Below are positions 1 through 64,000 of a DNA stretch of 64,000 nt, one piece after another. Both the position numbers and the translations under genes were made by a program. The notes under the pieces are model-generated. The model was not told the DNA's origin and did no database searches. It saw nothing but the letters and a program-made list of their open reading frames with translations. The stretch spans positions 434,001 to 498,000 of the forward strand of contig NZ_JQMP01000001.1 in NCBI RefSeq assembly GCF_000744775.1. Direction: 5' to 3'. Source of the stretch: Thermorudis peleae. Lineage in GTDB: Bacteria; Chloroflexota; Chloroflexia; Thermomicrobiales; Thermomicrobiaceae. The first letter of the stretch is position 1; each line of letters opens with the position of its first letter.

Positions 1-159
1 AATAATGTCGAGATCGAACTTCTCAACGAAGAATGAGTAGGTTTCCTCGGCTTGTCGCAGCCCTGAGCCGGCAGGACGGAAGTGATGCCAGAAGCAAATC
101 GGAGGGCGGTCAACTGGTTCACCACGAAGTGCTGCCCGCACGCGCTCGGTTTTGGTCAT
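1..159 (-). CDS. Uroporphyrinogen decarboxylase (URO-D) family protein, N-terminal fragment
   Basis: Partial gene running off the left edge; 53 codons are visible. The translation starts MTKTERVRAALRGEPVDRPP and continues through a Phe-Trp-His-His-Phe segment. This is the characteristic opening of URO-D-fold proteins, which include HemE (decarboxylation of uroporphyrinogen III in haem synthesis) and MtaA/CmuA-like corrinoid methyltransferases. The start ATG at 157-159 has only a weak purine stretch (GGACTAGGG) before it. It lies 130 bp downstream of the next minus-strand gene, so it may be cotranscribed with it. HemE and a methyltransferase-type member cannot be told apart from this fragment. 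Confidence 0.72.
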   Translation of the reverse strand, partial: MTKTERVRAALRGEPVDRPPICFWHHFRPAGSGLRQAEETYSFFVEKFDLDII

Positions 160-288
160 CCCTAGTCCAGTGGCTTGTCCTGTGTGCTGCATTGTCCGTC
201 CTCTCGGTCTGAACAACGTTCTCGTCCTTTTAGCGGCATGATACGCAGGAGACAGGGCATGATGCCAGCCGGGGGTTCTCCGCGAGAC

Positions 289-2022
289 TTAAGAGGCAGC
301 GATGCCAGCGACGTGACCCGGCAACTGCAGGATGACATGTGGTGTGCCGTGCGTGGGGTCAAGCAATGCAAGCCGATCAGTTTCGTCCCCGGGGATAATA
401 GCAACTGGCGTGCCGTTGTGGGCAACCGCCACGCCGGTAATGCGGTAGCCAGGCAGCCAGTGGTCAACTACCTCGAATGTCCGTCCATTCAAGACCCAGA
501 TTCCATCACCAACGCGGTCATTCTGGATCACCGGCACAACCGTATAGAGCCACTGGCCTTGCGGGTCGACCCCAGCCCAAAGCGACGGCAACGATTGGGC
601 CGCTACTGACTGATCAAGCCAGTCAAGGAGCCAGCGGGCAAGCCGTGTCAGCAACGATCGTGGCTCATCGTTCTCAGTCGCTGATGGGTAGATCACAGCT
701 CCTGTTCCAAGGTCGGCACTGGCCAGTACAGCTGGACGATGCTGATTGAGAATCAGCACACGATGCTGGGCTTGGTCGAGCGTGAAGGTACTATCAGCAG
801 CGGCAACAAGTGTGCGTGTGAACACGAGCGCAGCCGTCTCAGGGTTCCACAGCGCGAGCGCAAACTGGTTGCCGGTCAAGGGACACAGGCTATACCATCG
901 CGCCGGTACCCCATGAGTCAGCCCATTGATGCCGAGTGTCGAGAAGAGGCACGTTGTTGCCGTACCATCATCGCGAAACGTGTTCGTTACCTGCATTGTC
1001 AGGGTACGTGAATCAAAACGACTCAATCGGTTGATATCTGCCGTGCCAAGCGCGACGGTATGCTCGACGACAATCAACTCGTTGCCGTCGTCACTGGTGC
1101 CCATCTGAACAAAGAGATATGACCCAGTGAGGGCTCCGCCGACCGCCGTTGTGAATCCCAGCGTCGCCTGTCCCAGATCGATGCTGCCGATCCGTGCCCA
1201 CCATTGGTGATCGGCAGTCCATGCCCAGTAGACATAAAGCAAAGTTTGTTGGGGGTTACCAGCAACGGCAAAGGCAAGAGGAGGAGTGTCAGTGGCAGTA
1301 CTCTGCGAGCTCGCTGGAAGCGTGTCGAGAACGATGGGCGAGAGGATCTTGCCACTTTCAAGGTCAGTGATGAGGATAGTGAGCCGCCAGCTTTGGACGC
1401 CTGGTGGGGCATCAGGCTGGGCAACCGGCGTGACAATTCGCTGGACAGCCCACCAATGACCAGCAGCACGCACGATCGTATCAGCGGCAAAGGTAGCAAC
1501 AGTACCCTGAACGGGATCGACGCGGTAGTAGGTCTGCCGCTGACTACTTTGGAGAAAGAGCAATGTGTTGCTTGTTGCAGGCACCAATCCGAACTGCGGC
1601 GTAACGGTGAGGAAATAGCTAAATTGGCCAAATTGTCCAGCCGGTCCGAGGCAAGTCACATCCAGCCACCAGCGGCCGGGGAAATTCGTTGGAAAGGCAA
1701 GGCGATAGTGCCCTGGATCCTGATCAGGCATCCCCCATGCAACGACAACGGGGGGCGGACTCGGTGCACCGTACGCTGTCACAGGCGCACGCAACTCAGC
1801 ACGAATTGTCGCACCACGAACCGGTGTGTCCTGGCTGTCGACGAGTTGAAATGTCAGGATTGCTTCTGCACCCATGATTGGCTGGGCGGGGGACAGCGTC
1901 AGCCCCACAGCCCGCAGCGTCGACGGCGTTTCAACTTGGGCAGCTACCGGCGTAAGCCAGCAGAGTGTGATCAGCTCAATCGCCAACCAGCCCCAGAGTA
2001 AACGGCGAAGGAAAGAACACAT
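289..2022 (-). CDS. Secreted beta-propeller-like protein with N-terminal Ig/FixH-like domain
   Basis: 577 residues. An N-terminal signal peptide is evident (basic start, hydrophobic core, cleavage near Pro-Val-Ala-Ala-Gln at about residue 29). Residues about 38-140 look like a beta-sandwich of the YtkA/FixH or macroglobulin type, with wording of the kind 'SPAQPIMGAEAILTFQLVD'. The remainder consists of repeating beta-rich segments with recurrent LL-Y-V and LDP elements, resembling a WD40/YVTN-type propeller. I cannot name a precise family. It is probably extracytoplasmic. It is transcribed in the same direction as the M42 peptidase upstream, separated by about 53 bp. Function unknown; a sensor or binding role is only a guess. 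Confidence 0.7.
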   Translation of the reverse strand: MCSFLRRLLWGWLAIELITLCWLTPVAAQVETPSTLRAVGLTLSPAQPIMGAEAILTFQLVDSQDTPVRGATIRAELRAPVTAYGAPSPPPVVVAWGMPDQDPGHYRLAFPTNFPGRWWLDVTCLGPAGQFGQFSYFLTVTPQFGLVPATSNTLLFLQSSQRQTYYRVDPVQGTVATFAADTIVRAAGHWWAVQRIVTPVAQPDAPPGVQSWRLTILITDLESGKILSPIVLDTLPASSQSTATDTPPLAFAVAGNPQQTLLYVYWAWTADHQWWARIGSIDLGQATLGFTTAVGGALTGSYLFVQMGTSDDGNELIVVEHTVALGTADINRLSRFDSRTLTMQVTNTFRDDGTATTCLFSTLGINGLTHGVPARWYSLCPLTGNQFALALWNPETAALVFTRTLVAAADSTFTLDQAQHRVLILNQHRPAVLASADLGTGAVIYPSATENDEPRSLLTRLARWLLDWLDQSVAAQSLPSLWAGVDPQGQWLYTVVPVIQNDRVGDGIWVLNGRTFEVVDHWLPGYRITGVAVAHNGTPVAIIPGDETDRLALLDPTHGTPHVILQLPGHVAGIAAS

Positions 2023-2075
2023 TGGCTAGCCTCAGCAACGCTGGGCGGTTCACTGTCCCCCAAAGGCCATGACCG

Positions 2076-3134
2076 TCATGCTCCAGGGATGTAGCGCCCA
2101 GTATGCGCCTCCTCAAGGAAGCGAGTGAGGAGCCGCACGGCTGCAGCAATATCGTCGAGATGAGCCATTTCGTTGACACTATGGACATAACGAGAGGGGA
2201 CAGAGAGCGTCGTCGTCGGTACACCAGCCCGCGTTCGCTGGATTGCACCACCATCAGTGCCGCCCCGCGGAAGCACCTCGAGCTGGTATGGGATACCTTC
2301 GCGATCAGCAATGGCCCGCAAGTGCTGGACCAACGCTGGGTTCGGCAACTGCGACGTATCGAAGACTTTAATACCGACACCCGCACCAAGCTTTGTCACC
2401 GTGCCTTCAGGCTCAAAGCCTGGGACATCGCCAGCAATGGTCGTATCGAGGGCAATGCCGATGTCAGGGTCAATACCAAACGCCGCGACTTGCGCCCCTC
2501 GTAGCCCGACTTCCTCTTGTGTGGTTGCCACAGCGACGATCTCGACTACGTGCTCCTTTACGGCGCGCAGCGCCTCGATCATGACAAAGACCCCCACACG
2601 GTCGTCCAGTGCCTTGCTGAGCACTGTCGGCCCAAGGACTTCGCAGGGGCGATCAAGGGTGACCATGTCGCCGATTTCGACTCGTGCCTTTACTTGCTCA
2701 GCCGGCAACCCAAGATCTACAAAGAGATCATTGATTGTCACCGACTTGTCATCGCCCGCTTGTTGAAGGTGGGGCGGCTTCACGGTCGCCTGGAGTGCGC
2801 CAAGGAGCCCATCCCCCTCGCGCGTCCAGACGCGGACCCGTTGGGCCGGCAATACACGAGGATCAAAGCCGCCAACAGGCTGTAGCCTGATAAACCCACG
2901 ATCATCGATCGCGCGAACGATGAAGCCAATTTCGTCCATGTGCGCTGCGATCATGACGCGTGGGCCACCCTTGCCTCGTTTGATAGCGATGACGTTGCCA
3001 AGAGGATCGCGCCGTATCTCATCGACGAGCGGCGCAAGCGCCTGCTGGACAACTGTTGCTACGCGCTCTTCACGGCCGGCAATGCCCGGGGTCTCACAAA
3101 GCTGCTTGAGGAGACCGAGATTAAGCTCTGCCAT
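2076..3134 (-). CDS. M42-family aminopeptidase (glutamyl/deblocking aminopeptidase)
   Basis: 352 residues, normal for the family. M42 enzymes are cytosolic dinuclear metallo-aminopeptidases that form large tetrahedral complexes and trim peptides. All expected metal and catalytic residues are visible: His65 and Asp67 in the AAHMDE motif, the bridging Asp177 in KALDDR, the Glu207/Glu208 pair in TTQEEVG, Asp230 in IALD and His318 in YVHS. A GTG-GTG-ATG run offers several starts. I chose the ATG at 3134 because GGAG lies 7 nt before it. It is the first gene left of fliO on the same strand, with a 59-bp gap, and is probably unrelated to motility. Confidence 0.93.
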   Translation of the reverse strand: MAELNLGLLKQLCETPGIAGREERVATVVQQALAPLVDEIRRDPLGNVIAIKRGKGGPRVMIAAHMDEIGFIVRAIDDRGFIRLQPVGGFDPRVLPAQRVRVWTREGDGLLGALQATVKPPHLQQAGDDKSVTINDLFVDLGLPAEQVKARVEIGDMVTLDRPCEVLGPTVLSKALDDRVGVFVMIEALRAVKEHVVEIVAVATTQEEVGLRGAQVAAFGIDPDIGIALDTTIAGDVPGFEPEGTVTKLGAGVGIKVFDTSQLPNPALVQHLRAIADREGIPYQLEVLPRGGTDGGAIQRTRAGVPTTTLSVPSRYVHSVNEMAHLDDIAAAVRLLTRFLEEAHTGRYIPGA

Positions 3135-3193
3135 CACCACACTCCATCTCCCTGAACACAGCCCTGGATCGTAGCACGTTATGCTGCGAATGG

Positions 3194-3961
3194 CTAGCGC
3201 TGTGCCGCCGTTGACGATGATGGGTGATAGCCAAATCGTCCAGTTGGAGGGTTAGATGATGGAGATGTAGCAGGAGCAACTGTGTAGTGACCAGATTCGG
3301 GCTTTGGCGAAGACGGTGGGGGCGTGTCTTTGCGCAGGTGCGTTGGCTGTGGGAAGCCAGGAACAGCTTGTGAACGGAGAAGGTCACGGAAGCGTCGAGC
3401 GAGTTGACCGCTTACAGGCTCACCAGGCCGCAGCAATGCCGCACGTAACGCCTGCGCTTCCTCAGGCTGGAGCTCGCGGAGTAGTGTGAGCTGTTGGCTG
3501 CTTGCACCGAGCAGCATGACACGCTCGCCAAGCTGCACGACGAAGAGCGTGCCGGCGTTGCCGAGTGGCAGGCTATCGAGAATGAGCAGCATGCCACTTG
3601 AGGAGCTTGCCTGCGTGAGGCGTCGGTTCAGCGCACGCAGACCGCGCGCAGCCAGGACAAAGCAGACAATCACAAGGAGGACTGGCAGAGCCAAACTCCC
3701 AAGTAATCCCCACAGCGAGAATGCGTTCCCGGCTGCGGTGTCCTGCTCCGCGAGTTGCGCATAGCCTTGAGCAAGGAACGCTGTCTCAGGTGTCGGCGTG
3801 GGAGCAGCAAGCGCGCTACCAGTCGTGTGCGCGCCTAGCCGCGTCATGAAGCCGATCCCAAGGCCAGCGAGAACCGCAAGAAGGAGCACGAGCCAGAGCG
3901 GGACGCGGAACGTGCCGCGTTGTTTGCTTGGCCTCGTCGAGGTTGCGCGTGTGGCCGGCAT
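3194..3961 (-). CDS. fliO: Flagellar biosynthesis protein FliO
   Basis: 255 residues, longer than many FliO proteins. FliO is a small membrane protein that helps assemble the FliP ring of the flagellar type III export gate. A basic N-terminus precedes a first hydrophobic segment (about residues 20-40). A second membrane segment at about 85-105 is followed by the typical FliO cytoplasmic beta domain (ILDSLPLGNAGTLFVVQLGERVMLLGAS, residues about 125-155). The C-terminal 60 residues are Pro/Ser-rich and low complexity. Its start overlaps the stop of fliN (TGATG). FliO normally precedes fliP in the same operon, but here fliP is read in the opposite direction 4 kb away. Confidence 0.85.
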   Translation of the reverse strand: MPATRATSTRPSKQRGTFRVPLWLVLLLAVLAGLGIGFMTRLGAHTTGSALAAPTPTPETAFLAQGYAQLAEQDTAAGNAFSLWGLLGSLALPVLLVIVCFVLAARGLRALNRRLTQASSSSGMLLILDSLPLGNAGTLFVVQLGERVMLLGASSQQLTLLRELQPEEAQALRAALLRPGEPVSGQLARRFRDLLRSQAVPGFPQPTHLRKDTPPPSSPKPESGHYTVAPATSPSSNPPTGRFGYHPSSSTAAQR

Positions 3962-4320
3962 CAGCTTTGTCCACTACTTGCTAAGCGCTTCTCCGGCGAG
4001 ACGATTTCCGTAATGCGGACCGCGAACTTTTCGTCAACGACAACGACCTCGCCACGAGCAATCAAAGTCTTATTGATCGTCAGGTCAACCGGTTCGCCAG
4101 CTAGTCGGTCCAGTTCGACAACTGAACCAGGCCGCAGCCCAAGAATGTGCTTGATCGGTAGACGGGTCGACCCGAGTTCAGCAGTTAGCTCTACCTCGAC
4201 GTCACGTAACAATTCAATCGGGTGAACTGGCCCACCGGCTTCCCCCTCACCGAGCTGCACAAAGTTAGCCGCCTGCACTGATGGCTCGTTGGGTGTCATC
4301 CCGCTGCGATGGTCGGCCAT
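3961..4320 (-). CDS. fliN: Flagellar motor switch protein FliN
   Basis: 119 residues. FliN forms the lower part of the C-ring and helps in rotation switching and export-substrate docking. The SpoA (surface presentation of antigens) domain fills residues about 35-110, with LLRDVEVELTAELGSTRLPI, a LRPGSVVELDRLAGEPVDL stretch and a VVVDEKFAVRITEI ending typical of FliN. There is no CheC-like domain, so this is a FliN and not a FliY. The ATG at 4320 has a strong Shine-Dalgarno (AAGGAGGG, 8-9 nt away), which makes the gene overlap fliM by 25 bp. A second in-frame ATG at 4299 overlaps the fliM stop but lacks such a site. Confidence 0.95.
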   Translation of the reverse strand: MADHRSGMTPNEPSVQAANFVQLGEGEAGGPVHPIELLRDVEVELTAELGSTRLPIKHILGLRPGSVVELDRLAGEPVDLTINKTLIARGEVVVVDEKFAVRITEIVSPEKRLASSGQS

Positions 4321-5327
4321 AGCGTTCGCCCTCCTTCCTCATCCAACGTTGGCTCCTCCGGCCACGCTTCGTCGGCGAGACCAGCGATACGGACCGCGAG
4401 TGCACGGCCCTTGCGCCCTGGAAAGCCCTGGAAGCATGGTACCTCTTCAACGAGCACCGGCAAGGGATGGTCAACTGGCGCCTGTAACACCACGACATCG
4501 CCCACTGTGAGTGCCAGCAGTTCAGCAACAGTGAGTGTTGTCCGGCCGATCTCAACTCGCACTGTCAGCGGAACCTCCATGAGCTGTCCAATAACGTCGG
4601 CGCGCGTCTCGGCATCCGATGTCGTCCGTCGAGGATTGGCGAACAGGATCCGTGCATTCAGTCGCGGCATGATCGGTTCAAGCGTGGAGGCTGGCAAGAT
4701 AACGCTGAGCGAGCCTTCGCCATCAAAAAGTCGCACCGTATGTCGGACGAGCAAGATGATCTCACTCGGCAAAATGCCCTGCAATTGTTGTGGGGAGAGG
4801 ACAATTTCAACCGGCGATGGGTTGAGCTTAATCACCTGGTCCCACGCATTCGCAAGTTCGCGGAAGAGGCCGTTGCCGAGATCGCGTAGCAGCGAAAGCT
4901 CGATTTCTGTCCACCCCGTGTTAGCGAATGGTGGACGTTCCTCGCCTGCGCCGCCCAGCATGCGGTCGATTACCCGTGAGGCAATGCCGTGATCGATTTC
5001 AAGCAGAAATCGCCCAACCAGTGGTTCTGGCTCAGCCAGCCCAAGAACCGTTTGAGATGGTGTTTGGTCAAGGTAGTCCCCAAGCGTCATCTGCTCGAGT
5101 CGCTCGAGTTCGATGTGAACGGCAGAGCGTACTTGGGCCGCGAGATAGTTGGAAGCATAACGGTCGAACGTCTCGTGGATGCTCTGGATCGAGCGGATAT
5201 GGTCTTTTGAGAACTTGTCAGGACGCCGGAAGTCATACGGTATGGGACGCCGACCAGCGCGCCCGGTACCGGTCTTCCCAGGAAGGGTACTTCGTGCATA
5301 TGCGCCGGTCTCGGTCTGCCGCGGCAT
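4296..5327 (-). CDS. fliM: Flagellar motor switch protein FliM
   Basis: 343 residues. FliM is the C-ring protein that binds phosphorylated CheY and links FliG to FliN. The middle domain has the IRSIQSIHETFDRYASNYLA segment typical of FliM, with LGLAEPEPLVGRFLLEIDHGIASRVIDRMLGG following. A C-terminal SpoA domain (about 255-325) contains VPLTVRVEIGRTTLTVAELLALTVGDVVVL. The usual N-terminal CheY-binding motif (LSQxEIDALL) is not visible: the protein starts with about 25 basic, low-complexity residues instead. GGAG sits 7 nt before the ATG. Immediately upstream is fliL, 15 bp away. Confidence 0.95.
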   Translation of the reverse strand: MPRQTETGAYARSTLPGKTGTGRAGRRPIPYDFRRPDKFSKDHIRSIQSIHETFDRYASNYLAAQVRSAVHIELERLEQMTLGDYLDQTPSQTVLGLAEPEPLVGRFLLEIDHGIASRVIDRMLGGAGEERPPFANTGWTEIELSLLRDLGNGLFRELANAWDQVIKLNPSPVEIVLSPQQLQGILPSEIILLVRHTVRLFDGEGSLSVILPASTLEPIMPRLNARILFANPRRTTSDAETRADVIGQLMEVPLTVRVEIGRTTLTVAELLALTVGDVVVLQAPVDHPLPVLVEEVPCFQGFPGRKGRALAVRIAGLADEAWPEEPTLDEEGGRTLWPTIAAG

Positions 5328-5342
5328 TGACCGGCTCCTTTC

Positions 5343-5858
5343 CTACTGGATCACAAACTGCGCAAAGTAGACGGCTTTGATCTGATACTTCGGGATAAGC
5401 GGTTGCAGACGGTCTTTAAGCTCTTGCTTCAGCGCTTCCTTGCCTTGCGGCGACGTCACTTGGTCAACCGTCTTCGAACTGAGCACCATGGTGAGTACGT
5501 CCTGGATCTCAGCTTGCCGAGGGCTGAGCGATGCTTGCAACTCTGTCTGCTTCTGCTTGAGTTGGTCGGCGGTCAGTTTGTCAGGATCGACCTCTGGGTC
5601 GAGCAGTTCAAGCACGACTTCTGCCTTGAGGTAACGAAAGCCGCCAGGGTCGGCCAAATTGACGACGCGTTCACCAAGGGAAACTGGCACGCCGTGTTCG
5701 GGCACTTTCGGCGCGGCTTCAGCCTTGGATCCCGAACCGACATTGATGTTCAGCGTCAACGGGCCAATGCCGTGGAGTACGCCAAACGCGCCAACGGCGA
5801 CGACAATCAGCAGCACTATTGGCAGCAAAATCTTCGGACTACGCAGCCGCTTCACCAT
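5343..5858 (-). CDS. fliL: Flagellar basal body-associated protein FliL
   Basis: 171 residues. FliL is a single-pass membrane protein that surrounds the stator units and supports torque. A basic N-terminus is followed by one membrane helix at about 9-30. A periplasmic-side domain contains the conserved VNLADPGGFRYLKAEVVLEL stretch and a C-terminal SKTVDQVTSPQGKEALKQEL region typical of FliL. A strong GGGGGGAGGGAG ribosome-binding stretch precedes the ATG. It lies between motB (15 bp gap) and fliM (15 bp gap), consistent with one stator-switch operon. Confidence 0.94.
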   Translation of the reverse strand: MVKRLRSPKILLPIVLLIVVAVGAFGVLHGIGPLTLNINVGSGSKAEAAPKVPEHGVPVSLGERVVNLADPGGFRYLKAEVVLELLDPEVDPDKLTADQLKQKQTELQASLSPRQAEIQDVLTMVLSSKTVDQVTSPQGKEALKQELKDRLQPLIPKYQIKAVYFAQFVIQ

Positions 5859-5873
5859 GTTTCTCCCTCCCCC

Positions 5874-6605
5874 CTAGGAGATTGGCCCGGCCGTCGGCTG
5901 GGCTGTCATCGGTTGAACAATGACAATATCAACGCGCCGGTTCTTGCGTCGTCCTTCGAGGGTGCTATTGTCCGCTCGCGGCCGATAAGGGCCATAGCCA
6001 ACCGCTGAAAACCGTTCTGGCCGGAGCCCCGACACATCTGTGAGATACCGCACTGTGACAACAGCCCGCATCACCGAAAGCTCCCAATTGTCGGGATAAC
6101 TTCCGGGTGGTGGGGGGATGTTGTCCGTGTGCCCTTCAACGCGAACTTCATTCGGAAGGGCCGCGAGAATGCCAGCAATGCCGTCAAGCAACTTCGCTGC
6201 CTCCGGCCGAAGTTGTGCCTGGCCAGGCGGGAAAAGTAAGTCATCTGAGAGATGGATAACGATACCTTCCGGCGTCAGTTCGACATCGACATTTTGTCGA
6301 TCAAGCCCAAGGCGCGTCAGGAGCGAAGCAACCTGCGCGCGTACACCTAAATACGCTGTCAGCCGTGGGTCTTGCTCGAGTGGACTTGTGATGCGCTGAC
6401 CGGCCGGTGGTTGTTGCAACACATCGATATTGAACGCGGCGCGGATTGAGGCACTGACTGCGCGGAATTTCGCTGCATCGGCCTTCGAAATCGAATACAT
6501 GACGACGAAGAAGACGAGCAGGAGCGTAATCAAGTCGGCGTAGGTGATTAGCCAACGCTCCAGGTTTTCATGCTCTTCTGCATGCCGCTTGCCGCGGCGC
6601 AGCAT
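5874..6605 (-). CDS. motB: Stator protein MotB (OmpA-like peptidoglycan-binding)
   Basis: 243 residues. MotB anchors the MotA/B proton channel to the cell wall. The N-terminal cytoplasmic segment leads to one membrane helix beginning RWLITYADLITLLLVFFVVMYS. Asp24 in YAD is the conserved proton-carrying residue. The presence of Ala-Asp-Leu-Ile and the lack of PomB-type features suggest H+ coupling, which is inference. The C-terminal OmpA domain (about 120-235) has the VEGHTDN motif and the NRRVDI ending. Its ATG lies just after motA's stop; GGAGGGGAG provides the ribosome-binding site. Confidence 0.96.
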   Translation of the reverse strand: MLRRGKRHAEEHENLERWLITYADLITLLLVFFVVMYSISKADAAKFRAVSASIRAAFNIDVLQQPPAGQRITSPLEQDPRLTAYLGVRAQVASLLTRLGLDRQNVDVELTPEGIVIHLSDDLLFPPGQAQLRPEAAKLLDGIAGILAALPNEVRVEGHTDNIPPPPGSYPDNWELSVMRAVVTVRYLTDVSGLRPERFSAVGYGPYRPRADNSTLEGRRKNRRVDIVIVQPMTAQPTAGPIS

Positions 6606-6608
6606 GGC

Positions 6609-7421
6609 CTACTCCCCTCCTGGAGCCATTGCTCCCGCACCGACCGGGCTTGTACCCTTAGCCGTTCCTTTCGCTTCACGCGCTGACGGCGGGAGCTGCG
6701 CTACCAGCTTCTCGCGCAACATCCGCGGATTTTCACCGGCTTGGATGCCAAGAATGCCGGCCAGCATCAACTGCCGCTCAGCAACTTCCTCCTTGCTGCG
6801 TAGCTTGAGTTTGTTGCCGATTGGCAACCAGAGCAAGTTGGCTGACGAGACGCCATAGAGCGTTGCGAGGAAGGCGACTGCGATGGCCGGGCCAAGTTGG
6901 TCGGGATTCTCTAGACTACCCAGGACGTGAACAAGGCCCATCACCGTGCCGATAATGCCCATCGTTGGCGCAAAGCCACCCATGGTGGTGAAGATGCCGT
7001 AATTACGGGCATGCCGTGCCTCCATCGCTTCAAGCTCAGCCTCAAGAATCTGTGCAGTCATCTCCGGATCCGTGCCGTCGACAACAAGCATGATCCCTCG
7101 CTTGAGAAAGGGATCGTCGATCGGATGATTCTCGAGCGCAAGCAAGCCGTCGCGCCGTGCAATTTCAGCAAGCTTCACTAACTCTTCGACAATCGCCGCA
7201 CGACGATCAGGCGGCGTACGCATGGCACGGGCGATGAGTTTCGGAATAGCGAGGATGTCGCTCAGCGCATAGCTTGTCATCGTTGCGCCGATCGTGCCGC
7301 CAAAGACGATCATCGCGGCCGTGATGCCCAAGAGTGACGCAAGATGACCGCCTTCAAGCACGAATGCGACGATGAGAGCCCCGAAGCCACCGATGATGCC
7401 GAGCAGCGTCGCCAAGTCCAT
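6609..7421 (-). CDS. motA: Stator protein MotA
   Basis: 270 residues. MotA is the five-subunit ring of the stator that drives FliG. Four membrane segments are visible: about 3-23, 30-50, 150-170 and 180-205. The third includes GGFAPTMGIIGTVMG, containing the conserved Pro of the proton path. The large cytoplasmic loop has charged RRDGLLALE and LKRGIMLVVDG stretches, which carry the torque-generating residues. It is preceded 3 bp upstream by flbD and followed by motB, as in Bacillus and Thermotoga type operons. The C-terminal tail is Gly/Ala-rich and unconserved. Confidence 0.96.
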   Translation of the reverse strand: MDLATLLGIIGGFGALIVAFVLEGGHLASLLGITAAMIVFGGTIGATMTSYALSDILAIPKLIARAMRTPPDRRAAIVEELVKLAEIARRDGLLALENHPIDDPFLKRGIMLVVDGTDPEMTAQILEAELEAMEARHARNYGIFTTMGGFAPTMGIIGTVMGLVHVLGSLENPDQLGPAIAVAFLATLYGVSSANLLWLPIGNKLKLRSKEEVAERQLMLAGILGIQAGENPRMLREKLVAQLPPSAREAKGTAKGTSPVGAGAMAPGGE

Positions 7422-7424
7422 GGC

Positions 7425-7664
7425 TTATGTCCTCTCCGCTTCGTCTGATGTGGCTTCTGGTCGATAGTGCGACACGCGACCACATCCGTAGACTGCCTGC
7501 CGGTAGGCCAAGACCCGTGCGACGACTTCATCAACGGTCTCGCGAACCATGAGCCGTTTATTGGTCGTAAGCACGATAACGGTTTCGGGCACCGATTCAA
7601 TGTGCTCAATGAGCTCCGCGTTGAGGACGAGCGGTACGCCATCAAGTCGTGTGAGTTGGATCAT
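7425..7664 (-). CDS. flbD: FlbD family flagellar protein
   Basis: 79 residues beginning [20 protein letters not shown], the classic FlbD/SwrD signature, with [28 protein letters not shown] following. In Bacillus subtilis the homologue SwrD raises flagellar power by stabilising stator function. Its position directly before motA-motB fits that role. An in-frame ATG 30 codons upstream exists, but the start at 7664 is preferred: it matches the family exactly and has GGGGAAGAGGG just upstream. It is probably the first gene of the minus-strand operon flbD-motA-motB-fliL-fliM-fliN-fliO. Confidence 0.9.
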
Positions 7665-7901
7665 CCCTCTTCCCCCGTCCCCATGCCCACGCCAGGCAAT
7701 GGTGAGTGTAAAAGCGCACAGCAACCCACACAGATAACCAGTCGTCCCGTCCATGACAGTACGACCGGGGGACAGCTAGGGAGTCCGGTCAGGCTAGGGG
7801 ATCGGTACCTGCGTCGTGCTGTCGGTGAAGACGGGCAGGATCTAGGCGTGTTGCGAGTGGGCGCGTACAGTCCTTGGCAGCGAGGTATCGCCTGGAGAGG
7901 C
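7665..7901. promoter_or_regulatory. Divergent intergenic region between flbD and fliP operons
   Basis: 237 bp between the starts of two divergent flagellar operons, so it must hold promoters in both directions. No convincing sigma-70 or sigma-28 site was found by eye. A direct repeat GCTAGGG occurs at 7775-7781 and 7793-7799 (period 18 bp), with GTCC/GGTC between the copies. It could be a regulator site, but this is weak evidence. The exact promoter positions are unknown. Confidence 0.4.
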
Positions 7902-8714
7902 ATGGTGATACGGATGGGGAGACGCAAGATTCGTCGCGCACAATGCCATCCTTGCTGGCGCCAGGCTGGCTGGCTACTTGGCATCCTCAGCAGCGCATTG
8001 CTGACGGCCAGCTGCGGGGCGACAGCCAAGCTTGGCGATGCCCAGGTCACCATCCAGAGCGGCCCAAGCAATGGGGGAAGCGGCAGTGCCCTTGCCCCTG
8101 GGTTGGAGTTGCTCTTCCTGCTCACGTTACTGAGCTTGGTGCCGGCGCTCTTGCTTGTAATGACCTCGTTCACTCGCATTGTCATCGTCCTGTCGTTCGT
8201 GCGCAGTGCCATCGGGATCCCGCAACTCCCCCCAAATCAGATCATCGTCGGTCTCGCGCTTTTCTTGACAGTCTTTGTGATGGCACCTGTCTGGCAGCAG
8301 GTCAACCGTGATGCTCTTCAGCCTTATCTCGCAGGACAGATTGACCAACGCACGGCCTTCACACGGGCTGAGGCACCGCTGCGCGCGTTCATGTTTAAGC
8401 AAACCCGGGAACGCGATATCGCCCTTTTCATGACGCTCGGGAAGTTGCCTCGGCCACGTAATCCCGACGACGTGCCAACGTGGGTACTGGTGCCAGCGTT
8501 CATCCTCAGCGAATTGAAGACAGCCTTTACCATGGGGTTCGTCCTCTTCATTCCCTTCTTAATCATCGATCTTGTCGTGTCGAGCGTGCTGATGGGTATG
8601 GGGATGATCATGTTGCCCCCGGTGCTCGTCTCATTGCCCTTCAAGCTCCTGCTGTTCGTTATGGTCGATGGCTGGGATCTCCTGGTGCGTTCACTTGTGG
8701 CGAGCTTTACATAA
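7902..8714 (+). CDS. fliP: Flagellar export gate protein FliP
   Basis: 270 residues from this start. FliP forms the five-subunit core of the FliPQR export channel. A hydrophobic leader at about 20-37 ([16 protein letters not shown]) is followed by a Gly/Ser-rich stretch, then the FliP domain with [35 protein letters not shown] and the final segment with [32 protein letters not shown] at 7894-7900 sits too close to the ATG at 7902 and 13 nt from the ATG at 7914. A GTG at 7905 is also in frame, so the start is uncertain by four codons. The leader resembles a lipoprotein signal (TASC), unusual for FliP. Confidence 0.94.
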
Positions 8715-8766
8715 CGGTGAACACGAAAGAGTGAGGTCGGGGGCTAACTGGGGAGTAGAGGCACGC

Positions 8767-9036
8767 ATGGATGAGTTACTGTTGCTCGATCTGGCACGTG
8801 AGGCGATTGTGACGCTCCTGATCGCACTTGTACCGTTCCTGGGGGCCATGCTCGTTGTTGGTCTTGCGGTGAGCGTAGTGCAGGCGGTGACTCAAGTCAA
8901 CGAGCAATCACTCGTCTTCATTCCGAAAATTCTGGTGACCTTTCTGATCCTGCTGATCGGCGGTAGCTGGATTGCCCACCAACTCAGCCATTTCACGATG
9001 GACGTTTTCGCCTTGTTGCCGGTGCTTCGTCGGTAA
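8767..9036 (+). CDS. fliQ: Flagellar export gate protein FliQ
   Basis: 89 residues, the normal length. FliQ contributes four subunits to the FliPQR helical gate in the basal body membrane. Two membrane helices are visible (about 10-37 and 50-70) with the family wording LVVGLAVSVVQAVTQVNEQSLVFIPKI. GGGGAGTAGAGG precedes the ATG. The gap from fliP is 52 bp and to fliR 9 bp, so it belongs to the fliPQR-flhBAF operon. Confidence 0.95.
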   Translation: MDELLLLDLAREAIVTLLIALVPFLGAMLVVGLAVSVVQAVTQVNEQSLVFIPKILVTFLILLIGGSWIAHQLSHFTMDVFALLPVLRR

Positions 9037-9045
9037 GGAAAGACA

Positions 9046-9819
9046 ATGGGCGCGCTCTTGCCAAGCTCAGCTGCAGTCTTCCTACTCGTCAGTGTCCGCA
9101 TTGGACTCGTGCTGGCGCTGTTGCCGGGCTTTAACGGTCGGAGCGTGCCGAATCAAGCGAAAATCGCGCTCACTGTTGCACTCACCCTGATCTTGACGCC
9201 GTTTGTGCCGGTTGAAGCGCAGGGGCTTACAACGCCAGTTGGCTTTGTCATCGCACTCGGGCGGGAGACGCTCGTTGGATTGGCTATGGGCCTAGGGGTT
9301 GCCTTCGTCTTTACGGCCGTCGAGACAGCGGCTGCAATTGTGAGCCTGCAGATGGGGCTTAACCTCAGCGCACTCTTCCAGCCAACGCTGAACACACAAG
9401 GGAGCATGCTGACGTCACTCTATCTCGCGCTTGCTGCCCTCGTCTTCTTTACGACAAACAGCCACCACCTGCTGATTCTCGCGCTGCAGCGAAGTTTTGT
9501 AGCGGTCCCGGTTGGCACTGGGCGAGTAACGGCGGCGAGTGCGAACAGCGTGATTACGTTGAGCGGGACGATGCTGGCCGATGCCGTACGGATCGGGTTG
9601 CCGATCGCCGCGACACTCCTGCTAGTGGATCTCGCCCTTGGTCTCTTGAACCGAATGGCCCCACAAATTGGTGTGTTCTTCGTTGGATTGCCCGCCAAGC
9701 TTTTCATCGGTTTCCTCGTCTTTGGCCTAACGCTCCCATTCCTTTTGCGCGTGCTTCAGACACTCGTCAGCTCCGGACTCGAGCAGCACGTGCTCCAAGT
9801 TCTCGAAGGGTTACGGTAA
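9046..9819 (+). CDS. fliR: Flagellar export gate protein FliR
   Basis: 257 residues with about six hydrophobic segments across the whole length. FliR is the single-copy member of the FliPQR export channel. Family landmarks include the N-terminal VRIGLVLALLPGFNGRSVPNQAKI, the central GRETLVGLAMGLGVAFVFTAVETAAAIVSLQMG and the C-terminal VFFVGLPAKLFIGFLVFGLTLPF. It ends 4 bp before flhB, as in most flagellar clusters. Confidence 0.95.
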   Translation: MGALLPSSAAVFLLVSVRIGLVLALLPGFNGRSVPNQAKIALTVALTLILTPFVPVEAQGLTTPVGFVIALGRETLVGLAMGLGVAFVFTAVETAAAIVSLQMGLNLSALFQPTLNTQGSMLTSLYLALAALVFFTTNSHHLLILALQRSFVAVPVGTGRVTAASANSVITLSGTMLADAVRIGLPIAATLLLVDLALGLLNRMAPQIGVFFVGLPAKLFIGFLVFGLTLPFLLRVLQTLVSSGLEQHVLQVLEGLR

Positions 9820-9823
9820 GACT

Positions 9824-10888
9824 ATGGCGAGCGAGCGGACCGAACGCGCTACACCGCGACGTCGTTCTGAAGCCCGTCGCCGCGGGCAAGTTGTTCGTAG
9901 CGCTGACCTCATCGCTGCAGTGATGATGCTCACCGCAGCCTTGCTCATACCGTGGTACGGCGCGTTTGCTGCCCGCACACTCGCAACCGGGTTGCAAGGT
10001 TTCTTCAGCTCACTGCCGCGCGAACTCACTCCGGGATTACTTGCCGCAATGATGCGTGAGAGCGCGGGCCTGTTCTTGCGCGTTGCTTTGCCGCCGCTTG
10101 GGCTCGTTGCCGTAATCGGAACTGTTGTGGCAGTGGTGCAGAGCGGGCTCGTGTTCGCACCGGCCGCGCTCAAACCCGATTGGCGTCGCCTCGATCCGCT
10201 TGCGGGTTTCCAGCGTCTCTTCTCACGACGTGGCGCATTCGAAGCGTTGAAGACCATCCTCAAATTAACCATTGTCACGGCTGCGACTTACCCGGTAATT
10301 CGGGCAGATATCACCGTCTTTGTAGCGTTAACCGGTGCTGACGTAATGGGCTTGGGCCAGGCGCTTGGACAAGCCGTTCGCTCGCTGTTGTTGCGTATCG
10401 GCTTGGTCTACCTTGTCCTTGCGGCAATCGATTACTTCTTCCAACGTTGGGACTTCGAGCAGCGGCTGCGCATGACACGCGAAGAAGTGCGTGAAGAGTT
10501 GCGACAGACCGAAGGCGATCCACAGATTCGCGCACGTATTCGCAAGCTACAGCGGCAATATGCCCAGCGGCGCATGATGGCCAATGTGCCGAAGGCAACG
10601 GTCGTCGTGACTAATCCCACGCACCTTGCCATCGCACTACGCTACGACCCGCGCGAAACACCCGCACCAATTGTCGTTGCCAAAGGCGCAGGGCAGGTTG
10701 CCGAGCGGATCAAGGCAATCGCCCGGGCACACGCGATCCCGGTTGTTGAACATCGGCCAGTCGCCCAAGCGCTCTATCGGCTCGTCGATGTTGGCCAGGT
10801 AATCCCAGTGACACTCTATGAGGCCGTTGCGGACATCATCGCCTATGTCTACCGTCTGCGAACGGGCGCTATGGTGAGGGAGGCCTAA
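9824..10888 (+). CDS. flhB: Flagellar export switch protein FlhB
   Basis: 354 residues. FlhB controls the substrate switch from rod/hook to filament proteins. The N-terminus ERTERATPRRRSEARRRGQV is typical; four membrane segments follow to about residue 210. The cytoplasmic domain holds the autocleavage motif NPTH at residues 264-267 (VVVTNPTHLAIALRY), so normal self-cleavage between Asn and Pro is expected. Its stop overlaps the start of flhA (TAATG). Fully conventional. Confidence 0.97.
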   Translation: MASERTERATPRRRSEARRRGQVVRSADLIAAVMMLTAALLIPWYGAFAARTLATGLQGFFSSLPRELTPGLLAAMMRESAGLFLRVALPPLGLVAVIGTVVAVVQSGLVFAPAALKPDWRRLDPLAGFQRLFSRRGAFEALKTILKLTIVTAATYPVIRADITVFVALTGADVMGLGQALGQAVRSLLLRIGLVYLVLAAIDYFFQRWDFEQRLRMTREEVREELRQTEGDPQIRARIRKLQRQYAQRRMMANVPKATVVVTNPTHLAIALRYDPRETPAPIVVAKGAGQVAERIKAIARAHAIPVVEHRPVAQALYRLVDVGQVIPVTLYEAVADIIAYVYRLRTGAMVREA

Positions 10889-12954
10889 TGGCAACGTCGC
10901 CAGCCAAGCCAACAGACGTTGTCGGCATTCGCCGGCTGCTACGTTACAGCGACGTCGGGCTTGCGGCCGCAGTTGTGGCCGTGGTTGCGCTTATGATTAT
11001 GCCCATTCCTCCGCGGCTGCTTGACGTCCTGATCACAACGAATATTGCCGGCGCAATCACGATTCTGCTCGTGACGCTCTACGTCCAGGAGCCGCTGCAG
11101 TTCTCGGCCTTCCCCTCGGTGCTGCTCCTGGCCACGCTCTATCGCCTGGCGCTGAACATCACGTCGACGCGGCTCATCCTGTTACACGGCAATGCGGGAG
11201 AGGTGATCCACGCCTTCGGGCAGTTTGTCGTCGGCGGCAATTACATCGTCGGCATGGTCGTCTTCTTGATTCTTGTCGTCATCCAGTTTGTCGTAATCAC
11301 GAACGGTGCTGGACGCGTCGCCGAGGTCGCGGCACGCTTCACGCTCGACGCAATGCCTGGGAAGCAGATGAGCATTGATGCCGATCTCAACGCTGGAATC
11401 ATCACAGAAGCAGAGGCACGCCGTCGCCGGGAAGAGATTCGGCGCGAAGCTGACTTCTACGGTGCCATGGACGGTGCAAGCAAGTTCGTCAAGGGCGATG
11501 CAATCGCCGGCATCGTCATTATCATCATCAACATTGTTGGCGGCATTACCATCGGCGTGTTACAGCGGGGCCTACCAATCGGGGAAGCGCTCCGCACCTA
11601 TGCCTTGCTAACCATCGGTGACGGACTCGTTTCGCAGATCCCCGCCCTTGTCATCTCGACTGCCACCGGCATCATTGTCACCCGCAGCGCAACGGACGCT
11701 AATCTCGGCGAGGGTGTCGTCCGCCAGCTCTTTGGCTCCCCACGCGCACTCGCGATTGCCGGCGTACTGCTCACCCTGCTCGGGTTGGCACCTGGATTAC
11801 CACGCCTGCCATTTCTGTTCGGTGGCAGCGGGCTGCTCCTGGTAAGCTGGGTGTTACATCGACCAGCTCAGCCCGTTCCTGAGGTCGCCGAAGCCAAGCC
11901 CAAGGCTGAACCCGAGGAATCCCTGCCAGATACAGTCACGGTTGACCCGCTCGAACTGGAAATTGGCTATGGCCTGATCCCGCTTGTTGACCAGGCAGCT
12001 GGCGGCCCGCTACTGCGCCGCATTACGCTGCTCCGGAAACAGATCGCCCAGGAACTGGGGATGATTATCCCCACCGTGCGCATTCGCGATAACTTGCAGC
12101 TTCGTCCGAACGAGTACCGCATCTTAGTACGTGGCGTTCGCGTCGGTCAAGGAGAGATCTATCCGGATCGCCTTATGGTCATGGCACCGGCCGGCGGTTT
12201 ACCAGCGCTCGAGGGCATCCAAAGCCGCGAACCAGCATTCGGGTTACCAGCAGTGTGGATCGCTGAAGGACAACGCCTGGCAGCAGAAGCCCAGGGCTAC
12301 ACGGTCGTTGATCCTGCCTCAGTTGTGACAACGCATCTGAGCGAGGTGATTCGGGCGCATGCTGCTGACTTGCTACGGCGGCAAGACGTGCAGCGGCTGC
12401 TAGAAATCGTACGCCGCGACCACCCAGCAGTGGTCGACGAGCTGGTCCCACATCAGCTGTCACTTGCCGAAGTCCATCAGGTACTGCAACTGCTCTTACA
12501 TGAAGGCGTTCCGATCCGCGATCTTGTCGCGATCTTGGAGACACTCGGCAACTATGCCCGGACAACGCGCAACCCAGCGATCCTCGCTGAGCATGTGCGC
12601 AGCATCCTCGCACCGATGATTACGCAGCAGTATGTCGGCAACGACGGCGTGCTGCACGCCTTTGCCCTGCATCCTGATGTGATCGCCGAACTGAGTGAAG
12701 CGCCGCGTAGCGGTGACGATGGCATGCAACTTGTCATTAGCCCTGATCGGTTGCAGCGACTGCTCACGGCCGTAGCGCAAGAGATGGAGCGGCTAGCTAG
12801 CCTTGGCTATCAGCCAATCCTGCTGGTGCCTGCAGGGCTGCGACTAGCCGTCAGTCGCCTGCTACGACGCTCGTTGCCGACCCTGATTGTGCTGGCGTAC
12901 TCCGAAGTTGCGCCTGGCGTGCAAGTGCAGATCCATGGGACAGTGAGAGGATAG
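10888..12954 (+). CDS. flhA: Flagellar export apparatus protein FlhA
   Basis: 688 residues. FlhA forms the nonameric ring of the export apparatus and receives substrates and chaperones. The N-terminal half has eight membrane segments. The FHIPEP-family signature (GRVAEVAARFTLDAMPGKQ, then DADLNAGII) is at about 130-165, and the conserved Asp/Arg-rich loop MDGASKFVKGD follows. The C-terminal cytoplasmic part begins around 345 after a charged linker with LPDTVTVDPLELEIGYGLIPLVD. The start has no clear Shine-Dalgarno, but it overlaps the flhB stop, so coupled translation is likely. Confidence 0.97.
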   Translation: MATSPAKPTDVVGIRRLLRYSDVGLAAAVVAVVALMIMPIPPRLLDVLITTNIAGAITILLVTLYVQEPLQFSAFPSVLLLATLYRLALNITSTRLILLHGNAGEVIHAFGQFVVGGNYIVGMVVFLILVVIQFVVITNGAGRVAEVAARFTLDAMPGKQMSIDADLNAGIITEAEARRRREEIRREADFYGAMDGASKFVKGDAIAGIVIIIINIVGGITIGVLQRGLPIGEALRTYALLTIGDGLVSQIPALVISTATGIIVTRSATDANLGEGVVRQLFGSPRALAIAGVLLTLLGLAPGLPRLPFLFGGSGLLLVSWVLHRPAQPVPEVAEAKPKAEPEESLPDTVTVDPLELEIGYGLIPLVDQAAGGPLLRRITLLRKQIAQELGMIIPTVRIRDNLQLRPNEYRILVRGVRVGQGEIYPDRLMVMAPAGGLPALEGIQSREPAFGLPAVWIAEGQRLAAEAQGYTVVDPASVVTTHLSEVIRAHAADLLRRQDVQRLLEIVRRDHPAVVDELVPHQLSLAEVHQVLQLLLHEGVPIRDLVAILETLGNYARTTRNPAILAEHVRSILAPMITQQYVGNDGVLHAFALHPDVIAELSEAPRSGDDGMQLVISPDRLQRLLTAVAQEMERLASLGYQPILLVPAGLRLAVSRLLRRSLPTLIVLAYSEVAPGVQVQIHGTVRG

Positions 12955-12957
12955 GCC

Positions 12958-13995
12958 ATGGAGGCAGGACAGGTCTACCGGGCAGCATCAGTGCAGGAAG
13001 CTATCCGGCTGGCAAAAGCCGAGCTTGGCCCGGATGCCCTTATTGTCGATGTCCGGCGAATTCCGCCAACTGACCCGCGAGCCCCGCGTGCTGGCACGGT
13101 CGAAGTCCGCGCAGTCGCTGCGCCGGAAGCGCAGGCAGGAGCACTGCCATCGTCCGAACCGTTCACCACACTGCCATTGACAACCGCTCGCCGCGCAACA
13201 CCAGGCAGTCAACAACTCCGGGCCTTACAGTTGCTGCAAAGCATGGGATGGAGTGAAGGGCTTGCCCAGCGCGTACTCGAAACGTACGTGACTGGGCGAC
13301 GTTGGCCACCAAGCCAGCGGCGGATAGCACTCGCCAACGTCATCCGTCGCGCTGTCCGGCTCACAACGTTGGTGCCGACATCAACTGAGCGGCCGATTAC
13401 CCTCGCATTCTGCGGCCCTAGCGGTAGTGGTAAGACGCTAACGATCCTCAAGCTAGCGGTGCAGCTCAAGCGTGCCCAGCGCTCGGTCTCGGTGCTCGGC
13501 CTGGGGCTGCTGCCACCACACCAGCTAGTCCTGAAGGCATGGGCAGAGCAGGTTGAGTCGCCAATCAGTTTCGCCGCAACGCCGGCTGCACTGCGACAGA
13601 CCCTTGCTACCCCATCGAGCGATATCATCTTAGTCGATACGCCGGGAACCAACCCGTTTGACAACCATGCCATGAAGCAACTCCGAAGTCTGCTTGGCCA
13701 CGAGGCACTGAGTGCCTGCTTCCTTGTTCTGCCGCTGACGACGGAGACCAGCGAACTCATCGAGGTTGCCGAACGCTTCCAACTTGTGCACCCCACGGGT
13801 GTCATTGCGACCCGGCTTGATGAGACACGCCGTCTTGCTGCGGCCATTGGCTTAGCGGAGCAAACGCGCTTGCCGATCGCCGCCCTCAGCACTGGTACGG
13901 CAATCCCCGACGATCTCTTGGCCGCAACGCCGGAGGTGCTTGGTGAGCTTGCGCTCTGGACGCTTAGCCGTGTGCTGCCGCTTGCCTCGGGATAA
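12958..13995 (+). CDS. flhF: Flagellar SRP-type GTPase FlhF
   Basis: 345 residues. FlhF is a signal-recognition-particle-like GTPase that sets the number and place of flagella. The N-terminal B domain starts with the usual YRAASVQEAIRLAKAELGPDALIV. The G domain shows the P-loop GPSGSGKT at 153-160, the DTPG motif at 227-230 and an ATRLDETRR element near 281-289. It follows flhA by 3 bp. No flhG (the ATPase partner usually next to flhF) is found in this window; the next gene is a small membrane protein. Confidence 0.93.
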   Translation: MEAGQVYRAASVQEAIRLAKAELGPDALIVDVRRIPPTDPRAPRAGTVEVRAVAAPEAQAGALPSSEPFTTLPLTTARRATPGSQQLRALQLLQSMGWSEGLAQRVLETYVTGRRWPPSQRRIALANVIRRAVRLTTLVPTSTERPITLAFCGPSGSGKTLTILKLAVQLKRAQRSVSVLGLGLLPPHQLVLKAWAEQVESPISFAATPAALRQTLATPSSDIILVDTPGTNPFDNHAMKQLRSLLGHEALSACFLVLPLTTETSELIEVAERFQLVHPTGVIATRLDETRRLAAAIGLAEQTRLPIAALSTGTAIPDDLLAATPEVLGELALWTLSRVLPLASG

Positions 13996-14134
13996 GCGGT
14001 AGCGTGGCGGGCTGTGTAGCCGTTTCAGTACTTCCGTCTTGTCGCGACATCAGACCGGAGGGTCTCCCGATCCGTTGCACACGACCGTTACCCTCTGGAG
14101 TGCAGGGAGGCATCGCAGGGAGAGCGAGTAGCAT

Positions 14135-14404
14135 ATGCAGCAGATTCGCCCCTCAAACCAACCAGCAATTGATCGCGGAACGATCTTGCTTCTCGGCATT
14201 GGCGCGTTTTTGGCGGTGTATCTCCTCGGCCTTGCTCGACAGCAACCATTTCCATGGGTGGCCATCAGCAGCACCATCGCTCTTGGAGTCACGCTTGTTG
14301 CTGGCAGCCTGGTCGCGCGGATTTTTCAACATGCTGAACGACCAGTCGAACAGCCGGTAGAGGACGAGAAACTGGTGGGACAGCGTTCACTGGACGAGCA
14401 GTAG
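14135..14404 (+). CDS. Small two-helix membrane protein of unknown function
   Basis: 89 residues with two hydrophobic stretches at about 16-34 and 43-62 and an acidic, Glu/Gln-rich tail. Its ATG is preceded by GGGAGAGCGAG. It lies between flhF (139 bp gap) and fliA (20 bp gap) on the same strand, so it may be cotranscribed with fliA. I do not recognise a family. It holds the place where flhG would be expected, but it is clearly not an ATPase. Its reality as a gene rests on the ribosome-binding site, membrane pattern and operon spacing. Confidence 0.62.
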   Translation: MQQIRPSNQPAIDRGTILLLGIGAFLAVYLLGLARQQPFPWVAISSTIALGVTLVAGSLVARIFQHAERPVEQPVEDEKLVGQRSLDEQ

Positions 14405-14424
14405 AGGGATAAGCGAGGCAGCCA

Positions 14425-15237
14425 ATGCAAGCGGCCGCAATCACATCACGCAAGAGCCGCCAAGCTGAGCAGTCGCTTGACATGCTCTGGGAGCGCTATT
14501 TGGCTGCCCCCAACCCGCGAATGCGCGAGCAACTGATTGTGCAGTATGCGCCACTGGTCAAGTTCGTCGTTGATCGCCTGCGCTTGATGCTCCCGCCAAG
14601 TCTTGATCGTGATGATCTGATCGGCTATGGAACCATTGGCCTGATCGAGGCGATTGACCGCTTTGATCCCAGCCGTGGGGTCAAGTTCGAAAGCTACGCT
14701 GTGTCACGCATTCGTGGCGCAATTCTTGACGCGTTGCGCACGCTCGATATTGTGCCGCGTGGAGCGCGCCAGCGTGCCCGCCAGATTGAACAGGCCTCAC
14801 GCGAGTTCTTCGCTGCTCATGGGCGCATGCCCCGTGAAGCCGAACTCGCGCAGCAAATGGGCATCTCACTGAGTGAACTACAACAGTCGTTGCAGGACGT
14901 TGCCTGCCTGTTCTTACCACTCAATCATGCCGATGAAGAGAATAGCGGGCTGGCGCTGGAGGATCAGTTAGCTGACCCAGCATCGCCTGAGCCGGTCGAG
15001 CTGGCGGCGCAAGCTGACCTGCGCGATCGTCTTGCTGAAGCACTGGGTCAGCTCAGCGAACGCGACCGCCTGATCCTGTCACTGTACTACTACGAGGAAT
15101 TAACGATGCGCGAGATTAGCGAAGTGCTGGGCGTGAGCGAGTCACGGATCAGCCAGATCCTGACACGCGTACGGCTCCAGCTTCGTGCACTCTTGCGCGA
15201 TCGCGGGGTCATGGCCGAGGACGTGACGTCCTCATGA
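14425..15237 (+). CDS. fliA: Flagellar sigma factor sigma-28 (FliA/SigD)
   Basis: 270 residues. It directs RNA polymerase to late flagellar and chemotaxis promoters. Region 2 is clear: LIVQYAPLVKFVVDRL, LPPSLDRDDLIGYGTIGLIEAIDRFDPSRGVKFESYAVSRIRGAILDALR. Region 4 shows LSERDRLILSLYYYEELTMREISEVLGVSESRISQI with the helix-turn-helix near the C-terminus. Promoters of the matching type are visible at 17883-17909, 21876-21902 and 42069-42095. The likely antagonist FlgM is encoded at 17968-18285. Confidence 0.96.
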   Translation: MQAAAITSRKSRQAEQSLDMLWERYLAAPNPRMREQLIVQYAPLVKFVVDRLRLMLPPSLDRDDLIGYGTIGLIEAIDRFDPSRGVKFESYAVSRIRGAILDALRTLDIVPRGARQRARQIEQASREFFAAHGRMPREAELAQQMGISLSELQQSLQDVACLFLPLNHADEENSGLALEDQLADPASPEPVELAAQADLRDRLAEALGQLSERDRLILSLYYYEELTMREISEVLGVSESRISQILTRVRLQLRALLRDRGVMAEDVTSS

Positions 15238-15253
15238 GTGAAAGGCAAGCACA

Positions 15254-15703
15254 ATGGTGGATCTACCGCATGTTGAGGTACTCGGCCTGATCGGCTTGCT
15301 GGGGCTTGTTTCATTCTTAAGCTGGACGAGTGCCCAGCTCTGGTTCCGCCAACGTGCACTGGAGCAGACGTTGGCTGACGTACTCGCCCAGCTTGGAGCC
15401 GGAGCCCCCGAGACTGGCGATGCGCACCTGTTCTGGTCAGAGCCAGCTGACTTCACCCCCGAGCCGGTTACCACCGCTGCGCAATCTGAGACGCCACCCT
15501 TCGCATCACCAGAGAGCGCTTCGTCGTCCTGGCAGGCAGCGGAGGTCGCGAGCCAGCTGCGGCAGACCCCGCTCGAGGTCTTACAGCAGATGTTGCAAGC
15601 CACGCTTGACCTACGGGCGCCGGCATGGTCGGCTGAGAACGCTGAAGAGTCTGTCTCGCTCTATGGGTGGCGGCGGGAGAACAATGGTGCGCTGCAGCCG
15701 TAA
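15254..15703 (+). CDS. Single-pass membrane protein of unknown function
   Basis: 149 residues. One hydrophobic segment lies at about 8-28 (EVLGLIGLLGLVSFLSW), followed by a predicted helical stretch (QLWFRQRALEQTLADVLAQLG) and an acidic, low-complexity Ser/Ala/Pro region. A spaced DLRAPAWSAENAEE piece lies near the end. No recognised family. It starts 17 bp after fliA and its last 20 bp overlap the next gene, which argues for a genuine cotranscribed gene. A membrane-anchored adaptor is possible but cannot be shown. Confidence 0.6.
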   Translation: MVDLPHVEVLGLIGLLGLVSFLSWTSAQLWFRQRALEQTLADVLAQLGAGAPETGDAHLFWSEPADFTPEPVTTAAQSETPPFASPESASSSWQAAEVASQLRQTPLEVLQQMLQATLDLRAPAWSAENAEESVSLYGWRRENNGALQP

Positions 15704-16316
15704 CGTTCGTTGGCCAAGACGCTGGAAACAGATTCTTGTCCTTGCAGTGCTAAGCACACTCGTGATCACCCCGGCTGTTGTCAATGCCGAGGCGTTGCCA
15801 ACGCGGGTCATCGTTTCGCATGTTCCGACACTGACAACCTGGGGACCACCGACAGCCAACGGTGTTGTCATGGTCACGCTTTCCGAAGGTGACGTGCGGG
15901 CTGACTTTGCCGGGCTTGCGTCGCTGCCCAATGGCCAACGGTATGGATTATGGCTCCTCCGCTCAAAGGATAACCAAGCCTTCTGGCTTGGCAGCTTTAC
16001 CCAACCAGATGGCCAGCCGCTTGCCCACGTTGATATCCTGCTGCCCCAGCCAATTCCCGATGCCGGCTGGGATATTGTGCTCGTCACCGTTGAATCAAGC
16101 GATCATCCTCCTGCCCCAAGTGGGCAACGGGTCTTAATCGGTGCATTTCCTGGAACTCCGCCGGAACTGAGCATGCTGCCGCCGGCCCTGCCCAAGACCG
16201 GCATGCCATTGAGCACAGGCACGCCGCTGGGGCTGCTTGCAACGAATCTCGCGCTCTTGGCTGCTCTTGGCCACATTCGGGCACGCAGCCGTGCAGCACG
16301 AGGAGGCCGAGCATGA
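15684..16316 (+). CDS. LPKTG cell-wall-anchored surface protein (RskA-like domain)
   Basis: 210 residues. It has an N-terminal signal peptide (Arg-rich start, hydrophobic core, cut near VVNAEA, about residue 36) and a C-terminal sorting signal: LPKTG at 169-173, a hydrophobic stretch and a basic tail (RARSRAARGGRA). The mature part of about 130 residues resembles the extracytoplasmic RskA-type domain found in anti-sigma-K factors (GLWLLRSKDNQAFWLGSF, IVLVTVESSDHPPAPSGQRVLIG). It is therefore probably a sortase substrate attached to peptidoglycan. GGCGGGAG lies 4 nt from the ATG. The gene overlaps its upstream neighbour by 20 bp and flgF by 4 bp (ATGA). Confidence 0.75.
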   Translation: MVRCSRNVRWPRRWKQILVLAVLSTLVITPAVVNAEALPTRVIVSHVPTLTTWGPPTANGVVMVTLSEGDVRADFAGLASLPNGQRYGLWLLRSKDNQAFWLGSFTQPDGQPLAHVDILLPQPIPDAGWDIVLVTVESSDHPPAPSGQRVLIGAFPGTPPELSMLPPALPKTGMPLSTGTPLGLLATNLALLAALGHIRARSRAARGGRA

Positions 16317-17056
16317 TCCGGACACTCTATGAAGCAGCTGCAGCGATGATGGCGCAATTTGCCCGGCAACTGGCACTCAGCAATGACCTCAGCAACGCAC
16401 AGACACCGGGCTACCGACGCGAGATCGGCCGCGTGAACGACTTTCAGGAGATGCTGTTGAGTCGCATCGGCGGCGGCCAAGCGCAGCTCGTCGGGCCCGT
16501 CTCGACCGCTGTCCGCTACGATCAACCAACCGTCGATGAGCGGCAGGGAGCGCTCGTCGAGACCGGGCGGCCGTTAGACTTGGCGATTACCGGTCGTGCC
16601 TTTTTCACTATCCAGACGCCTCAAGGAGTGCAATATACTCGCGACGGTCGGTTCCAGCTCAACGCGCAGCGTCAGCTCGTAACAGCTGATGGCATGCCAG
16701 TCCTTGGTGTCAATGGTCCGATCACAATCCCTCCTGGCGATGTCGCTGTTGACCCGGACGGCACCGTGCGGGTCAACGGTCAGACCGTCGGCCAGCTCTT
16801 GCTCACTGACCTCCCGGCAAATGCCACGTTAACTCCCGTTGGCCAAAACCGCTTCACGGCCAACGCCGCTGGCCAGCCGGCTCAAGGATCAGGCGTAAGC
16901 CAGGGATTCTTGGAGCAGTCGAACGTTGACATTACGCAGACACTGACCGAAATGCTTGCTGCGAGCCGCAGCTATGCCCTCGCGCAGCGTGCGCTGCAGC
17001 TTGCTGACGATTCCCTGCGGCTAGCAGTCAATGACGTTGGGCGCGTGAGCGCCTAG
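16313..17056 (+). CDS. flgF: Flagellar basal-body rod protein FlgF
   Basis: 247 residues. FlgF/FlhO is a proximal rod protein exported by the flagellar apparatus. The N-terminal motif LALSNDLSNAQTPGYRRE and the C-terminal motif QGFLEQSNVDITQTLTEMLAASRSYALAQRAL are the paired coiled-coil ends shared by rod and hook proteins. The central part contains GRPLDLAITGRAFFTIQTPQGVQYTRDGRF. I call it FlgF rather than FlgG because it is the first of two tandem rod proteins, as in Bacillus flhO-flhP; assignment between the two is a judgement. It overlaps the LPKTG gene by ATGA. Confidence 0.86.
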   Translation: MIRTLYEAAAAMMAQFARQLALSNDLSNAQTPGYRREIGRVNDFQEMLLSRIGGGQAQLVGPVSTAVRYDQPTVDERQGALVETGRPLDLAITGRAFFTIQTPQGVQYTRDGRFQLNAQRQLVTADGMPVLGVNGPITIPPGDVAVDPDGTVRVNGQTVGQLLLTDLPANATLTPVGQNRFTANAAGQPAQGSGVSQGFLEQSNVDITQTLTEMLAASRSYALAQRALQLADDSLRLAVNDVGRVSA

Positions 17057-17077
17057 GTAACCGGGTGAGGAGGAGTC

Positions 17078-17860
17078 GTGACGAGTGTCTACTTCCCGTC
17101 AATGAGCGGAATTATGGCTGGCCAACAGCAAGTCGATGTCATTGCAAACAACCTCGCTAATCTCTCAACCACGGGGTTCAAGGCTGCACGTGCCCAACTG
17201 GTTTCGCTCCCTTCACAACGCAGCGAAGTCGCGCGCGCTGGAGAGGCCGTGCTGGGACCAGTCGACCTGGGTGGCGGTGTCATGCTTGGTGCTGTCACGC
17301 GCCAGTTCACCACAGGCCCAATCCAAGTAACGGGCAACCCACTTGACCTCGCGATTGTCGGTGACGGTGCGACCTTTTTCGCCGTCCGTCGTCGCGATGG
17401 CACGGTTGCCTATACGCGCTCTGGCGCATTGAGCATTGATGCCAACGGTCAGCTTGTCACAGCTGATGGCGCGATACTCGAGCCACCCATTACGCTCCCA
17501 CCTGGAGCACGGATTGACCATGTCGATGCTCAAGGCCGCATCTATGCCGTGCAGGGCAGTGCGAATGTCCCGACTGTCGTTGGCCAACTCCAGCTCGTAC
17601 GATTTCCGAATCCAAACGGGCTGATCGCACTGGGCAATGGCCAGTTCAGTGCGACTCCAGCCGCTGGGCAACCTGAAGTTGGCACCCCGGGCGCTCCAGG
17701 CTGGCCAACAATCGGCAGTGGAATGCTCGAAGCCGCAAACGTCGACCTCGCAACAGAAATGACGCAACTCATCATTGCCCAAAGAGCCTACGTTGCCAAT
17801 ATCCGCGCCTTGCAGACGACCGACGAAATGGTGGCGCTGGCAATTCAAACCCGGAGTTAG
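17078..17860 (+). CDS. flgG: Flagellar distal rod protein FlgG
   Basis: 260 residues, starting with GTG after GGTGAGGAG. FlgG/FlhP forms the distal rod. The N-terminus contains SGIMAGQQQVDVIANNLANLSTTGFKAAR and the C-terminus GMLEAANVDLATEMTQLIIAQRAYVANIRALQTTDEMV, both typical of the flagellar basal body rod family. A central VTGNPLDLAIVGDGATFFAVR motif matches FlgF/FlgG. It is probably the last gene of the fliP-to-flgG transcript, because a new sigma-28 promoter follows. Confidence 0.9.
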   Translation: MTSVYFPSMSGIMAGQQQVDVIANNLANLSTTGFKAARAQLVSLPSQRSEVARAGEAVLGPVDLGGGVMLGAVTRQFTTGPIQVTGNPLDLAIVGDGATFFAVRRRDGTVAYTRSGALSIDANGQLVTADGAILEPPITLPPGARIDHVDAQGRIYAVQGSANVPTVVGQLQLVRFPNPNGLIALGNGQFSATPAAGQPEVGTPGAPGWPTIGSGMLEAANVDLATEMTQLIIAQRAYVANIRALQTTDEMVALAIQTRS

Positions 17861-17882
17861 TGGCCGTCTCGCGCTTCCACCT

Positions 17883-17909
17883 TAAGCTTGCGGCGTCTCC
17901 TGCCGATAG
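17883..17909 (+). promoter_or_regulatory. Sigma-28 (FliA) promoter of flgM-flgN-flgK-flgL
   Basis: A -35-like TAAGCTTG at 17883-17890 and a -10-like GCCGATAG at 17902-17909 are separated by exactly 11 bp. The consensus for sigma-28 is TAAAGTTT-N11-GCCGATAA, so the -10 matches 7 of 8. It lies about 60 bp before the ATG of flgM. The same arrangement appears before flagellin and flaG. FliA is encoded at 14425-15237. Confidence 0.78.
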
Positions 17910-17967
17910 CTAGAAATAGCGTGGGTTCGTGTTGTCGAGCACGCGAAGGGAAGAGAAGGCGAGACGC

Positions 17968-18285
17968 ATGGTTGACGGCATCCATCAGTCAGTCGGATTA
18001 CCTTCGCACATTCAGCAGTCTGAACGAACGACCTCAGTCACGAGCAACGAGCGGCTACGGTCACGAGAGACGCAAGAATTACGCCACTCCTATGAGCAGG
18101 CCGCAGAACTTTCACCACAACTCCAGCAGTATCAGCGTGCAGTTGAGCTTGTCAAACAAGCTCCCGATATCCGACACGACCGGGTAGACGCTGTTCGCCG
18201 CCAGGTACTGAACGGCCGCTATACTGTCCCACTCAACGAGCTTGCGGATCGGATCGCTGCTGCGCTGGCACGTGGGCAGGAGTAA
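17968..18285 (+). CDS. flgM: Anti-sigma-28 factor FlgM
   Basis: 105 residues from the ATG at 17968. FlgM binds FliA until the hook is finished, then is exported through it. The C-terminal part (about 57-100) carries the FlgM signature RVDAVRRQVLNGRYTVPLNELADRIAAAL. The first half is Gln/Arg/Ser-rich with no fixed structure, as usual. Another in-frame ATG 13 codons upstream is less likely because the purine-rich stretch GGGAAGAGAAGG lies just before the chosen start. It opens the flgM-flgN-flgK-flgL group. Confidence 0.9.
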   Translation: MVDGIHQSVGLPSHIQQSERTTSVTSNERLRSRETQELRHSYEQAAELSPQLQQYQRAVELVKQAPDIRHDRVDAVRRQVLNGRYTVPLNELADRIAAALARGQE

Positions 18286-18297
18286 GCGAGGCGGCCC

Positions 18298-18684
18298 ATG
18301 GTTGGACGCACTGGAGCATCCCGAACTGCTGGACAGCAGCCTGAAGGCCAAGACCCCCTACTTGTGGCGCTCTCAGCGTTGCATAACGCTTTGAGCGACT
18401 GCATCGCTAGCCTACGCGCCGGGGATCTTGAGCAACTCGCCCAGGCAACGCAAGCGATCAATGCCGCTTGTCGGGCTCTTGAGCAGGTCGCAACGTACCC
18501 CATGGGGGAGCGAGAACAAGCACTACTCGCGGCAATACGGGCACGCTTGCAGCAGGCTCGGATGCTCGTGCAGACGTTACTGACGACAAACGCCCAGGCG
18601 CTCGCCCTTTGTCAAGCCCAACTTACCGCACAGGCGAGCTATGGCGTACTCCGGCCGCGCTACGGCGTCGATCGGTCGGCCTAG
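18298..18684 (+). CDS. flgN: FlgN-type export chaperone for FlgK and FlgL
   Basis: 128 residues, largely alpha-helical: LLVALSALHNALSDCIASLRAGDLEQLAQATQAINAACRALEQV, then a long helix to LVQTLLTTNAQALALCQ. The ending YGVLRPRYGVDRSA, with a 'YGxxG/Y' turn, is typical of FlgN C-termini. FlgN keeps hook-filament junction proteins export-ready. Location directly between flgM and flgK strongly supports the call. Start 12 bp after flgM. Confidence 0.82.
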   Translation: MVGRTGASRTAGQQPEGQDPLLVALSALHNALSDCIASLRAGDLEQLAQATQAINAACRALEQVATYPMGEREQALLAAIRARLQQARMLVQTLLTTNAQALALCQAQLTAQASYGVLRPRYGVDRSA

Positions 18685-18696
18685 AGGGAGGGGCGT

Positions 18697-20103
18697 ATGT
18701 CACTCTTGCGTGCACTAGAGACCGCCTACCGCGGACTCGTCGCCCAGCAACAAGCCGTTGAAACCACGAGCCATAATATCGCCAATGCCAGCACCCCGGG
18801 CTTCTCGCGGCAGCGGGTCGATCTGGTAACAACCCCGCCCTACACCGTTCCCGCACTCAATCGCAGCACCTACGCCGGACAAGTTGGCACCGGTGTCGTT
18901 GCCCAGACTGTTAGTCGCGTCCGTGAGGCCATCTTCGACCAGCAGTATCGCGAACAGTCTCATGCTCTCGGTGAAGCGAACACCCGGGTGGATGCCTATG
19001 ACCAGCTGCAGGCAGTCTTCAACGAGCCGAGCACGAATGGCCTGAGCGCGCTGCTCGATCGCTTCTGGAACGCCTGGCAGGACGTGACGAATCAACCAGA
19101 AGATCTTGCCGCACGAGCAAGCCTCGTCCAGGAGGCGACAACACTTGCAACGAACATTAACCGGACACGGAGTCAGCTCAAACAACTGCAGGGCGACTTC
19201 TTTCAGAAACTCTCACTCCAAGTCGATGAGGTAAACAGCTTAGCCTCGCGAATTGCCGCACTCAATAAGCAGATCGTCGCTGTCCTTGCGGTCGGCCAGA
19301 CACCGAATGATTTAGAAGACCAACGCGACCAATTGCTCGACCAGCTCGCGCAGTATGCCGACATTACCGTCACGCCGCAGACGAACGGTGCGCTCGATGT
19401 AGACCTTGGGGGCATGCCGCTCGTTAGCTATGATCAGGCGTTCTCGCTTGCTGTAACGTTGAATGGCGGGCAGGTGGAAGTTGATTGGCAGGGTGGCGGG
19501 CCAGCAACCCTTGGTCGCGGCTCCCTCCAGGCACTCGTCGACCTCTACAACACGACCGTGCCAGGTATGCTGACGCAGATCGAACAGATCCGTGATGCGC
19601 TTGCTAATCAGGTGAACGCGCTCCACCAAACCGGCTATGGCTTAACGGATCCTGCTGGGCCACCACCAAACCGTCCCTTCTTCCTTGTTGATGCAGCAGG
19701 CGATCTGCAAGTCAACCCGGTCCTCGTCGCGCATCCTGAAGATGTCGCGGCATCGAGCCAAGCACAACTGCCTGGCAATGCCGATGTCGCACTACAGATT
19801 GCAAATCTGCGGCAAGCGCTCGTGATGAATAACAACACTGCGACGATCGGCGATTTTTATAACACCATGATCGCTCAGCTGGGCGGTGACGCGCGCGAGT
19901 CACAGGTGACGCAACAGAACCAACAGACACTCGTCGATGCGATCGACCGCCAGCGCAAGCAAATCTCAGGCGTCTCGTTGGATGAGGAGATGGCGAATCT
20001 GGTGAAGTTCCAGCATGCCTATGAGGCGGCAGCGCGAGCGATTACTGCCGTCGATGAAATGTTGGACAAGGTCATCAACGGCATGGGCGTGGTTGGGCGA
20101 TAG
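18697..20103 (+). CDS. flgK: Hook-filament junction protein FlgK
   Basis: 468 residues. FlgK (HAP1) joins hook to filament. The N-terminus ALETAYRGLVAQQQAVETTSHNIANASTPGFSRQRV and the C-terminal VSLDEEMANLVKFQHAYEAAARAITAVDEMLDKVING are the standard rod/hook-family ends. The coiled-coil region NINRTRSQLKQLQGDFFQKLSLQVDEVNSLASRIAALNKQI is typical of FlgK. A GAGGGAGGGGCGT ribosome-binding site precedes the ATG. It is followed 8 bp later by flgL. Confidence 0.95.
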   Translation: MSLLRALETAYRGLVAQQQAVETTSHNIANASTPGFSRQRVDLVTTPPYTVPALNRSTYAGQVGTGVVAQTVSRVREAIFDQQYREQSHALGEANTRVDAYDQLQAVFNEPSTNGLSALLDRFWNAWQDVTNQPEDLAARASLVQEATTLATNINRTRSQLKQLQGDFFQKLSLQVDEVNSLASRIAALNKQIVAVLAVGQTPNDLEDQRDQLLDQLAQYADITVTPQTNGALDVDLGGMPLVSYDQAFSLAVTLNGGQVEVDWQGGGPATLGRGSLQALVDLYNTTVPGMLTQIEQIRDALANQVNALHQTGYGLTDPAGPPPNRPFFLVDAAGDLQVNPVLVAHPEDVAASSQAQLPGNADVALQIANLRQALVMNNNTATIGDFYNTMIAQLGGDARESQVTQQNQQTLVDAIDRQRKQISGVSLDEEMANLVKFQHAYEAAARAITAVDEMLDKVINGMGVVGR

Positions 20104-20111
20104 GAGGCAGC

Positions 20112-20987
20112 ATGCGCGTTACGCAGAACATGATGATGGATACGATTCTCCGTAACATCTCCGCCAACCTCGAACGGCTTGAGCGGGTACAGAGTGAGTT
20201 GTCGTCGGGCAAACAAATCCGACAGCCTTCTGACGATCCCATCGGCACAGCGACCGTCTTGCGACTCCAATCGTCCCAAGCGCAGATTACCCAGTACTTG
20301 AAGAACGTTGACGAAGCGCAGTCCTGGCTCGATCTCACCGACCAGGCGCTTTCCACGATTGGTGATGCTGTACAGCGCGCCCGTGAGCTGATCGTCCAAG
20401 CCGCAAATGACACCCTCTCAGCAGCAGACCGCCAGGCAATCTGGAACGAACTGACCGCGCTCCAGCAGCAGATCGTCGCCACGGCCAACACCGCCCACGC
20501 CGGCCAGTATCTCTTCAGCGGCCAGAAGACGCAGACCGCTCCGTTTGACGCCACAACTGACCCGCCAACCTATCAGGGCGATAATGGCGCACTCACGCGG
20601 ATCATCGATAGCGGCGTAACACTGACGATCAACGTCCCTGGCAACGTCGCGATCACACCGATGCTGCAGGCGATAAAGCAGGCACGCGACGCAGTTGCTG
20701 CGAATGACACTGCTGCCATTCAAACAAGCCTCGGTGTCCTTGACAATGCGCACTCCCAGTTGCTGGCAGCACAGGCGCAAATCGGGGCGCAAGCCAACCG
20801 CCTCGACGCCCAGCGTAACCGCTTGCTCGAGGCTCAGACCAGCACGCTGCGACTGCTCAGCCAAGCCCAAGACGCTGACATGGCACAAGCAAGCGTAGAA
20901 TTTGCTGAAGCACAGCTCACCTATCGCGCGGCGCTACAGGCAGCCGCACAAGCCATCCAACCAACACTTGCCGATTACCTGCGCTAG
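20112..20987 (+). CDS. flgL: Hook-filament junction protein FlgL
   Basis: 291 residues. FlgL (HAP3) is flagellin-like. It begins MRVTQNMMMDTILRNISANLERLERVQSELSSGKQI and has a C-terminal helix with AEAQLTYRAALQAAAQAIQPTLADYLR, matching flagellin ends without a variable D2/D3 insert. Internal AGQYLFSGQKT is a common FlgL element. It closes the flgM operon; fliW begins 22 bp later, so it might continue into fliW-csrA. Confidence 0.94.
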   Translation: MRVTQNMMMDTILRNISANLERLERVQSELSSGKQIRQPSDDPIGTATVLRLQSSQAQITQYLKNVDEAQSWLDLTDQALSTIGDAVQRARELIVQAANDTLSAADRQAIWNELTALQQQIVATANTAHAGQYLFSGQKTQTAPFDATTDPPTYQGDNGALTRIIDSGVTLTINVPGNVAITPMLQAIKQARDAVAANDTAAIQTSLGVLDNAHSQLLAAQAQIGAQANRLDAQRNRLLEAQTSTLRLLSQAQDADMAQASVEFAEAQLTYRAALQAAAQAIQPTLADYLR

Positions 20988-21009
20988 GTAGCGCAGAAAG
21001 GAAGACGTG

Positions 21010-21480
21010 ATGGTCGCACCACAACCTCGTCCGTCGTCGTTTGACGACGCGCCGGCACTCACCCTGCCAGCATCGATTCTTTTCCCCAATGGCCTTGTTG
21101 GGTGTCCGGACTGGCAGCACTTCACGCTCCTTGCACTGCCCGATCTCCCCGGTTTGCTGCTCCTTCGTTCCAATGATGAAGAGGGAGTGGCCTTTGTCCT
21201 CGCCGAAGTCGAGGCGCTGGTGCCTGACTACCGCCAGCGACTTGCGCCGAACGATGCCACAACCGTCGCGACGCTTGGTGTGGGTTCCGACCCAGCCGTG
21301 CAGCTCTATTGCACCTTGACAGTACAGGAGGATGGCACGGTTACCGCAAATCTGCTCGGCCCGCTTGTCATCGACTTCGGCCGTGGCCTCGGCTTCCAGC
21401 TTGTGCTCGCTGATTCCCCCTGGCCAGTCCGCTATCCCCTTAGCTCCCAGACACCTGAGGGCGAGCCATGCTCGTCCTAA
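21010..21480 (+). CDS. fliW: Flagellar assembly factor FliW (CsrA antagonist)
   Basis: 156 residues from the ATG at 21010. FliW binds CsrA non-competitively and is displaced by free flagellin, forming the FliW-CsrA-Hag switch known in Bacillus subtilis. Family features include ILFPNGLVGCPDWQHFTLLALPD near residue 25, ALVPDYRQRLAPNDA in the middle and a TANLLGPLVIDFGRGLGFQLVL stretch near the end. GTG at 21007 is in frame just before; the ATG is favoured by AAAGGAAG about 6 nt upstream. The gene overlaps csrA by 13 bp, which tightly couples the two. Confidence 0.93.
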   Translation: MVAPQPRPSSFDDAPALTLPASILFPNGLVGCPDWQHFTLLALPDLPGLLLLRSNDEEGVAFVLAEVEALVPDYRQRLAPNDATTVATLGVGSDPAVQLYCTLTVQEDGTVTANLLGPLVIDFGRGLGFQLVLADSPWPVRYPLSSQTPEGEPCSS

Positions 21481-21734
21481 CCCGCCGCACTGGTGAAGCA
21501 ATCGTCATTGGCGGCGCGATCCGCGTGGTCGTGCTCGGCGTCGAAGGTGAACGGGTTCGTCTTGGCATTGTGGCGCCACGTGATGTGGCTGTGCTGCGTG
21601 CTGAACTGGCTGATGCCGTCTCAGCCGAGAATGCCCAGGCAGCTCGCGCGGGAGCACAGCCAGATCTGTTGAGGCAGCTGCGTGAGCGCTTGCCACACGA
21701 TGGCCATCCCCTGACGAACGAAGGCAGCCGCTAA
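21468..21734 (+). CDS. csrA: Carbon storage/translational regulator CsrA
   Basis: 88 residues. Starts MLVLTRRTGEAIVIG, the definitive CsrA N-terminus, and contains GERVRLGIVAPRDVAVLR with the RNA-binding Arg. CsrA dimers bind GGA-loop hairpins in mRNA leaders and block translation. The C-terminal 30 residues are longer than in Escherichia coli. It is the last gene before the flagellin leader, which itself carries GGA-loop hairpins. Translation is probably coupled to fliW. Confidence 0.96.
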   Translation: MLVLTRRTGEAIVIGGAIRVVVLGVEGERVRLGIVAPRDVAVLRAELADAVSAENAQAARAGAQPDLLRQLRERLPHDGHPLTNEGSR

Positions 21735-21793
21735 CCTCAGGGGTCGCCAGGATCGGCCACGCCAGGGCAGTAAATCCGCTGACGAACGAAGGC
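21711..21793 (+). repeat. 15-bp direct repeat at the csrA 3' end
   Basis: CTGACGAACGAAGGC occurs at 21711-21725 inside the last codons of csrA and again at 21779-21793 in the following noncoding stretch, 68 bp apart. Flanking bases also resemble each other for a few positions. This looks like a small duplication of the csrA tail. No open reading frame is created. Confidence 0.6.
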
Positions 21794-21875
21794 GGCTCCT
21801 CCCTCCGTCTGCTCTCTCCTCAAGATCACGCCCTACCCAACGCGGAGCAATGCGCCGTAAGCCGTAGCGCACCCC

Positions 21876-21902
21876 TCAAGTTTCTCGCCGACCTGCCGAA
21901 GA
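21876..21902 (+). promoter_or_regulatory. Sigma-28 (FliA) promoter of flagellin
   Basis: TCAAGTTT at 21876-21883, an 11-bp spacer and GCCGAAGA at 21895-21902. The -35 matches the sigma-28 consensus at 7 of 8 positions and the -10 at 6 of 8, with ideal spacing. A transcript would start near 21909 and give a leader of about 150 nt before the flagellin ATG at 22058. The rest of 21735-21875 shows only the csrA-tail repeat. Confidence 0.82.
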
Positions 21903-21925
21903 CCAATGACGTGAAAGGAGGACGT

Positions 21926-22049
21926 GGCCGCCGGAAGCGGCCGGAGAACGCAAGGTCAACCGGGCGCAGCCCCGTTACCGCTGCGGCAGAGGTGAACTGA
22001 CAGCATGAAACCGGCGCAGGGACGCGCCGGCAGAATTCGGCAGAGGAGG
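21926..22049 (+). promoter_or_regulatory. Flagellin mRNA leader with GGA-loop hairpins (predicted CsrA sites)
   Basis: Hairpin 1 is 21926-21942: a perfect 6-bp stem (GGCCGC/GCGGCC) with loop CGGAA. Hairpin 2 is 22011-22030: a perfect 7-bp stem (CCGGCGC/GCGCCGG) with loop AGGGAC, which contains the A-N-GGA core of CsrA targets. The Shine-Dalgarno itself, AGAGGAGG at 22042-22049, has a third GGA about 25 nt after the loop of hairpin 2, so a CsrA dimer could bridge both. CsrA and FliW are encoded directly upstream. This parallels the hag leader of Bacillus. The RNA-protein contact itself is inferred. Confidence 0.68.
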
Positions 22050-22057
22050 CCAAAACT

Positions 22058-23263
22058 ATGCGGATTTATAACAATATCAATGCGGTTGACGCCCAGCGCA
22101 ATCTGAGCATCACAGGCATGATGCTCTCCAAGTCAATCGAGAAGCTTTCCAGCGGCTTGCGGATCAACCGTGCAGCCGATGATGCCGCTGGCCTCTCGAT
22201 TAGTGAGAAGTTGCGCGCGCAGATCAACGGCCTCGATCAGGCCACGCGCAACGCTCAGGACGGTATCTCGATGATCCAAACGGCGGAAGGTGCGCTCAAC
22301 GAAGTGCACTCGATGCTCCAGCGCATGCGCGAACTGGCCGTCCAAGCCGCCAACGATACGTTGACGGCACAAGACCGCCAGGCAATCAACCTTGAGTTGC
22401 AGCAACTGCATGATGAGATCAACGCGATCGCGCAGCGCACGACCTTCAACGGCAAGCAATTGCTGACCGGCTCCTTGACCGCCCAGGTGGACCCATCGAG
22501 CACTGTCCTGACAGCTACGATCGCCGGTGCAGGCACTGATACGGCTTCAGTCTCCTCGGTCGTTGCCGATGCGAAGGCAGTAAGCGGCACCTATACCATT
22601 GCTGGATCGGGCTCACAGGTCACGCTCACCGTAGGATCGAATTCCCAGACGCTCGACCTGAGCTCAGTGAGCCTCACGGCAGGACAGTCCTACACGCTCA
22701 ATTTCAACCAACTTGGCATTCAGATCACCGTGACGGCAGCTGCGGGGAACAGCGGGGCGATCACCGGAGCGAATATCGCAGGCGCATTGGATACCAAGAC
22801 CGTCGTCGTGAATAACCAGTCGGCGAACTTCCAGGTCGGCGCGAACCAGACCGATGGCTTCCGTGTTGCCTTCTACGCTGTGCAGTTTGGCGCCAACGCT
22901 CCGCAAGCGCTGTCAGCGTTGGATACAGCACTCAACAATTTCGCGAATGCCGTCAACGGCACCGACAACACCGCACAGGTGAACGCTGCCCAATCGCTCA
23001 TCACTGCCATCGACGGCGGGATCAACTATGTGAGCAATGTCCGTTCTGGCCTGGGCGCCGCCCAGAACCGGCTTGAGCACGCGGTGGCCAACCTCGGCGT
23101 GGCCCATGAGAACTTGATGGCCTCGGAGAGCCGTATCCGCGACGTTGACATGGCTGCCGAGATGGTCAACTTCACGCGGGCACAGATCCTGCAGCAGGCT
23201 GGCATCGCCGTCCTCGCCCAAGCCAACACCATCCCGCAGTCGATCCTGCAACTCCTACGCTAG
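22058..23263 (+). CDS. hag: Flagellin
   Basis: 401 residues. The filament protein. The conserved N-terminal D0/D1 part starts MRIYNNINAVDAQRNLSITG and holds SSGLRINRAADDAAGLSISEKLRAQINGLDQA. The C-terminal part ends with RDVDMAAEMVNFTRAQILQQAGIAVLAQAN and the terminal leucines typical of flagellins. The central 140-320 region is Thr/Ser/Val-rich and variable, with several possible O-glycosylation residues; this is only a surface-composition remark. Single copy in this window. It has a strong AGGAGG site 8 nt from ATG and its own sigma-28 promoter. Confidence 0.97.
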   Translation: MRIYNNINAVDAQRNLSITGMMLSKSIEKLSSGLRINRAADDAAGLSISEKLRAQINGLDQATRNAQDGISMIQTAEGALNEVHSMLQRMRELAVQAANDTLTAQDRQAINLELQQLHDEINAIAQRTTFNGKQLLTGSLTAQVDPSSTVLTATIAGAGTDTASVSSVVADAKAVSGTYTIAGSGSQVTLTVGSNSQTLDLSSVSLTAGQSYTLNFNQLGIQITVTAAAGNSGAITGANIAGALDTKTVVVNNQSANFQVGANQTDGFRVAFYAVQFGANAPQALSALDTALNNFANAVNGTDNTAQVNAAQSLITAIDGGINYVSNVRSGLGAAQNRLEHAVANLGVAHENLMASESRIRDVDMAAEMVNFTRAQILQQAGIAVLAQANTIPQSILQLLR

Positions 23264-23272
23264 CGCAGCTGG

Positions 23273-26200
23273 TCAGCGAACGTTTGCAACTGGCCTCGGG
23301 TGATCATCCCCGGGGCCAGTTCGCTTGTCTTCGATCGCCCCGTCCTCCGGCAGCATTACTGGGACGGCCAGCACAGCTTCCGCAGCGCGAAGGAGTGGCA
23401 TGCTTCGCCCGGCTTCCCACTGTGCCTCGAAGACGTCAGGGGCGAGTTGGGCCCGGATTGCCTGCAGATCCCGCTCGATTCGCTGGCGGACATAGGCTGG
23501 TGGGTGACTCCCGATCGCTGCGAGCCCATGGAAGCCAGCGCTGATACAGGACACCCCTGTTGCAAGGTTCCCTAAATTGGCGAGGACGATCCCATATGGG
23601 ATTAAGTAGAGCCCGATGTTGTAGAGGTTGCCGCTGCGTACGAAATAGCCAAGCGCTTCACGGAGCGTCGGCAGAGCATGGGCCCAGTCGCCCTGATCAG
23701 CCAGGACGACACCGAGATTCGCCAGCGACAACCCTTCGTAGACCTGGTATCCCAGTGCCTGAGCGCACCGCAGACTCTCGGCTAAGCGCGTGGCAGCGAG
23801 TGCATGCTTGCCCTGTTGCCAGGCAACGAGGCCCCAGCCATCCCAGGCAACCGCCAGCGGGTCAAGGGCACCGGTCTGTTGGCCAAGCGTCACGACTTCT
23901 GCGAAACAGGCGTCGGCAGATGCAAATTGACTCCGGTAGAGGAATGCAACTCCCAGGAGGTGCAGGCTCCGCAAGAGGAGCCAAGAGTCATCAGATACCC
24001 GCGCTCTCGCGACACTGGCCGATAAGTATTCCACCGCGTCGGCATATTGCCCGCAGTCGATAGCGATCCGGCCGAGAGCCGTTTGGGCGTACGCTCGCGG
24101 GTGTTCGGTTGCTTCTGGATCGTTCAAGACCGCACGGGCGACCGATTCGGCCTGGTGATAGACACCCTGACGCGCCAAGATCCAGCTGAACCCGAGTTGT
24201 AGTTGATACCGTAGCGTGGCGGGGAGCGTAGGAGCGTGAGCGAGTACGCGCTCCAGCCAGCGGTGTCCCTCTTCAAACTGGCCCGTGATTTCCCAGAAAT
24301 AGGCAAGTCCACTCGCCAGGCGGCCAGCAAGCAAGATCTCTTGAGCGGTCAGGCTCCAACTAAGGGCTAGACGGAGGTTGTTATACTCGCGACGCAAGAT
24401 CCGCATCCAGCGCGGCGCTTCCGGCCCCCGCAATCCATGGTCGGCCTGTTCAACGAGGGCGACAGCGTAGGTAGCGTGGCGCCGATGCGTCGGCTCAATC
24501 TCCTCGTGAGCGGCGAGCCACGTCGCGGCCTCCCAACGTACTGGCTCAAGCAAGCGATACCACGCTTCTTCCTCCCGTTGCTCGACGGTCAGCAGCGAAA
24601 CATCAAGCAGGCGTCCGAGCAAGGCGACGACACGCTCGGGTACGACGGCGTCGCCCGCACAGACGGCACTTGCTGCGCCAACGGTGAATCCATCAGCAAA
24701 GACGGCAAGCCGACGGAAGAGTTGTTGTGCTGCTGGTTCAAGGCGCTGATAGCTCCAGTCAAGCATCGCGCGGAGCGAGCGCTGGCGCTCAGGCAGGTCT
24801 CGCTGACGACTTTCCAGGGCAAACAGGTTCGCTTCCAACCGCTGGGCTAGTTCTTCGGCTGTCAACGGCCCGATCCAGGCAGCGGCCAACTCAAGTGCGA
24901 GCGGTAGGCCAGCGAGCACGCGGCAGATCCGTTGGACAGCCGCGCTGTTCCGTTCGGTAAGGCGGAATGCTGGGTAGCTCTCCTGAGCGCGAGCTAAAAA
25001 GAGTTGCACAGCTTCTGAACGGCGTAAGGCGTCTGGGGTCAGTGGCGTGTCATCAGCTGGCAGACTGAGTGGAGGGACTGGCCAGATCACTTCACCCGGA
25101 ATGCGCAGCGCCTCCCGGCTAGTGAGCAGAATATGGAGCCTTGGTGCACGTGCGAGCAGGTTGCGTATGAGCTCAATGCAGGCGGTGAGTACGTGCTCGC
25201 AGTTATCGAGCACGAGGAGGAGTGAGCGAGGAGCCAGCTCATCGAGGAGGGCGTCGAGCAGCGAACGTTGGGCTTGGGCGGGAATGCCCAACGCGTGCGC
25301 GACTGCAGTCACGACGAGTGCACCGTCGATGATGGGTGAAAGCTCAACGTAGCATGCCCCGTCAGAGAACAAATCAGCAGTGCGACTTGCAAGTTCCAGG
25401 GCGAGGCGACTCTTACCACATCCACCAGGGCCCGTGAGCGTGACAAGCCGATGCTCACGAACCAGCGCCCGGAGGTCAGTCAGTTCCTGTGCACGGCCAA
25501 TGAAACTGGTCGTTGGGACGGGGAGGTGGGTTTGACGTCGTCCCGGTGGCTTAATGGCGACGGGGATCCGCCCGTCACTGATCGCGTGATAGAGCGCTTG
25601 TGTCTCCGGTGCCGGCTCAACGTCAAGCTCTGCACGCAACGTTCGCACCAGTTCCCGGTATTGGCGAATAGCCTGGCTACGCTGTCCCGTTTGTGCGTAG
25701 AGCCGCATAAGATGGGCATGCGCGGCCTCCCGGAGCGGATCGGCGGCAATGACCTCCCGTAGCAGGGCGATCGCGAGCTGGACATCACCCTGCTGTTCCT
25801 GGAGTTCGGCGAGTTCCATTTCCAAGGTGAGTGCTGTCTCGCGGAGTCGGTCACGCCACCGCTCGACCCACTCCAGATAGCGATCTTCCGGTAACAGGTC
25901 ACCCCGGTAGAGCGCAAGCGCAGCCTCATACGCCGGAATCGTGCGACGTTGCCGTGCCTCAGCAGCGGCTCGCTCAAACGCTTCGGCGTCGACCCAGAGT
26001 ACTCCCGGTGCTGTCAACACCACGAGCTCACCCTGTAGGTGTAAGAACGAGGACTCTCTCCCTTGAGCGAGTCCTGGTTCGAGCACCCGGCGAGCATGGT
26101 GGAGCGCCTTGTAGAAGGCATTGGCTGCGAGGTCGGGGTCGTGCTCAGGCCAAAGCAATTCCATAACCTGCTCGCGATGAAGCCGATGTCCTGGTTCAAG

Positions 26201-26407
26201 CGCAAGCACCTTCACGAGCTCGGCCGCTTTCCGCCCATGCCAAGCCGATGCTGGTACCATGCGCTCGTTCACGAGTACTTGGAACGTGCCAAGCAGATAG
26301 ATAGATAATGCAGCCTGCCCTGCCAGCTTCTTCGATGCAGCTGCCGCAGGCTCTATTCCGGGAGGAGAAACGTCGTGCGAGGAGGGCCGGTCAGGCACGT
26401 CGTCCAC
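23273..26407 (-). CDS. SARP/AfsR-type giant transcriptional regulator
   Basis: 1044 residues. Domain order: an OmpR-like winged helix (about 32-110, LSIYLLGTFQVLVNERM, AELVKVLALEPGHRLHREQVMELLWPE), a bacterial transcriptional activator domain with helical repeats (about 135-275), a P-loop NTPase of NB-ARC/AAA type with GPGGCGKS at 326-333 and LLLVLDNCEHV near 400, then TPR-like helices to the end. Members of this family activate secondary-metabolism or stress genes. Start is a GTG at 26407 with a weak site. It converges on flagellin with only 9 bp between stops. Its target is unknown. Confidence 0.88.
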   Translation of the reverse strand: MDDVPDRPSSHDVSPPGIEPAAAASKKLAGQAALSIYLLGTFQVLVNERMVPASAWHGRKAAELVKVLALEPGHRLHREQVMELLWPEHDPDLAANAFYKALHHARRVLEPGLAQGRESSFLHLQGELVVLTAPGVLWVDAEAFERAAAEARQRRTIPAYEAALALYRGDLLPEDRYLEWVERWRDRLRETALTLEMELAELQEQQGDVQLAIALLREVIAADPLREAAHAHLMRLYAQTGQRSQAIRQYRELVRTLRAELDVEPAPETQALYHAISDGRIPVAIKPPGRRQTHLPVPTTSFIGRAQELTDLRALVREHRLVTLTGPGGCGKSRLALELASRTADLFSDGACYVELSPIIDGALVVTAVAHALGIPAQAQRSLLDALLDELAPRSLLLVLDNCEHVLTACIELIRNLLARAPRLHILLTSREALRIPGEVIWPVPPLSLPADDTPLTPDALRRSEAVQLFLARAQESYPAFRLTERNSAAVQRICRVLAGLPLALELAAAWIGPLTAEELAQRLEANLFALESRQRDLPERQRSLRAMLDWSYQRLEPAAQQLFRRLAVFADGFTVGAASAVCAGDAVVPERVVALLGRLLDVSLLTVEQREEEAWYRLLEPVRWEAATWLAAHEEIEPTHRRHATYAVALVEQADHGLRGPEAPRWMRILRREYNNLRLALSWSLTAQEILLAGRLASGLAYFWEITGQFEEGHRWLERVLAHAPTLPATLRYQLQLGFSWILARQGVYHQAESVARAVLNDPEATEHPRAYAQTALGRIAIDCGQYADAVEYLSASVARARVSDDSWLLLRSLHLLGVAFLYRSQFASADACFAEVVTLGQQTGALDPLAVAWDGWGLVAWQQGKHALAATRLAESLRCAQALGYQVYEGLSLANLGVVLADQGDWAHALPTLREALGYFVRSGNLYNIGLYLIPYGIVLANLGNLATGVSCISAGFHGLAAIGSHPPAYVRQRIERDLQAIRAQLAPDVFEAQWEAGRSMPLLRAAEAVLAVPVMLPEDGAIEDKRTGPGDDHPRPVANVR
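23288..23321 (+). terminator. Hairpin terminator after flagellin
   Basis: Stem of 13 pairs (one G-U) formed by 23288-23300 and 23309-23321 with an 8-nt loop. AACTGGCC at the base pairs with GGCCAGTT. It begins 24 nt after the flagellin stop and lies inside the 3' end of the converging regulator gene. The downstream bases are T-containing but not a real T-run, so efficiency is uncertain. Confidence 0.5.
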
Positions 26408-26483
26408 CTCAGCCGTGGTAAAGACGTTAGCTTACCTTGACTGGCCAGCGTCATGGATGGCACTGGTCAGGGAAGGCACCTTC

Positions 26484-26513
26484 ACTATAGGAGTCGTAGT
26501 GCTACGCTGTCAA
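26484..26513 (-). promoter_or_regulatory. Sigma-70-type promoter of the SARP regulator gene
   Basis: Read on the minus strand: TTGACA (26508-26513), an 18-bp spacer, then TATAGT (26484-26489). Both hexamers are nearly perfect, so transcription would begin close to 26477 and leave a leader of about 70 nt before the GTG start at 26407. It overlaps a pair of 8-bp direct repeats (see next entry). Confidence 0.72.
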
Positions 26514-26526
26514 GGCCACTACGCTG
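26502..26526. repeat. Direct repeats overlapping the -35 region (possible operator)
   Basis: CTACGCTG occurs at 26502-26509 and 26519-26526 (period 17 bp), flanking and partly covering the -35 hexamer. An inverted pair GTAGTG (26496-26501) and CACTAC (26517-26522) overlaps it. SARP-type regulators are known to bind direct repeats near -35, so autoregulation is a reasonable guess. No experimental support. Confidence 0.45.
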
Positions 26527-26535
26527 CCAGCAGAC

Positions 26536-26569
26536 CGCCCCGGTACTACGCCAACGCAGCACCGGGGCG
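26536..26569 (-). terminator. GC-rich hairpin terminator after the cupredoxin gene
   Basis: CGCCCCGGT (26536-26544) pairs perfectly with ACCGGGGCG (26561-26569) around a 16-nt loop. It lies 28 bp downstream of the cupredoxin stop on the minus strand. No T-run follows. The core CGCCCCGGT/ACCGGGGCG is the same as in the hairpin at 34465-34495. Confidence 0.5.
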
Positions 26570-26596
26570 ATATGACCTTCAACGCCGGCAATGCGT

Positions 26597-27424
26597 CTAT
26601 TGCAGGACTACTTGGATGACCATACCAAGATCATAGTGTGCCTTGCCACGCTTCGGGTCAGGCACGTTGCAGAGAAAGACATACGTCCCCTTGTCGGTAG
26701 GCAGTTGCAGCCAGCCGACTTTACCCGGGTCGAGTGCTTGCATGCCGCCAACGTCTGTGGCAGGAGGTGGCCCCTGATGGCTGTGCTCCCACTGCAGGAG
26801 GTCGTCAACGGTCTTCCCGGGGGCGAGCTTCATGATTGCTAGTTCGTGTGGTTCCGATCCCGTGTTCGCGATTTTGACGAGTTCCCCAGGTGTCAGCGTC
26901 GATGGCAACTGATAGGCAAAGTCGGACATGGTAATCTGCGCCGACGCCTTTGGTTCACTCGACGTCGTCTTGGGAGCAGTCACCTGCAGTTGGGCGATCA
27001 TGCCTTTGGCAAGGTGTGGCACGCCGTCAGGACTCGGAATGAAGCAAATCAACAGATACTGGCCAGGCTGTAGGTTGAGAATAGCTGCCGACGTACCACC
27101 TGGATCGGCAACGCCTGCACCGCCAACAAATTCGACAAGCGGGAAGATGGCTTCGGGCGACTGCTTGAGCGCCTGCTGTACCTGATCGTAGCTCACCCCA
27201 TCCTTAAGCCGTACCACCTGCATTTGGTGCGGCTCTTGTCCATGATTAACCATTTCGACCTTGACAATGCCCCCTTCAAGCTGGGCTGGAACATCATGAA
27301 AGTGGTATTCATCGGCTGTAATTGTCAGCGTACGCAACGATGTTGCCGACGAACTGTTCCGACAGGCGCTGAGGCTCACCAGGAAGAGCACACTGACAAG
27401 CAGTGTGCCACCAATCCGCCGCAT
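26597..27424 (-). CDS. Tandem cupredoxin lipoprotein
   Basis: 275 residues. A lipoprotein signal ends in SLSAC (Cys21). Two cupredoxin domains follow, each with a full type 1 copper ligand set. Domain 1 has His66, Cys127, His137, Met142; domain 2 has His193, Cys252, His263, Met268. The segments EPHQM...CFIPSPDGVPHLAKGM and EPHELAIM...CNVPDPKRGKAHYDLGM are recognisably parallel. It may carry electrons on the outer membrane face, perhaps in respiration. The ATG at 27424 has AAGGAGC 6-7 nt before it and is preferred over the ATG at 27430. Confidence 0.85.
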   Translation of the reverse strand: MRRIGGTLLVSVLFLVSLSACRNSSSATSLRTLTITADEYHFHDVPAQLEGGIVKVEMVNHGQEPHQMQVVRLKDGVSYDQVQQALKQSPEAIFPLVEFVGGAGVADPGGTSAAILNLQPGQYLLICFIPSPDGVPHLAKGMIAQLQVTAPKTTSSEPKASAQITMSDFAYQLPSTLTPGELVKIANTGSEPHELAIMKLAPGKTVDDLLQWEHSHQGPPPATDVGGMQALDPGKVGWLQLPTDKGTYVFLCNVPDPKRGKAHYDLGMVIQVVLQ

Positions 27425-27459
27425 AGTCATGCTCCTTCATTCACAAGTGATGCAGTCCG

Positions 27460-27483
27460 TTATCGACTCCAGATCACCGATAA
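27460..27483. promoter_or_regulatory. Inverted repeat upstream of cupredoxin gene
   Basis: TTATCG (27460-27465) and CGATAA (27478-27483) form a perfect inverted repeat with a 12-bp spacer, starting 36 bp upstream of the preferred start. On the minus strand TTGCAT, an 18-bp spacer and GATAAC make a poor promoter overlapping it. It may be an operator for a dimeric regulator. The 385-bp gap 27431-27815 otherwise holds only the hairpin listed next and no convincing gene. Confidence 0.35.
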
Positions 27484-27563
27484 TGCAAAGGGGATTGCGT
27501 TCGGTTTTGTCATTGGCGTCTTTGCTCCCGGAGAGCGCTTGCATACTCACGCAGGAGCCTGTC

Positions 27564-27611
27564 CTGGGCCAACTGGGCGATGCGTGTTGGATGCGCCCCC
27601 AGCTGGCCCAG
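27564..27611 (-). terminator. Imperfect hairpin between beta-helix and cupredoxin genes
   Basis: CTGGGCCA (27564-27571) pairs with TGGCCCAG (27604-27611); after one mismatch CTGGG (27573-27577) pairs with CCCAG (27598-27602). The structure is downstream of the minus-strand beta-helix gene and may stop its transcript or act as leader of the cupredoxin mRNA. No T-run. Confidence 0.38.
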
Positions 27612-27815
27612 CGTGCGGATGGGGGCTGGTGGCTGCTACACCCATCCTCCTTCCTGCGCATCTGCGCGTTCCAGAACTGGATGCAGCTGAGGGGCCATGA
27701 CTGGCGGCCCTCGAACCAGCCACTGCACCCACTCAGCTCCACTATCTCCTGCGTGACGTGTCCCAGTCGTATCTTCCGCACAGCCTTTTCCCTGTGCTAC
27801 CATCACGGGGTAGCC

Positions 27816-28988
27816 TCAGTGCGGCCAGTAGACCGGTACCGTCACGTTGTTGAACACATTGCTGGGGAGACCAGCGATGTGTGTCACACCAGTGGCAAAA
27901 ATGCCGTAATACTCGTTCGCAATGGTGTTGCTCGCTACGGTCACATTCGTCACTGGAGCAGCGCCTTGGGCCGTATCGCTAAAGAGCACAATACCGGCTG
28001 GGTGACCAGTAGCGGCATCGCTGTCGGGGCCGTTACTGTTAAGCGCGTTCTGTACGATGACATTGCCGTTGAGGTTCTGGAACGGAGTATGGCTATGGAG
28101 CGCAATGCCCGGTAGGCCGTTTCCATTCGCAACGTTGTAAGCAATTGTGTTATTGTAGGTAGCTCCACTGGGCGGGCCAGCGAAGAGTCCAATGCCTGCA
28201 CCTTCGCTCAGCACGCCGTTACGCAGTGCATAGTTGCGGAGGATCTGATTGTGGTAAACCCCACCGTGCGCTGGATCGACTGAGGCTCCAAGGTGGAAGT
28301 AGTGTGAGGCTAAGGTAATGCCACAGTCGTAGGGATTATCTTGCACGATGTTGTCCATGATGACATTATCGTGGGTCGGGCCAAAGTCCATTGGGTTCAA
28401 CGGTGCGCCACCGTCATCACTGAGCAAGATACCGCCGGCATTATGCTGAACGATGTTGCGTGCAATCAGCGATGCTGCTGTCCCGAGCAGATGGATTCCC
28501 TCTCCACAGTCGAACTGCTCCATGGGCAACGCACCGTCGCACGTGAGCATCTGGGGATTGAGTTGGCGGTCATTGTTCTGCACGATATTATCTACCACGG
28601 TGATGCGTGCGGAGGATTCGAGCAGAATGCCCTCCTGATTGGCATTCTCGACTGTGAATCCGGAAATCAGCGTTGGTCCTGTCACTCCCACAACCTTGAT
28701 TCCGTTGGTCAGTCCTGTTGCGTCGAGAATGGTTACTGACGCCCCAGCTCCTTTCAGGATCACTGGCTTGGTGATTGTGACCATTTCATGGTACGTTCCC
28801 GGCTCCACCGTCACGACACCGCCGGCAACTACGGCATTGATCGCTGTCTGAATCGAGGTAAAACAGCCGCCAGCGCCACTAGGATTGACACAGGCTGAAC
28901 CAGCGGCTGCGTCCACACTCACGGTCATCCCTGCAAACATCCCAACGACAAGCGTAACGATCGAGACAAGCTTCATGCTTGGACCCAT
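27816..28988 (-). CDS. Secreted right-handed beta-helix protein (NosD/pectate-lyase-like)
   Basis: 390 residues. Signal peptide with core SIVTLVVGMFAGMTVSVDAAA. The mature part opens with the beta-helix entry pattern CFTSIQTAINAVVAGGVVTVEPGTYHEMVTITKPVILKG, then repeated N-G/N-x-I rungs such as ITVVDNIVQNN, SLIARNIVQHNAGGILLSDD and NVIMDNIVQDNPYD. These belong to the parallel beta-helix repeat family, found in carbohydrate-binding and surface proteins. No catalytic residues can be identified by eye. A ribosome-binding site AAGGAAGGGAG precedes the start. Monocistronic by spacing. Confidence 0.82.
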   Translation of the reverse strand: MGPSMKLVSIVTLVVGMFAGMTVSVDAAAGSACVNPSGAGGCFTSIQTAINAVVAGGVVTVEPGTYHEMVTITKPVILKGAGASVTILDATGLTNGIKVVGVTGPTLISGFTVENANQEGILLESSARITVVDNIVQNNDRQLNPQMLTCDGALPMEQFDCGEGIHLLGTAASLIARNIVQHNAGGILLSDDGGAPLNPMDFGPTHDNVIMDNIVQDNPYDCGITLASHYFHLGASVDPAHGGVYHNQILRNYALRNGVLSEGAGIGLFAGPPSGATYNNTIAYNVANGNGLPGIALHSHTPFQNLNGNVIVQNALNSNGPDSDAATGHPAGIVLFSDTAQGAAPVTNVTVASNTIANEYYGIFATGVTHIAGLPSNVFNNVTVPVYWPH

Positions 28989-29037
28989 TGCTCTTCTCCC
29001 TTCCTTGGGGCATCACTCAGATCAAGTGCTCAGGGAA

Positions 29038-29066
29038 AGCAGATGTGGTAACGCTCCCTCCGTCAA
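29038..29066 (-). promoter_or_regulatory. Possible promoter of the beta-helix gene
   Basis: On the minus strand TTGACG (29061-29066), a 17-bp spacer and TCTGCT (29038-29043). The -35 is good (5 of 6), the -10 poor (3 of 6). It is about 50 bp from the start codon. The remaining part of 28989-29263 is locally AT-rich and shows nothing else that I can name. Confidence 0.28.
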
Positions 29067-29263
29067 CGGTTGGCTCCTTTCAGTTCTGGATCGCTTGTCC
29101 ATATCTGCATACAATCCGTCCCACTTCTCGCCGGTAGCTTCAACACGGTTCTTGTCATAGTGCAGACGAGTGAATAAAGATTTGGATTATCTACTCATAC
29201 ACCTCCTTGGTACTTGGCTGCGCACCGCCACGATATCGCGCACATCCAGGTACCCTGCTCACG

Positions 29264-30631
29264 CTAGGGGCGGATGTTCTGGTTGAGCCGGAAGAGGTTC
29301 GTGGGATCATACCGCCGCTTGAGGGCAACCAGCCGCTCGTAGTGCGGCCCATAGGCCAGCCGCACCCGCTCACCCCCGTCTCCACTCATGAAGTTGACGT
29401 AGGTGCCGCGTTCGTGAGCTTGCAGCGCCTCGGAGCAGCGGCGCAGCCAGTCCAGACAGCGCTCCTCCGCCGCCGGATCCGTCCAGATCGCCAAGATGTT
29501 GTAGAGGTAGGGATCAGCCCGGTGCGCAAACGCGCTCGCCCCTGGATCGACGCGCGCAATTGCACCCCCAAGGTGATGCACGTGGATCATCGACAGCGGT
29601 GTCGGACGATGCGTGCCATAGTGCACCACGATCTCCTGAACCACCGCGTCGAGGTGAGGCAGGAAGCCAGAACGCCAGTAGTGGTACAACCCCGGGGGAT
29701 TGAGGGGATCGAACATGGTCTGCAGCGCCCCATACGGGATCGGGCCGAGCTGACGCAGGAGCGGCGTGCCCAACCCGCGCAGCGGGGCAAGCAACTGCTC
29801 GGCTTCCTCCGCCGGCCCCACATGGCAGACAGCCACCCCGATGATGGGCGGGCCCCCCTCCGGAGCATCGCCAAAGAGGATGAGCAGCGAGAGCGCATCA
29901 GGGGCATGGTCCATGATCATCTGGCACGCCTGGAGCACTGCCGGCGCCGCCTCGGCCGGATAGGCCACCAGCCCCCCGTAGAGCGGACCCAGCGGGTGCA
30001 GGCGGTAGGTGAAGCGCGTGACCACCCCGAAGTTGCCACCCCCGCCCCGCAACCCCCACAGCAACTCCGGCTCCTGCGTGGCATCGGTCTCCACCACCGT
30101 CCCGTCCGCGGTCACCACCTGGGCCGCCACCAGGTTGTCGCAGGCCAGCCCATAGAGCCGGGAGAGCCAGCCCAGCCCACCACCGAGCGTGAAGCCGGCA
30201 ATCCCCGTGCTCGAGACGAGACCGCCGGGCGTGGCCAGGCCATGTGCGGTCGTGGCCTGGTCAAACGCGCGCCAAGTCAGGCCAGGCTCCGCATGGGCCA
30301 GCCGCGCCGCTGGCTCGACGACACACCGCCTGAGCGGCGCCAGATCGAGCACGAGGCCGTCGTCGCAGGTGCCGAAGCCAGCGACGTTGTGGCCACCGCC
30401 ACGGACCGCCAGGGGAAGCTGCCACTCGCGGGCGAAGGCGATGCCCGCCTGGACATCGGCGACGTGCTGGCAGCGGAGGATAAGGGCGGGATGCTTATCG
30501 ATCAGGCCGTTCCAGACCCGACGGGCCTGGTCGTAGGCGGGGTCACCTGGCGCGATGACGGTGCCCTGCACCCGGCGGCGCAGCGCCGCCCGGGCTGTTT
30601 CGGGAATCCCCGTGGGCTGCATGGTGGTCAT
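29264..30631 (-). CDS. FAD-binding berberine-bridge-type oxidoreductase
   Basis: 455 residues. The PCMH-type FAD domain covers about 45-215, with LPLAVRGGGHNVAGFG; His81 is the expected histidyl-FAD attachment site. The second covalent Cys of bicovalent members is not found where expected (GGLVSSTGIAGFTLGGG). The C-terminal BBE segment LKRRYDPTNLFRLNQNI is clear. Such enzymes oxidise alcohols, sugars or alkaloids; the substrate is unknown. The ATG at 30631 was chosen for GGAGGGAGACCC just before it; an upstream ATG at 30661 lacks a site. The gene appears more GC-rich than its neighbours by eye. Confidence 0.88.
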   Translation of the reverse strand: MTTMQPTGIPETARAALRRRVQGTVIAPGDPAYDQARRVWNGLIDKHPALILRCQHVADVQAGIAFAREWQLPLAVRGGGHNVAGFGTCDDGLVLDLAPLRRCVVEPAARLAHAEPGLTWRAFDQATTAHGLATPGGLVSSTGIAGFTLGGGLGWLSRLYGLACDNLVAAQVVTADGTVVETDATQEPELLWGLRGGGGNFGVVTRFTYRLHPLGPLYGGLVAYPAEAAPAVLQACQMIMDHAPDALSLLILFGDAPEGGPPIIGVAVCHVGPAEEAEQLLAPLRGLGTPLLRQLGPIPYGALQTMFDPLNPPGLYHYWRSGFLPHLDAVVQEIVVHYGTHRPTPLSMIHVHHLGGAIARVDPGASAFAHRADPYLYNILAIWTDPAAEERCLDWLRRCSEALQAHERGTYVNFMSGDGGERVRLAYGPHYERLVALKRRYDPTNLFRLNQNIRP

Positions 30632-30698
30632 GGGTCTCCCTCCGTTTCCATAGGGCAACACCCCAGCAACTGCCTGACGACACGACCGTAGCCCACCG

Positions 30699-30728
30699 AT
30701 CTTCCCAACATCTTCCCGCCATCTTCCC
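30699..30728. repeat. Three ATCTTCCC repeats with 11-bp period
   Basis: ATCTTCCC occurs at 30699-30706, 30710-30717 and 30721-30728, all exactly 11 bp apart. This is the helical phasing used by PhoB/OmpR-type response regulators binding tandem direct repeats. It lies between the divergent FAD oxidoreductase (start 30631) and cheRB (start 30817), so it could regulate either. No clear -10/-35 is visible next to it. Confidence 0.55.
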
Positions 30729-30816
30729 AGGCGCTTGCTCTCATCGGATGGCAGTAAGTCGCCGGCTCATGCTGGTGGCCCAGCGTGTCGACAACCTCTC
30801 AAGGGAGGGGGACGTA

Positions 30817-32736
30817 ATGGAGCGAGGTGAGCAGTATAGTCCAGTCGTTCGACAACTCGGCGAACGATTGTTTTCATTCCTCGGCTTCCACCCGACCGAT
30901 CTCCTCTGGCAGCGGCTTGGCCGTGTTGTTCAGCAGCAGGCGCGACGAGCTGGCTTTGCCGATGTCGATTCCTATGTCCAGGCTCTTCTCCACGCACCTG
31001 ACCATGAGCTCGTGCCGCTCGCTGAGGCGTTGACCATTAACGAGACGTACTTCTTCCGCGAACCGAAGCACTTCGACGCGTTGGCCGCGCACCTGCCCGA
31101 CCTTGCGCGTCAGAGCCGCCCAGTGCGGCTGTTGTCAGCAGGCTGTGCAACCGGCGAGGAGGCCTACTCGCTGGCAATCGTTGCCAGTGCCGTGCTCCGT
31201 TCAGCCGGCATCCCCTTCGAGGTTATCGGAGTCGACATCGATCGCACAGCACTTGAGAAGGCGAAGGCTGGCCGTTACCGAACGTGGTCGTTTCGCGACC
31301 AGGGCATGGCCCGGGCGCGTGACGCCATCGAACCAGTCGGCGACGACTGGCAGGTACGTGCAACCATTCGCCAGCATGTGCGCTTCGAGCAGTGCAACTT
31401 GGTCGATCGCGCGCCAGCTGGTCCGTTCCATGCCATCTTCTGCCGCAATATGCTGATGTACCTCACGCCTGAGCATCGGCGTGCGGTGGTACGTCGTCTC
31501 GCCGATGTCCTGATACCGGGCGGGCTCTTCATCATCGGTTCAGCCGAGACACTCGACGATGTGCCACCAGAACTCGAGCGGCAGCCCTGGCAGGGCGTGA
31601 CGCTCTATCGTCGGCGTCGTGTCCCTTCTTCCACAGTCTTGCCGTCCTCCTCACCGCCTGCCCGTGTACGCAGCCAACAACTTCGGGTACTGGTTGTGAG
31701 TCGCTCGCCAATCGTGCGCCTGGGATTGCGCACTGTCCTTGGCGATGCGCCCGGCATCGTGCTGCTTGGCGAAGCACGCTCGTGGGAAGACGCAGAGCCC
31801 CTCGTTAACCAAGCCGACGTACTTGTGCTCGACGCATTAAACGACGACAGCGTACTTACAGCGTACCTTGCGAGCACTGTTCGACGGGTACCAACGCTGG
31901 TACTTACAGCAACCCCACGCTCAGGAACTGGCCTCAGCGCACGACGCGTGGCCACGCTCGTCATGCCGCAGGCACGCCTCGGCACCGTGCAATCACACGG
32001 TAGTGAAATCATCAGCCGGCTGATCGAGCTAGCCAACGCTGGCCGTGAGGAGCTAAGCCGGACAGGGGCAAACGTAGGTGCCAGTAGCAGCGAGCGGAAG
32101 CCGGGAACTGGCTGGCTTGGTATGCAGCGGCCCTGGTCACGCTTGCTCGTGATCGGCTCATCAACCGGTGGGCCAGCGGTCGTTAGCGAGATCGTACGGC
32201 AATTGCCAGGGGGTCTTGGCTTGGCAATCGTCATTGTGCAGCATATGCCAGCCGGGTTTACCCGCAGCTTTGCCGAACGGCTTGGTCGCCTCTCGACCTA
32301 TGCTGCCCGCGAGGCACAAACGGGCGACGTACTCCAGGCTGACACGATCTACGTTGCTCCTGGGCATCAGAACGTGCTCATTGAGCGCGGCGGGCGCTTG
32401 CGTGTTGTCCCACCTGGACCTGAGGACATCTACGTGCCCAACGTCACGAAAGCCTTTCGCTCCGTCGCGCGCTCAGGGCTTGCAACGAAGACGATGGCCG
32501 TGATCCTGACCGGTATGGGCGACGATGGAGGAGATGGTATGGCCGAGCTTGCGGCTGCGGGTGCCTATACCGTCGCCCAAGAACCGTCGGAAGCGGTCGT
32601 CTCGGGGATGATTGAGGCCGCAATTGCACGCCAAGGGGTAAGGAAGATCCTTCCCGCTGCCGATATCCCCAGTGAGGTGGTGCGCTGGCTGCACCAGAGC
32701 CAGACGCTTGCACGGGCGACACGCCCGTTGGGCTAG
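30817..32736 (+). CDS. cheRB: CheR methyltransferase / pseudo-receiver / CheB methylesterase fusion
   Basis: 639 residues. Residues 1-270 are CheR, which methylates receptor glutamates with S-adenosylmethionine (GCATGEEAYSLA at 109-120, NMLMY at 211-215). Residues 288-400 are a receiver-like domain with Asp339 in VLVLDA and Thr364, but the acidic pair is Ser295-Arg296 and the conserved Lys is Met383. Residues 440-620 are CheB, which removes methyl groups: Ser449 (GSSTGG), His476 (QHMP), Asp570 (GMGDDG). The ATG at 30817 follows AGGGAGGGGGACG; an upstream ATG at 30748 has no such site. Both opposing reactions in one chain is notable. Confidence 0.93.
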   Translation: MERGEQYSPVVRQLGERLFSFLGFHPTDLLWQRLGRVVQQQARRAGFADVDSYVQALLHAPDHELVPLAEALTINETYFFREPKHFDALAAHLPDLARQSRPVRLLSAGCATGEEAYSLAIVASAVLRSAGIPFEVIGVDIDRTALEKAKAGRYRTWSFRDQGMARARDAIEPVGDDWQVRATIRQHVRFEQCNLVDRAPAGPFHAIFCRNMLMYLTPEHRRAVVRRLADVLIPGGLFIIGSAETLDDVPPELERQPWQGVTLYRRRRVPSSTVLPSSSPPARVRSQQLRVLVVSRSPIVRLGLRTVLGDAPGIVLLGEARSWEDAEPLVNQADVLVLDALNDDSVLTAYLASTVRRVPTLVLTATPRSGTGLSARRVATLVMPQARLGTVQSHGSEIISRLIELANAGREELSRTGANVGASSSERKPGTGWLGMQRPWSRLLVIGSSTGGPAVVSEIVRQLPGGLGLAIVIVQHMPAGFTRSFAERLGRLSTYAAREAQTGDVLQADTIYVAPGHQNVLIERGGRLRVVPPGPEDIYVPNVTKAFRSVARSGLATKTMAVILTGMGDDGGDGMAELAAAGAYTVAQEPSEAVVSGMIEAAIARQGVRKILPAADIPSEVVRWLHQSQTLARATRPLG

Positions 32737-32752
32737 GGAAGGAAAGCGGGGC

Positions 32753-33136
32753 ATGCGGGTACTGATTGTTGATGATTCCAAAATGATGCGCGTCATGCAC
32801 GTGCGCTCGCTCCGACAAGCCGGCTATGAGGCGCACGTCACTGAGGCAGGCAACGGTGAAGAAGCGCTGGCAGCATTTGCACCAGGCGCGTTCGATCTCG
32901 TCATCGTTGACTGGAATATGCCGGGTATGGACGGCCTGGAGTTTGTCCGGGCGGCGCGTGAGCGCGAGCGCGAAGCTGGCACTGGCCGAACGCCGATTGT
33001 CATGATTACCAGCCAGAGCACTGATGAACAGATGCTGCGGGCTAAGGATGCTGGTGTCGATACGCTGCTGACGAAGCCAGTGACAGCAGATGCACTGGCA
33101 GTCACACTCGAATTGCTCCTGACTAGCCGAGCGTAA
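32753..33136 (+). CDS. cheY: Chemotaxis response regulator CheY
   Basis: 127 residues. Single receiver domain. The acidic pair is Asp7-Asp8 (VDDS), the phosphoacceptor is the Asp in VIVDWNMPGMDG, the signalling Thr/Ser is ITSQ, and the Lys is in LLTKPV. When phosphorylated by CheA it should bind FliM and switch rotation. Start ATG at 32753 follows AGGGAAGGAAAGCGGGG. It is 16 bp after the fusion gene and followed by cheX, which should dephosphorylate it. Confidence 0.94.
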   Translation: MRVLIVDDSKMMRVMHVRSLRQAGYEAHVTEAGNGEEALAAFAPGAFDLVIVDWNMPGMDGLEFVRAAREREREAGTGRTPIVMITSQSTDEQMLRAKDAGVDTLLTKPVTADALAVTLELLLTSRA

Positions 33137-33152
33137 CGTGGGGAGCTTACTC

Positions 33153-33668
33153 ATGCGCAACGCTGTGGTTGAAGCGCTCGTCACCAGCGGCCAACTCCGC
33201 ACATTTGTCGGTGAAGCTGCAGTTCTGAGCATCGAGCCATTGTGCGGGATCCCTGTCGAGGTCATTGGAGAAGCGCCACTACCGTGGGCAAATCCCCCAG
33301 TGGGCATCGCCCTTGTCTCTCTCGCAGACGCTGACGGTAGCGAATTTCAAGGCGTTGCCTGGGTGGGAGGTGAATTCACGGCATTGGCCGCCGTCACGGA
33401 AGTGCTGGTTGGCGAGCGGCCAAGCTCAGAAGACGATGAGTTACTGCAAGATGCGATCCGCGAGTTGGCCAACATCGTTGCTGGACGAATGCAGGAACGA
33501 CTGCACGGCGCTGGCCTGCGGTTGAGCCTCGGCTTGCCAGTCTTCGTTGGCGGAGCGCGCAGCCTCAACGTCGGCGCGAGTCTGGTGAACGGAGCAGCGG
33601 TGCTGGTGCGGCTTGGCTTGCCCGACGAGCCCGTGCTTGCCGTTGGCTTCGCAGCGAAGGAGGCGTAA
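33153..33668 (+). CDS. cheX: CheX-like CheY-P phosphatase
   Basis: 171 residues from the ATG at 33153, preceded by GGGGAGC 7-8 nt away; the GTG at 33138 is an alternative. The CheC/CheX/FliY phosphatase motif E-x-x-N is visible as Glu104-x-x-Asn107 in RELANIVAGRMQERL. Surrounding beta strands (VGIALVSL, GAAVLVRLGL) match the fold. The enzyme removes phosphate from CheY, in place of CheZ. Only one ExxN site is seen, as in CheX. It sits immediately downstream of cheY. Confidence 0.84.
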   Translation: MRNAVVEALVTSGQLRTFVGEAAVLSIEPLCGIPVEVIGEAPLPWANPPVGIALVSLADADGSEFQGVAWVGGEFTALAAVTEVLVGERPSSEDDELLQDAIRELANIVAGRMQERLHGAGLRLSLGLPVFVGGARSLNVGASLVNGAAVLVRLGLPDEPVLAVGFAAKEA

Positions 33669-33679
33669 GGAGGCCAAAG

Positions 33680-34444
33680 ATGACGGCAAAAATTGCGGGC
33701 ACTGCACCATCAGCCGCGGCTCCACTGATCCGCAATCCCAAAACACCGCAGCGGTTTCGACTGGTGCTCTGGGAACATCATCTCATGCCGATTGTCGCCG
33801 AGAACCTGGCAACGCTGCTTGGTGTCAGCGTCGATTTCTTGCCGGATTCGCTCATCGCCGCGCGCTGGGATCCGCGTGGCTTCCCAGCACGCTCAACCTG
33901 GGCCATCGCGCGCTTTCGTGTGACATTCGAGCAGGATGAAACGACAGCCTTTTTGTTTCAGCCGCTTGCTGAAGCGCTTGACTGGGGCGCGATTGGCCTG
34001 CGCCGGCCACCGGCAACGCGGAGCGTCCCCGAGCCAGCCAAAGACGGCGCGCTCGTGCTCAGCGAGGCTGAAACCAACGACCTGCTTGCCTATCACGAGG
34101 TCTGCAATGTCGTCACCTGCGGCGTCCTTGCACGGGCCTGGCGAAGTAAGCTGGAGCGCTCACTCGTGATCCTGCTGGACGATGTCCAGGCAGCCACCCC
34201 AGCAACGTTCCCGCCAGAACTCGCCGCGGCGCCCTATGTCGTGCTCCAAGCTGGCTTCGGCTATAGCGAGCGACCAGTTCGTCCTGTCAAAGGCCAACCG
34301 CCTCAGCATGAGAAGCAGGCAGTCTGGCTCTTTGTCCTTCCCGAAGCCTTGGCTGTCCAGACGCTCTGGGGCATGCCCGACGGCAAAGAGAAACAGAAGA
34401 CGGACTGGTTGCTCACCACCGGCCTCTGGCGTTGGGCGAAGTGA
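33680..34444 (+). CDS. Possible CheC/CheX-family protein (single ExxN motif)
   Basis: 254 residues, no signal or membrane segment. Not confidently assigned. A Glu140-x-x-Asn143 motif sits in a helix reading LLAYHEVCNVVTCGVLARAWRS, resembling the ExxN helix of CheC/CheX phosphatases. The C-terminal part contains YVVLQAGFGY and AVWLFVLPEALAVQTLWGM strands that could form the matching beta sheet. The first 120 residues are unlike CheX. It follows cheX by 11 bp and precedes a strong hairpin terminator. A second phosphatase or a regulatory relative is the best guess. Confidence 0.55.
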   Translation: MTAKIAGTAPSAAAPLIRNPKTPQRFRLVLWEHHLMPIVAENLATLLGVSVDFLPDSLIAARWDPRGFPARSTWAIARFRVTFEQDETTAFLFQPLAEALDWGAIGLRRPPATRSVPEPAKDGALVLSEAETNDLLAYHEVCNVVTCGVLARAWRSKLERSLVILLDDVQAATPATFPPELAAAPYVVLQAGFGYSERPVRPVKGQPPQHEKQAVWLFVLPEALAVQTLWGMPDGKEKQKTDWLLTTGLWRWAK

Positions 34445-34464
34445 TCAACAGCTTCTTGACGACG

Positions 34465-34495
34465 GAAGCGCCCCGGTGATGCACCGGGGCGCTTC
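34465..34495 (+). terminator. Strong perfect hairpin terminator after the cheRB-cheX operon
   Basis: A perfect 14-bp stem (34465-34478 with 34482-34495) around a 3-nt loop, sequence GAAGCGCCCCGGTG paired with its complement. It follows the stop of the ExxN gene by 20 bp. No T-run. The same CGCCCCGGT core occurs at 26536-26569. Confidence 0.7.
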
Positions 34496-34573
34496 GTGTC
34501 GCAAGACGCCATAGGCCATTGGTCACAGGTTGTGCGGGGACGTGTGCGTTGATCCAGTAGGGCCAAGAGGGGA

Positions 34574-34601
34574 TAGAGACTGACACGGGAGTTGCCGAAA
34601 G
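34574..34601 (+). promoter_or_regulatory. Weak sigma-28-like promoter before chemoreceptor 1
   Basis: TAGAGACT (34574-34581), a 12-bp spacer and GCCGAAAG (34594-34601), 40 bp upstream of the receptor ATG. The -10 is 6 of 8, the -35 5 of 8 and the spacer is one base too long. A transcript starting here would cover the receptor, cheA and second receptor. Low certainty. Confidence 0.33.
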
Positions 34602-34641
34602 CTCCTGACAGAAAAGGGTGCGGTGAAGGAGGGCAGGAGGA

Positions 34642-36792
34642 ATGAACCGTCGCCTGACCTTGCAACAGAAGCTCTTCGGCCTTGTGATCGGGCTCGTTGC
34701 TGCCTTGTGGATCGTTGGCGGCGTAAGCTGGCTCGGTGTCCGCGAGATCGACCAAGCGGACAATGACATCTCCAATCGGAGCATGCCGAGCCTCCAGTAT
34801 CTCGGCGCCATTGCTGACGACATGATGACCGTTCGGGTCTACGCGCTCCAACACGCCGTCGCCAACGATCGTGATACCAAGACGCAACTCGACGCTCAGT
34901 TAAACCAGCTTGACCAGGACATCGCCAAGCAACTTTCTGACTGGCAGGCTGCTGTGCCAGGCGGCAATGCGCAACAAGCACGCGATCGTATTACCCAGGC
35001 CTGGCAGCAGTACCTCACAGTCCGCAACCAGATACTCGATGCCAGCCGGCGGTTTGATTCGACGACCGCGCTGCAACTTGCCCAGACTCAGGGAGCGCAA
35101 CGCTTCGCTGATGTGATGAAAGCCCTGGCCGATGCACGACAGTTGCTTGGCAATATCGCGACACAGCGCGCTCAAACTGTGAACCAGGTGACGATGCGAA
35201 CGACCTGGTTAATCGTCGGTGTTGGCCTGCTCGTCAGTGTCGTCGGCCTTGTCCTGGGCGTCGCGCTCGCACGGCCAATCGTTCGAGCAGCACGGCAGAT
35301 TGCAGACGCCAGCGAAACGCTCGCTACTCACGAGCTGGCCGCGCTGGAAGAATCCCTAACCCGGCTCGCGGAAGGCGACTTGACTGTGCAGTTTGCAGTC
35401 GCGGCGCAACCGATCGCGGTCAGCAGCCATGACGAGCTTGGGCGCGCTGCTGAGTCGTTCAACCATATGCTCGAGCGTCTCCAGCGCATCGGCGATGCGT
35501 TTGGACAAGCAATCGATGGCCTCAACCGGCTCGCAGCAAGCGTTCGTCAGGCAGCGGTAACGATCAGCCAGTCCAGCGAAGGCACGGTGAGTCTTGCGGG
35601 ACAGATGAGTAGTGCGACCCAGGAGGTCGCCCAGACGATTCAAGACGTCGCCCAGGGCTCATCGCGGCAAGCCGAACAGGTCACGAGCGCCTCGACCGCT
35701 GTTGACGAGATGGTGCAGACCATTGAAGCCGTTGCCCGAGCCGCCCAGGAACAGGGTCGAGCCCTGCAGCGGGCAGCTGAGCTGACACAGGCGATGGCCG
35801 AGCGCAATCGTGAGGTTGAGCAACTTGCTCGCCAAACCGCTGAGCGGGCTGAGCAGAACGCTGGCCAGGCCCAAAGCGGGAGCGAGACAGTCGCGCGCGC
35901 TGTCGAAGCGCTCCAGAATGTCCAGGCACAGGTCGAGGCGGCAGCCCAGCGGATGGCCGAACTTGGCGAGCGGTCGCGGCAGATCGGCAAGATCGTGCAG
36001 ACCATCGAGGACTTGACCGAGCAGACGAACCTGCTGGCACTCAACGCTGCCATCGAGGCGGCACGGGCTGGCGAAGCCGGCAAAGGGTTTGCAGTGGTGG
36101 CGGAAGAAGTGCGCAAGCTCGCCGAACGCTCCTCCGAGGCAACACAAGAGATTGCTCAGATGATCGCGAGCGTGCAGCACGTCGCCGAAAGCGCCATTGT
36201 CGCCATGGAGGAAAGTGCCACCAGTGTCGGCCAACTCAGTGGCCAAGCCCGCACGCTCGGTGATGTCTTTGGCGAGATTCAGCAGTCCGCCCAGCAGATT
36301 GCCGAACGGAACAGCACACTCCTGCGTGCACTTGAGGACATCGCGCGGCGAAGCAACGAGCTGCGAGCCGCGATGGACGACACGGCCGCAATCGCCGAGG
36401 AGAATAGCGCCTCAGCCACCGAGCTTACTGCTACCGCTGAGCAAGTGCGCAAGGCGATCCAGTCAGTCACGGCAGTGGCTGAGCAAAACGCAGCCGCCGC
36501 TGAAGAAGTCTCAGCGGCAACCGAAGAGATGGCAACACAGGTGTCGGAAGTCGCTGCAGCAGCGCAGCAACTCATGGATCTCGCCCAGCATCTCGAAGCG
36601 ACCGTCGCCCAGTTCCGCCTGCGCGAGGACGAAGCAGCAGCGCGCGACATCACCAGCTGGGCGGGTACAGTATCAGCGGGGTTACGGCAGAACGGCGCGA
36701 GAGTGAACGGAACTGGCAAGGCTGGTCGCGAGTTGGTGGCAGCAGACGGCGTGCGCGGGCAGCTTGCCTCCAACGGTCTACGCAAGCGCTAA
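34642..36792 (+). CDS. Methyl-accepting chemotaxis protein 1
   Basis: 716 residues. Membrane helices at about 12-32 and 190-215 enclose a helical four-helix-bundle sensor (about 35-188). A HAMP-like linker follows and a long signalling coiled coil to about 660. The conserved hairpin tip [23 protein letters not shown] is clear near 455-480. Ligand unknown. A ribosome-binding site GGAGGGCAGGAGG precedes ATG. A 179-bp part of the signalling tip (35962-36140) is identical in DNA to the second receptor gene. Followed 18 bp later by cheA. Confidence 0.96.
35962..36140 (+). repeat. 179-bp perfect DNA repeat, copy 1
   Basis: Identical base for base to 41257-41435. It encodes the receptor hairpin tip in both chemoreceptors. 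The genes are otherwise clearly diverged on both sides, so a recent gene conversion or recombination between paralogues is the simplest explanation. Confidence 0.95.
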
Positions 36793-36810
36793 CGCCGAGG
36801 GAGGGGCGCG

Positions 36811-39800
36811 ATGGGCGAAGACCGCGAGTTGCTCGAACTGTTCCTCGAAGAAACACGTGAGCGCGTCGAGTCACTCGAGCCACTCCTCGTTGAGCTCGAG
36901 CGCGCCGACACTGAGCATGAGCGCGAGCGCCTCTTAAACGAAATCTTCCGTCACCTGCACTCGACGAAGGGTAGCGCCGGCTACCTTGGACTCGAGTCGT
37001 TCGTTGAACTCGTCCATGCAGCTGAACATCTTGCCGATGTGTTGCGTAAAGGCGCGCCACTCCAGACCGAGCATATCGATGTGCTCCTCGACGTCGCGGC
37101 CTGGCTCCGGGCCGCGCTCGCGAGCTTAGCGAAGGACGAGCCGCTCCCGGACGGCACCAGCCTTGTCGTGCGCTTGCACAGCGCTGCACAGACACAACCA
37201 AGCGAGCGAGAGCCTGCCACATCGCAACCAAGCACTGAGGCGACATCACCCGAGCAGACGGCAAGTAGTACGGGCACCCAGCCAGAGGAACAAGACGGCC
37301 GTATCGTCGAGACCGAGCTACACAGCACCACTGTGCGGGTCCCGGTGCACGTGCTCGACCGGCTTGGGCGACTCGCCGAGGAAATGCTGGTTACGCGCAA
37401 CCGGATTACCGCGCTTGCTGCCAACATCCAGGACGGCGAACTCATCGGCGCATCGAAAAAGCTCAGTGTTATGGTATCGGAACTGCAAGACATTGCAGCA
37501 CTGACACGCCTACAGCCAATTTCGCACCTCTTCGCCCAACTGCCACGTGTCGTGCGTGATGCCGCTCGGCTTACCGGTAAAAGCGTTGAGCTAGAGCTCG
37601 AGGGCGGACGGCTTGAAGTTGACCGGCGGATTCTCCAAGAACTCCGTGACCCACTCGTCCACTTGCTCCGCAATGCCGTCGACCACGGCATCGAGTCGCC
37701 AGAGCGGCGCGTCGCGTTCGGCAAGCCGTCAAAAGGGCGCATCACTGTGCGTGCCAGCCGTGAAGGCTCGCACCTCGTTATTGAAGTCAGCGATGACGGC
37801 AAAGGGATCGACTTTGAGGCAGTACGCGCTAAGGCAGTCGAGCGCGGCTTCATCAGTGCCCGGGAGGCAGCGGCACTCGGCGAGGCTGAGCTGACGAGCC
37901 TGCTACTCCGCCCTGGATTTTCGACGCGTGACCAAGCAACGGAACTGTCCGGTCGCGGCGTTGGCCTCGATGTCGTTGCAGTGCGTATGCAAGAGCTTGG
38001 TGGCAATCTGACCATCAGCTCGACGCCCGGCCAAGGCACGACCGTGCGGCTGACGGTGCCCACCTCGGTCTCAGTCGTTAATACGCTGGTCTTCACGGCT
38101 CGCGGGTACCTCCTCGGCATCCCCTACAATGTTGTCCAAGAGATCGTGCTGATTGACCAAGCGCATATCGAACGCTATGGCGAGCAAGAAGTCTTTCGTC
38201 TACGCGACCAGCTCGTGCCACTCTTCACGCTCAACCGTTGGCCAGTCCGCAACGGCGCGACAATCCGCCGCCGCGACAAGCAATACGTCCTCGTCCTGCG
38301 TGGCCAGGACGCAGTTGCCGGCCTCCTTTGCGACGGCATCTCCCGTTTTGAAGAGCTCATCGTGAAGCCAGTTGGCAATGTGCTGCGCGGCGTCGAAAGC
38401 GTGAGCGGATTAGCGACGCTCGGCACCGGCGAAATTGTCCTGATTCTCGAGCCTGAGCGTATGCTTGCCGAGGCCGGACTAGCAATGGAGCGCTTGCGCA
38501 GTGAGCAGGCACTGCCGCTGACCAACCAGGCCACAGCCGACGATGACATCGGTGAGCGGCTCGTGTTGCTCCAGGGCTATGGACTGCCACGCTATGCCCT
38601 GCCGGTGCGCCTCGTGTCACGCATTGTCCGCTTTACACCAGCCGAGCTCGCCGTCTTTAACGAGCGTGTCTATCTGCGACAGGATGGGCAGCTCATCCCC
38701 TTAGTTGATCTCGACCAGGCGCTTGGCTTTGGCCCTGGGGGCTTCGACAAAGGTGGCGTCGCCGTGCTGTTGAAGGCTGATGACTTCCTTTGTGGCTTTG
38801 TCGCAGCTGCTGTTGTCCGCATTGGCCGGGTCGGCGTGTTACCAGAGCCGTCCGACCGACATGGGGTCGCAGGACTTCTGAACCTACCTGATGCGGTCTA
38901 TCTGCTCGTCGATGTCCCGACGATCATTCATAGCCAACTCGAGCGGCTCTTCGCGATGGCCGAAAGCGGTCGTTCAGTGCACGGCCAGCATGCCTTGATC
39001 GTCGAGGATAGCGCGTTCTATCGTGACGCGCTTGAAGCAGTGTTGACACGCGCCGGCTACCGCGTGACGGCTGTTGAGAGTGCCGAAGCAGCCCTCAGTG
39101 CCTTAGGACGCATTCCTTCACTGGCCTTGCTCATCACGGACTACATGTTGCCTGGTCAATCAGGCTTGGACCTCATTCGCGCTGTTCGGGCTGGCGAGAC
39201 CGCTGCTCGCCCAGATGTGCCGATTGTCGTGCTCTCACAGTATCTCAGCGAGCAAGATGCGAGTGGTGAACTTGCCAACCGCTTGCGTGCTGCTGGGGCC
39301 AATGCAGTCTACGCAAAGTTTGACGAGCTCGAGCAGAGCGAGTTGCTCGATGCCTTCCGTCACCTCGTCGTTGACGAAACAGCAAATGACGACGCAATGT
39401 CCGTGCATGACGAGGAAGCAAGCATTCATGTGCTGGCAGTTAACCTTGGCAACGAGGTTTACGGCATCCCGATTGAGAGCGTGCGGGAGATCACGGCGCT
39501 TGATGCCGTCACCCCTGTACCCCTGGACTCAGCCGGGTACATCGGTTTGGCGAACATTCGTGGTGAGATCGTCCCGGTCTTTGACCTTGGCGGCGTGCTG
39601 CAGCGGCCAGCCCGCGCTGAAGAGCAGAGCGTCGATGTTGTCACATTGACAAGCCTTGGGCCGATGGTGTTACGCGGCGAGAGCATTCGCGGCACGATTC
39701 GCATTCCGGTCAGCGCCTTGCGTGAGCCGAACGGCAACCTTGGTGCGCTTGCCGACTATATTCCGGCTGTAGCTCCATTGCCCGATTGCCTGCTCCAAGT

Positions 39801-39882
39801 GCTCGAACTGGAGAAGCTCGCTGGGGCATGTCTCGGCCGACGTGCTGAAGCGAGCGTAGCAGGCCCAGCCCGTGTGGCGTAA
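36811..39882 (+). CDS. cheA: Chemotaxis histidine kinase CheA fused to receiver and CheW domains
   Basis: 1023 residues. Domain order: HPt (His50 in LHSTKG), a Ser/Thr/Glu-rich linker (125-165), dimer helices (172-245), HATPase (280-418; NAVDHG, DDGKG, GRGVGLDVV), CheW-like P5 (425-550), a second CheW-like domain (580-705), a receiver (727-855; Glu732-Asp733, Asp777, Lys836) and a third CheW-like domain (872-1005, YIGLANIRGEIVPVFDL). No separate CheW gene occurs in this window. The receiver has all key residues, so it could be a phosphate sink. It lies between the two receptors. Confidence 0.95.
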   Translation: MGEDRELLELFLEETRERVESLEPLLVELERADTEHERERLLNEIFRHLHSTKGSAGYLGLESFVELVHAAEHLADVLRKGAPLQTEHIDVLLDVAAWLRAALASLAKDEPLPDGTSLVVRLHSAAQTQPSEREPATSQPSTEATSPEQTASSTGTQPEEQDGRIVETELHSTTVRVPVHVLDRLGRLAEEMLVTRNRITALAANIQDGELIGASKKLSVMVSELQDIAALTRLQPISHLFAQLPRVVRDAARLTGKSVELELEGGRLEVDRRILQELRDPLVHLLRNAVDHGIESPERRVAFGKPSKGRITVRASREGSHLVIEVSDDGKGIDFEAVRAKAVERGFISAREAAALGEAELTSLLLRPGFSTRDQATELSGRGVGLDVVAVRMQELGGNLTISSTPGQGTTVRLTVPTSVSVVNTLVFTARGYLLGIPYNVVQEIVLIDQAHIERYGEQEVFRLRDQLVPLFTLNRWPVRNGATIRRRDKQYVLVLRGQDAVAGLLCDGISRFEELIVKPVGNVLRGVESVSGLATLGTGEIVLILEPERMLAEAGLAMERLRSEQALPLTNQATADDDIGERLVLLQGYGLPRYALPVRLVSRIVRFTPAELAVFNERVYLRQDGQLIPLVDLDQALGFGPGGFDKGGVAVLLKADDFLCGFVAAAVVRIGRVGVLPEPSDRHGVAGLLNLPDAVYLLVDVPTIIHSQLERLFAMAESGRSVHGQHALIVEDSAFYRDALEAVLTRAGYRVTAVESAEAALSALGRIPSLALLITDYMLPGQSGLDLIRAVRAGETAARPDVPIVVLSQYLSEQDASGELANRLRAAGANAVYAKFDELEQSELLDAFRHLVVDETANDDAMSVHDEEASIHVLAVNLGNEVYGIPIESVREITALDAVTPVPLDSAGYIGLANIRGEIVPVFDLGGVLQRPARAEEQSVDVVTLTSLGPMVLRGESIRGTIRIPVSALREPNGNLGALADYIPAVAPLPDCLLQVLELEKLAGACLGRRAEASVAGPARVA

Positions 39883-39909
39883 CGGACAGACGATGGGGAG
39901 AGGATGGGA

Positions 39910-42027
39910 ATGAAGCGCACGCTTCCCTTGGCTCGACGAATCCAAGCCAGTGTCGTGATCGTCCTACTCGTTGGGGCGCTTGGCATTCTGGTTGGCACAC
40001 TTAGCCTCCGGGAAATCGCGAGCCGGAACCAACAGATGCTGAAGCGAGAGGTGCCAGCCATCGAACTCTTGCTCAACATTGACCGCGACGCCTACCAAGC
40101 GCAATATGCCCTCGAAGCCAGCTTGCTTGCGATTTCCGACAAAGAACGTACGGCCCAACTCAACGACTTCCGGGAGAACGCACAGCAGACGGGCGACCGC
40201 TGGCAACAGTTCCGTGCCCATGCCATCAATGCGCCTCAGGAAGCGGCGCTCTGGCAGACCTATGAGCAGGAGCAGGCAGTCTGGCTCTCACTGGCTAACC
40301 GTGTTGCGGAATTGAGTGCCCAAGGCACACAGACAACTACCGACCAGGCACGCTCGCTCTTGCCTGACGTGCGCTCGCACTTCAGCGCGATGCGTGAGGC
40401 ACTCAATCAGCTTGAGGACACGGTCTACAGCCCGACAATCGACCGCCAAAGCCAAGAAATCACAGCGCTCAGCACCCACCGTTCCTTCCTCATGTGGATC
40501 ATCACAGTGATGGCGTTGCTTATTGGGCTCGGTGTTGGTTGGCTGGTAACGCGGACCGTACTGCGGCCGCTGGAAAGCCTCGCAAGTGCCGCCGCACAGA
40601 TTACCGCAGGGCAGGTTACCGCAGTCCAGTTGCCACGCTACCAGGCCCATGACGCGATCGGTCGGCTGGTTGACCAGTTCAAGGCTATGGCACAGCGCAT
40701 CAGCGAGGTTGCTGAACATGCCCATGCAGTCGGTCAAGGCGACCTCACGCGCCAGGTCACAACACTAGGCGACGACGATCTGCTTGGTCAAAGCTTGCTC
40801 GCGTTAACCAGTGCCCTGCGCGATGCCTTGGGACGAGTTGCAGCCTTAAGCGAGAGTGTAGCTCAGGCTGGACTCCAGGTACGGCAACATGTTGCCGAGG
40901 CCGATATGGCAGTGCGTCAAGTTGCCGACGCCACGCAAACTGTTGCGCATGGATCAGCAACCCAAGCGGCACGAGCACGCGAGGTCGCCGAAGCAGTCGA
41001 GCAGGTTGCTGAAACCGTCAACGCGGTAGCACGCGCGGCCCAGGAGCAAGGACGCTCGTTGCAGCGAGCAGTCGAGCTCTCGCAGCTGCTTGCCCAAGGC
41101 AACCAGGCCATCGAAGCCGCTGCCCAGCATGGCCTCACTGCCTCGCGGGCAAACGCCGAGCATGCACAGCAAGGGCAAGAAACAGTCGAGCAGACCGTTC
41201 GGGATGTCGTCGTCGTGCGCGAGCGTGTTGAAGAGGCAGCCAAAACGGTTGCCGAGCTTGGCGAGCGGTCGCGGCAGATCGGCAAGATCGTGCAGACCAT
41301 CGAGGACTTGACCGAGCAGACGAACCTGCTGGCACTCAACGCTGCCATCGAGGCGGCACGGGCTGGCGAAGCCGGCAAAGGGTTTGCAGTGGTGGCGGAA
41401 GAAGTGCGCAAGCTCGCCGAACGCTCCTCCGAGGCTGCCAAGGAGATTGCTGGACTGATTAGCGGCATACAGTCAATGGTGCAGCGGGTGATTGATGTCA
41501 TGGATACCAGTGCCGAGCAAGTCACCCATGCTGCGGAGCAAGCAGCGGGATTGCGTGCAGTCTTCACAACACTCAGTACAGCCGCGCAGCACGTTGCCCA
41601 GCAGAGCCAGCAGACACTTGAGGCAGCGCGCACTATTGCCCGGCAGAGCCAAGAGTTGCGCGCAGCGCTGGAGGAAACCGCAGCAATCGCTGAAGAGAAC
41701 GGCGCCGCAGCCTTGGCCCTGGCTTCAACCGTCAACCGAATGAGCAGCAGCATGCAAGAGGTGACGCATCTCGTCGAACAGAATGCAAGTGCTACCGAGC
41801 AAGTTTCGGCTGCAGCTGAGGAAATGACGATGCAGCTGCAGAATATCGGCATCGAAGCCGAGCATCTGACAGCAATCGCTGAAGCGCTTCAAGAAGCAGT
41901 GCGCTACTTCCAGACGACGTCAGCCGCGGCGTTGCAGCAAACCAACCCATATGTCTCTCACCCAGCGGATGAAGTCGCTCTTAACGGACATCAGGTCAAC
42001 CGCCTTGTTGCGCTTGCGAGTGGCTGA
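39910..42027 (+). CDS. Methyl-accepting chemotaxis protein 2
   Basis: 705 residues. Membrane helices at about 10-30 and 195-218, sensor domain between them rich in helices (IARNQQ..., four-helix bundle type), a HAMP region with [21 protein letters not shown] and a signalling coiled coil with [21 protein letters not shown] at 39904 lies directly on the GGGGAGAGG site; 39910 is spaced better. It starts 27 bp after cheA. Shares 179 bp of identical DNA with receptor 1 and is otherwise diverged. Signal sensed is unknown. Confidence 0.95.
41257..41435 (+). repeat. 179-bp perfect DNA repeat, copy 2
   Basis: Same bases as 35962-36140, bounded by mismatches at both ends (GAG/GAA before, GCT/GCA after). 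Third-codon positions are identical throughout, which protein selection alone would not require. Confidence 0.95.
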
Positions 42028-42068
42028 CCAATGTGACGGCCCCAGGGCTTGGCCGAAGTGACCAGCCC

Positions 42069-42095
42069 TTAACTTTCTGCCCAGTGTGCCGATAG
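42069..42095 (+). promoter_or_regulatory. Sigma-28 (FliA) promoter of flaG-fliD-fliS
   Basis: TTAACTTT (42069-42076), exactly 11 bp, then GCCGATAG (42088-42095). -35 matches 6 of 8 and -10 matches 7 of 8. It lies about 58 bp before the flaG ATG, in the only gap between receptor 2 and flaG. The three sigma-28 sites here share the spacing and a GCCGA core. Confidence 0.8.
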
Positions 42096-42153
42096 TTGGT
42101 GGAGGAAGGGTAGTTACGCAGCATTCGTCACATGGTCTGAGGGAAGGGCATCG

Positions 42154-42498
42154 ATGGTACCGCCGGTTGACGCAATTCCACCAATTGGGGCGACAGGTGC
42201 TGCTGAGGGAGGTCAGCCTGGACAGGCAGTCCAACAGGCGACATCGACGAATAATCAGCCGTCGCGCCAGCCCTCGCCAGTCGAGCCGCCACGCCATGGG
42301 CCACCGCATACGCTCGACCTCAGCCTTGACCCTCAGGCGGTGCGCCGGATGCCAAGCGACGTCTACGTCCGTTACTACGTCAGTCGCGGGATCGGTAACT
42401 ACGTCGTGCAAGTTGTTGACCGGCGAACTGGCGAGGTCATTCGGGAAATTCCGCCAGGACGTGCCGAAGCATTCCTGCGTGAACTCGGCATGCTTTAG
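42154..42498 (+). CDS. flaG: Flagellar protein FlaG
   Basis: 114 residues. The first 60 are Pro/Gln/Ser-rich. The C-terminal half ends with the FlaG signature YVVQVVDRRTGEVIREIPPGRAEAFLRELG. FlaG is an accessory filament protein affecting filament length in some species. It lies 35 bp before fliD, as in Bacillus yvyC-fliD-fliS-fliT. The ATG follows a GGGAAGGG stretch. Confidence 0.9.
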   Translation: MVPPVDAIPPIGATGAAEGGQPGQAVQQATSTNNQPSRQPSPVEPPRHGPPHTLDLSLDPQAVRRMPSDVYVRYYVSRGIGNYVVQVVDRRTGEVIREIPPGRAEAFLRELGML

Positions 42499-42533
42499 AT
42501 TGTGCACGGCGATGGCAGGAAAGGATCGGCGGA

Positions 42534-44555
42534 GTGAGCAGCACGATACGCTTTGACGGTATTAGCTCGGGTCTGGATACAACATCAATCATCAATGCGC
42601 TCTTAACGTCCTATCAGCAGCCAATTACTCAACTCCAGCAACAGCAGTCGCAGATTCAGACCCAACAGAGCATTTGGCAAGAGCTTGGCAACCGGCTCAA
42701 TAGTCTCCTTTCCACGACCCAATCCCTGCTTCAGCGTGCTACGGTCATCGGTTATACCGTACAGCCAAGTGACAGCACGCCGCCATTCACTGCCACCGCC
42801 GGTCCGTCTGCTACCCCAGGCACCTACAGTATTCTTATCAACCAACTGGCGACGAGCACGGTTGCCCGTAGCAGCGGGCCAATGGCCGCTGACATCGACC
42901 CAACAGCATTGCTCAAAAACGATGCCTTCCGCACGGCTGTCACCGCTGGCACGTTTACGATTAATGGTGTCAGCATCAGTGTCAATCCCAATACTGATAC
43001 CCTGAACGATGTCATTAACCGAATCAATAGCAGCGGTGCGGGGGTCACCGCCTCGCTCGTCACTGTCGATGGCCGAAGCCGCTTAGCGTTGACGGCTACG
43101 ACGCCAGGCGGACCAATTCAGCTCGGTTCAGGGGGCGACACATCGAACTTTTTGAGCGCTACGAGCCTTCTTGCTGCACCACGCAGCGGCGATACCATCA
43201 CCGGCACCCGTAGCCTGGTCGCCGTTCGCACAGATCTGCCGCTTGCCCAGGCTAGCTTTGCTACACCCATCACGAGTCCAGGCACACTAACGATCAACGG
43301 CGTCCAGATCGCGTATGATCCCACTTCTGATACATTGGGCACGATTATCAACAAGATTAACGCTTCAACAGCGAATGTGATCGCCAGCTATGACACACAG
43401 ACTGACCGGCTAACGTTGACCAGCCGCACCACCGGGAGCCAGCAGATCAGCCTCAGCGATACCGGTAACCTGCTGGCTGCCCTAAACATTAACCCGTCAG
43501 CCCAGCAACTGGGCCAGAACGCCGTCTATAGCCTTGACGGCGGTACAACATGGCAGTACAGCACGAGTAATACCATCAACGATGCGATCCCGGGCGTTTC
43601 GCTCACCCTCACGCGCACCACCAGTACACCCTACACTTTCAGCATTGCCCCAAACGCTGACAATGCTGTCGCCGCAGTCAAGCAGTTTGTTGATCAATTC
43701 AACAGCGTGCTGTCCTACCTTGATCAGCAGACTGCCTACAATGCCGACACCAAACAGGCCGGCCCGCTACTCGGCGACAGCGGAGCACTCATGCTCGAGG
43801 CAACCTTGCGTCGGCTCGTCACCTCCCCCGCGACCAACGTGAGCGGGCCATTCAAGTCACTTGCTGATATCGGCATTAGCTTCGGTCCCGTCGGCTCGGC
43901 TGTCGGTACAACGAACCAGCTCCAGCTTGACGAAAGCAAGCTCCGCGCCGCGCTCGCGACGAATCCAAACGCGGTCTTTGAACTCTTTGGCGCGACGTCA
44001 CGCGCGACACTGTCAACACCCGGTGACATTGCGAACGCCTATGGCTCACCGACCGGCATCACTGCAAGCGGCCACTACGTGATCACGTCCGATGGCGCTG
44101 GACATTTCACCGCGCAGTTCTATGATGCCTCCAATACGTTGCGTTCGACACGCACCGAGACCCTTGCCCCAGGCGCCACGAGCAGCACACTCATCCCCGG
44201 CATGATTGTCACTGCTGCCAGCAGCTTCACGGGTGCACAGTCACAGATCACCGTCAACTACCAGTCTGGCGTGTTCAGCAGCCTTGCCCAATACCTGCAG
44301 AGTACCGTCGGCCCAAGCGGCATGATTGCCACCCGGGGCGACTCGTATCAGCAGCAATTACGCGACATCAACGACCAGATTCTCGTCTATCAAGACCGGC
44401 TGAACCAGCGGCGTGAGCAGTTGATCCAGCAATTTGCCCAGCTTGAAGCCCTGCTCGCTGAGATGATGCAGCAGAGTGCCCAGCTCGGGATGCAGATTCC
44501 AAGCTTCCTCGGCGCTGGCCAAGCAGCGTCATCGTCGAATGCATCAGGCTCGTAA
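42534..44555 (+). CDS. fliD: Filament cap protein FliD
   Basis: 673 residues, starting at GTG. FliD (HAP2) caps the filament and assists flagellin folding. The N-terminal IRFDGISSGLDTTSIINALLTSYQQPITQLQQQQSQIQ and the C-terminal coiled coil YQQQLRDINDQILVYQDRLNQRREQLIQQFAQLEALLAEMM are typical. The central part, Thr/Ser/Asn-rich with two repeated TFTINGVSISVNPNTDTLNDVINRIN-like segments, forms the surface domains. Immediately followed by fliS. Confidence 0.94.
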   Translation: MSSTIRFDGISSGLDTTSIINALLTSYQQPITQLQQQQSQIQTQQSIWQELGNRLNSLLSTTQSLLQRATVIGYTVQPSDSTPPFTATAGPSATPGTYSILINQLATSTVARSSGPMAADIDPTALLKNDAFRTAVTAGTFTINGVSISVNPNTDTLNDVINRINSSGAGVTASLVTVDGRSRLALTATTPGGPIQLGSGGDTSNFLSATSLLAAPRSGDTITGTRSLVAVRTDLPLAQASFATPITSPGTLTINGVQIAYDPTSDTLGTIINKINASTANVIASYDTQTDRLTLTSRTTGSQQISLSDTGNLLAALNINPSAQQLGQNAVYSLDGGTTWQYSTSNTINDAIPGVSLTLTRTTSTPYTFSIAPNADNAVAAVKQFVDQFNSVLSYLDQQTAYNADTKQAGPLLGDSGALMLEATLRRLVTSPATNVSGPFKSLADIGISFGPVGSAVGTTNQLQLDESKLRAALATNPNAVFELFGATSRATLSTPGDIANAYGSPTGITASGHYVITSDGAGHFTAQFYDASNTLRSTRTETLAPGATSSTLIPGMIVTAASSFTGAQSQITVNYQSGVFSSLAQYLQSTVGPSGMIATRGDSYQQQLRDINDQILVYQDRLNQRREQLIQQFAQLEALLAEMMQQSAQLGMQIPSFLGAGQAASSSNASGS

Positions 44556-44573
44556 GAGGGAAGGGGGCGTCCG

Positions 44574-44963
44574 ATGTCCTACGCCTATGCGCGGTACCGC
44601 CAGGTCGGTGTCGAAACGGCCTCACCAGTTGATCTCGTCGTCTTGCTCTATCGCGGCGCTATCCGCTTCCTTACCGAAGCCGAGCAGGCGATCCACCAGC
44701 ATGATGTGCCGCAAGCTCATGATCGTCTCCTCCGTGCCCAAGCGATCATCGCCGAGCTGATGGGAAGCCTCAATCTTGACGCTGGAGAGATCGCCGTCAA
44801 CCTTGGACGTCTCTATGACTATATGCAGCGCCGGCTGATCGAGGCAAACGTACGCAAAGATGCGCGCATTGTGGACGAAGTTCGCTGTCTGCTTGAGGAA
44901 CTGCTGAGTGCCTGGGAAGCCATTGCCAGGGGCGAGGCGCCGGTTCTCGCCGGTGCGCGCTAG
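44574..44963 (+). CDS. fliS: Flagellin export chaperone FliS
   Basis: 129 residues. Starts MSYAYARYRQVGVETASPVDLVVLLYRGAIRFL, the FliS signature. All-alpha. It binds the C-terminus of flagellin to prevent early polymerisation and brings it to FlhA. Its position after fliD is standard. Followed by fliT 3 bp later. Confidence 0.95.
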   Translation: MSYAYARYRQVGVETASPVDLVVLLYRGAIRFLTEAEQAIHQHDVPQAHDRLLRAQAIIAELMGSLNLDAGEIAVNLGRLYDYMQRRLIEANVRKDARIVDEVRCLLEELLSAWEAIARGEAPVLAGAR

Positions 44964-44966
44964 GGG

Positions 44967-45347
44967 ATGACCACGATGGTGCCTGACACAACGTGGCCAC
45001 TCACCCTGGCCTGCCGACTCCGTTCGTTCACAGCACGATTGCGCGCATGCGCCACAATCGGCGACTGGCAAGGCTGCCAAGCCGTGCTGCGTGAGCGTGG
45101 TGCATTGCTGGCCGATATTGCCAATCTTGACCCCAGAGCATTGACTCCGGCCGAGCGTGAAGCACTTGGCCAGGCCCTGCAAGAAGCGCGCGAGGAGGAT
45201 GCCGCGCTGCGCGAGCGTGTGCTTGCCGTGTGTGAGCGACTACAGGCGGAGCTGGCCTCGCTTGCGCAGGCTCAGCGGCTAGCCGATGGGTATTACCGTG
45301 CGACGAGCCATGCAGTGCGGGCGAGGCTGTTCGACCAATCGATCTAA
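44967..45347 (+). CDS. fliT: FliT-like flagellar chaperone
   Basis: 126 residues, mainly helices rich in Ala, Leu, Arg and Glu: LACRLRSFTARLRACATIGDWQGCQAVLRERGALLADI and an ALQEAREEDAALRERVLAVCERLQAEL coil. FliT holds the cap protein FliD. Assignment relies on position after fliS and on this helical pattern rather than on a strong signature. ATG at 44976 is an alternative. Its last 60 bp overlap the sortase reading frame. Confidence 0.68.
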   Translation: MTTMVPDTTWPLTLACRLRSFTARLRACATIGDWQGCQAVLRERGALLADIANLDPRALTPAEREALGQALQEAREEDAALRERVLAVCERLQAELASLAQAQRLADGYYRATSHAVRARLFDQSI

Positions 45348-46011
45348 CACGTGGCCGCTGGGCATCTTTGTCATGCTCTGCTTTGCCACTCTGCTAATCT
45401 CGGCCTGCCAATTTCCCGTCCACATCACCATTACAGTCGGCAGAGAGAACGCCGCGGCTCAAGCTCTCCCGACAGCAACCCCAAGTCCACGATCATCCCC
45501 AACGCCAACACCAACCCCCCGGGCAGTCGCAACGGCGACCCGCAAGGGTGCCATTCCGACAGCGCTCGTTGCACGCCTGCGCACTGCCCCACCCAACGAA
45601 TTGCAAATCCCACGCCTTGGACTCGACGCACCGGTCACTTCGGTCGCCTCTACGGTCGACCACGGTCAGTGGTATTGGCCAGTACCAGAGCACGCGCTTG
45701 GTCATCTGCTCGGCACGGCAAACCCTGGTGAGCCAGGCAATATTGCCATTTCCGGCCATGTTGACACGCGAACCGGCCCCGGCCTGTTTGCGCGGCTTGG
45801 CGATGTGCGCCCGGGCGACCTCGTTATTGTCCGCAGTGCCGACGGCGTCTTCACCTACCGCGTCATTGATGTCACAATCGTGCCAGAAGATGACCGAACG
45901 ATACTCCGTCAGACACCACAGGAGCAACTCACCCTCATCACCTGCCTGCCAGATGGACAATATCACCGCCGCATCGTCGTCCGTGCCCAGCGCGTCGAAT
46001 CCGCTGCCTAA
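45286..46011 (+). CDS. Sortase (class D/E-like), probable lipoprotein or membrane-anchored
   Basis: 241 residues from this start; ATG at 45310 or 45373 are alternatives and the 5' part overlaps fliT. An N-terminal hydrophobic segment with LLISAC (Cys41) looks like a lipobox. A Pro/Thr-rich spacer (62-85) leads to the catalytic domain with His158 (SGHVDT), Cys220 (TLITC) and Arg229 (HRRIVV), the complete His-Cys-Arg triad of transpeptidase sortases. It should cut LPxTG-type proteins and attach them to peptidoglycan or to other proteins. Putative substrates are encoded at 15684-16316 and 56526-59054. Confidence 0.88.
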   Translation: MGITVRRAMQCGRGCSTNRSNTWPLGIFVMLCFATLLISACQFPVHITITVGRENAAAQALPTATPSPRSSPTPTPTPRAVATATRKGAIPTALVARLRTAPPNELQIPRLGLDAPVTSVASTVDHGQWYWPVPEHALGHLLGTANPGEPGNIAISGHVDTRTGPGLFARLGDVRPGDLVIVRSADGVFTYRVIDVTIVPEDDRTILRQTPQEQLTLITCLPDGQYHRRIVVRAQRVESAA

Positions 46012-46015
46012 CCCG

Positions 46016-46055
46016 CAGGAGTACAAAGTACTGTTCTGCTGGGACTTTCCTCCTG
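46016..46055 (+). terminator. Inverted repeat after the sortase gene (probable terminator)
   Basis: CAGGAG (46016-46021) pairs with CTCCTG (46050-46055) and AAAGT (46025-46029) with ACTTT (46044-46048). It begins 4 nt after the sortase stop. No T-run, loop about 14 nt. The rest of the 150-bp gap before flgC has GCTTCT...AGAAGC as a small hairpin but no clear promoter. Confidence 0.45.
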
Positions 46056-46161
46056 AGTGAGCTTGCCACTGCCAGGCGATAGCTTGCTGAGCTGCTTCTG
46101 CCTTACGGTTAGAAGCGCGAGGCGCCCATTCGGCAATGCGGATGCGAGGGAGGGAAGCTGG

Positions 46162-46623
46162 ATGGGAATCTTCGATGCAATGCATGCCAGCCTGTCTGGG
46201 CTCACTGCCGAACGTCTGCGAATGGATGTAATCACCAGCAACATTGCTAATGTCGATACGACGCGTACGCCTCAGGGCGGACCCTACTTGCGCCGACAAG
46301 TCGTCTTCATGGCCGAACCAGCGCCGACGCAGCCGTTCGCTACGTTGCTTAGCACTCAGCTGGCTGCGGCTACGCCGGCACCGAGCGCGGCGCGTGGCGT
46401 GATGGTCGTCGGTATTCGGCAGGATCCCAATGCTGTTAAACAGGTCTACGATCCCACAAACCCCGATGCCGACCAGAACGGCTACGTGCGTTATCCGGAC
46501 ATCGACGTTGTTACCGAGATGACCGATCTACTCGCGGCAACGCGCGCGTATGAGGCGAACGTGACCGTGTTCAATGCGCTGAAGGCCACAGCACTGCGCG
46601 CTCTGTCCATTGGCCGAGCCTAG
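46162..46623 (+). CDS. flgC: Flagellar proximal rod protein FlgC
   Basis: 153 residues from the ATG at 46162, which has GAGGGAGGGAAG about 5 nt before. FlgC is a rod component. The N-terminus MGIFDAMHASLSGLTAERLRMDVITSNIANVDT and the C-terminus YPDIDVVTEMTDLLAATRAYEANVTVFNALKATALRALSIG are the textbook FlgC ends. Usually flgB precedes it; here flgB is 7 kb away after fliJ. Followed by fliE in 14 bp. Confidence 0.95.
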   Translation: MGIFDAMHASLSGLTAERLRMDVITSNIANVDTTRTPQGGPYLRRQVVFMAEPAPTQPFATLLSTQLAAATPAPSAARGVMVVGIRQDPNAVKQVYDPTNPDADQNGYVRYPDIDVVTEMTDLLAATRAYEANVTVFNALKATALRALSIGRA

Positions 46624-46637
46624 AGAGAAGGGCAAGG

Positions 46638-46943
46638 ATGAGCATCACTCCAATCGCACCCATTACTGCCAATTTCCTGCCTGTTGCAGGCGTCGGTACC
46701 ACAAGTACCGTAACCCAACCGGCAGCCTCGTTCACGCAACTCCTTGGCCAGGCACTCGATCAGCTTAACGGCTCTATCACGCAGGCTGATCAACTCTCAC
46801 TCGCGCTCGCGGCTGGCCAGCCGGTTGACGTGCACGATGTCATGGTTGCGCTCGAAACTGCCTCAATTGGCCTAGAGCTGGCGATGCAAGTGCGCAACCG
46901 CGCGCTCGATGCCTACCGCGAAATCATGGGCATGAGCGTCTAG
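46638..46943 (+). CDS. fliE: Hook-basal body protein FliE
   Basis: 101 residues. FliE links the MS-ring to the rod and is an early export substrate. C-terminal part PVDVHDVMVALETASIGLELAMQVRNRALDAYREIMGMSV is the FliE signature. The first 35 residues are Thr/Ala/Val-rich and not conserved. Located between flgC and fliF, as in almost all flagellar operons. Confidence 0.93.
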   Translation: MSITPIAPITANFLPVAGVGTTSTVTQPAASFTQLLGQALDQLNGSITQADQLSLALAAGQPVDVHDVMVALETASIGLELAMQVRNRALDAYREIMGMSV

Positions 46944-46968
46944 GTCAGGACGAAAGGGGCGCGGAGCA

Positions 46969-48546
46969 GTGGTCGATCGGCTCGTCGCCCAAATTCGGGC
47001 ATTGCGGGGCCAGTGGGAACGACTCTCCCCCAACCTACGGGTGGCAATTATCGGCATTATCCTGACGGCGATCTTCGCCGTCGCCTTGCTCATGCTGATC
47101 CAGCCACCGCAGCGCTACGTGCCCGTGTACACTGGCCTCTCCAGCGACGATGCCGCAGCAATCGTCAACTACCTGCGCCAGCACAATATCCCCTATCAGC
47201 TTAGTGCTGATGGCACGACGGTCAGTGTACCGTCCGATCAGGTTGCTGATGTCCGCCTCGCGCTTGCCACGGCCGGGCTGCCGAAAGGCGGGACCCTCGG
47301 ATTCGAACTGTTCGATAAATCCTCGTTTGGCATGACCGACTTTGCCCAGCGTGTCAACTATCAGCGAGCGATTGAAGGTGAGCTCGAGCGAACGATTGGC
47401 CGACTCGATGCTGTCCAAAGTGCCCGAGTACATATCGTCCTGCCTGAGCAAACGCTCTACACCGATCAACAGCAGCCGACGAGTGCGGCAGTCGTGCTCC
47501 AGCTCAAACCCGGACGCCGCCTCAACGACGATCAGGTGCAGGGCATTGTCCACCTTGTGGCAAGTGCGGTTCCCGGACTTGATCCGAGTCACCTTACGGT
47601 CGTTGATGACTCGGGCAATCCTATCTGGGACGGCGGTCAGGCCAGCTCAACAGCTGGTAGCATGGACGAACACCTCAAGCAGCAACGTGCATACGAGGCA
47701 GCTCTTGCCACTCAGCTTCAGGCGATGGTTGCACGCGTCGTTGGGCCGAACAATGCTGCCGTGCAGGTCCATGCGACGATGAACTGGGATCAGCGTCAGG
47801 TTGACAGCGAGATTTACTCGCCGAACGGCACGCAGCCCCAGGTACGGAGCCAGCAGGAGCGGGTACAGAGTACCGACGGGACAACCAGCAACGCCGCCGG
47901 CGTACCTGGCGTGGATAGCAATGTGCAGTCGTATCAGCAGGGAGCGAACGGCCAGACGCAGCAGCACAGTGAACTGCATGAACAGACAACAAACTATGAG
48001 CTTTCTCGTCAGGTTGAGCACATCATCCAAGCACCGGGGCAACTCCAGCGGCTGTCTGTTGCAGTCGCACTCAACGGCGCGGCTGTCGACCCAACGGTAG
48101 CACAGCAAGTGCGCGATATGGTCGCGGCAGCTGCAGGTATCGTGCCTGAGCGCGGCGATGTTGTCACGGTCAGCGTGGTGCCGTTTGTGAATGCACAGTC
48201 AGGCCAGGCGACCGTAGAGAAGCCCTCACTGTTGAGTCGTGCGCTCGGCATCGCGAAGTACGGTGCGATCGTCCTCATCCCACTGGTCGCACTCCTGATC
48301 GCCTGGCGCGTCCTTGCCAGCCAGCGTGCCCAAGCATTGCCGCCAGTACCGCAGTATGCGGTCGCAACTGAGCCACTCCTGCCCAGTGCACCGACTGCGC
48401 CAATCCGCGGCAATGCCGCCGAAGCGGCAGCTGAACTGCCGCAACCAGAAGGCCCGCCACAGGCCTTCCGCGAATTGCAGGAACTGGCACGGCGAGATCC
48501 GGCTGCTGTTGCCCAGCTCATCCGCCATTGGATGACTGAGGAGTAG
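46969..48546 (+). CDS. fliF: MS-ring protein FliF
   Basis: 525 residues, GTG start after a GGGGCGCGGAG stretch. FliF forms the membrane ring at the base. Two membrane helices: about 24-44 and 424-446. The ring-building domain contains YVPVYTGLSSDDAAAIVNYLRQHNIPYQLSADG and the FliF signature GLPKGGTLGFELFDKSSFGMTDFAQRVNYQRAIEGELERTI. The C-terminal tail with RELQELARRDPAAVAQLIRHWMTEE binds FliG. Its stop is 4 bp before fliG. Confidence 0.97.
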   Translation: MVDRLVAQIRALRGQWERLSPNLRVAIIGIILTAIFAVALLMLIQPPQRYVPVYTGLSSDDAAAIVNYLRQHNIPYQLSADGTTVSVPSDQVADVRLALATAGLPKGGTLGFELFDKSSFGMTDFAQRVNYQRAIEGELERTIGRLDAVQSARVHIVLPEQTLYTDQQQPTSAAVVLQLKPGRRLNDDQVQGIVHLVASAVPGLDPSHLTVVDDSGNPIWDGGQASSTAGSMDEHLKQQRAYEAALATQLQAMVARVVGPNNAAVQVHATMNWDQRQVDSEIYSPNGTQPQVRSQQERVQSTDGTTSNAAGVPGVDSNVQSYQQGANGQTQQHSELHEQTTNYELSRQVEHIIQAPGQLQRLSVAVALNGAAVDPTVAQQVRDMVAAAAGIVPERGDVVTVSVVPFVNAQSGQATVEKPSLLSRALGIAKYGAIVLIPLVALLIAWRVLASQRAQALPPVPQYAVATEPLLPSAPTAPIRGNAAEAAAELPQPEGPPQAFRELQELARRDPAAVAQLIRHWMTEE

Positions 48547-48550
48547 GGCA

Positions 48551-49570
48551 ATGTCGGTGAGTCAGCGTTCGCGGCAGACACTCAATGGTCCAGCGAAGGC
48601 AGCAGCGCTGCTCGTCGCGCTTGGGCCGGATCTCTCTGCCAAAGTGCTGCAGCACTTACGTGAGCACGAGATCGAGGCTCTCACCGTCAAAGTCGCGAGC
48701 ATGGAACGCCTCACAGACGAAGAAGTCAACGCGGTCATTCATGAGGCGCATGAGTTAGCCTTAGCCCACCGCTACGTTGCAACCGGCGGCGTCGACTACG
48801 CCCGTGAGCTGTTAGCGAAGGCGCTAGGGCCAGAGCGGGCCATGGCGCTGCTCGAGCGCGTGGTGACCATGCACCCACCTGCACCATTCGAGTTCTTGCG
48901 CAAGTCTGATCCGCGGCAAATGGCCATGTTCTTGCAAAATGAGCATCCACAGACGATTGCCCTGATCCTTTCCCACCTGCCTCCGGTACAAGCTGCCGCG
49001 GTACTTACCAACCTCGGCGAGGACCTGCAAGCCGAGGTTGCGCGACGGATTGCCACAATGGATCGCACCCCACCGGAAATTATCAACCGGGTTGAAGAGA
49101 TCATGCGCCGCCGTCTCTCTTCGCTGATCACGCAAGATACCCGCAGTGTCGGCGGCACCAGCCATCTTGTCGCTATCCTCAGCACTGTTGACCGTAGCAC
49201 GGAGAAACACATTCTGGAACGCCTGACGGAAACCGATCCTGAGCTCGCCGAAGAAGTACGCAAGCTCATGTTCACCTTCGACGACCTCATCCTGCTCGAT
49301 GACCGCTCACTCCAGCGCGTGCTGCGTGAAGTCGATATGCGCGATCTGGCGATGGCACTCAAAGCTGCGCGCGACGACCTCAAGGAGCACATCTTCAGCA
49401 ATATGTCAGCCCGGGCAGCTGAGTTGCTCCGCGAAGAGATCAGCTACTTGGGCCCAGTGCGAATTCGCGCTGTCGAAGAGGCGCAGCAACGCATCGTTAG
49501 CATTGTGCGTCGGCTCGAAGAGGCCGAGGAAATTGTCATTGCGCGCGGGGAGGAGCGGCTCCTTGGCTAA
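48551..49570 (+). CDS. fliG: Motor switch protein FliG
   Basis: 339 residues, normal length. FliG sits on FliF and interacts with MotA to generate torque. N-terminal GPAKAAALLVALGPDLSAKVLQHLREHEIEAL; middle EHPQTIALILSHLPPVQAAAVL (EHPQT motif); C-terminal torque helix region FDDLILLDDRSLQRVLREVDMRDLAMALKAARDDLKEHIFSNMSARA with the charged residues that contact MotA. Overlaps fliH by 8 bp. Confidence 0.97.
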   Translation: MSVSQRSRQTLNGPAKAAALLVALGPDLSAKVLQHLREHEIEALTVKVASMERLTDEEVNAVIHEAHELALAHRYVATGGVDYARELLAKALGPERAMALLERVVTMHPPAPFEFLRKSDPRQMAMFLQNEHPQTIALILSHLPPVQAAAVLTNLGEDLQAEVARRIATMDRTPPEIINRVEEIMRRRLSSLITQDTRSVGGTSHLVAILSTVDRSTEKHILERLTETDPELAEEVRKLMFTFDDLILLDDRSLQRVLREVDMRDLAMALKAARDDLKEHIFSNMSARAAELLREEISYLGPVRIRAVEEAQQRIVSIVRRLEEAEEIVIARGEERLLG

Positions 49571-50264
49571 GCGTGTGCTGAAACACTGGCGCCCAGAAGC
49601 GCAGGCCTACATCGTACAGCCGCAGCCCTCGGCCCACGATCAGGCCGCGGCAGTGAGCCTGCTGCAGCAGGCTCACGAGACTGCTGCCGCAATCATCGCG
49701 CAAGCACACCAAGAAGCCGCGGCGATTCGTGCTGCAGCTGAGCAGGAGCGGCAAGCTGCATGGGATGCCCTGCTCGCGCAAGCACGCGCACTAGCCAGCC
49801 AGGAAGCTGCGCAGCAACTCACAGCGGAGATTGAGCAGACCATTGGCCGATTTCGCACGATTGTCGAACGGGCATGCCTTCGTGAAGACGAGTTGCGGCG
49901 CGCCTGTCAGCACGAGCTCGTCCATCTCGCGCTCGCGATCGCCGAAGCCGTTATCCGCCGCGAAATTCGGCATGATCCGACTATCCTGCAACGGCTGGTG
50001 GAAGCAGCCGTCGCACGCGCACCGCGGGTGCCATTAACTCAGCTCTTTGTCCATCCGAGCGATGTCGCTGCGATCACGCCATGGATACGAGAAATCTGGG
50101 GCGAACAGCCGCCCATCGAAATCATCCCAGACGCCCATGTCGATCCCGGAAGCTGTGTGTTGGGCACCCAGACTGGCTTTGTCGACGCACGGATTCGCAC
50201 GCAGCTTGAGACGATCCGGCAGGCATTGCTTGAAGAGGTCGACAGCGATGACGCAGTACCCTAA
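49563..50264 (+). CDS. fliH: Flagellar export ATPase regulator FliH
   Basis: 233 residues from a TTG start at 49563, which I chose because GGGGAGGAG lies 7 nt before it; GTG at 49575 is the alternative. FliH dimers hold FliI in the cytoplasm and deliver it to the C-ring. A long Ala/Gln/Glu-rich coiled coil covers about 35-110, then a more conserved C-terminal domain (HELVHLALAIAEAVIRREI, DPGSCVLGTQTGFVDARIRTQLETIRQAL). The last 17 bp overlap fliI. Confidence 0.87.
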   Translation: MAKRVLKHWRPEAQAYIVQPQPSAHDQAAAVSLLQQAHETAAAIIAQAHQEAAAIRAAAEQERQAAWDALLAQARALASQEAAQQLTAEIEQTIGRFRTIVERACLREDELRRACQHELVHLALAIAEAVIRREIRHDPTILQRLVEAAVARAPRVPLTQLFVHPSDVAAITPWIREIWGEQPPIEIIPDAHVDPGSCVLGTQTGFVDARIRTQLETIRQALLEEVDSDDAVP

Positions 50265-51603
50265 CGATTGTCCAATTGACACCTTGCTTACTCGGCTGCG
50301 CACGCTCGACCCAATCAGTCGTGCCGGACGAGTGGTGCGTGGCATTGGTCTAACGGTCGAAGCGACTGGGCTCGATCTCGAGATCGGCGACTTGTGCCAC
50401 ATTTTCCCCTCCTTGGCCGAGGAGGGACGGTTGGCCGCGGAAGTCGTCGGCTTTCACAACGAACGAGTCATTCTCATCCCGCTCGCTGAATTGCGAGGTG
50501 TGCGGCATGGCAGTCGGGTTGTGCCGGCGCCAGAGTCGTTGACCATTCCAGTCGGCCGGGAGTTGCTCGGCCGCGTTATCGATGGCCTTGGGCGGCCGAT
50601 CGATGGTCGCGGACCCCTTACCACGCGAGCGCGCGCGAGGCTCAACGGTGCGCCACCGCATCCGCTGCGTCGTCAGCCAGTGCGGCAAGTCATGGCAACC
50701 GGTGTGCGAGCGATCGATGCCGCCATCACCTGCGGCTATGGCCAGCGACTCGGTATCTTCGCGGGCTCAGGCGTTGGCAAGAGTACTTTGCTTGGCATGA
50801 TCAGCCGCAACGCCGACTGCGACGTTCGTGTCATTGCGCTCATCGGCGAGCGGGGGCGCGAGGTACAGGAGTTCATTGAACAGAATCTTGGTCCGGCAGG
50901 ACTCGAGCACGCTGTCGTCGTTGTGTCGACGTCGGATCAGCCGGCGTTGCTGCGTCTCAAAGCTGCCTGGACTGCCACACACATCGCCGAGTATTTCCGC
51001 GACCAAGGCTTACGGGTTGTTCTGTTGATGGATTCGGTAACCCGCCTTGCCATGGCGCAACGGGAGATTGGCCTTGCAGCCGGCGAGCCGCCGACGACAC
51101 GTGGCTATCCCCCCTCAGTGTTTGCGCTCTTGCCCCGTCTGCTTGAACGCGCTGGCAACAGTGAGCACGGTAGCATCACCGCCTTCTACACGGTGCTCGT
51201 CGAGGGCGACGATCTTACCGAACCGGTGACCGACGCTGTGCGGGCGATTCTCGACGGCCATATTGTCCTCTCCCGGCAACTTGCCGATCGCGGCCACTTC
51301 CCCTCGATCGACGTGCTCGCAAGCGTCAGCCGTGTCATGACGCAGATCGTCGATCGACAGCACTACGCACTGGCAACTGAACTGCGCGAAGTGCTGGCAA
51401 CATATGAAAACGCACGAGATCTCGTCGAGATCGGCGCCTACACGCCCGGCTCAAATCCCGCACTTGACCGCGTGTTGCAGCTGATGCCCCAGGTCCGAGC
51501 ATTTCTCCAACAACGGCCAGATGAGACTGCAACGCTTGCCGAAACGCTCGCACAGCTTGATCAGGTGCTTCATCACGTGCCAGGAGAGGGAGGACAACGA
51601 TGA
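50248..51603 (+). CDS. fliI: Flagellar export ATPase FliI
   Basis: 451 residues. F1-beta-like ATPase powering export. P-loop AGSGVGKST at 172-180, the Walker B Asp262 in VVLLMDSVTR, the DELSEED-like absence as in FliI, and the typical ERGREVQEFIE segment at 201-211. The ATG at 50248 is the first in-frame ATG overlapping fliH by 17 bp; longer forms would extend across fliH. Followed by fliJ with ATGA overlap. Confidence 0.96.
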   Translation: MTQYPNDCPIDTLLTRLRTLDPISRAGRVVRGIGLTVEATGLDLEIGDLCHIFPSLAEEGRLAAEVVGFHNERVILIPLAELRGVRHGSRVVPAPESLTIPVGRELLGRVIDGLGRPIDGRGPLTTRARARLNGAPPHPLRRQPVRQVMATGVRAIDAAITCGYGQRLGIFAGSGVGKSTLLGMISRNADCDVRVIALIGERGREVQEFIEQNLGPAGLEHAVVVVSTSDQPALLRLKAAWTATHIAEYFRDQGLRVVLLMDSVTRLAMAQREIGLAAGEPPTTRGYPPSVFALLPRLLERAGNSEHGSITAFYTVLVEGDDLTEPVTDAVRAILDGHIVLSRQLADRGHFPSIDVLASVSRVMTQIVDRQHYALATELREVLATYENARDLVEIGAYTPGSNPALDRVLQLMPQVRAFLQQRPDETATLAETLAQLDQVLHHVPGEGGQR

Positions 51604-52073
51604 CGCCGGTTAACCGGCAGCGGCTCCAGCGGCTCCTGCGCCTGCTTGATTATCGGCGCCAGCGCACAACGGAAGCGCAACAGCAACTGGCTGCAGCAAC
51701 GCATCTGGTACTTAGCTGGGAGGCTCAGCTTGAGCGTCTCGATCAGACGCGATATCTGCTCGGGCGCAATGTTGAACGCACTGGTGGACAGGTGATCGAG
51801 CCAGCCCTGCTCGACGCTAGTGCTGTCTATCTCCGCTGGCTGAATGAACAGACTGAGCGTGCCCAGGATCACTTGGCCGTTGCTCAGGTAGAAGAAGCAC
51901 AAGCGCGCGATCGCCTCCTCACGGAGCGCAAAGAAGAGCGCAAAATCGAACGGCTCTATGACCGTTGGTCACACCTGCTCCATCGTCACATGCAGCAGCG
52001 TGAGTTGCAACAACTGGACGAGGCCGCGCTGCAACGCTATCGCGCACAGATCAACCCTGAGGAGGGCGTATGA
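51600..52073 (+). CDS. fliJ: Flagellar export chaperone FliJ
   Basis: 157 residues predicted to be two long antiparallel helices, rich in Arg, Gln, Glu, Leu. FliJ works with FliI-FliH and escorts export chaperones. Starts MTPVNRQRLQRLLRLLDYRRQ; the second helix runs through ERKEERKIERLYDRWSHLLHRHMQQREL. Low sequence conservation is normal for the family; the location after fliI confirms the call. Overlaps the next gene by ATGA. Confidence 0.88.
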   Translation: MTPVNRQRLQRLLRLLDYRRQRTTEAQQQLAAATHLVLSWEAQLERLDQTRYLLGRNVERTGGQVIEPALLDASAVYLRWLNEQTERAQDHLAVAQVEEAQARDRLLTERKEERKIERLYDRWSHLLHRHMQQRELQQLDEAALQRYRAQINPEEGV

Positions 52074-53095
52074 GCAGTGGCATTGTACTCTCGCCTGATC
52101 TGCTCGCCACACTCCCGCCAGGCTTTGGCATCCGTTCTCCCCAACTCGGACCAAGCACTGGCAGCGCAGCGCAATTCTGGGCCCTACTCGCGGCACGCGG
52201 TGTCGTCCCGGCAACCGGCATGGCTGTCGGCAGCGGGACAACGGCGGCAAGCGGGACAACCACTGAACAACAACTGCGTGGGAGCTGGCCGGTACATGGC
52301 CAAATCACCTCGACGTTCGGCCCCCGCAATCTCCTGCCAGGCGAGCAGGTGCATACCGGCATCGACCTCGCCGTCCCTGTTGGAACGCCGGTACAGGCAA
52401 CCGCCGATGGTGTTGTCAGTGCTGTTGGTCCGGCGGGGGGCTATGGACTGCGCGTTGAGATTTGTCATCCTGATGGAACAACGACGCTCTATGCCCATCT
52501 CCAGGCAGCTCTCGTCCAGCCAGGTCAGGTAGTGCATAAGGGCGATGTTATTGCCCAGTCCGGTAACTCCGGCGCATCCACTGGCCCGCACTTGCACTAC
52601 GAGATTCGGCGCAACGGTCAGCCGATCGATCCATTGCCGTATCTCCAAGCCACGCCGGTGCCGACCACGACGTCGGTAACTGCAGCAAACGCGCGTCTTG
52701 CCGCTATCCCCTATGCCAATCTGATCGCGCAAAGTGCCCAGCGCTATGGCCTCGATCCTGCGTTGCTCGCAGCCGTGATTCAGGTTGAGTCGGGCTTCAG
52801 TCCCTTGGCGGTGTCATCGGCGGGTGCTAAGGGGCTCATGCAGCTCATGGACAGCACCGCTGCGGCGCTCGGCGTTACCGACCCCTTTGACCCAGCGCAG
52901 AACATCGATGGTGGAGCACGGCTGTTGCAATCGTTGCTCGCACGCTACCAGGGCAACCTCGCCCTCGCACTCGCGGCTTACAACGCCGGGCCGGCAGCTG
53001 TCGACGCAGCAGGAGGCGTGCCAAATATAGCCGAGACTCAGGCCTACGTTGCTCGGGTGCTGGCGATCTATCGAGCATGGCAACAAGGAGGCTGA
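52070..53095 (+). CDS. Bifunctional peptidoglycan hydrolase: M23 endopeptidase plus SLT lytic transglycosylase
   Basis: 341 residues with no signal peptide or membrane segment. Residues 72-190 are an M23/LytM zinc endopeptidase, with His95 and Asp99 (HTGIDL), His143 (YAHL), His174/His176 (GPHLHYE). Residues 215-340 are an SLT (goose-type lysozyme-like) domain with catalytic Glu240 (VIQVESGFSP), SSAGAKGLMQLM and AYNAGP. Together these cut both peptide bridges and glycan strands. The gene sits between fliJ and flgB, so it most likely opens the wall for the rod, as FlgJ does. Without a Sec signal it is likely exported by the flagellar apparatus; this is inference. Confidence 0.93.
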   Translation: MSSGIVLSPDLLATLPPGFGIRSPQLGPSTGSAAQFWALLAARGVVPATGMAVGSGTTAASGTTTEQQLRGSWPVHGQITSTFGPRNLLPGEQVHTGIDLAVPVGTPVQATADGVVSAVGPAGGYGLRVEICHPDGTTTLYAHLQAALVQPGQVVHKGDVIAQSGNSGASTGPHLHYEIRRNGQPIDPLPYLQATPVPTTTSVTAANARLAAIPYANLIAQSAQRYGLDPALLAAVIQVESGFSPLAVSSAGAKGLMQLMDSTAAALGVTDPFDPAQNIDGGARLLQSLLARYQGNLALALAAYNAGPAAVDAAGGVPNIAETQAYVARVLAIYRAWQQGG

Positions 53096-53097
53096 TC

Positions 53098-53517
53098 ATG
53101 GCAGGACCATTCACAGTCGATCCAATCCCGATCCTAACGCGTACCCTCGATGCCTTGTCACTGCGCCAGGAAGTGGCAGCAAGCAACGTTGCCAATGCCG
53201 AAACGCCCGGATTCCAGGCGTCAGCCGTGCGGTTCGAAGACGTACTTCAGCGTGCACTGGCATTGAACCCAGGCGAGTTGCCGCTCGCTCGCACCAACGC
53301 GCGACATCTGCTCGCGGGTGGTGTCGATCCCTCACAGGTGCAGCCAGTCGTTGTGGAAGAAACGGGCACGCAAGTGCGTAGTGACGGCAACAACGTCGAT
53401 GTCGAACGGGAAATGGGGCTGCTCGCGGAGACAACTGTGCGCTACGAGGCCGTCTCGGAAGCATTGGCCCGGCGGCTGGCAATGCTGCGTCTGATTGCCA
53501 GTGAAGGACGGAGCTAG
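53098..53517 (+). CDS. flgB: Flagellar proximal rod protein FlgB
   Basis: 139 residues from the ATG at 53098, 7 nt after AAGGAGG; an upstream in-frame ATG at 53077 is less likely. The N-terminal LTRTLDALSLRQEVAASNVANAETPGFQASAVRFEDVL is typical of FlgB, and the C-terminal GNNVDVEREMGLLAETTVRYEAVSEALARRLAMLR matches. Separated from flgC, unlike the usual flgB-flgC pair. Directly after the wall hydrolase. Confidence 0.93.
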   Translation: MAGPFTVDPIPILTRTLDALSLRQEVAASNVANAETPGFQASAVRFEDVLQRALALNPGELPLARTNARHLLAGGVDPSQVQPVVVEETGTQVRSDGNNVDVEREMGLLAETTVRYEAVSEALARRLAMLRLIASEGRS

Positions 53518-53520
53518 ACC

Positions 53521-55080
53521 ATGGTCGAGCGTGCAGGATTGGTCTCTTCGCCAGCACCCTCTGCGATGACGTCGCGACAGGGGAGCGCTGGTGAGGGAAT
53601 ATCGAACACTGCCTCACTCTTTGCTGTGCTCCTCGCTTTGTTCGCGCGGCCATCTCAGGCGCCACAGTTGGTTGCCCTCACCGCAGGGCACTTGGGAGCT
53701 GAGTCACCTGCTGGCAACTCCACACCAGCCAAACATGACGACGCGTCGGTGTCATCGCACATGCCGCAGGGTCAGCACGCAGCCTCGTTGGCAGCACTGG
53801 CCGGGCTGTTCCCGCTAACCCTACCGGCGACGTCTCCAAGTGCTGAACCGCCCCCAGCATCTGACGTAGCAAGCCAAGACATGCTCAACGCCTCCGCAAC
53901 AGTCGTAGCGCATGCGAACAATTCGGCTGCGCTGGCCTCGGCCACAGCTCCCCTAGCAACGGCAGCACCGTTGCCACAAATACAGGAGCCTGCTGAGATC
54001 GCAAGCACGCGCGGGCAACCGAGCATACAGCAACCCGCTGTGGTGCGTGTACTGTCGTCGGGTCAGCCAAGTGCGGCTCCAGTAACCAACCATACTGGCC
54101 CTCTTCAAGCTACGGTAACGCCACCCGGGTATACCCTCGCAGAGTTGCCGCAAGCGAATACAGCAGGGGTAGCGACGAGTGCAGGTCATCCTGGGCCGAT
54201 ACCCCTCGTGAATGGGACGCAGGATGAGGTGTCGCGTGGGGCGGTTGCTGTGGCTATGCCCGCGCCTGGGATGGCAACAGCCGAGCCGTCGCACCCGACG
54301 GCGACATTAGTGGCCCAGCTGGCTCCCAATGCTCCCGAACACCATGCTGTTACCGCTGCAACTGGACAAGCGCAGGGACAGCCGTCGGCCCAAGCGCATT
54401 CGCTGAATGCCGTCGTTGCTCTGGTCGATCATCGTGGGAGTGACGGCATGCATGCGACGGCGGAAGCAGACCATGCAAATGCGCTTCAAGGTGCTGTCAC
54501 AGCTGTGCATGACGCGGCCGCCCCCCTCGCAGTACTCACTCCAGGACAGTCGCATGGACTGACCAGCCATCACTCGATCGGCGCTACTGGCAACCTATCC
54601 CAAGCGCAGCCTGTCGATCAGGCCGTTACCCAGGCATTTGAGCAGGTGCAGCGTGCGCTGGCAAGCGGGCTTCGCGTCGTGCGGGTACGCCTCGAGCCAC
54701 CATCGCTCGGTGTCATCGATGTGCGCTTGAGCGAGTCAGCGGGTGTGCTGCGCATCTCGTTCGCAACTCCCCACGATGCGGTCCGGGATGCACTGATCCG
54801 TGGTCTCGACGATTTGCGTCAATCGCTGGTGGTGCACGGCTTCACTGTGCATCGCATTGAGGTCGCGCCATCACTAACGGCCGACACCAATGGCACGCCG
54901 TCGGGAGCGAGCAGTTGGAACAGCTGGTCGGATGCCTCCAGCCAGCGGCAGCACGATGCCTCACCCTGGAATACGAGAGCGAGCTGGCAGCAGAGGTTTC
55001 CGGACGAATCCAGCCAACCACTGCTGCCTGAACCGCCAACACGCGATGAGACTCCACGAACCGTCGACTATTGGGCATGA
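53521..55080 (+). CDS. fliK: Hook-length control protein FliK
   Basis: 519 residues. The first 350 are Ala/Pro/Thr/His-rich and unstructured, acting as a molecular ruler. The conserved C-terminal Flg_hook domain is at about 360-450: ALASGLRVVRVRLEPPSLGVIDVRLSESAGVLRISFATPHDAVRDALIRGLDDLRQSLVVHG. FliK contacts FlhB and switches export specificity. Located before flgD as usual. Confidence 0.9.
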   Translation: MVERAGLVSSPAPSAMTSRQGSAGEGISNTASLFAVLLALFARPSQAPQLVALTAGHLGAESPAGNSTPAKHDDASVSSHMPQGQHAASLAALAGLFPLTLPATSPSAEPPPASDVASQDMLNASATVVAHANNSAALASATAPLATAAPLPQIQEPAEIASTRGQPSIQQPAVVRVLSSGQPSAAPVTNHTGPLQATVTPPGYTLAELPQANTAGVATSAGHPGPIPLVNGTQDEVSRGAVAVAMPAPGMATAEPSHPTATLVAQLAPNAPEHHAVTAATGQAQGQPSAQAHSLNAVVALVDHRGSDGMHATAEADHANALQGAVTAVHDAAAPLAVLTPGQSHGLTSHHSIGATGNLSQAQPVDQAVTQAFEQVQRALASGLRVVRVRLEPPSLGVIDVRLSESAGVLRISFATPHDAVRDALIRGLDDLRQSLVVHGFTVHRIEVAPSLTADTNGTPSGASSWNSWSDASSQRQHDASPWNTRASWQQRFPDESSQPLLPEPPTRDETPRTVDYWA

Positions 55081-55093
55081 AGGGGGTGGGAAC

Positions 55094-55618
55094 ATGAGTG
55101 TAAGCGGCACGGCAGCGACAAGCACGAGCAGCAGCGCCGGGCAACCGGCGACAACGGTGCGCTCGCCAACGACAATGCTCGATAAGCAGGCTTTTCTGAT
55201 GTTGCTCGTCGCCGAGTTGCGGAACCAAGATCCGTTAAATCCAATGCAAGACCGCGACTTTATTGCCCAGCTTGCCCAGCTCAATGCTCTTGAGCAGATG
55301 CAACAAGTGAACCAGACACTCGAGACGCTGATCCAGCTGTCAGCAGTGGGACTCGTCGGCAAGTATGTCACCGGCACAGTGCCCGACACCGGCGAACAGG
55401 TCGTGGGCACCGTCGAGCGTGTCACGCTCAAGGACGGCAAAGCAGTGTTGCATATCGGTGACAAAGACCTGCCGTTGGATGACGTCGCAAGCGTTGCCGA
55501 CACTGCTCCAGCAAGCGCCGACCAGCCCAGCTCGTCCACCGAGAACACAGGCGCGGCGGGCATAACGAGCGGGACATCATCAACGACGAACACAAATGGG
55601 GCAGCGCCGTCGTCGTAA
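55094..55618 (+). CDS. flgD: Hook scaffold protein FlgD
   Basis: 174 residues from the ATG at 55094 after GGGGGTGGG. FlgD caps the growing hook. The key motif LDKQAFLMLLVAELRNQDPLNPMQDRDFIAQLAQLNALEQM is complete. The C-terminal part lacks the large Ig-like domains of enterobacterial FlgD; a short beta segment (VGKYVTGTVPDTGEQVVGTVERVTLKDGKAVLHI) and a Ser/Thr-rich tail are present. Followed by flgE after 40 bp. Confidence 0.93.
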   Translation: MSVSGTAATSTSSSAGQPATTVRSPTTMLDKQAFLMLLVAELRNQDPLNPMQDRDFIAQLAQLNALEQMQQVNQTLETLIQLSAVGLVGKYVTGTVPDTGEQVVGTVERVTLKDGKAVLHIGDKDLPLDDVASVADTAPASADQPSSSTENTGAAGITSGTSSTTNTNGAAPSS

Positions 55619-55658
55619 TGCGTGTGTGGAGTGCAAGAGGAAAAGGAGGTAGACCCCC

Positions 55659-56456
55659 ATGATGCGATCGCTCTTCTCAGCAATTTCTGGCCTACGGGCT
55701 CACCAGACGTGGATGGACGTGATCGGCAACAATATTGCCAATGTCAACACTACCGGGTTCAAGGAAGGCCGTGTTCGTTTTACCGACGTGCTCTATCAGC
55801 TGATCCACGGCGCGGGTGCACCCGGCAATAACCTCGGCGGCATTAACCCCGAGCAGATTGGACTGGGCGCATCAATCGCGGCGATCGACACCATCCAGAC
55901 ACAGGGCGCACTGCAGATGACCGGGAAGCCGACCGATCTTGCGATCCAAGGGGATGGCTTTTTCATCGTGCAGGATGCTTCCGGCAATAAGTTCTACACT
56001 CGCGATGGAGCATTCGGGACTGATGCCAATGGTGATCTGGTAAATCCGGCCACAGGTATGCACGTGTTGGATGCAAGTGGCAATACGATCAACATCCCAA
56101 ACACGATCGTCTCGTTCACCATTGACCAGCAGGGGAACATCGTCGGTGTTGACGCGAACGGCAACCAGCAGCAAATTGCCCAGATCGGCCTTGCTACGTT
56201 TGCCAACCCAGCTGGCTTGAGCAAGGTTGGCCAAAACCTCTTCGCCGAAACACCGAACTCCGGTACAGCGAATGCTGGTGCGCCGGGAACGAATGGACGC
56301 GGGTTAATCGCAAGCGGCTACCTTGAGATGAGTAACGTCGACCTGGCACAGGAATTCACCAACATGATCCTGGCCCAACGCGGCTTCCAGGCCAACGCGC
56401 GCACCATCACAACATCGGACGAGATGTTGCAGGAACTGGTGAATCTCAGACGCTAA
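55659..56456 (+). CDS. flgE: Flagellar hook protein FlgE (short, Bacillus-type)
   Basis: 265 residues, similar to Bacillus FlgE and much shorter than the enterobacterial one. N-terminal SLFSAISGLRAHQTWMDVIGNNIANVNTTGFKEGRV and C-terminal ASGYLEMSNVDLAQEFTNMILAQRGFQANARTITTSDEMLQELVNLRR. The assignment as hook rather than another rod protein rests on its place after flgD. Two adjacent ATG codons open the gene, with AAAAGGAGGT a few bases upstream, a very strong ribosome-binding site. Confidence 0.88.
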   Translation: MMRSLFSAISGLRAHQTWMDVIGNNIANVNTTGFKEGRVRFTDVLYQLIHGAGAPGNNLGGINPEQIGLGASIAAIDTIQTQGALQMTGKPTDLAIQGDGFFIVQDASGNKFYTRDGAFGTDANGDLVNPATGMHVLDASGNTINIPNTIVSFTIDQQGNIVGVDANGNQQQIAQIGLATFANPAGLSKVGQNLFAETPNSGTANAGAPGTNGRGLIASGYLEMSNVDLAQEFTNMILAQRGFQANARTITTSDEMLQELVNLRR

Positions 56457-56525
56457 ATCACGTTGCGGACAACGACGGCCAAAGTGGCTGGGGACAAGGT
56501 GAACAGTGGTGCCGAGGGAGGGGCA

Positions 56526-59054
56526 ATGGGCAGCGGGCGAAGCTGGCTGCGAGCAGGCTTGGTTGTGCTGGCACTCATCTTGAGCGGGAGCGGGGCATTC
56601 TTAGTCTATACCGGTCAAGCGAGTGGACAGACAACCAGCACGGGCGTCGTGTTCTACGTCCCGCCAACTGTGCCAGCCGCTGGCGCTGTAACACCAACCC
56701 CGACCGGTGCAACCAGCTACCCCACGATCCGTGCGGCGATCTCGGCTGCCAACACGACGCCGGGAGATGTCACGATCCAGCTTGGGGCTGGTACCTATCT
56801 CCTCGATGCTCCAGGTGCGGGCGACGACACGAACGCAACTGGCGACCTCGACGTCACCAAGCAGGGTGGCACGCTGGCAATCCTCGGCGCAGGATCTGGC
56901 AAAACCACTATCCAGTGGGGGAATACGCCAGGCGATCGCATCCTCGATGTACAAACTGGTGCAATTGTCGTCCTGCAAGGCGTAACACTGCAGAACGGCA
57001 GTGCACCGGGCAGCAGAGGTACGGCTGACGCCAATGGCGGTTTGGTGCGTAATGCTGGGACACTGAAGCTCAACGACGTCGTCCTGACAGGCGGGCAGGC
57101 CCCGAACGGCAGTGGCGGTGCACTTGCCAACACGGGGACGCTCACCATCGGCGATGCTCAGCCGGTCATTGTGTCAGCGAATAGCGCGCAGTCCGGCGGA
57201 GGCATTGCGAATAGCGGTGTGCTCTGGATTGCCCAGCTGACCCTCACCGCCAACCAAGCACTGGGCGGCGATGGTGGCGGATTGCTCAGCACAGGCGGAG
57301 AAGTCCATAGCAGTGGCCCAGCTTTTGCCGTAACGAACAATACGGCATACGGCAATGGCGGCGGCCTGGCACTCGAGGGTGGACAAGCCTTCCTTGCACA
57401 GATGACCATACAAGGCAACCAAGCCGATGAGCAAGGCGGTGGGGTGTGGTTGGGGCAGAGCCTCCAGCAGGCCGAGTTCTACACGGCAACCATCCAGCAG
57501 AATCAAGCAAGTGCTGGCGGCGGTCTCGCCGTTGCGGTGAATGGCAGCACGTCGGCCAAACCAGTCAAGCTTTATGCAGTGACGCTGAACGGCAACAGCG
57601 CGACCAGCGGCGACGGTGGCGGGGCGCTTGTTCTGCAGGGTGCGGCATTGCAGTTGCTGGCTGGGTCGCAGGTGGTGGCGAACAAAGCGACAGGGGCTGG
57701 CCACGGCGGCGGCATCGCCAACCAAGCAGGTGGTACGCTGATCATTGACGGCTCACAAGTGAGTAATAACCCTGCTGGCGTGAGCGTGACCGGTAATACG
57801 GCCGGATATGGCGGTGGCATCTGGAGCGCTGGCACACTTTCGCTCGGCCGCGCGCTTGTACAGGGCAATACGGCTATGTCGCAGGGCGGCGGGCTCTGGT
57901 TGGGTGGGGATACCAACAGTAAAGCTGTTGTCCAGAGCCATAGCCGCATTACAAGCAATGTAGCAAACGACCTCGGTGGGGGCATCTACCTCGCTGATCA
58001 GGCATCGCTCATGCTCAGCGATAGCGCAGTGGATAGCAACGTCGTGCGCAATGGCGCCGGTGGGGGTATCGTGATCGAGCCGAATGCAGTAGCCCAGCTT
58101 GACCACAGCACGCTGTGGGGCAATCAAGCTGGCGCGGCTGGCGGTGGGGCCGACGCCCGAGGGACGCTGACCATCGTCAACAGCACCATCGGTGCCAACC
58201 GCGGCACAACTCCTGGCGGTGGCGGCATCTTCGTCGAGCCAGGCGGCACCGCAACCCTCGCTTTCAGCACGCTTGCAGCTAACCAAGCGCCAGCTGGCGG
58301 GGCAGTCTATACCGCGGTCGGCGGTACGACAATCTTCGGCGGTGGTGTTCTCCTGGCTGATAACACCCCGCAGTCCTGCGGCGGCGCTATGTCCTCAAAA
58401 GGCGGCAACCTCGATGATGACGGAAGTTGCCAGCTGAACGGCAAAGGCGATCTTCCCGGGACAGATCCACAGCTCGGCGGCCAGTTGAGTCAAGGCGAGC
58501 AGCGGTATTACCTCCTCGCCGCCAGTAGCCCAGCGATCGATGCGGCGTCCAAGTCCTGCCCCAAGGACGACCAACTGCACCAGGTGCGGCCGCAAGGCAA
58601 AGGTTGTGACATTGGCGCGATTGAATTCGCCGCGCTGGGCCTAACGCCAACGCCAACTGCGACGGGGACGCCGGTGAGTACCCCAACAAGCACTGTAACA
58701 CCAGCAGTGCCGACAACAACACCGACCGCGACACCGCAGAGCACGTCGACTGCGACCCCAACGGCGACTGTAATGCCGACGCCAAGCGTGACACCAACGC
58801 CAACTGTTCTCACCGTGACACCAATTCCTGGCATTATCGTTGCTCCCCCGAGCGGCATCACGCCAACGCCGACGAGTGGAGTAGCAACTGGGACTCAGCC
58901 ACAGCCTACGCCGACGATTACGCTGCCGAGTACCGGTCAAGTACTGGGCAATCCTGCCCAAGTACAGCTTGGCTTCGGACTCATCGGGCTAGGGGGCGCA
59001 AGTTTCCTTGGTGCGGTCGCCGTGACGGTGGCACCACGACGTCGGGTGCGCTAG
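56526..59054 (+). CDS. LPSTG-anchored beta-helix surface protein (choice-of-anchor Q-like)
   Basis: 842 residues. Hydrophobic signal segment at about 10-28. A parallel beta-helix repeat region runs from about 60 to 690, with many GGG-NSG-and 'GGGxANSG' turns. It closes with SPAIDAAS...CDIGAIEF, the choice-of-anchor Q ending. A Pro/Thr spacer (TPTPTATG...) leads to LPSTG at 800-804, a hydrophobic helix and a RRRVR tail, a complete sorting signal. ATG at 56526 follows GAGGGAGGGG; a TTG at 56463 without such a site would add 21 residues. Probably a wall-bound adhesin or shield. Confidence 0.87.
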   Translation: MGSGRSWLRAGLVVLALILSGSGAFLVYTGQASGQTTSTGVVFYVPPTVPAAGAVTPTPTGATSYPTIRAAISAANTTPGDVTIQLGAGTYLLDAPGAGDDTNATGDLDVTKQGGTLAILGAGSGKTTIQWGNTPGDRILDVQTGAIVVLQGVTLQNGSAPGSRGTADANGGLVRNAGTLKLNDVVLTGGQAPNGSGGALANTGTLTIGDAQPVIVSANSAQSGGGIANSGVLWIAQLTLTANQALGGDGGGLLSTGGEVHSSGPAFAVTNNTAYGNGGGLALEGGQAFLAQMTIQGNQADEQGGGVWLGQSLQQAEFYTATIQQNQASAGGGLAVAVNGSTSAKPVKLYAVTLNGNSATSGDGGGALVLQGAALQLLAGSQVVANKATGAGHGGGIANQAGGTLIIDGSQVSNNPAGVSVTGNTAGYGGGIWSAGTLSLGRALVQGNTAMSQGGGLWLGGDTNSKAVVQSHSRITSNVANDLGGGIYLADQASLMLSDSAVDSNVVRNGAGGGIVIEPNAVAQLDHSTLWGNQAGAAGGGADARGTLTIVNSTIGANRGTTPGGGGIFVEPGGTATLAFSTLAANQAPAGGAVYTAVGGTTIFGGGVLLADNTPQSCGGAMSSKGGNLDDDGSCQLNGKGDLPGTDPQLGGQLSQGEQRYYLLAASSPAIDAASKSCPKDDQLHQVRPQGKGCDIGAIEFAALGLTPTPTATGTPVSTPTSTVTPAVPTTTPTATPQSTSTATPTATVMPTPSVTPTPTVLTVTPIPGIIVAPPSGITPTPTSGVATGTQPQPTPTITLPSTGQVLGNPAQVQLGFGLIGLGGASFLGAVAVTVAPRRRVR

Positions 59055-59073
59055 CTGCAGCACGGAGCGAGGC

Positions 59074-59739
59074 ATGGCCCGGAGCTGGCTCGCGCAGCTT
59101 GCGCTTGGCAGCGTCTTCGCCTGGCTCGTTGGCATGTTCGCCGGCTACGGCGGCGCCCATCTTGCCCATGTCCTCTCGCCTGCCCAAACGCCGACACCGC
59201 GGCCAGCAGCTGTGAGCGTGCGCTTGCCAACTCCAACCCCTTCGCAACCAACCGTACCCCCCTCGCCGACACCCAACCGCGGCGTGCCCATTGCCCGTGT
59301 GCTCATTCCGGATATCGGCGTCAACGCGCCGGTCGAGACACGCTCGCTCACGCCGCAGCGCGAGATGGAAGCCCCCAGTGGTCCAAGCGTCGTTGCCTGG
59401 TATGCCTTCAGTGCGCTGCCAGACAGCGGCGGCAACATCGTCTTAGCGGGTCACGTCGATTATGCTGGTGTTGGTCCAGCGGTCTTTTGGAACCTCTGGA
59501 AGCTGCCACTGGGCGCTCCAGTGACCTTGCAACTCGTCGATGGCCGGCTCGTGCACTATCGCGTCAGTGCGCGTTGGGTCGTTGACGAGCACAACGCGCC
59601 GGTTGATCAAATTCTTGGAGCTACACCACAGGAAACAGTGACGCTCATCACCTGTGCCGGAAACTATAATCCGGAGACGGGCCGGTATGACCAGCGTTTA
59701 ATCATCCGTGCTGAACGTGTGGCGCCTACCCGCTCCTAG
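59074..59739 (+). CDS. Sortase (class D/E-like), second copy
   Basis: 221 residues. One N-terminal membrane helix (about 8-30), a Pro/Thr-rich spacer to 70, then the catalytic domain with His127 (AGHVDY), Cys194 (TLITC) and Arg208 (YDQRLIIRAE). All three active residues are present. It follows the LPSTG protein by 19 bp, the usual pairing of a dedicated sortase with its substrate. It shares the catalytic pattern with the sortase at 45286 but is clearly diverged from it. Confidence 0.92.
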   Translation: MARSWLAQLALGSVFAWLVGMFAGYGGAHLAHVLSPAQTPTPRPAAVSVRLPTPTPSQPTVPPSPTPNRGVPIARVLIPDIGVNAPVETRSLTPQREMEAPSGPSVVAWYAFSALPDSGGNIVLAGHVDYAGVGPAVFWNLWKLPLGAPVTLQLVDGRLVHYRVSARWVVDEHNAPVDQILGATPQETVTLITCAGNYNPETGRYDQRLIIRAERVAPTRS

Positions 59740-59798
59740 CGCAGGCCGCTTGCTTCGGGCATGATCTTCTCAGAGCCAGAGGCATGAAGGGGGTGGGC

Positions 59799-60719
59799 AT
59801 GGCAGAGGAGACACTGCGACTCGGTTTTATCGGGCTTGACCCGCTCGGGCGCGCCATCGTGCAGCGGCTGCTCGCCCACGGCTATGAGGTGCTCGTTGCC
59901 GACCATCGCCGTGAAGTTGTGGAGGCGCTCGAGACCCTGGGTGCGATTGCCCTGCCGACGCCGCTGCTCGTCGCTGAAGAGGTCGATATCTTGCTGACGT
60001 TGCTGGACGGCGACACCGCGCTCTTCGAACTCTTCAGTGGGCCAGAAGGCGCGCTTGACCGGCTGCGTCCCGGTGCGATGGTGATCGATTTGACCAGTGC
60101 AACGCCGATGACGATGCAACAGCTGGCCGTCGATGCGGCGCTCCGTGGTGTCGCCTTGGTCGACGCTCCGGTCAGTGGTGCACCAGCGAGCGCACTGCGT
60201 GGAGAGTTGACGGCGATGGTCGGGGCAACGCCGGAAGTCTTCGAGCGCACGTTGCCGCTCTTGCAGGTGTTTGCGAAGTCGATTTACCGCGTCGGTGATC
60301 CGGGGATGGGAAAACTGGTAAAGCTGCTTACCCAGCTCCTCACGGGTGTCTCGCTCGTCGTATTCGGCGAAGCCTTAGCCCTCGCTACGCGCGCTGGCGC
60401 AGATCTGGACGCGCTTGCGGACGTGGTGCGTGCGAGCACTGGCGGCTGGCCGCTATGGCATGAGAGCGTCCTTTACCTCCTCGGGCAAACGCCAGCACCT
60501 GAGCAGGAATCACTGGCACGCTTGCGTCACGATCTCGAGCGGGTGTTGCGCCTTGGGGCTGACCTAGACTGTCCGGTGCCGCTGAGCGCGCTCGCCTACC
60601 AGTTCTCGATCTCATCAGGCGTGCGCAATCCGCACCTTGCACCAGCAGCCGATATTGCACGTGCCGTCGCCCGCTTCGCTGGCGTCCACTTCGCGCGGAG
60701 CGCGCGCAGTGAGGTATAG
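59799..60719 (+). CDS. Beta-hydroxyacid dehydrogenase family protein (NAD(P)-binding)
   Basis: 306 residues from the ATG at 59799 (GAAGGGGGTGGGC just upstream). Two-domain fold of 3-hydroxyisobutyrate/6-phosphogluconate dehydrogenases. The cofactor loop is GFIGLDPLG at 9-17 (usual GxGxxG; the middle Gly is Asp13). The signature DAPVSGAPASALRGELTAMVGA lies at 122-143 and the catalytic Lys175 in GMGKLVKLL is kept; the usual Asn-Asn after it is Thr-Gln. Cofactor use is uncertain. Convergent with livF, 7 bp apart. Substrate unknown. Confidence 0.85.
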   Translation: MAEETLRLGFIGLDPLGRAIVQRLLAHGYEVLVADHRREVVEALETLGAIALPTPLLVAEEVDILLTLLDGDTALFELFSGPEGALDRLRPGAMVIDLTSATPMTMQQLAVDAALRGVALVDAPVSGAPASALRGELTAMVGATPEVFERTLPLLQVFAKSIYRVGDPGMGKLVKLLTQLLTGVSLVVFGEALALATRAGADLDALADVVRASTGGWPLWHESVLYLLGQTPAPEQESLARLRHDLERVLRLGADLDCPVPLSALAYQFSISSGVRNPHLAPAADIARAVARFAGVHFARSARSEV

Positions 60720-60726
60720 ATTGAGC

Positions 60727-61443
60727 TTATTCGCGTGCCCCCAGGTATGCCGCCTGGACTTTGGGATCACTGGCCAGCTCAGCAGCCGGACCACTCAGGA
60801 CAATTTGGCCGGTCTCCAGGACATAGCCGCGATGAGCAATCTCCAGCGCCATCCGCGCGTTCTGCTCGACAAGTAAGATCGTCGTCCCCTGGGCATTCAG
60901 TTGCTGCAACACATCGAAGATATTCTCGACAACCACTGGCGCGAGCCCCATCGACGGCTCGTCGAGCAGAAGAATGCGCGGCTTGAGCATCAGGGCACGG
61001 CCGATGGCTAGCATCTGCTGCTCACCGCCGGAGAGCGTGCCACCGGGCTGGTGCCGCCGTTCGGCAAGACGAGGAAACAGGGTAAAGACTTCGTCCCGCC
61101 GCTGCTCGATCGTCGCCCGGTCTCGCACGGTGAAGGCGCCGAGTGCGAGATTCTCCTCAACACTCAGGCGCGGGAAAATGCGGCGACCTTCCGGCACGTG
61201 GCCGACGCCAAGCGCGACGACTTCGTGTGGGCGGAGCGCCGTGAGGTCGTGGCCGTCGAGCACAATTCGTCCGGCTCGCGGCCGCTGCAGGCCGGAGATT
61301 GCCCGAAGTGTCGTTGTCTTACCGGCACCATTTGCGCCGAGGAGCGTGACGATTTCGCCCGCCTCAACTGTCAGCGAAATCCCCTTCAACGCGTGAATTA
61401 AGCCGTAATAGACATGGACATTATCAAGCGTGAGCAGTGGCAT
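60727..61443 (-). CDS. livF: Branched-chain amino acid ABC transporter ATPase LivF
   Basis: 238 residues. Walker A GANGAGKTT near residue 38, signature LSGGEQQMLAIGRAL near 136, Walker B LLLDEP. LivF and LivG energise the LivHM permease. Start at 61443 gives the standard length with GGAGCAGGCG just before it; further upstream ATG/GTG would add a basic, non-conserved extension. Overlaps livG by 20 bp. Confidence 0.94.
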   Translation of the reverse strand: MPLLTLDNVHVYYGLIHALKGISLTVEAGEIVTLLGANGAGKTTTLRAISGLQRPRAGRIVLDGHDLTALRPHEVVALGVGHVPEGRRIFPRLSVEENLALGAFTVRDRATIEQRRDEVFTLFPRLAERRHQPGGTLSGGEQQMLAIGRALMLKPRILLLDEPSMGLAPVVVENIFDVLQQLNAQGTTILLVEQNARMALEIAHRGYVLETGQIVLSGPAAELASDPKVQAAYLGARE

Positions 61444-62269
61444 CGCCTGCTCCATCGTTCGAAAGCGGCGCAGACGGAGCGCTGAGCCCGGAGGCTGCGC
61501 CGCGCCCAAGATACGCCTCAATCACCCGTGGATCACGCTGCACCAGTGCTGGAGGCCCTTCAGCGATTTTCTCGCCGAAGTCCAGCACCGTCACGAGATC
61601 CGACAGGTCCATGACAAACTTCATATCGTGCTCAATCAACAGGATGGTCATTCCTCGTTCATCGCGCAAGCGGCGAATCAGCTTTGCCATCTCCGCGGTC
61701 TCGTTTGGGTTCATGCCGGCCGTCGGTTCGTCAAGAAGAAGTAGCTTGGGCCGGAGTGCAAGCGCACGAGCGATTTCGAGCCGTCGCTGGTCGCCATAAG
61801 GCAGGTTACTGGCAACGACAGCTTCACGGCCACGCAGCCCGACGAAGGCAAGGAGTTCACGCGCTTCGCGCAACGCCGCGGCCTCTGCCTCGCGATAAGC
61901 ACGCGTGTGGAAGATGGCAGCGAACGCACTGTAGTGAATGTGCGGATGCATACCGATCAGCACATTGTCAAGCGCAGTCAAATAACGGAACAGCCGGATT
62001 GTCTGATACGTTCGGGCAATGCCAAGACGAGCGATCTGGTCGGGGCGGAGGCCATCAATGCGCTGGCCCAAGAACCAGACGCCGCCCTCTTCTGGCCGGA
62101 GAAAGCCAGTGATGCAGTTAAAGAGCGTGGTCTTCCCCGCGCCGTTGGGGCCGATGACGCTGTGAATCGCTTGCGGGGCAACGGTGAGGTCAATGTTGCG
62201 CACAGCGACCAGGCCACCGAAGCGCTTGGTCAGCTGGCGAATGCTGAGGACTGGCTCAGTCGCTGCCAT
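61424..62269 (-). CDS. livG: Branched-chain amino acid ABC transporter ATPase LivG
   Basis: 281 residues. Walker A GPNGAGKTT, the LivG-type signature LPYGDQRRLEIARAL and Walker B LLLDEPTAGMN are clear; the C-terminal IAEGPPALVQRDPRVIEAYLG is typical. ATG at 62269 has AGGAG 9 nt before; a TTG at 62278 lies directly on that site. Overlaps livM by 14 bp. Confidence 0.94.
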   Translation of the reverse strand: MAATEPVLSIRQLTKRFGGLVAVRNIDLTVAPQAIHSVIGPNGAGKTTLFNCITGFLRPEEGGVWFLGQRIDGLRPDQIARLGIARTYQTIRLFRYLTALDNVLIGMHPHIHYSAFAAIFHTRAYREAEAAALREARELLAFVGLRGREAVVASNLPYGDQRRLEIARALALRPKLLLLDEPTAGMNPNETAEMAKLIRRLRDERGMTILLIEHDMKFVMDLSDLVTVLDFGEKIAEGPPALVQRDPRVIEAYLGRGAASGLSAPSAPLSNDGAGDATAHA

Positions 62270-63932
62270 CGGACGCAACTCCTACCACTTCTGCGGCCGT
62301 CTGTGCCCGGGCGGCTTCTTCAGCCTCCCGAAGCTCGCGCACCCGCACTTGCTCAGGCCAGAGCCCAGCTGGGCGGAAGAGCATCATCAGGATGAGAACC
62401 GCCCCATAAACCAGGAGACGATATTCCTGGAACTCGCGCAACATCTCGGGCAGCCCGACAAGAGCAAGCGCGCCGACGACAACGCCCGGCAAACTGCCCA
62501 TGCCACCAATGATCAGCAACGCTACGACATTCACTGAGACGAGCAGCTGGAAGCTCGCTGGCACCACTGAACCGACGAGCGATGCGAACAGCGCGCCGCT
62601 TAACCCACCGAAGGAGGCGCCAATGCCGAATGCAAGGAGCTTGGCCGTCACACGGTTAATACCCATCGCTTGAGCAACGACCTCATCCTCACGAATCGCT
62701 AGCCAAGCGCGCCCAATACGTGAGTCGCGGAGCCGAACTGACAGGAACCACGCGATGGCACAGCCGATAAGGATGAGGTAGTAGAAGTGCTGAGGCTGAG
62801 TGAAATGAAAGAGGCCGAGTGATGGCCGGGCAATACGCGTGATGCCTTGGGCGCCACCAACATAAGGCTTCAGCCAGTCAGAGAGGAAGAGCAAGCGGAC
62901 AATTTCACCAAAGCCCAGCGTCGTGATCGCAAGGTAGTCGCCGCGCATCCGCAAGACAGGTAGACCGATGAGGATGCCAGCGAGCACGGCGAAGATCATG
63001 GCAAAGGGCAGCGCTTCCCAGAAGGTAAACGAGAAGCGGCCAAGGTCAGGCGAGGTCAGGACACCCATGGTGTAGGCACCGACGGCGAAGAAAGCGACGT
63101 AGCCAAGGTCAAGCAAGCCAGCGAAGCCGAGCACGAGATTGAGGCCAAGCCCCATGAGAATGTAGAGTCCAACAAAGTCGGCAACGTTGCTCAGGAAGAG
63201 CTTTGCCCAGAGGGGAAACGTTACCAGGAAAAGCAAGAGGACAACAAGCGCCACGGTACGCTGCACCCGTGTGAATCCGCGTGACTGCGCGGTGGTACGC
63301 GATGTCCGCTGCCGGATGCCTTCGCGGATACCAAAGAGCACAAGGAAGAGAATAAACAAGCCGATGGCGCCGGTGAGTGAGAGACCGACAGCGCCGTAGA
63401 TTGCCTGCCCGATGCTTGGGGGCAAGATCGCAACAATCACGTCGCGAAGGAGTCCGAGGAGTAAGACGATAGCAAGCGAGCTCGTCACCATGCGGCGAGC
63501 TGCGGCAGGCAAGAGCGTCAGCGCCCCACCAAGCAATCCAGCCGCCAGCCCCCCAACCAGATCAGCCAGGATGCCAGCAGCGGTTGGCCCGCGCTGAAAC
63601 GTCAGCGTGTTGGCTAGCTGCGGTGTTGCGGCGATGAAGATTGGGCCGATTTGGACATGGGTGATCAGGAGCGCGAGGAGTGCAGTGCCAATGCCTGCGA
63701 TCCCGCCCACACCAGTGGCAACGACGAGGCGAACGAGTGGGCTAACCAGCACCCGGGAGGCCAGGTAGCCCATCAGGAACATCGTGCCGAGAATCAGCAC
63801 CATGCTCACTGTAACAGTGCGCCCAACCAGCGCACGCTGGGCAAACGCCTGAATCATTCCCACGAGGCTTAAATGCCAGAGCACAACCGTAGCGATCAGG
63901 CCGAAGAACAGTGTGCGGCGTGCTGCTGCCAT
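62256..63932 (-). CDS. livM: Branched-chain amino acid ABC transporter permease LivM, with N-terminal extension
   Basis: 558 residues. The C-terminal 330 residues match LivM: GLYILMGLGLNLVLGFAGLLDLGYVAFFAVGAYTMGVL, LPVLRMRGDYLAITTLGFGEI and GRAWLAIREDEVVAQAMGIN. The first 220 or so residues add about five hydrophobic segments (IGLFILFLVLFG, ALVVLLLFLVT and others) not present in standard LivM of about 330 residues, although long versions are known in some phyla. A start near 63210 would give a short form, but the full frame has good coding style throughout. Next upstream is the end of livH. Confidence 0.9.
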   Translation of the reverse strand: MAAARRTLFFGLIATVVLWHLSLVGMIQAFAQRALVGRTVTVSMVLILGTMFLMGYLASRVLVSPLVRLVVATGVGGIAGIGTALLALLITHVQIGPIFIAATPQLANTLTFQRGPTAAGILADLVGGLAAGLLGGALTLLPAAARRMVTSSLAIVLLLGLLRDVIVAILPPSIGQAIYGAVGLSLTGAIGLFILFLVLFGIREGIRQRTSRTTAQSRGFTRVQRTVALVVLLLFLVTFPLWAKLFLSNVADFVGLYILMGLGLNLVLGFAGLLDLGYVAFFAVGAYTMGVLTSPDLGRFSFTFWEALPFAMIFAVLAGILIGLPVLRMRGDYLAITTLGFGEIVRLLFLSDWLKPYVGGAQGITRIARPSLGLFHFTQPQHFYYLILIGCAIAWFLSVRLRDSRIGRAWLAIREDEVVAQAMGINRVTAKLLAFGIGASFGGLSGALFASLVGSVVPASFQLLVSVNVVALLIIGGMGSLPGVVVGALALVGLPEMLREFQEYRLLVYGAVLILMMLFRPAGLWPEQVRVRELREAEEAARAQTAAEVVGVASDGSD

Positions 63933-63956
63933 GACTCTACTCCCTCTGTTCCCGGC

Positions 63957-64000
63957 TTAGACCCGGCTGGCGACCCGCTCGCCAAGCAGGCCAGTCGGCC
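63957..64000 (-). CDS. livH: Branched-chain amino acid ABC transporter permease LivH, last codons
   Basis: Only the last 14 codons are in the window, reading PTGLLGERVASRV before a TAA stop. 'RPxGLLGE' style endings are typical of LivH. It would be the first gene of the minus-strand liv group, 24 bp before livM. The call depends heavily on context. Confidence 0.68.
   Translation of the reverse strand, partial: PTGLLGERVASRV

Follow-up and report, generated by a model that had tools for sequence, protein, structure and literature searches.

Sortase loci of monoderm bacteria, among them those of the class C pilus and the class E and class F pairs, encode a sortase with His-Cys-Arg residues next to its substrate, and the substrate carries a signal peptide, an LPxTG motif, a hydrophobic segment and a basic tail. 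Here we describe a locus from Thermorudis peleae that is built in the same way but, unlike those loci, lies within flagellar operons, where the sortase-substrate pair is accompanied by a second sortase and a second substrate. The window that we analysed is a stretch of 64,000 nucleotides (contig NZ_JQMP01000001.1, positions 434,001 to 498,000); coordinates are positions in this stretch, on its plus strand unless the minus strand is given. The preliminary description of the locus knew of no sortase system embedded in a flagellar operon, and our own literature searches likewise turned up no account of sortases in such operons; the word sortase is absent from the main text of the papers on Thermomicrobium roseum (PMC2615216) and Tepidiforma (PMC10284905). 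The genomic link of sortases and LPxTG proteins to flagellar operons is well supported, and on balance we lean towards the view that monoderm Chloroflexota possess a sortase system dedicated to the flagellum, of which this locus is a part and which would fix accessory proteins to the wall during rod and hook assembly.

The hook-operon pair follows flgD (an ORF at 54890-55618, its start uncertain and its order conserved in relatives) and flgE (55659-56456), the hook gene, whose product is 70% identical to T. roseum FlgE over the N-terminal part of the latter. The top NCBIfam score of this hook gene is FlgG; we nevertheless name it flgE because it follows flgD, because its relatives are annotated FlgE, and because flgF and flgG lie elsewhere (at 16313 and 17078). 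With 265 residues, the product lacks the middle part of the FlgE proteins of T. roseum and Thermalbibacter, which have 423-425. Directly downstream, from the ATG at 56526 to the stop at 59054, stands the ORF for an 842-residue protein, followed by a sortase gene (59074-59739). The 842-residue protein begins with a Sec-type signal and ends with LPSTG at residues 800-804, a hydrophobic segment and the basic tail RRRVR, precisely as the preliminary description had placed them; it thus has every element of an LPxTG protein, the sorting signal is kept in relatives, and by its sequence the protein would be attached covalently to peptidoglycan. The sortase has 221 residues and an N-terminal membrane anchor, and it matches the Pfam family Sortase (PF04203) at 71.3 bits against a cut-off of 26.6. 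Its residues His127, Cys194 and Arg208, also given correctly before, are invariant across 14 orthologues. Class F (NF033748) is the best-scoring class, and the T. roseum orthologue is annotated as class F in RefSeq; unlike class F sortases proper, the window's enzyme scores 97.3 bits, under the curated cut-off of 166, so we call it class-F-like. In a tree, the hook-operon sortases, including those of Sphaerobacter, form a single clade of 15 orthologues with a support of 93.

The substrate had been called a beta-helix giant, of which the beta-helix stands and the giant is an overstatement at 842 residues. The Pfam family Beta_helix (PF13229) matches at 55.4 bits (cut-off 25.9), and AlphaFold2 gives a confident model of a right-handed beta-helix over residues 105-600, approximately; the NCBIfam choice-of-anchor Q model (NF041518) matches residues 647-701 at 48.3 bits (cut-off 25), and a Pro/Thr stalk lies between this segment and LPSTG. 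Like Rhombotarget A and other sorted right-handed beta-helix proteins, it joins a beta-helix body to a C-terminal sorting signal; unlike Rhombotarget A, it has LPxTG instead of GlyGly-CTERM and stands in a hook operon. A second beta-helix protein, NosD-like and of 390 residues, is encoded on the minus strand at 27816-28988, within the flagellar and chemotaxis region.

It is here that a serious rival explanation has to be met, namely that the LPxTG proteins are wall adhesins or a coat that serve attachment or biofilm switching, are simply regulated together with motility and do nothing mechanical at the flagellum. A beta-helix with a choice-of-anchor segment is typical of surface proteins; the closest match in structure, at low TM-scores, is Rhombotarget A, itself a sorted beta-helix surface protein; conservation is lower in the beta-helix protein than in its sortase (35-36% against 56-59%, with 35% against 59% identity to T. 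roseum); and in genus g5 a GGDEF-EAL gene lies just 3' of the hook-operon sortase. Against adhesion speaks the second substrate in the window, the rod-operon LPxTG protein described below, which is small and conserved, has a gene that shares 4 bp with flgF and is nearly confined to flagellated genomes, all of which would be unusual in an adhesin. We take co-regulated adhesion to be fairly unlikely. The beta-helix protein after flgE is, as its sequence comparisons indicate, a lineage-specific and faster-evolving surface part.

The gaps in the hook operon are short, with 69 bp from flgE to the LPxTG gene and 19 bp from there to the sortase gene, and purine-rich stretches precede the starts of both. 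Pattern scans of 55500-60800 gave no sigma-70 promoter-like site, and on the plus strand no terminator-like site but one within the sortase gene. Co-transcription of flgE, the LPxTG gene and the sortase gene, which had been suggested from ribosome-binding sites and spacing, is made likely by these features and by the conservation of the order. Past the sortase, at a distance of 45 bp, come a dehydrogenase gene and then branched-chain amino-acid transporter genes (59784-63932), a set that is also present in T. roseum and is unrelated to flagella.

Many of the genomes in this analysis are metagenome-assembled, some with 5-9% contamination. In the 61 genomes of the order that we surveyed, the nearest sortases lie about 3 kb downstream of flgE in three genera (g1, g5 and g6), and at the loci read there flgE and the LPxTG gene are 30-68 bp apart. 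The order flgE, LPxTG gene, sortase gene is found in T. roseum (on the megaplasmid, as flgE TRD_RS12085, beta-helix protein TRD_RS12080 and class F sortase TRD_RS12075), in Thermalbibacter longus, in Thermomicrobium sp. CFH 73360 and in related MAGs. More than 60 other sortase loci, from other Chloroflexota, Planococcus, Exiguobacterium and others, gave no match to the flagellar genes searched for. Sphaerobacter has no LPxTG-sortase pair at the end of its hook operon; there the hook-type sortase faces fliO, at the end of motA-motB-fliL-fliM-fliN-fliO, some 80-170 bp away. Absence of conserved synteny, which had been named in advance as the finding that would speak against a link with the flagellum, is therefore not what we see, since the order is kept in three genera and the Sphaerobacter sortase still adjoins a flagellar operon. 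The earlier word dedicated may plausibly be applied to the pair, given that two of three Sphaerobacter genomes carry both genes together at this different flagellar site; the third, a MAG, has the sortase without the substrate and speaks against it. In Thermalbibacter (L065, 1679-3763) a GGDEF-EAL gene separates the hook-operon sortase gene from the dehydrogenase gene that is conserved there, with an ORF of similar size in L066 and L068.

Part of this synteny is general, because the downstream genes also keep their order: the dehydrogenase gene does so across three genera, followed in T. roseum by the amino-acid transporters. This lends something to the explanation that sortase and surface-protein genes adjoin flagellar genes by chance inheritance of a neighbourhood. 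We think this very unlikely, as the gap between flgE and the LPxTG gene is steady at 30-86 bp among relatives with the conserved order, whereas that 3' of the sortase runs from 45 to more than 2000 bp, and as different sortases lie at different flagellar sites in 13 families, far more often than chance would have it.

Beyond the hook-operon pair, which the preliminary description had seen, the window encodes a second sortase and a further LPxTG protein, both of which it had missed. The second sortase, SRT_A (45286-46011, its exact start uncertain), matches PF04203 at 94.5 bits and begins with the lipobox LISAC. It is placed after fliD (42534-44555, matching PF07195 and PF02465), a fliS-like ORF (44574-44963) and a fliT-like ORF (44967-45347), the end of which it overlaps, and before flgC. 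The last two ORFs are named after the order annotated in T. roseum, where a sortase (TRD_RS13845) likewise follows fliD, fliS and fliT. A second sortase after fliD or fliT is also found in Thermomicrobium genomes, in genus g5 with Thermalbibacter, and in Sphaerobacter, and beyond the family fliD is followed by a sortase in f3, f36, f39, f62, f63, f68 and f72, although for f62 the stretch read shows the sortase upstream of flgC but no fliD. By a strict pattern, 12 of 19 fliD-linked sortases have a lipobox near the N-terminus, a number that rises to about 16 on inspection by eye; among sortases with no link to flagella, 2 of 49 have one. The second sortase is usually a predicted lipoprotein. To our knowledge, a lipid-anchored sortase is unusual. 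Elsewhere in the window's flagellar region, a BTAD/NB-ARC/TPR transcriptional regulator of 1044 residues (23273-26407, minus strand) adjoins flagellin between flagellar clusters, and an M23 peptidase-lytic transglycosylase fusion (52070-53095), noted before in T. roseum (PMC2615216), lies in a fli operon and is kept in relatives.

The second substrate is the rod-operon LPxTG protein (15684-16316), whose 210 residues comprise a signal peptide, an RskA_C-like ectodomain, LPKTG, a hydrophobic segment and a basic tail. Its gene lies downstream of fliA, for the flagellar sigma factor (14425-15237), and upstream of the rod genes flgF (16313-17056) and flgG (17078-17860); its end overlaps the start of flgF by 4 bp, as it also does in T. 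roseum, Thermomicrobium, Sphaerobacter and others. Searched with a profile built from ten members, 30 of 400 Chloroflexota genomes give a strong match, and the gene stands between fliA and flgF in 12 Chloroflexota families. Nearly all loci read have fliA upstream, flgF downstream and an ending of the form LP[QKNRDY]TG, the exceptions being L208 (LPSTA, with no recognised flagellar neighbours) and L200 (cut off at the contig start). FliF is present in 28 of the 30 strong-match genomes and in 45 of the 400 overall, for which the hypergeometric probability of 5e-29, uncorrected for relatedness, is inflated because the genomes are related; one strong-match genome without FliF (G092, 87% complete) has the flanking fliA and flgF. 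Conversely, 17 FliF-positive genomes, among them members of f16, f23, f45, f48 and f60, give no strong match. This protein is the widespread and probably the older substrate. The AlphaFold2 model of the protein by itself is poor (mean pLDDT 46.6), and a profile search of the PDB with the family gave no match.

The ectodomain matches RskA_C (PF10099) at 31.9 bits, against a cut-off of 29.4, and at E <= 0.01 in 14 of 26 members of the family. Like RskA-type anti-sigma factors, then, the rod-operon protein has this ectodomain and a gene downstream of a sigma factor gene; unlike them, it has a signal peptide and LPxTG and lacks the cytoplasmic anti-sigma domain, the members having either a signal peptide or a short tail at the N-terminus. 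As an anti-sigma factor proper it was rejected for want of that domain. One might still see in it a signalling relic of such a factor, reporting the status of wall or rod to FliA: the family is that of RskA_C, fliA lies upstream, and the Bacillota relatives, where read, are ECF anti-sigma factors with a cytoplasmic domain beside ECF sigma genes, as weak matches. In 398 Bacillota genomes the profile of the rod-operon protein found nothing at E <= 1e-8, in a scan run without a positive control. Given the signal peptide in place of the cytoplasmic domain, the sorting signal at the end, and the FlgM that T. roseum possesses, we hold a relic to be highly improbable.

Across Chloroflexota, 18 of 41 flagellated genomes encode a sortase no more than 25 kb from fliF, against about 1.3 expected, an approximate figure derived from sortase number and genome size with fliF as the sole anchor. 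The flagella-linked sortases belong to 13 families (f1, f3, f23, f36, f39, f45, f49, f50, f60, f62, f63, f68 and f72), and their sites vary, from after fliD or fliT to after flgE (f60), upstream of motA (f49) and before flgB (f23), and in f50 the sortase gene is convergent with the hook-gene cluster, at the end of the latter. A tree of the sortases suggests several recruitments of sortases to flagellar loci and not one inherited sortase. In the flagellated families f16, f17, f20, f28, f30 and f48 no flagella-linked sortase was seen on the contigs available, several genomes being too fragmented to show one; the module is not universal because of these families and of the 17 FliF-positive genomes without a match to the rod-operon protein.

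The flagella concerned also lack the usual P ring. A search for its protein FlgI (PF02119) gave matches in the positive controls E. coli, Caulobacter and Thermotoga but in not one of 46 flagellated genomes, and the absence of L and P rings has been published for T. roseum (PMC2615216), for freshwater Chloroflexi (PMC6169038) and for nearly all Dehalococcoidia, a group that includes Tepidiforma, which is motile and possesses peptidoglycan as well as an S-layer (PMC10284905). T. roseum itself is described as non-motile (PMC2615216), which counts against a flagellar role of the system. Compared with the diderm LP ring (FlgH, FlgI), the likeness of the present system is one of proposed task only, a wall-fixed component near the rod; unlike it, the system has no FlgI, an unrelated and acidic ectodomain family, and anchoring by sortase instead of ring assembly. 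That the anchored proteins would form a ring or bushing around the rod in place of the P ring is in keeping with the missing FlgI, the published surveys and the position beside flgF, and yet we find it unlikely. The ectodomain is acidic in 26 of 26 members scored (pI 4.1-6.7), whereas the Salmonella rod surface is itself negative and charge on both sides is thought important for the LP ring (PMC11673145); in Bacillus a ring of this kind is not required, the thick wall being believed to suffice (PMC11673145); and several flagellated families have no rod-operon protein. A positively charged, FlgI-like bushing was thus left unsupported. For a wall collar, should there be one, the rod-operon LPxTG protein is a better candidate than the hook-operon one, and the fullest version of the idea is a doubtful one: a rod-operon collar, fastened by the lipid-anchored sortase expressed with cap and rod genes, would replace the missing P ring, and the hook-operon beta-helix would extend it through the surface layer.

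In the flagellum-dedicated sortase system that we favour, the LPxTG proteins would be exported via Sec, and sortases co-expressed with hook, rod or cap genes would cut LPxTG between T and G and join the proteins to peptidoglycan, setting accessory proteins in the wall while the flagellum is being built, with the timing of anchoring coupled to the expression of rod, hook and cap. The Thermomicrobiaceae would have added, after flgE, the class-F-like sortase and a rigid beta-helix projecting from the wall on its Pro/Thr stalk. We infer a mechanical role. The likely one, in cells that have neither L nor P rings, would be to accommodate rod and hook as they rotate within the wall and surface layer, or else to shape the adjacent surface. 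The sortases may have further substrates, since another protein with an IPATG-type sorting signal (G000:C3:264087-264389, L085) has no adjoining sortase.

The way in which the wall holds flagella that lack L and P rings has so far been largely a matter of assumption. Our results suggest that the P-ring-less flagella of Chloroflexota use previously undescribed wall-anchored accessory proteins, and the conserved wall-anchoring genes in flagellar operons across much of a phylum are named targets to delete, tag and image. They would extend sortase biology to a rotary organelle, and they add unannotated genes to the flagellar set of the Chloroflexota.
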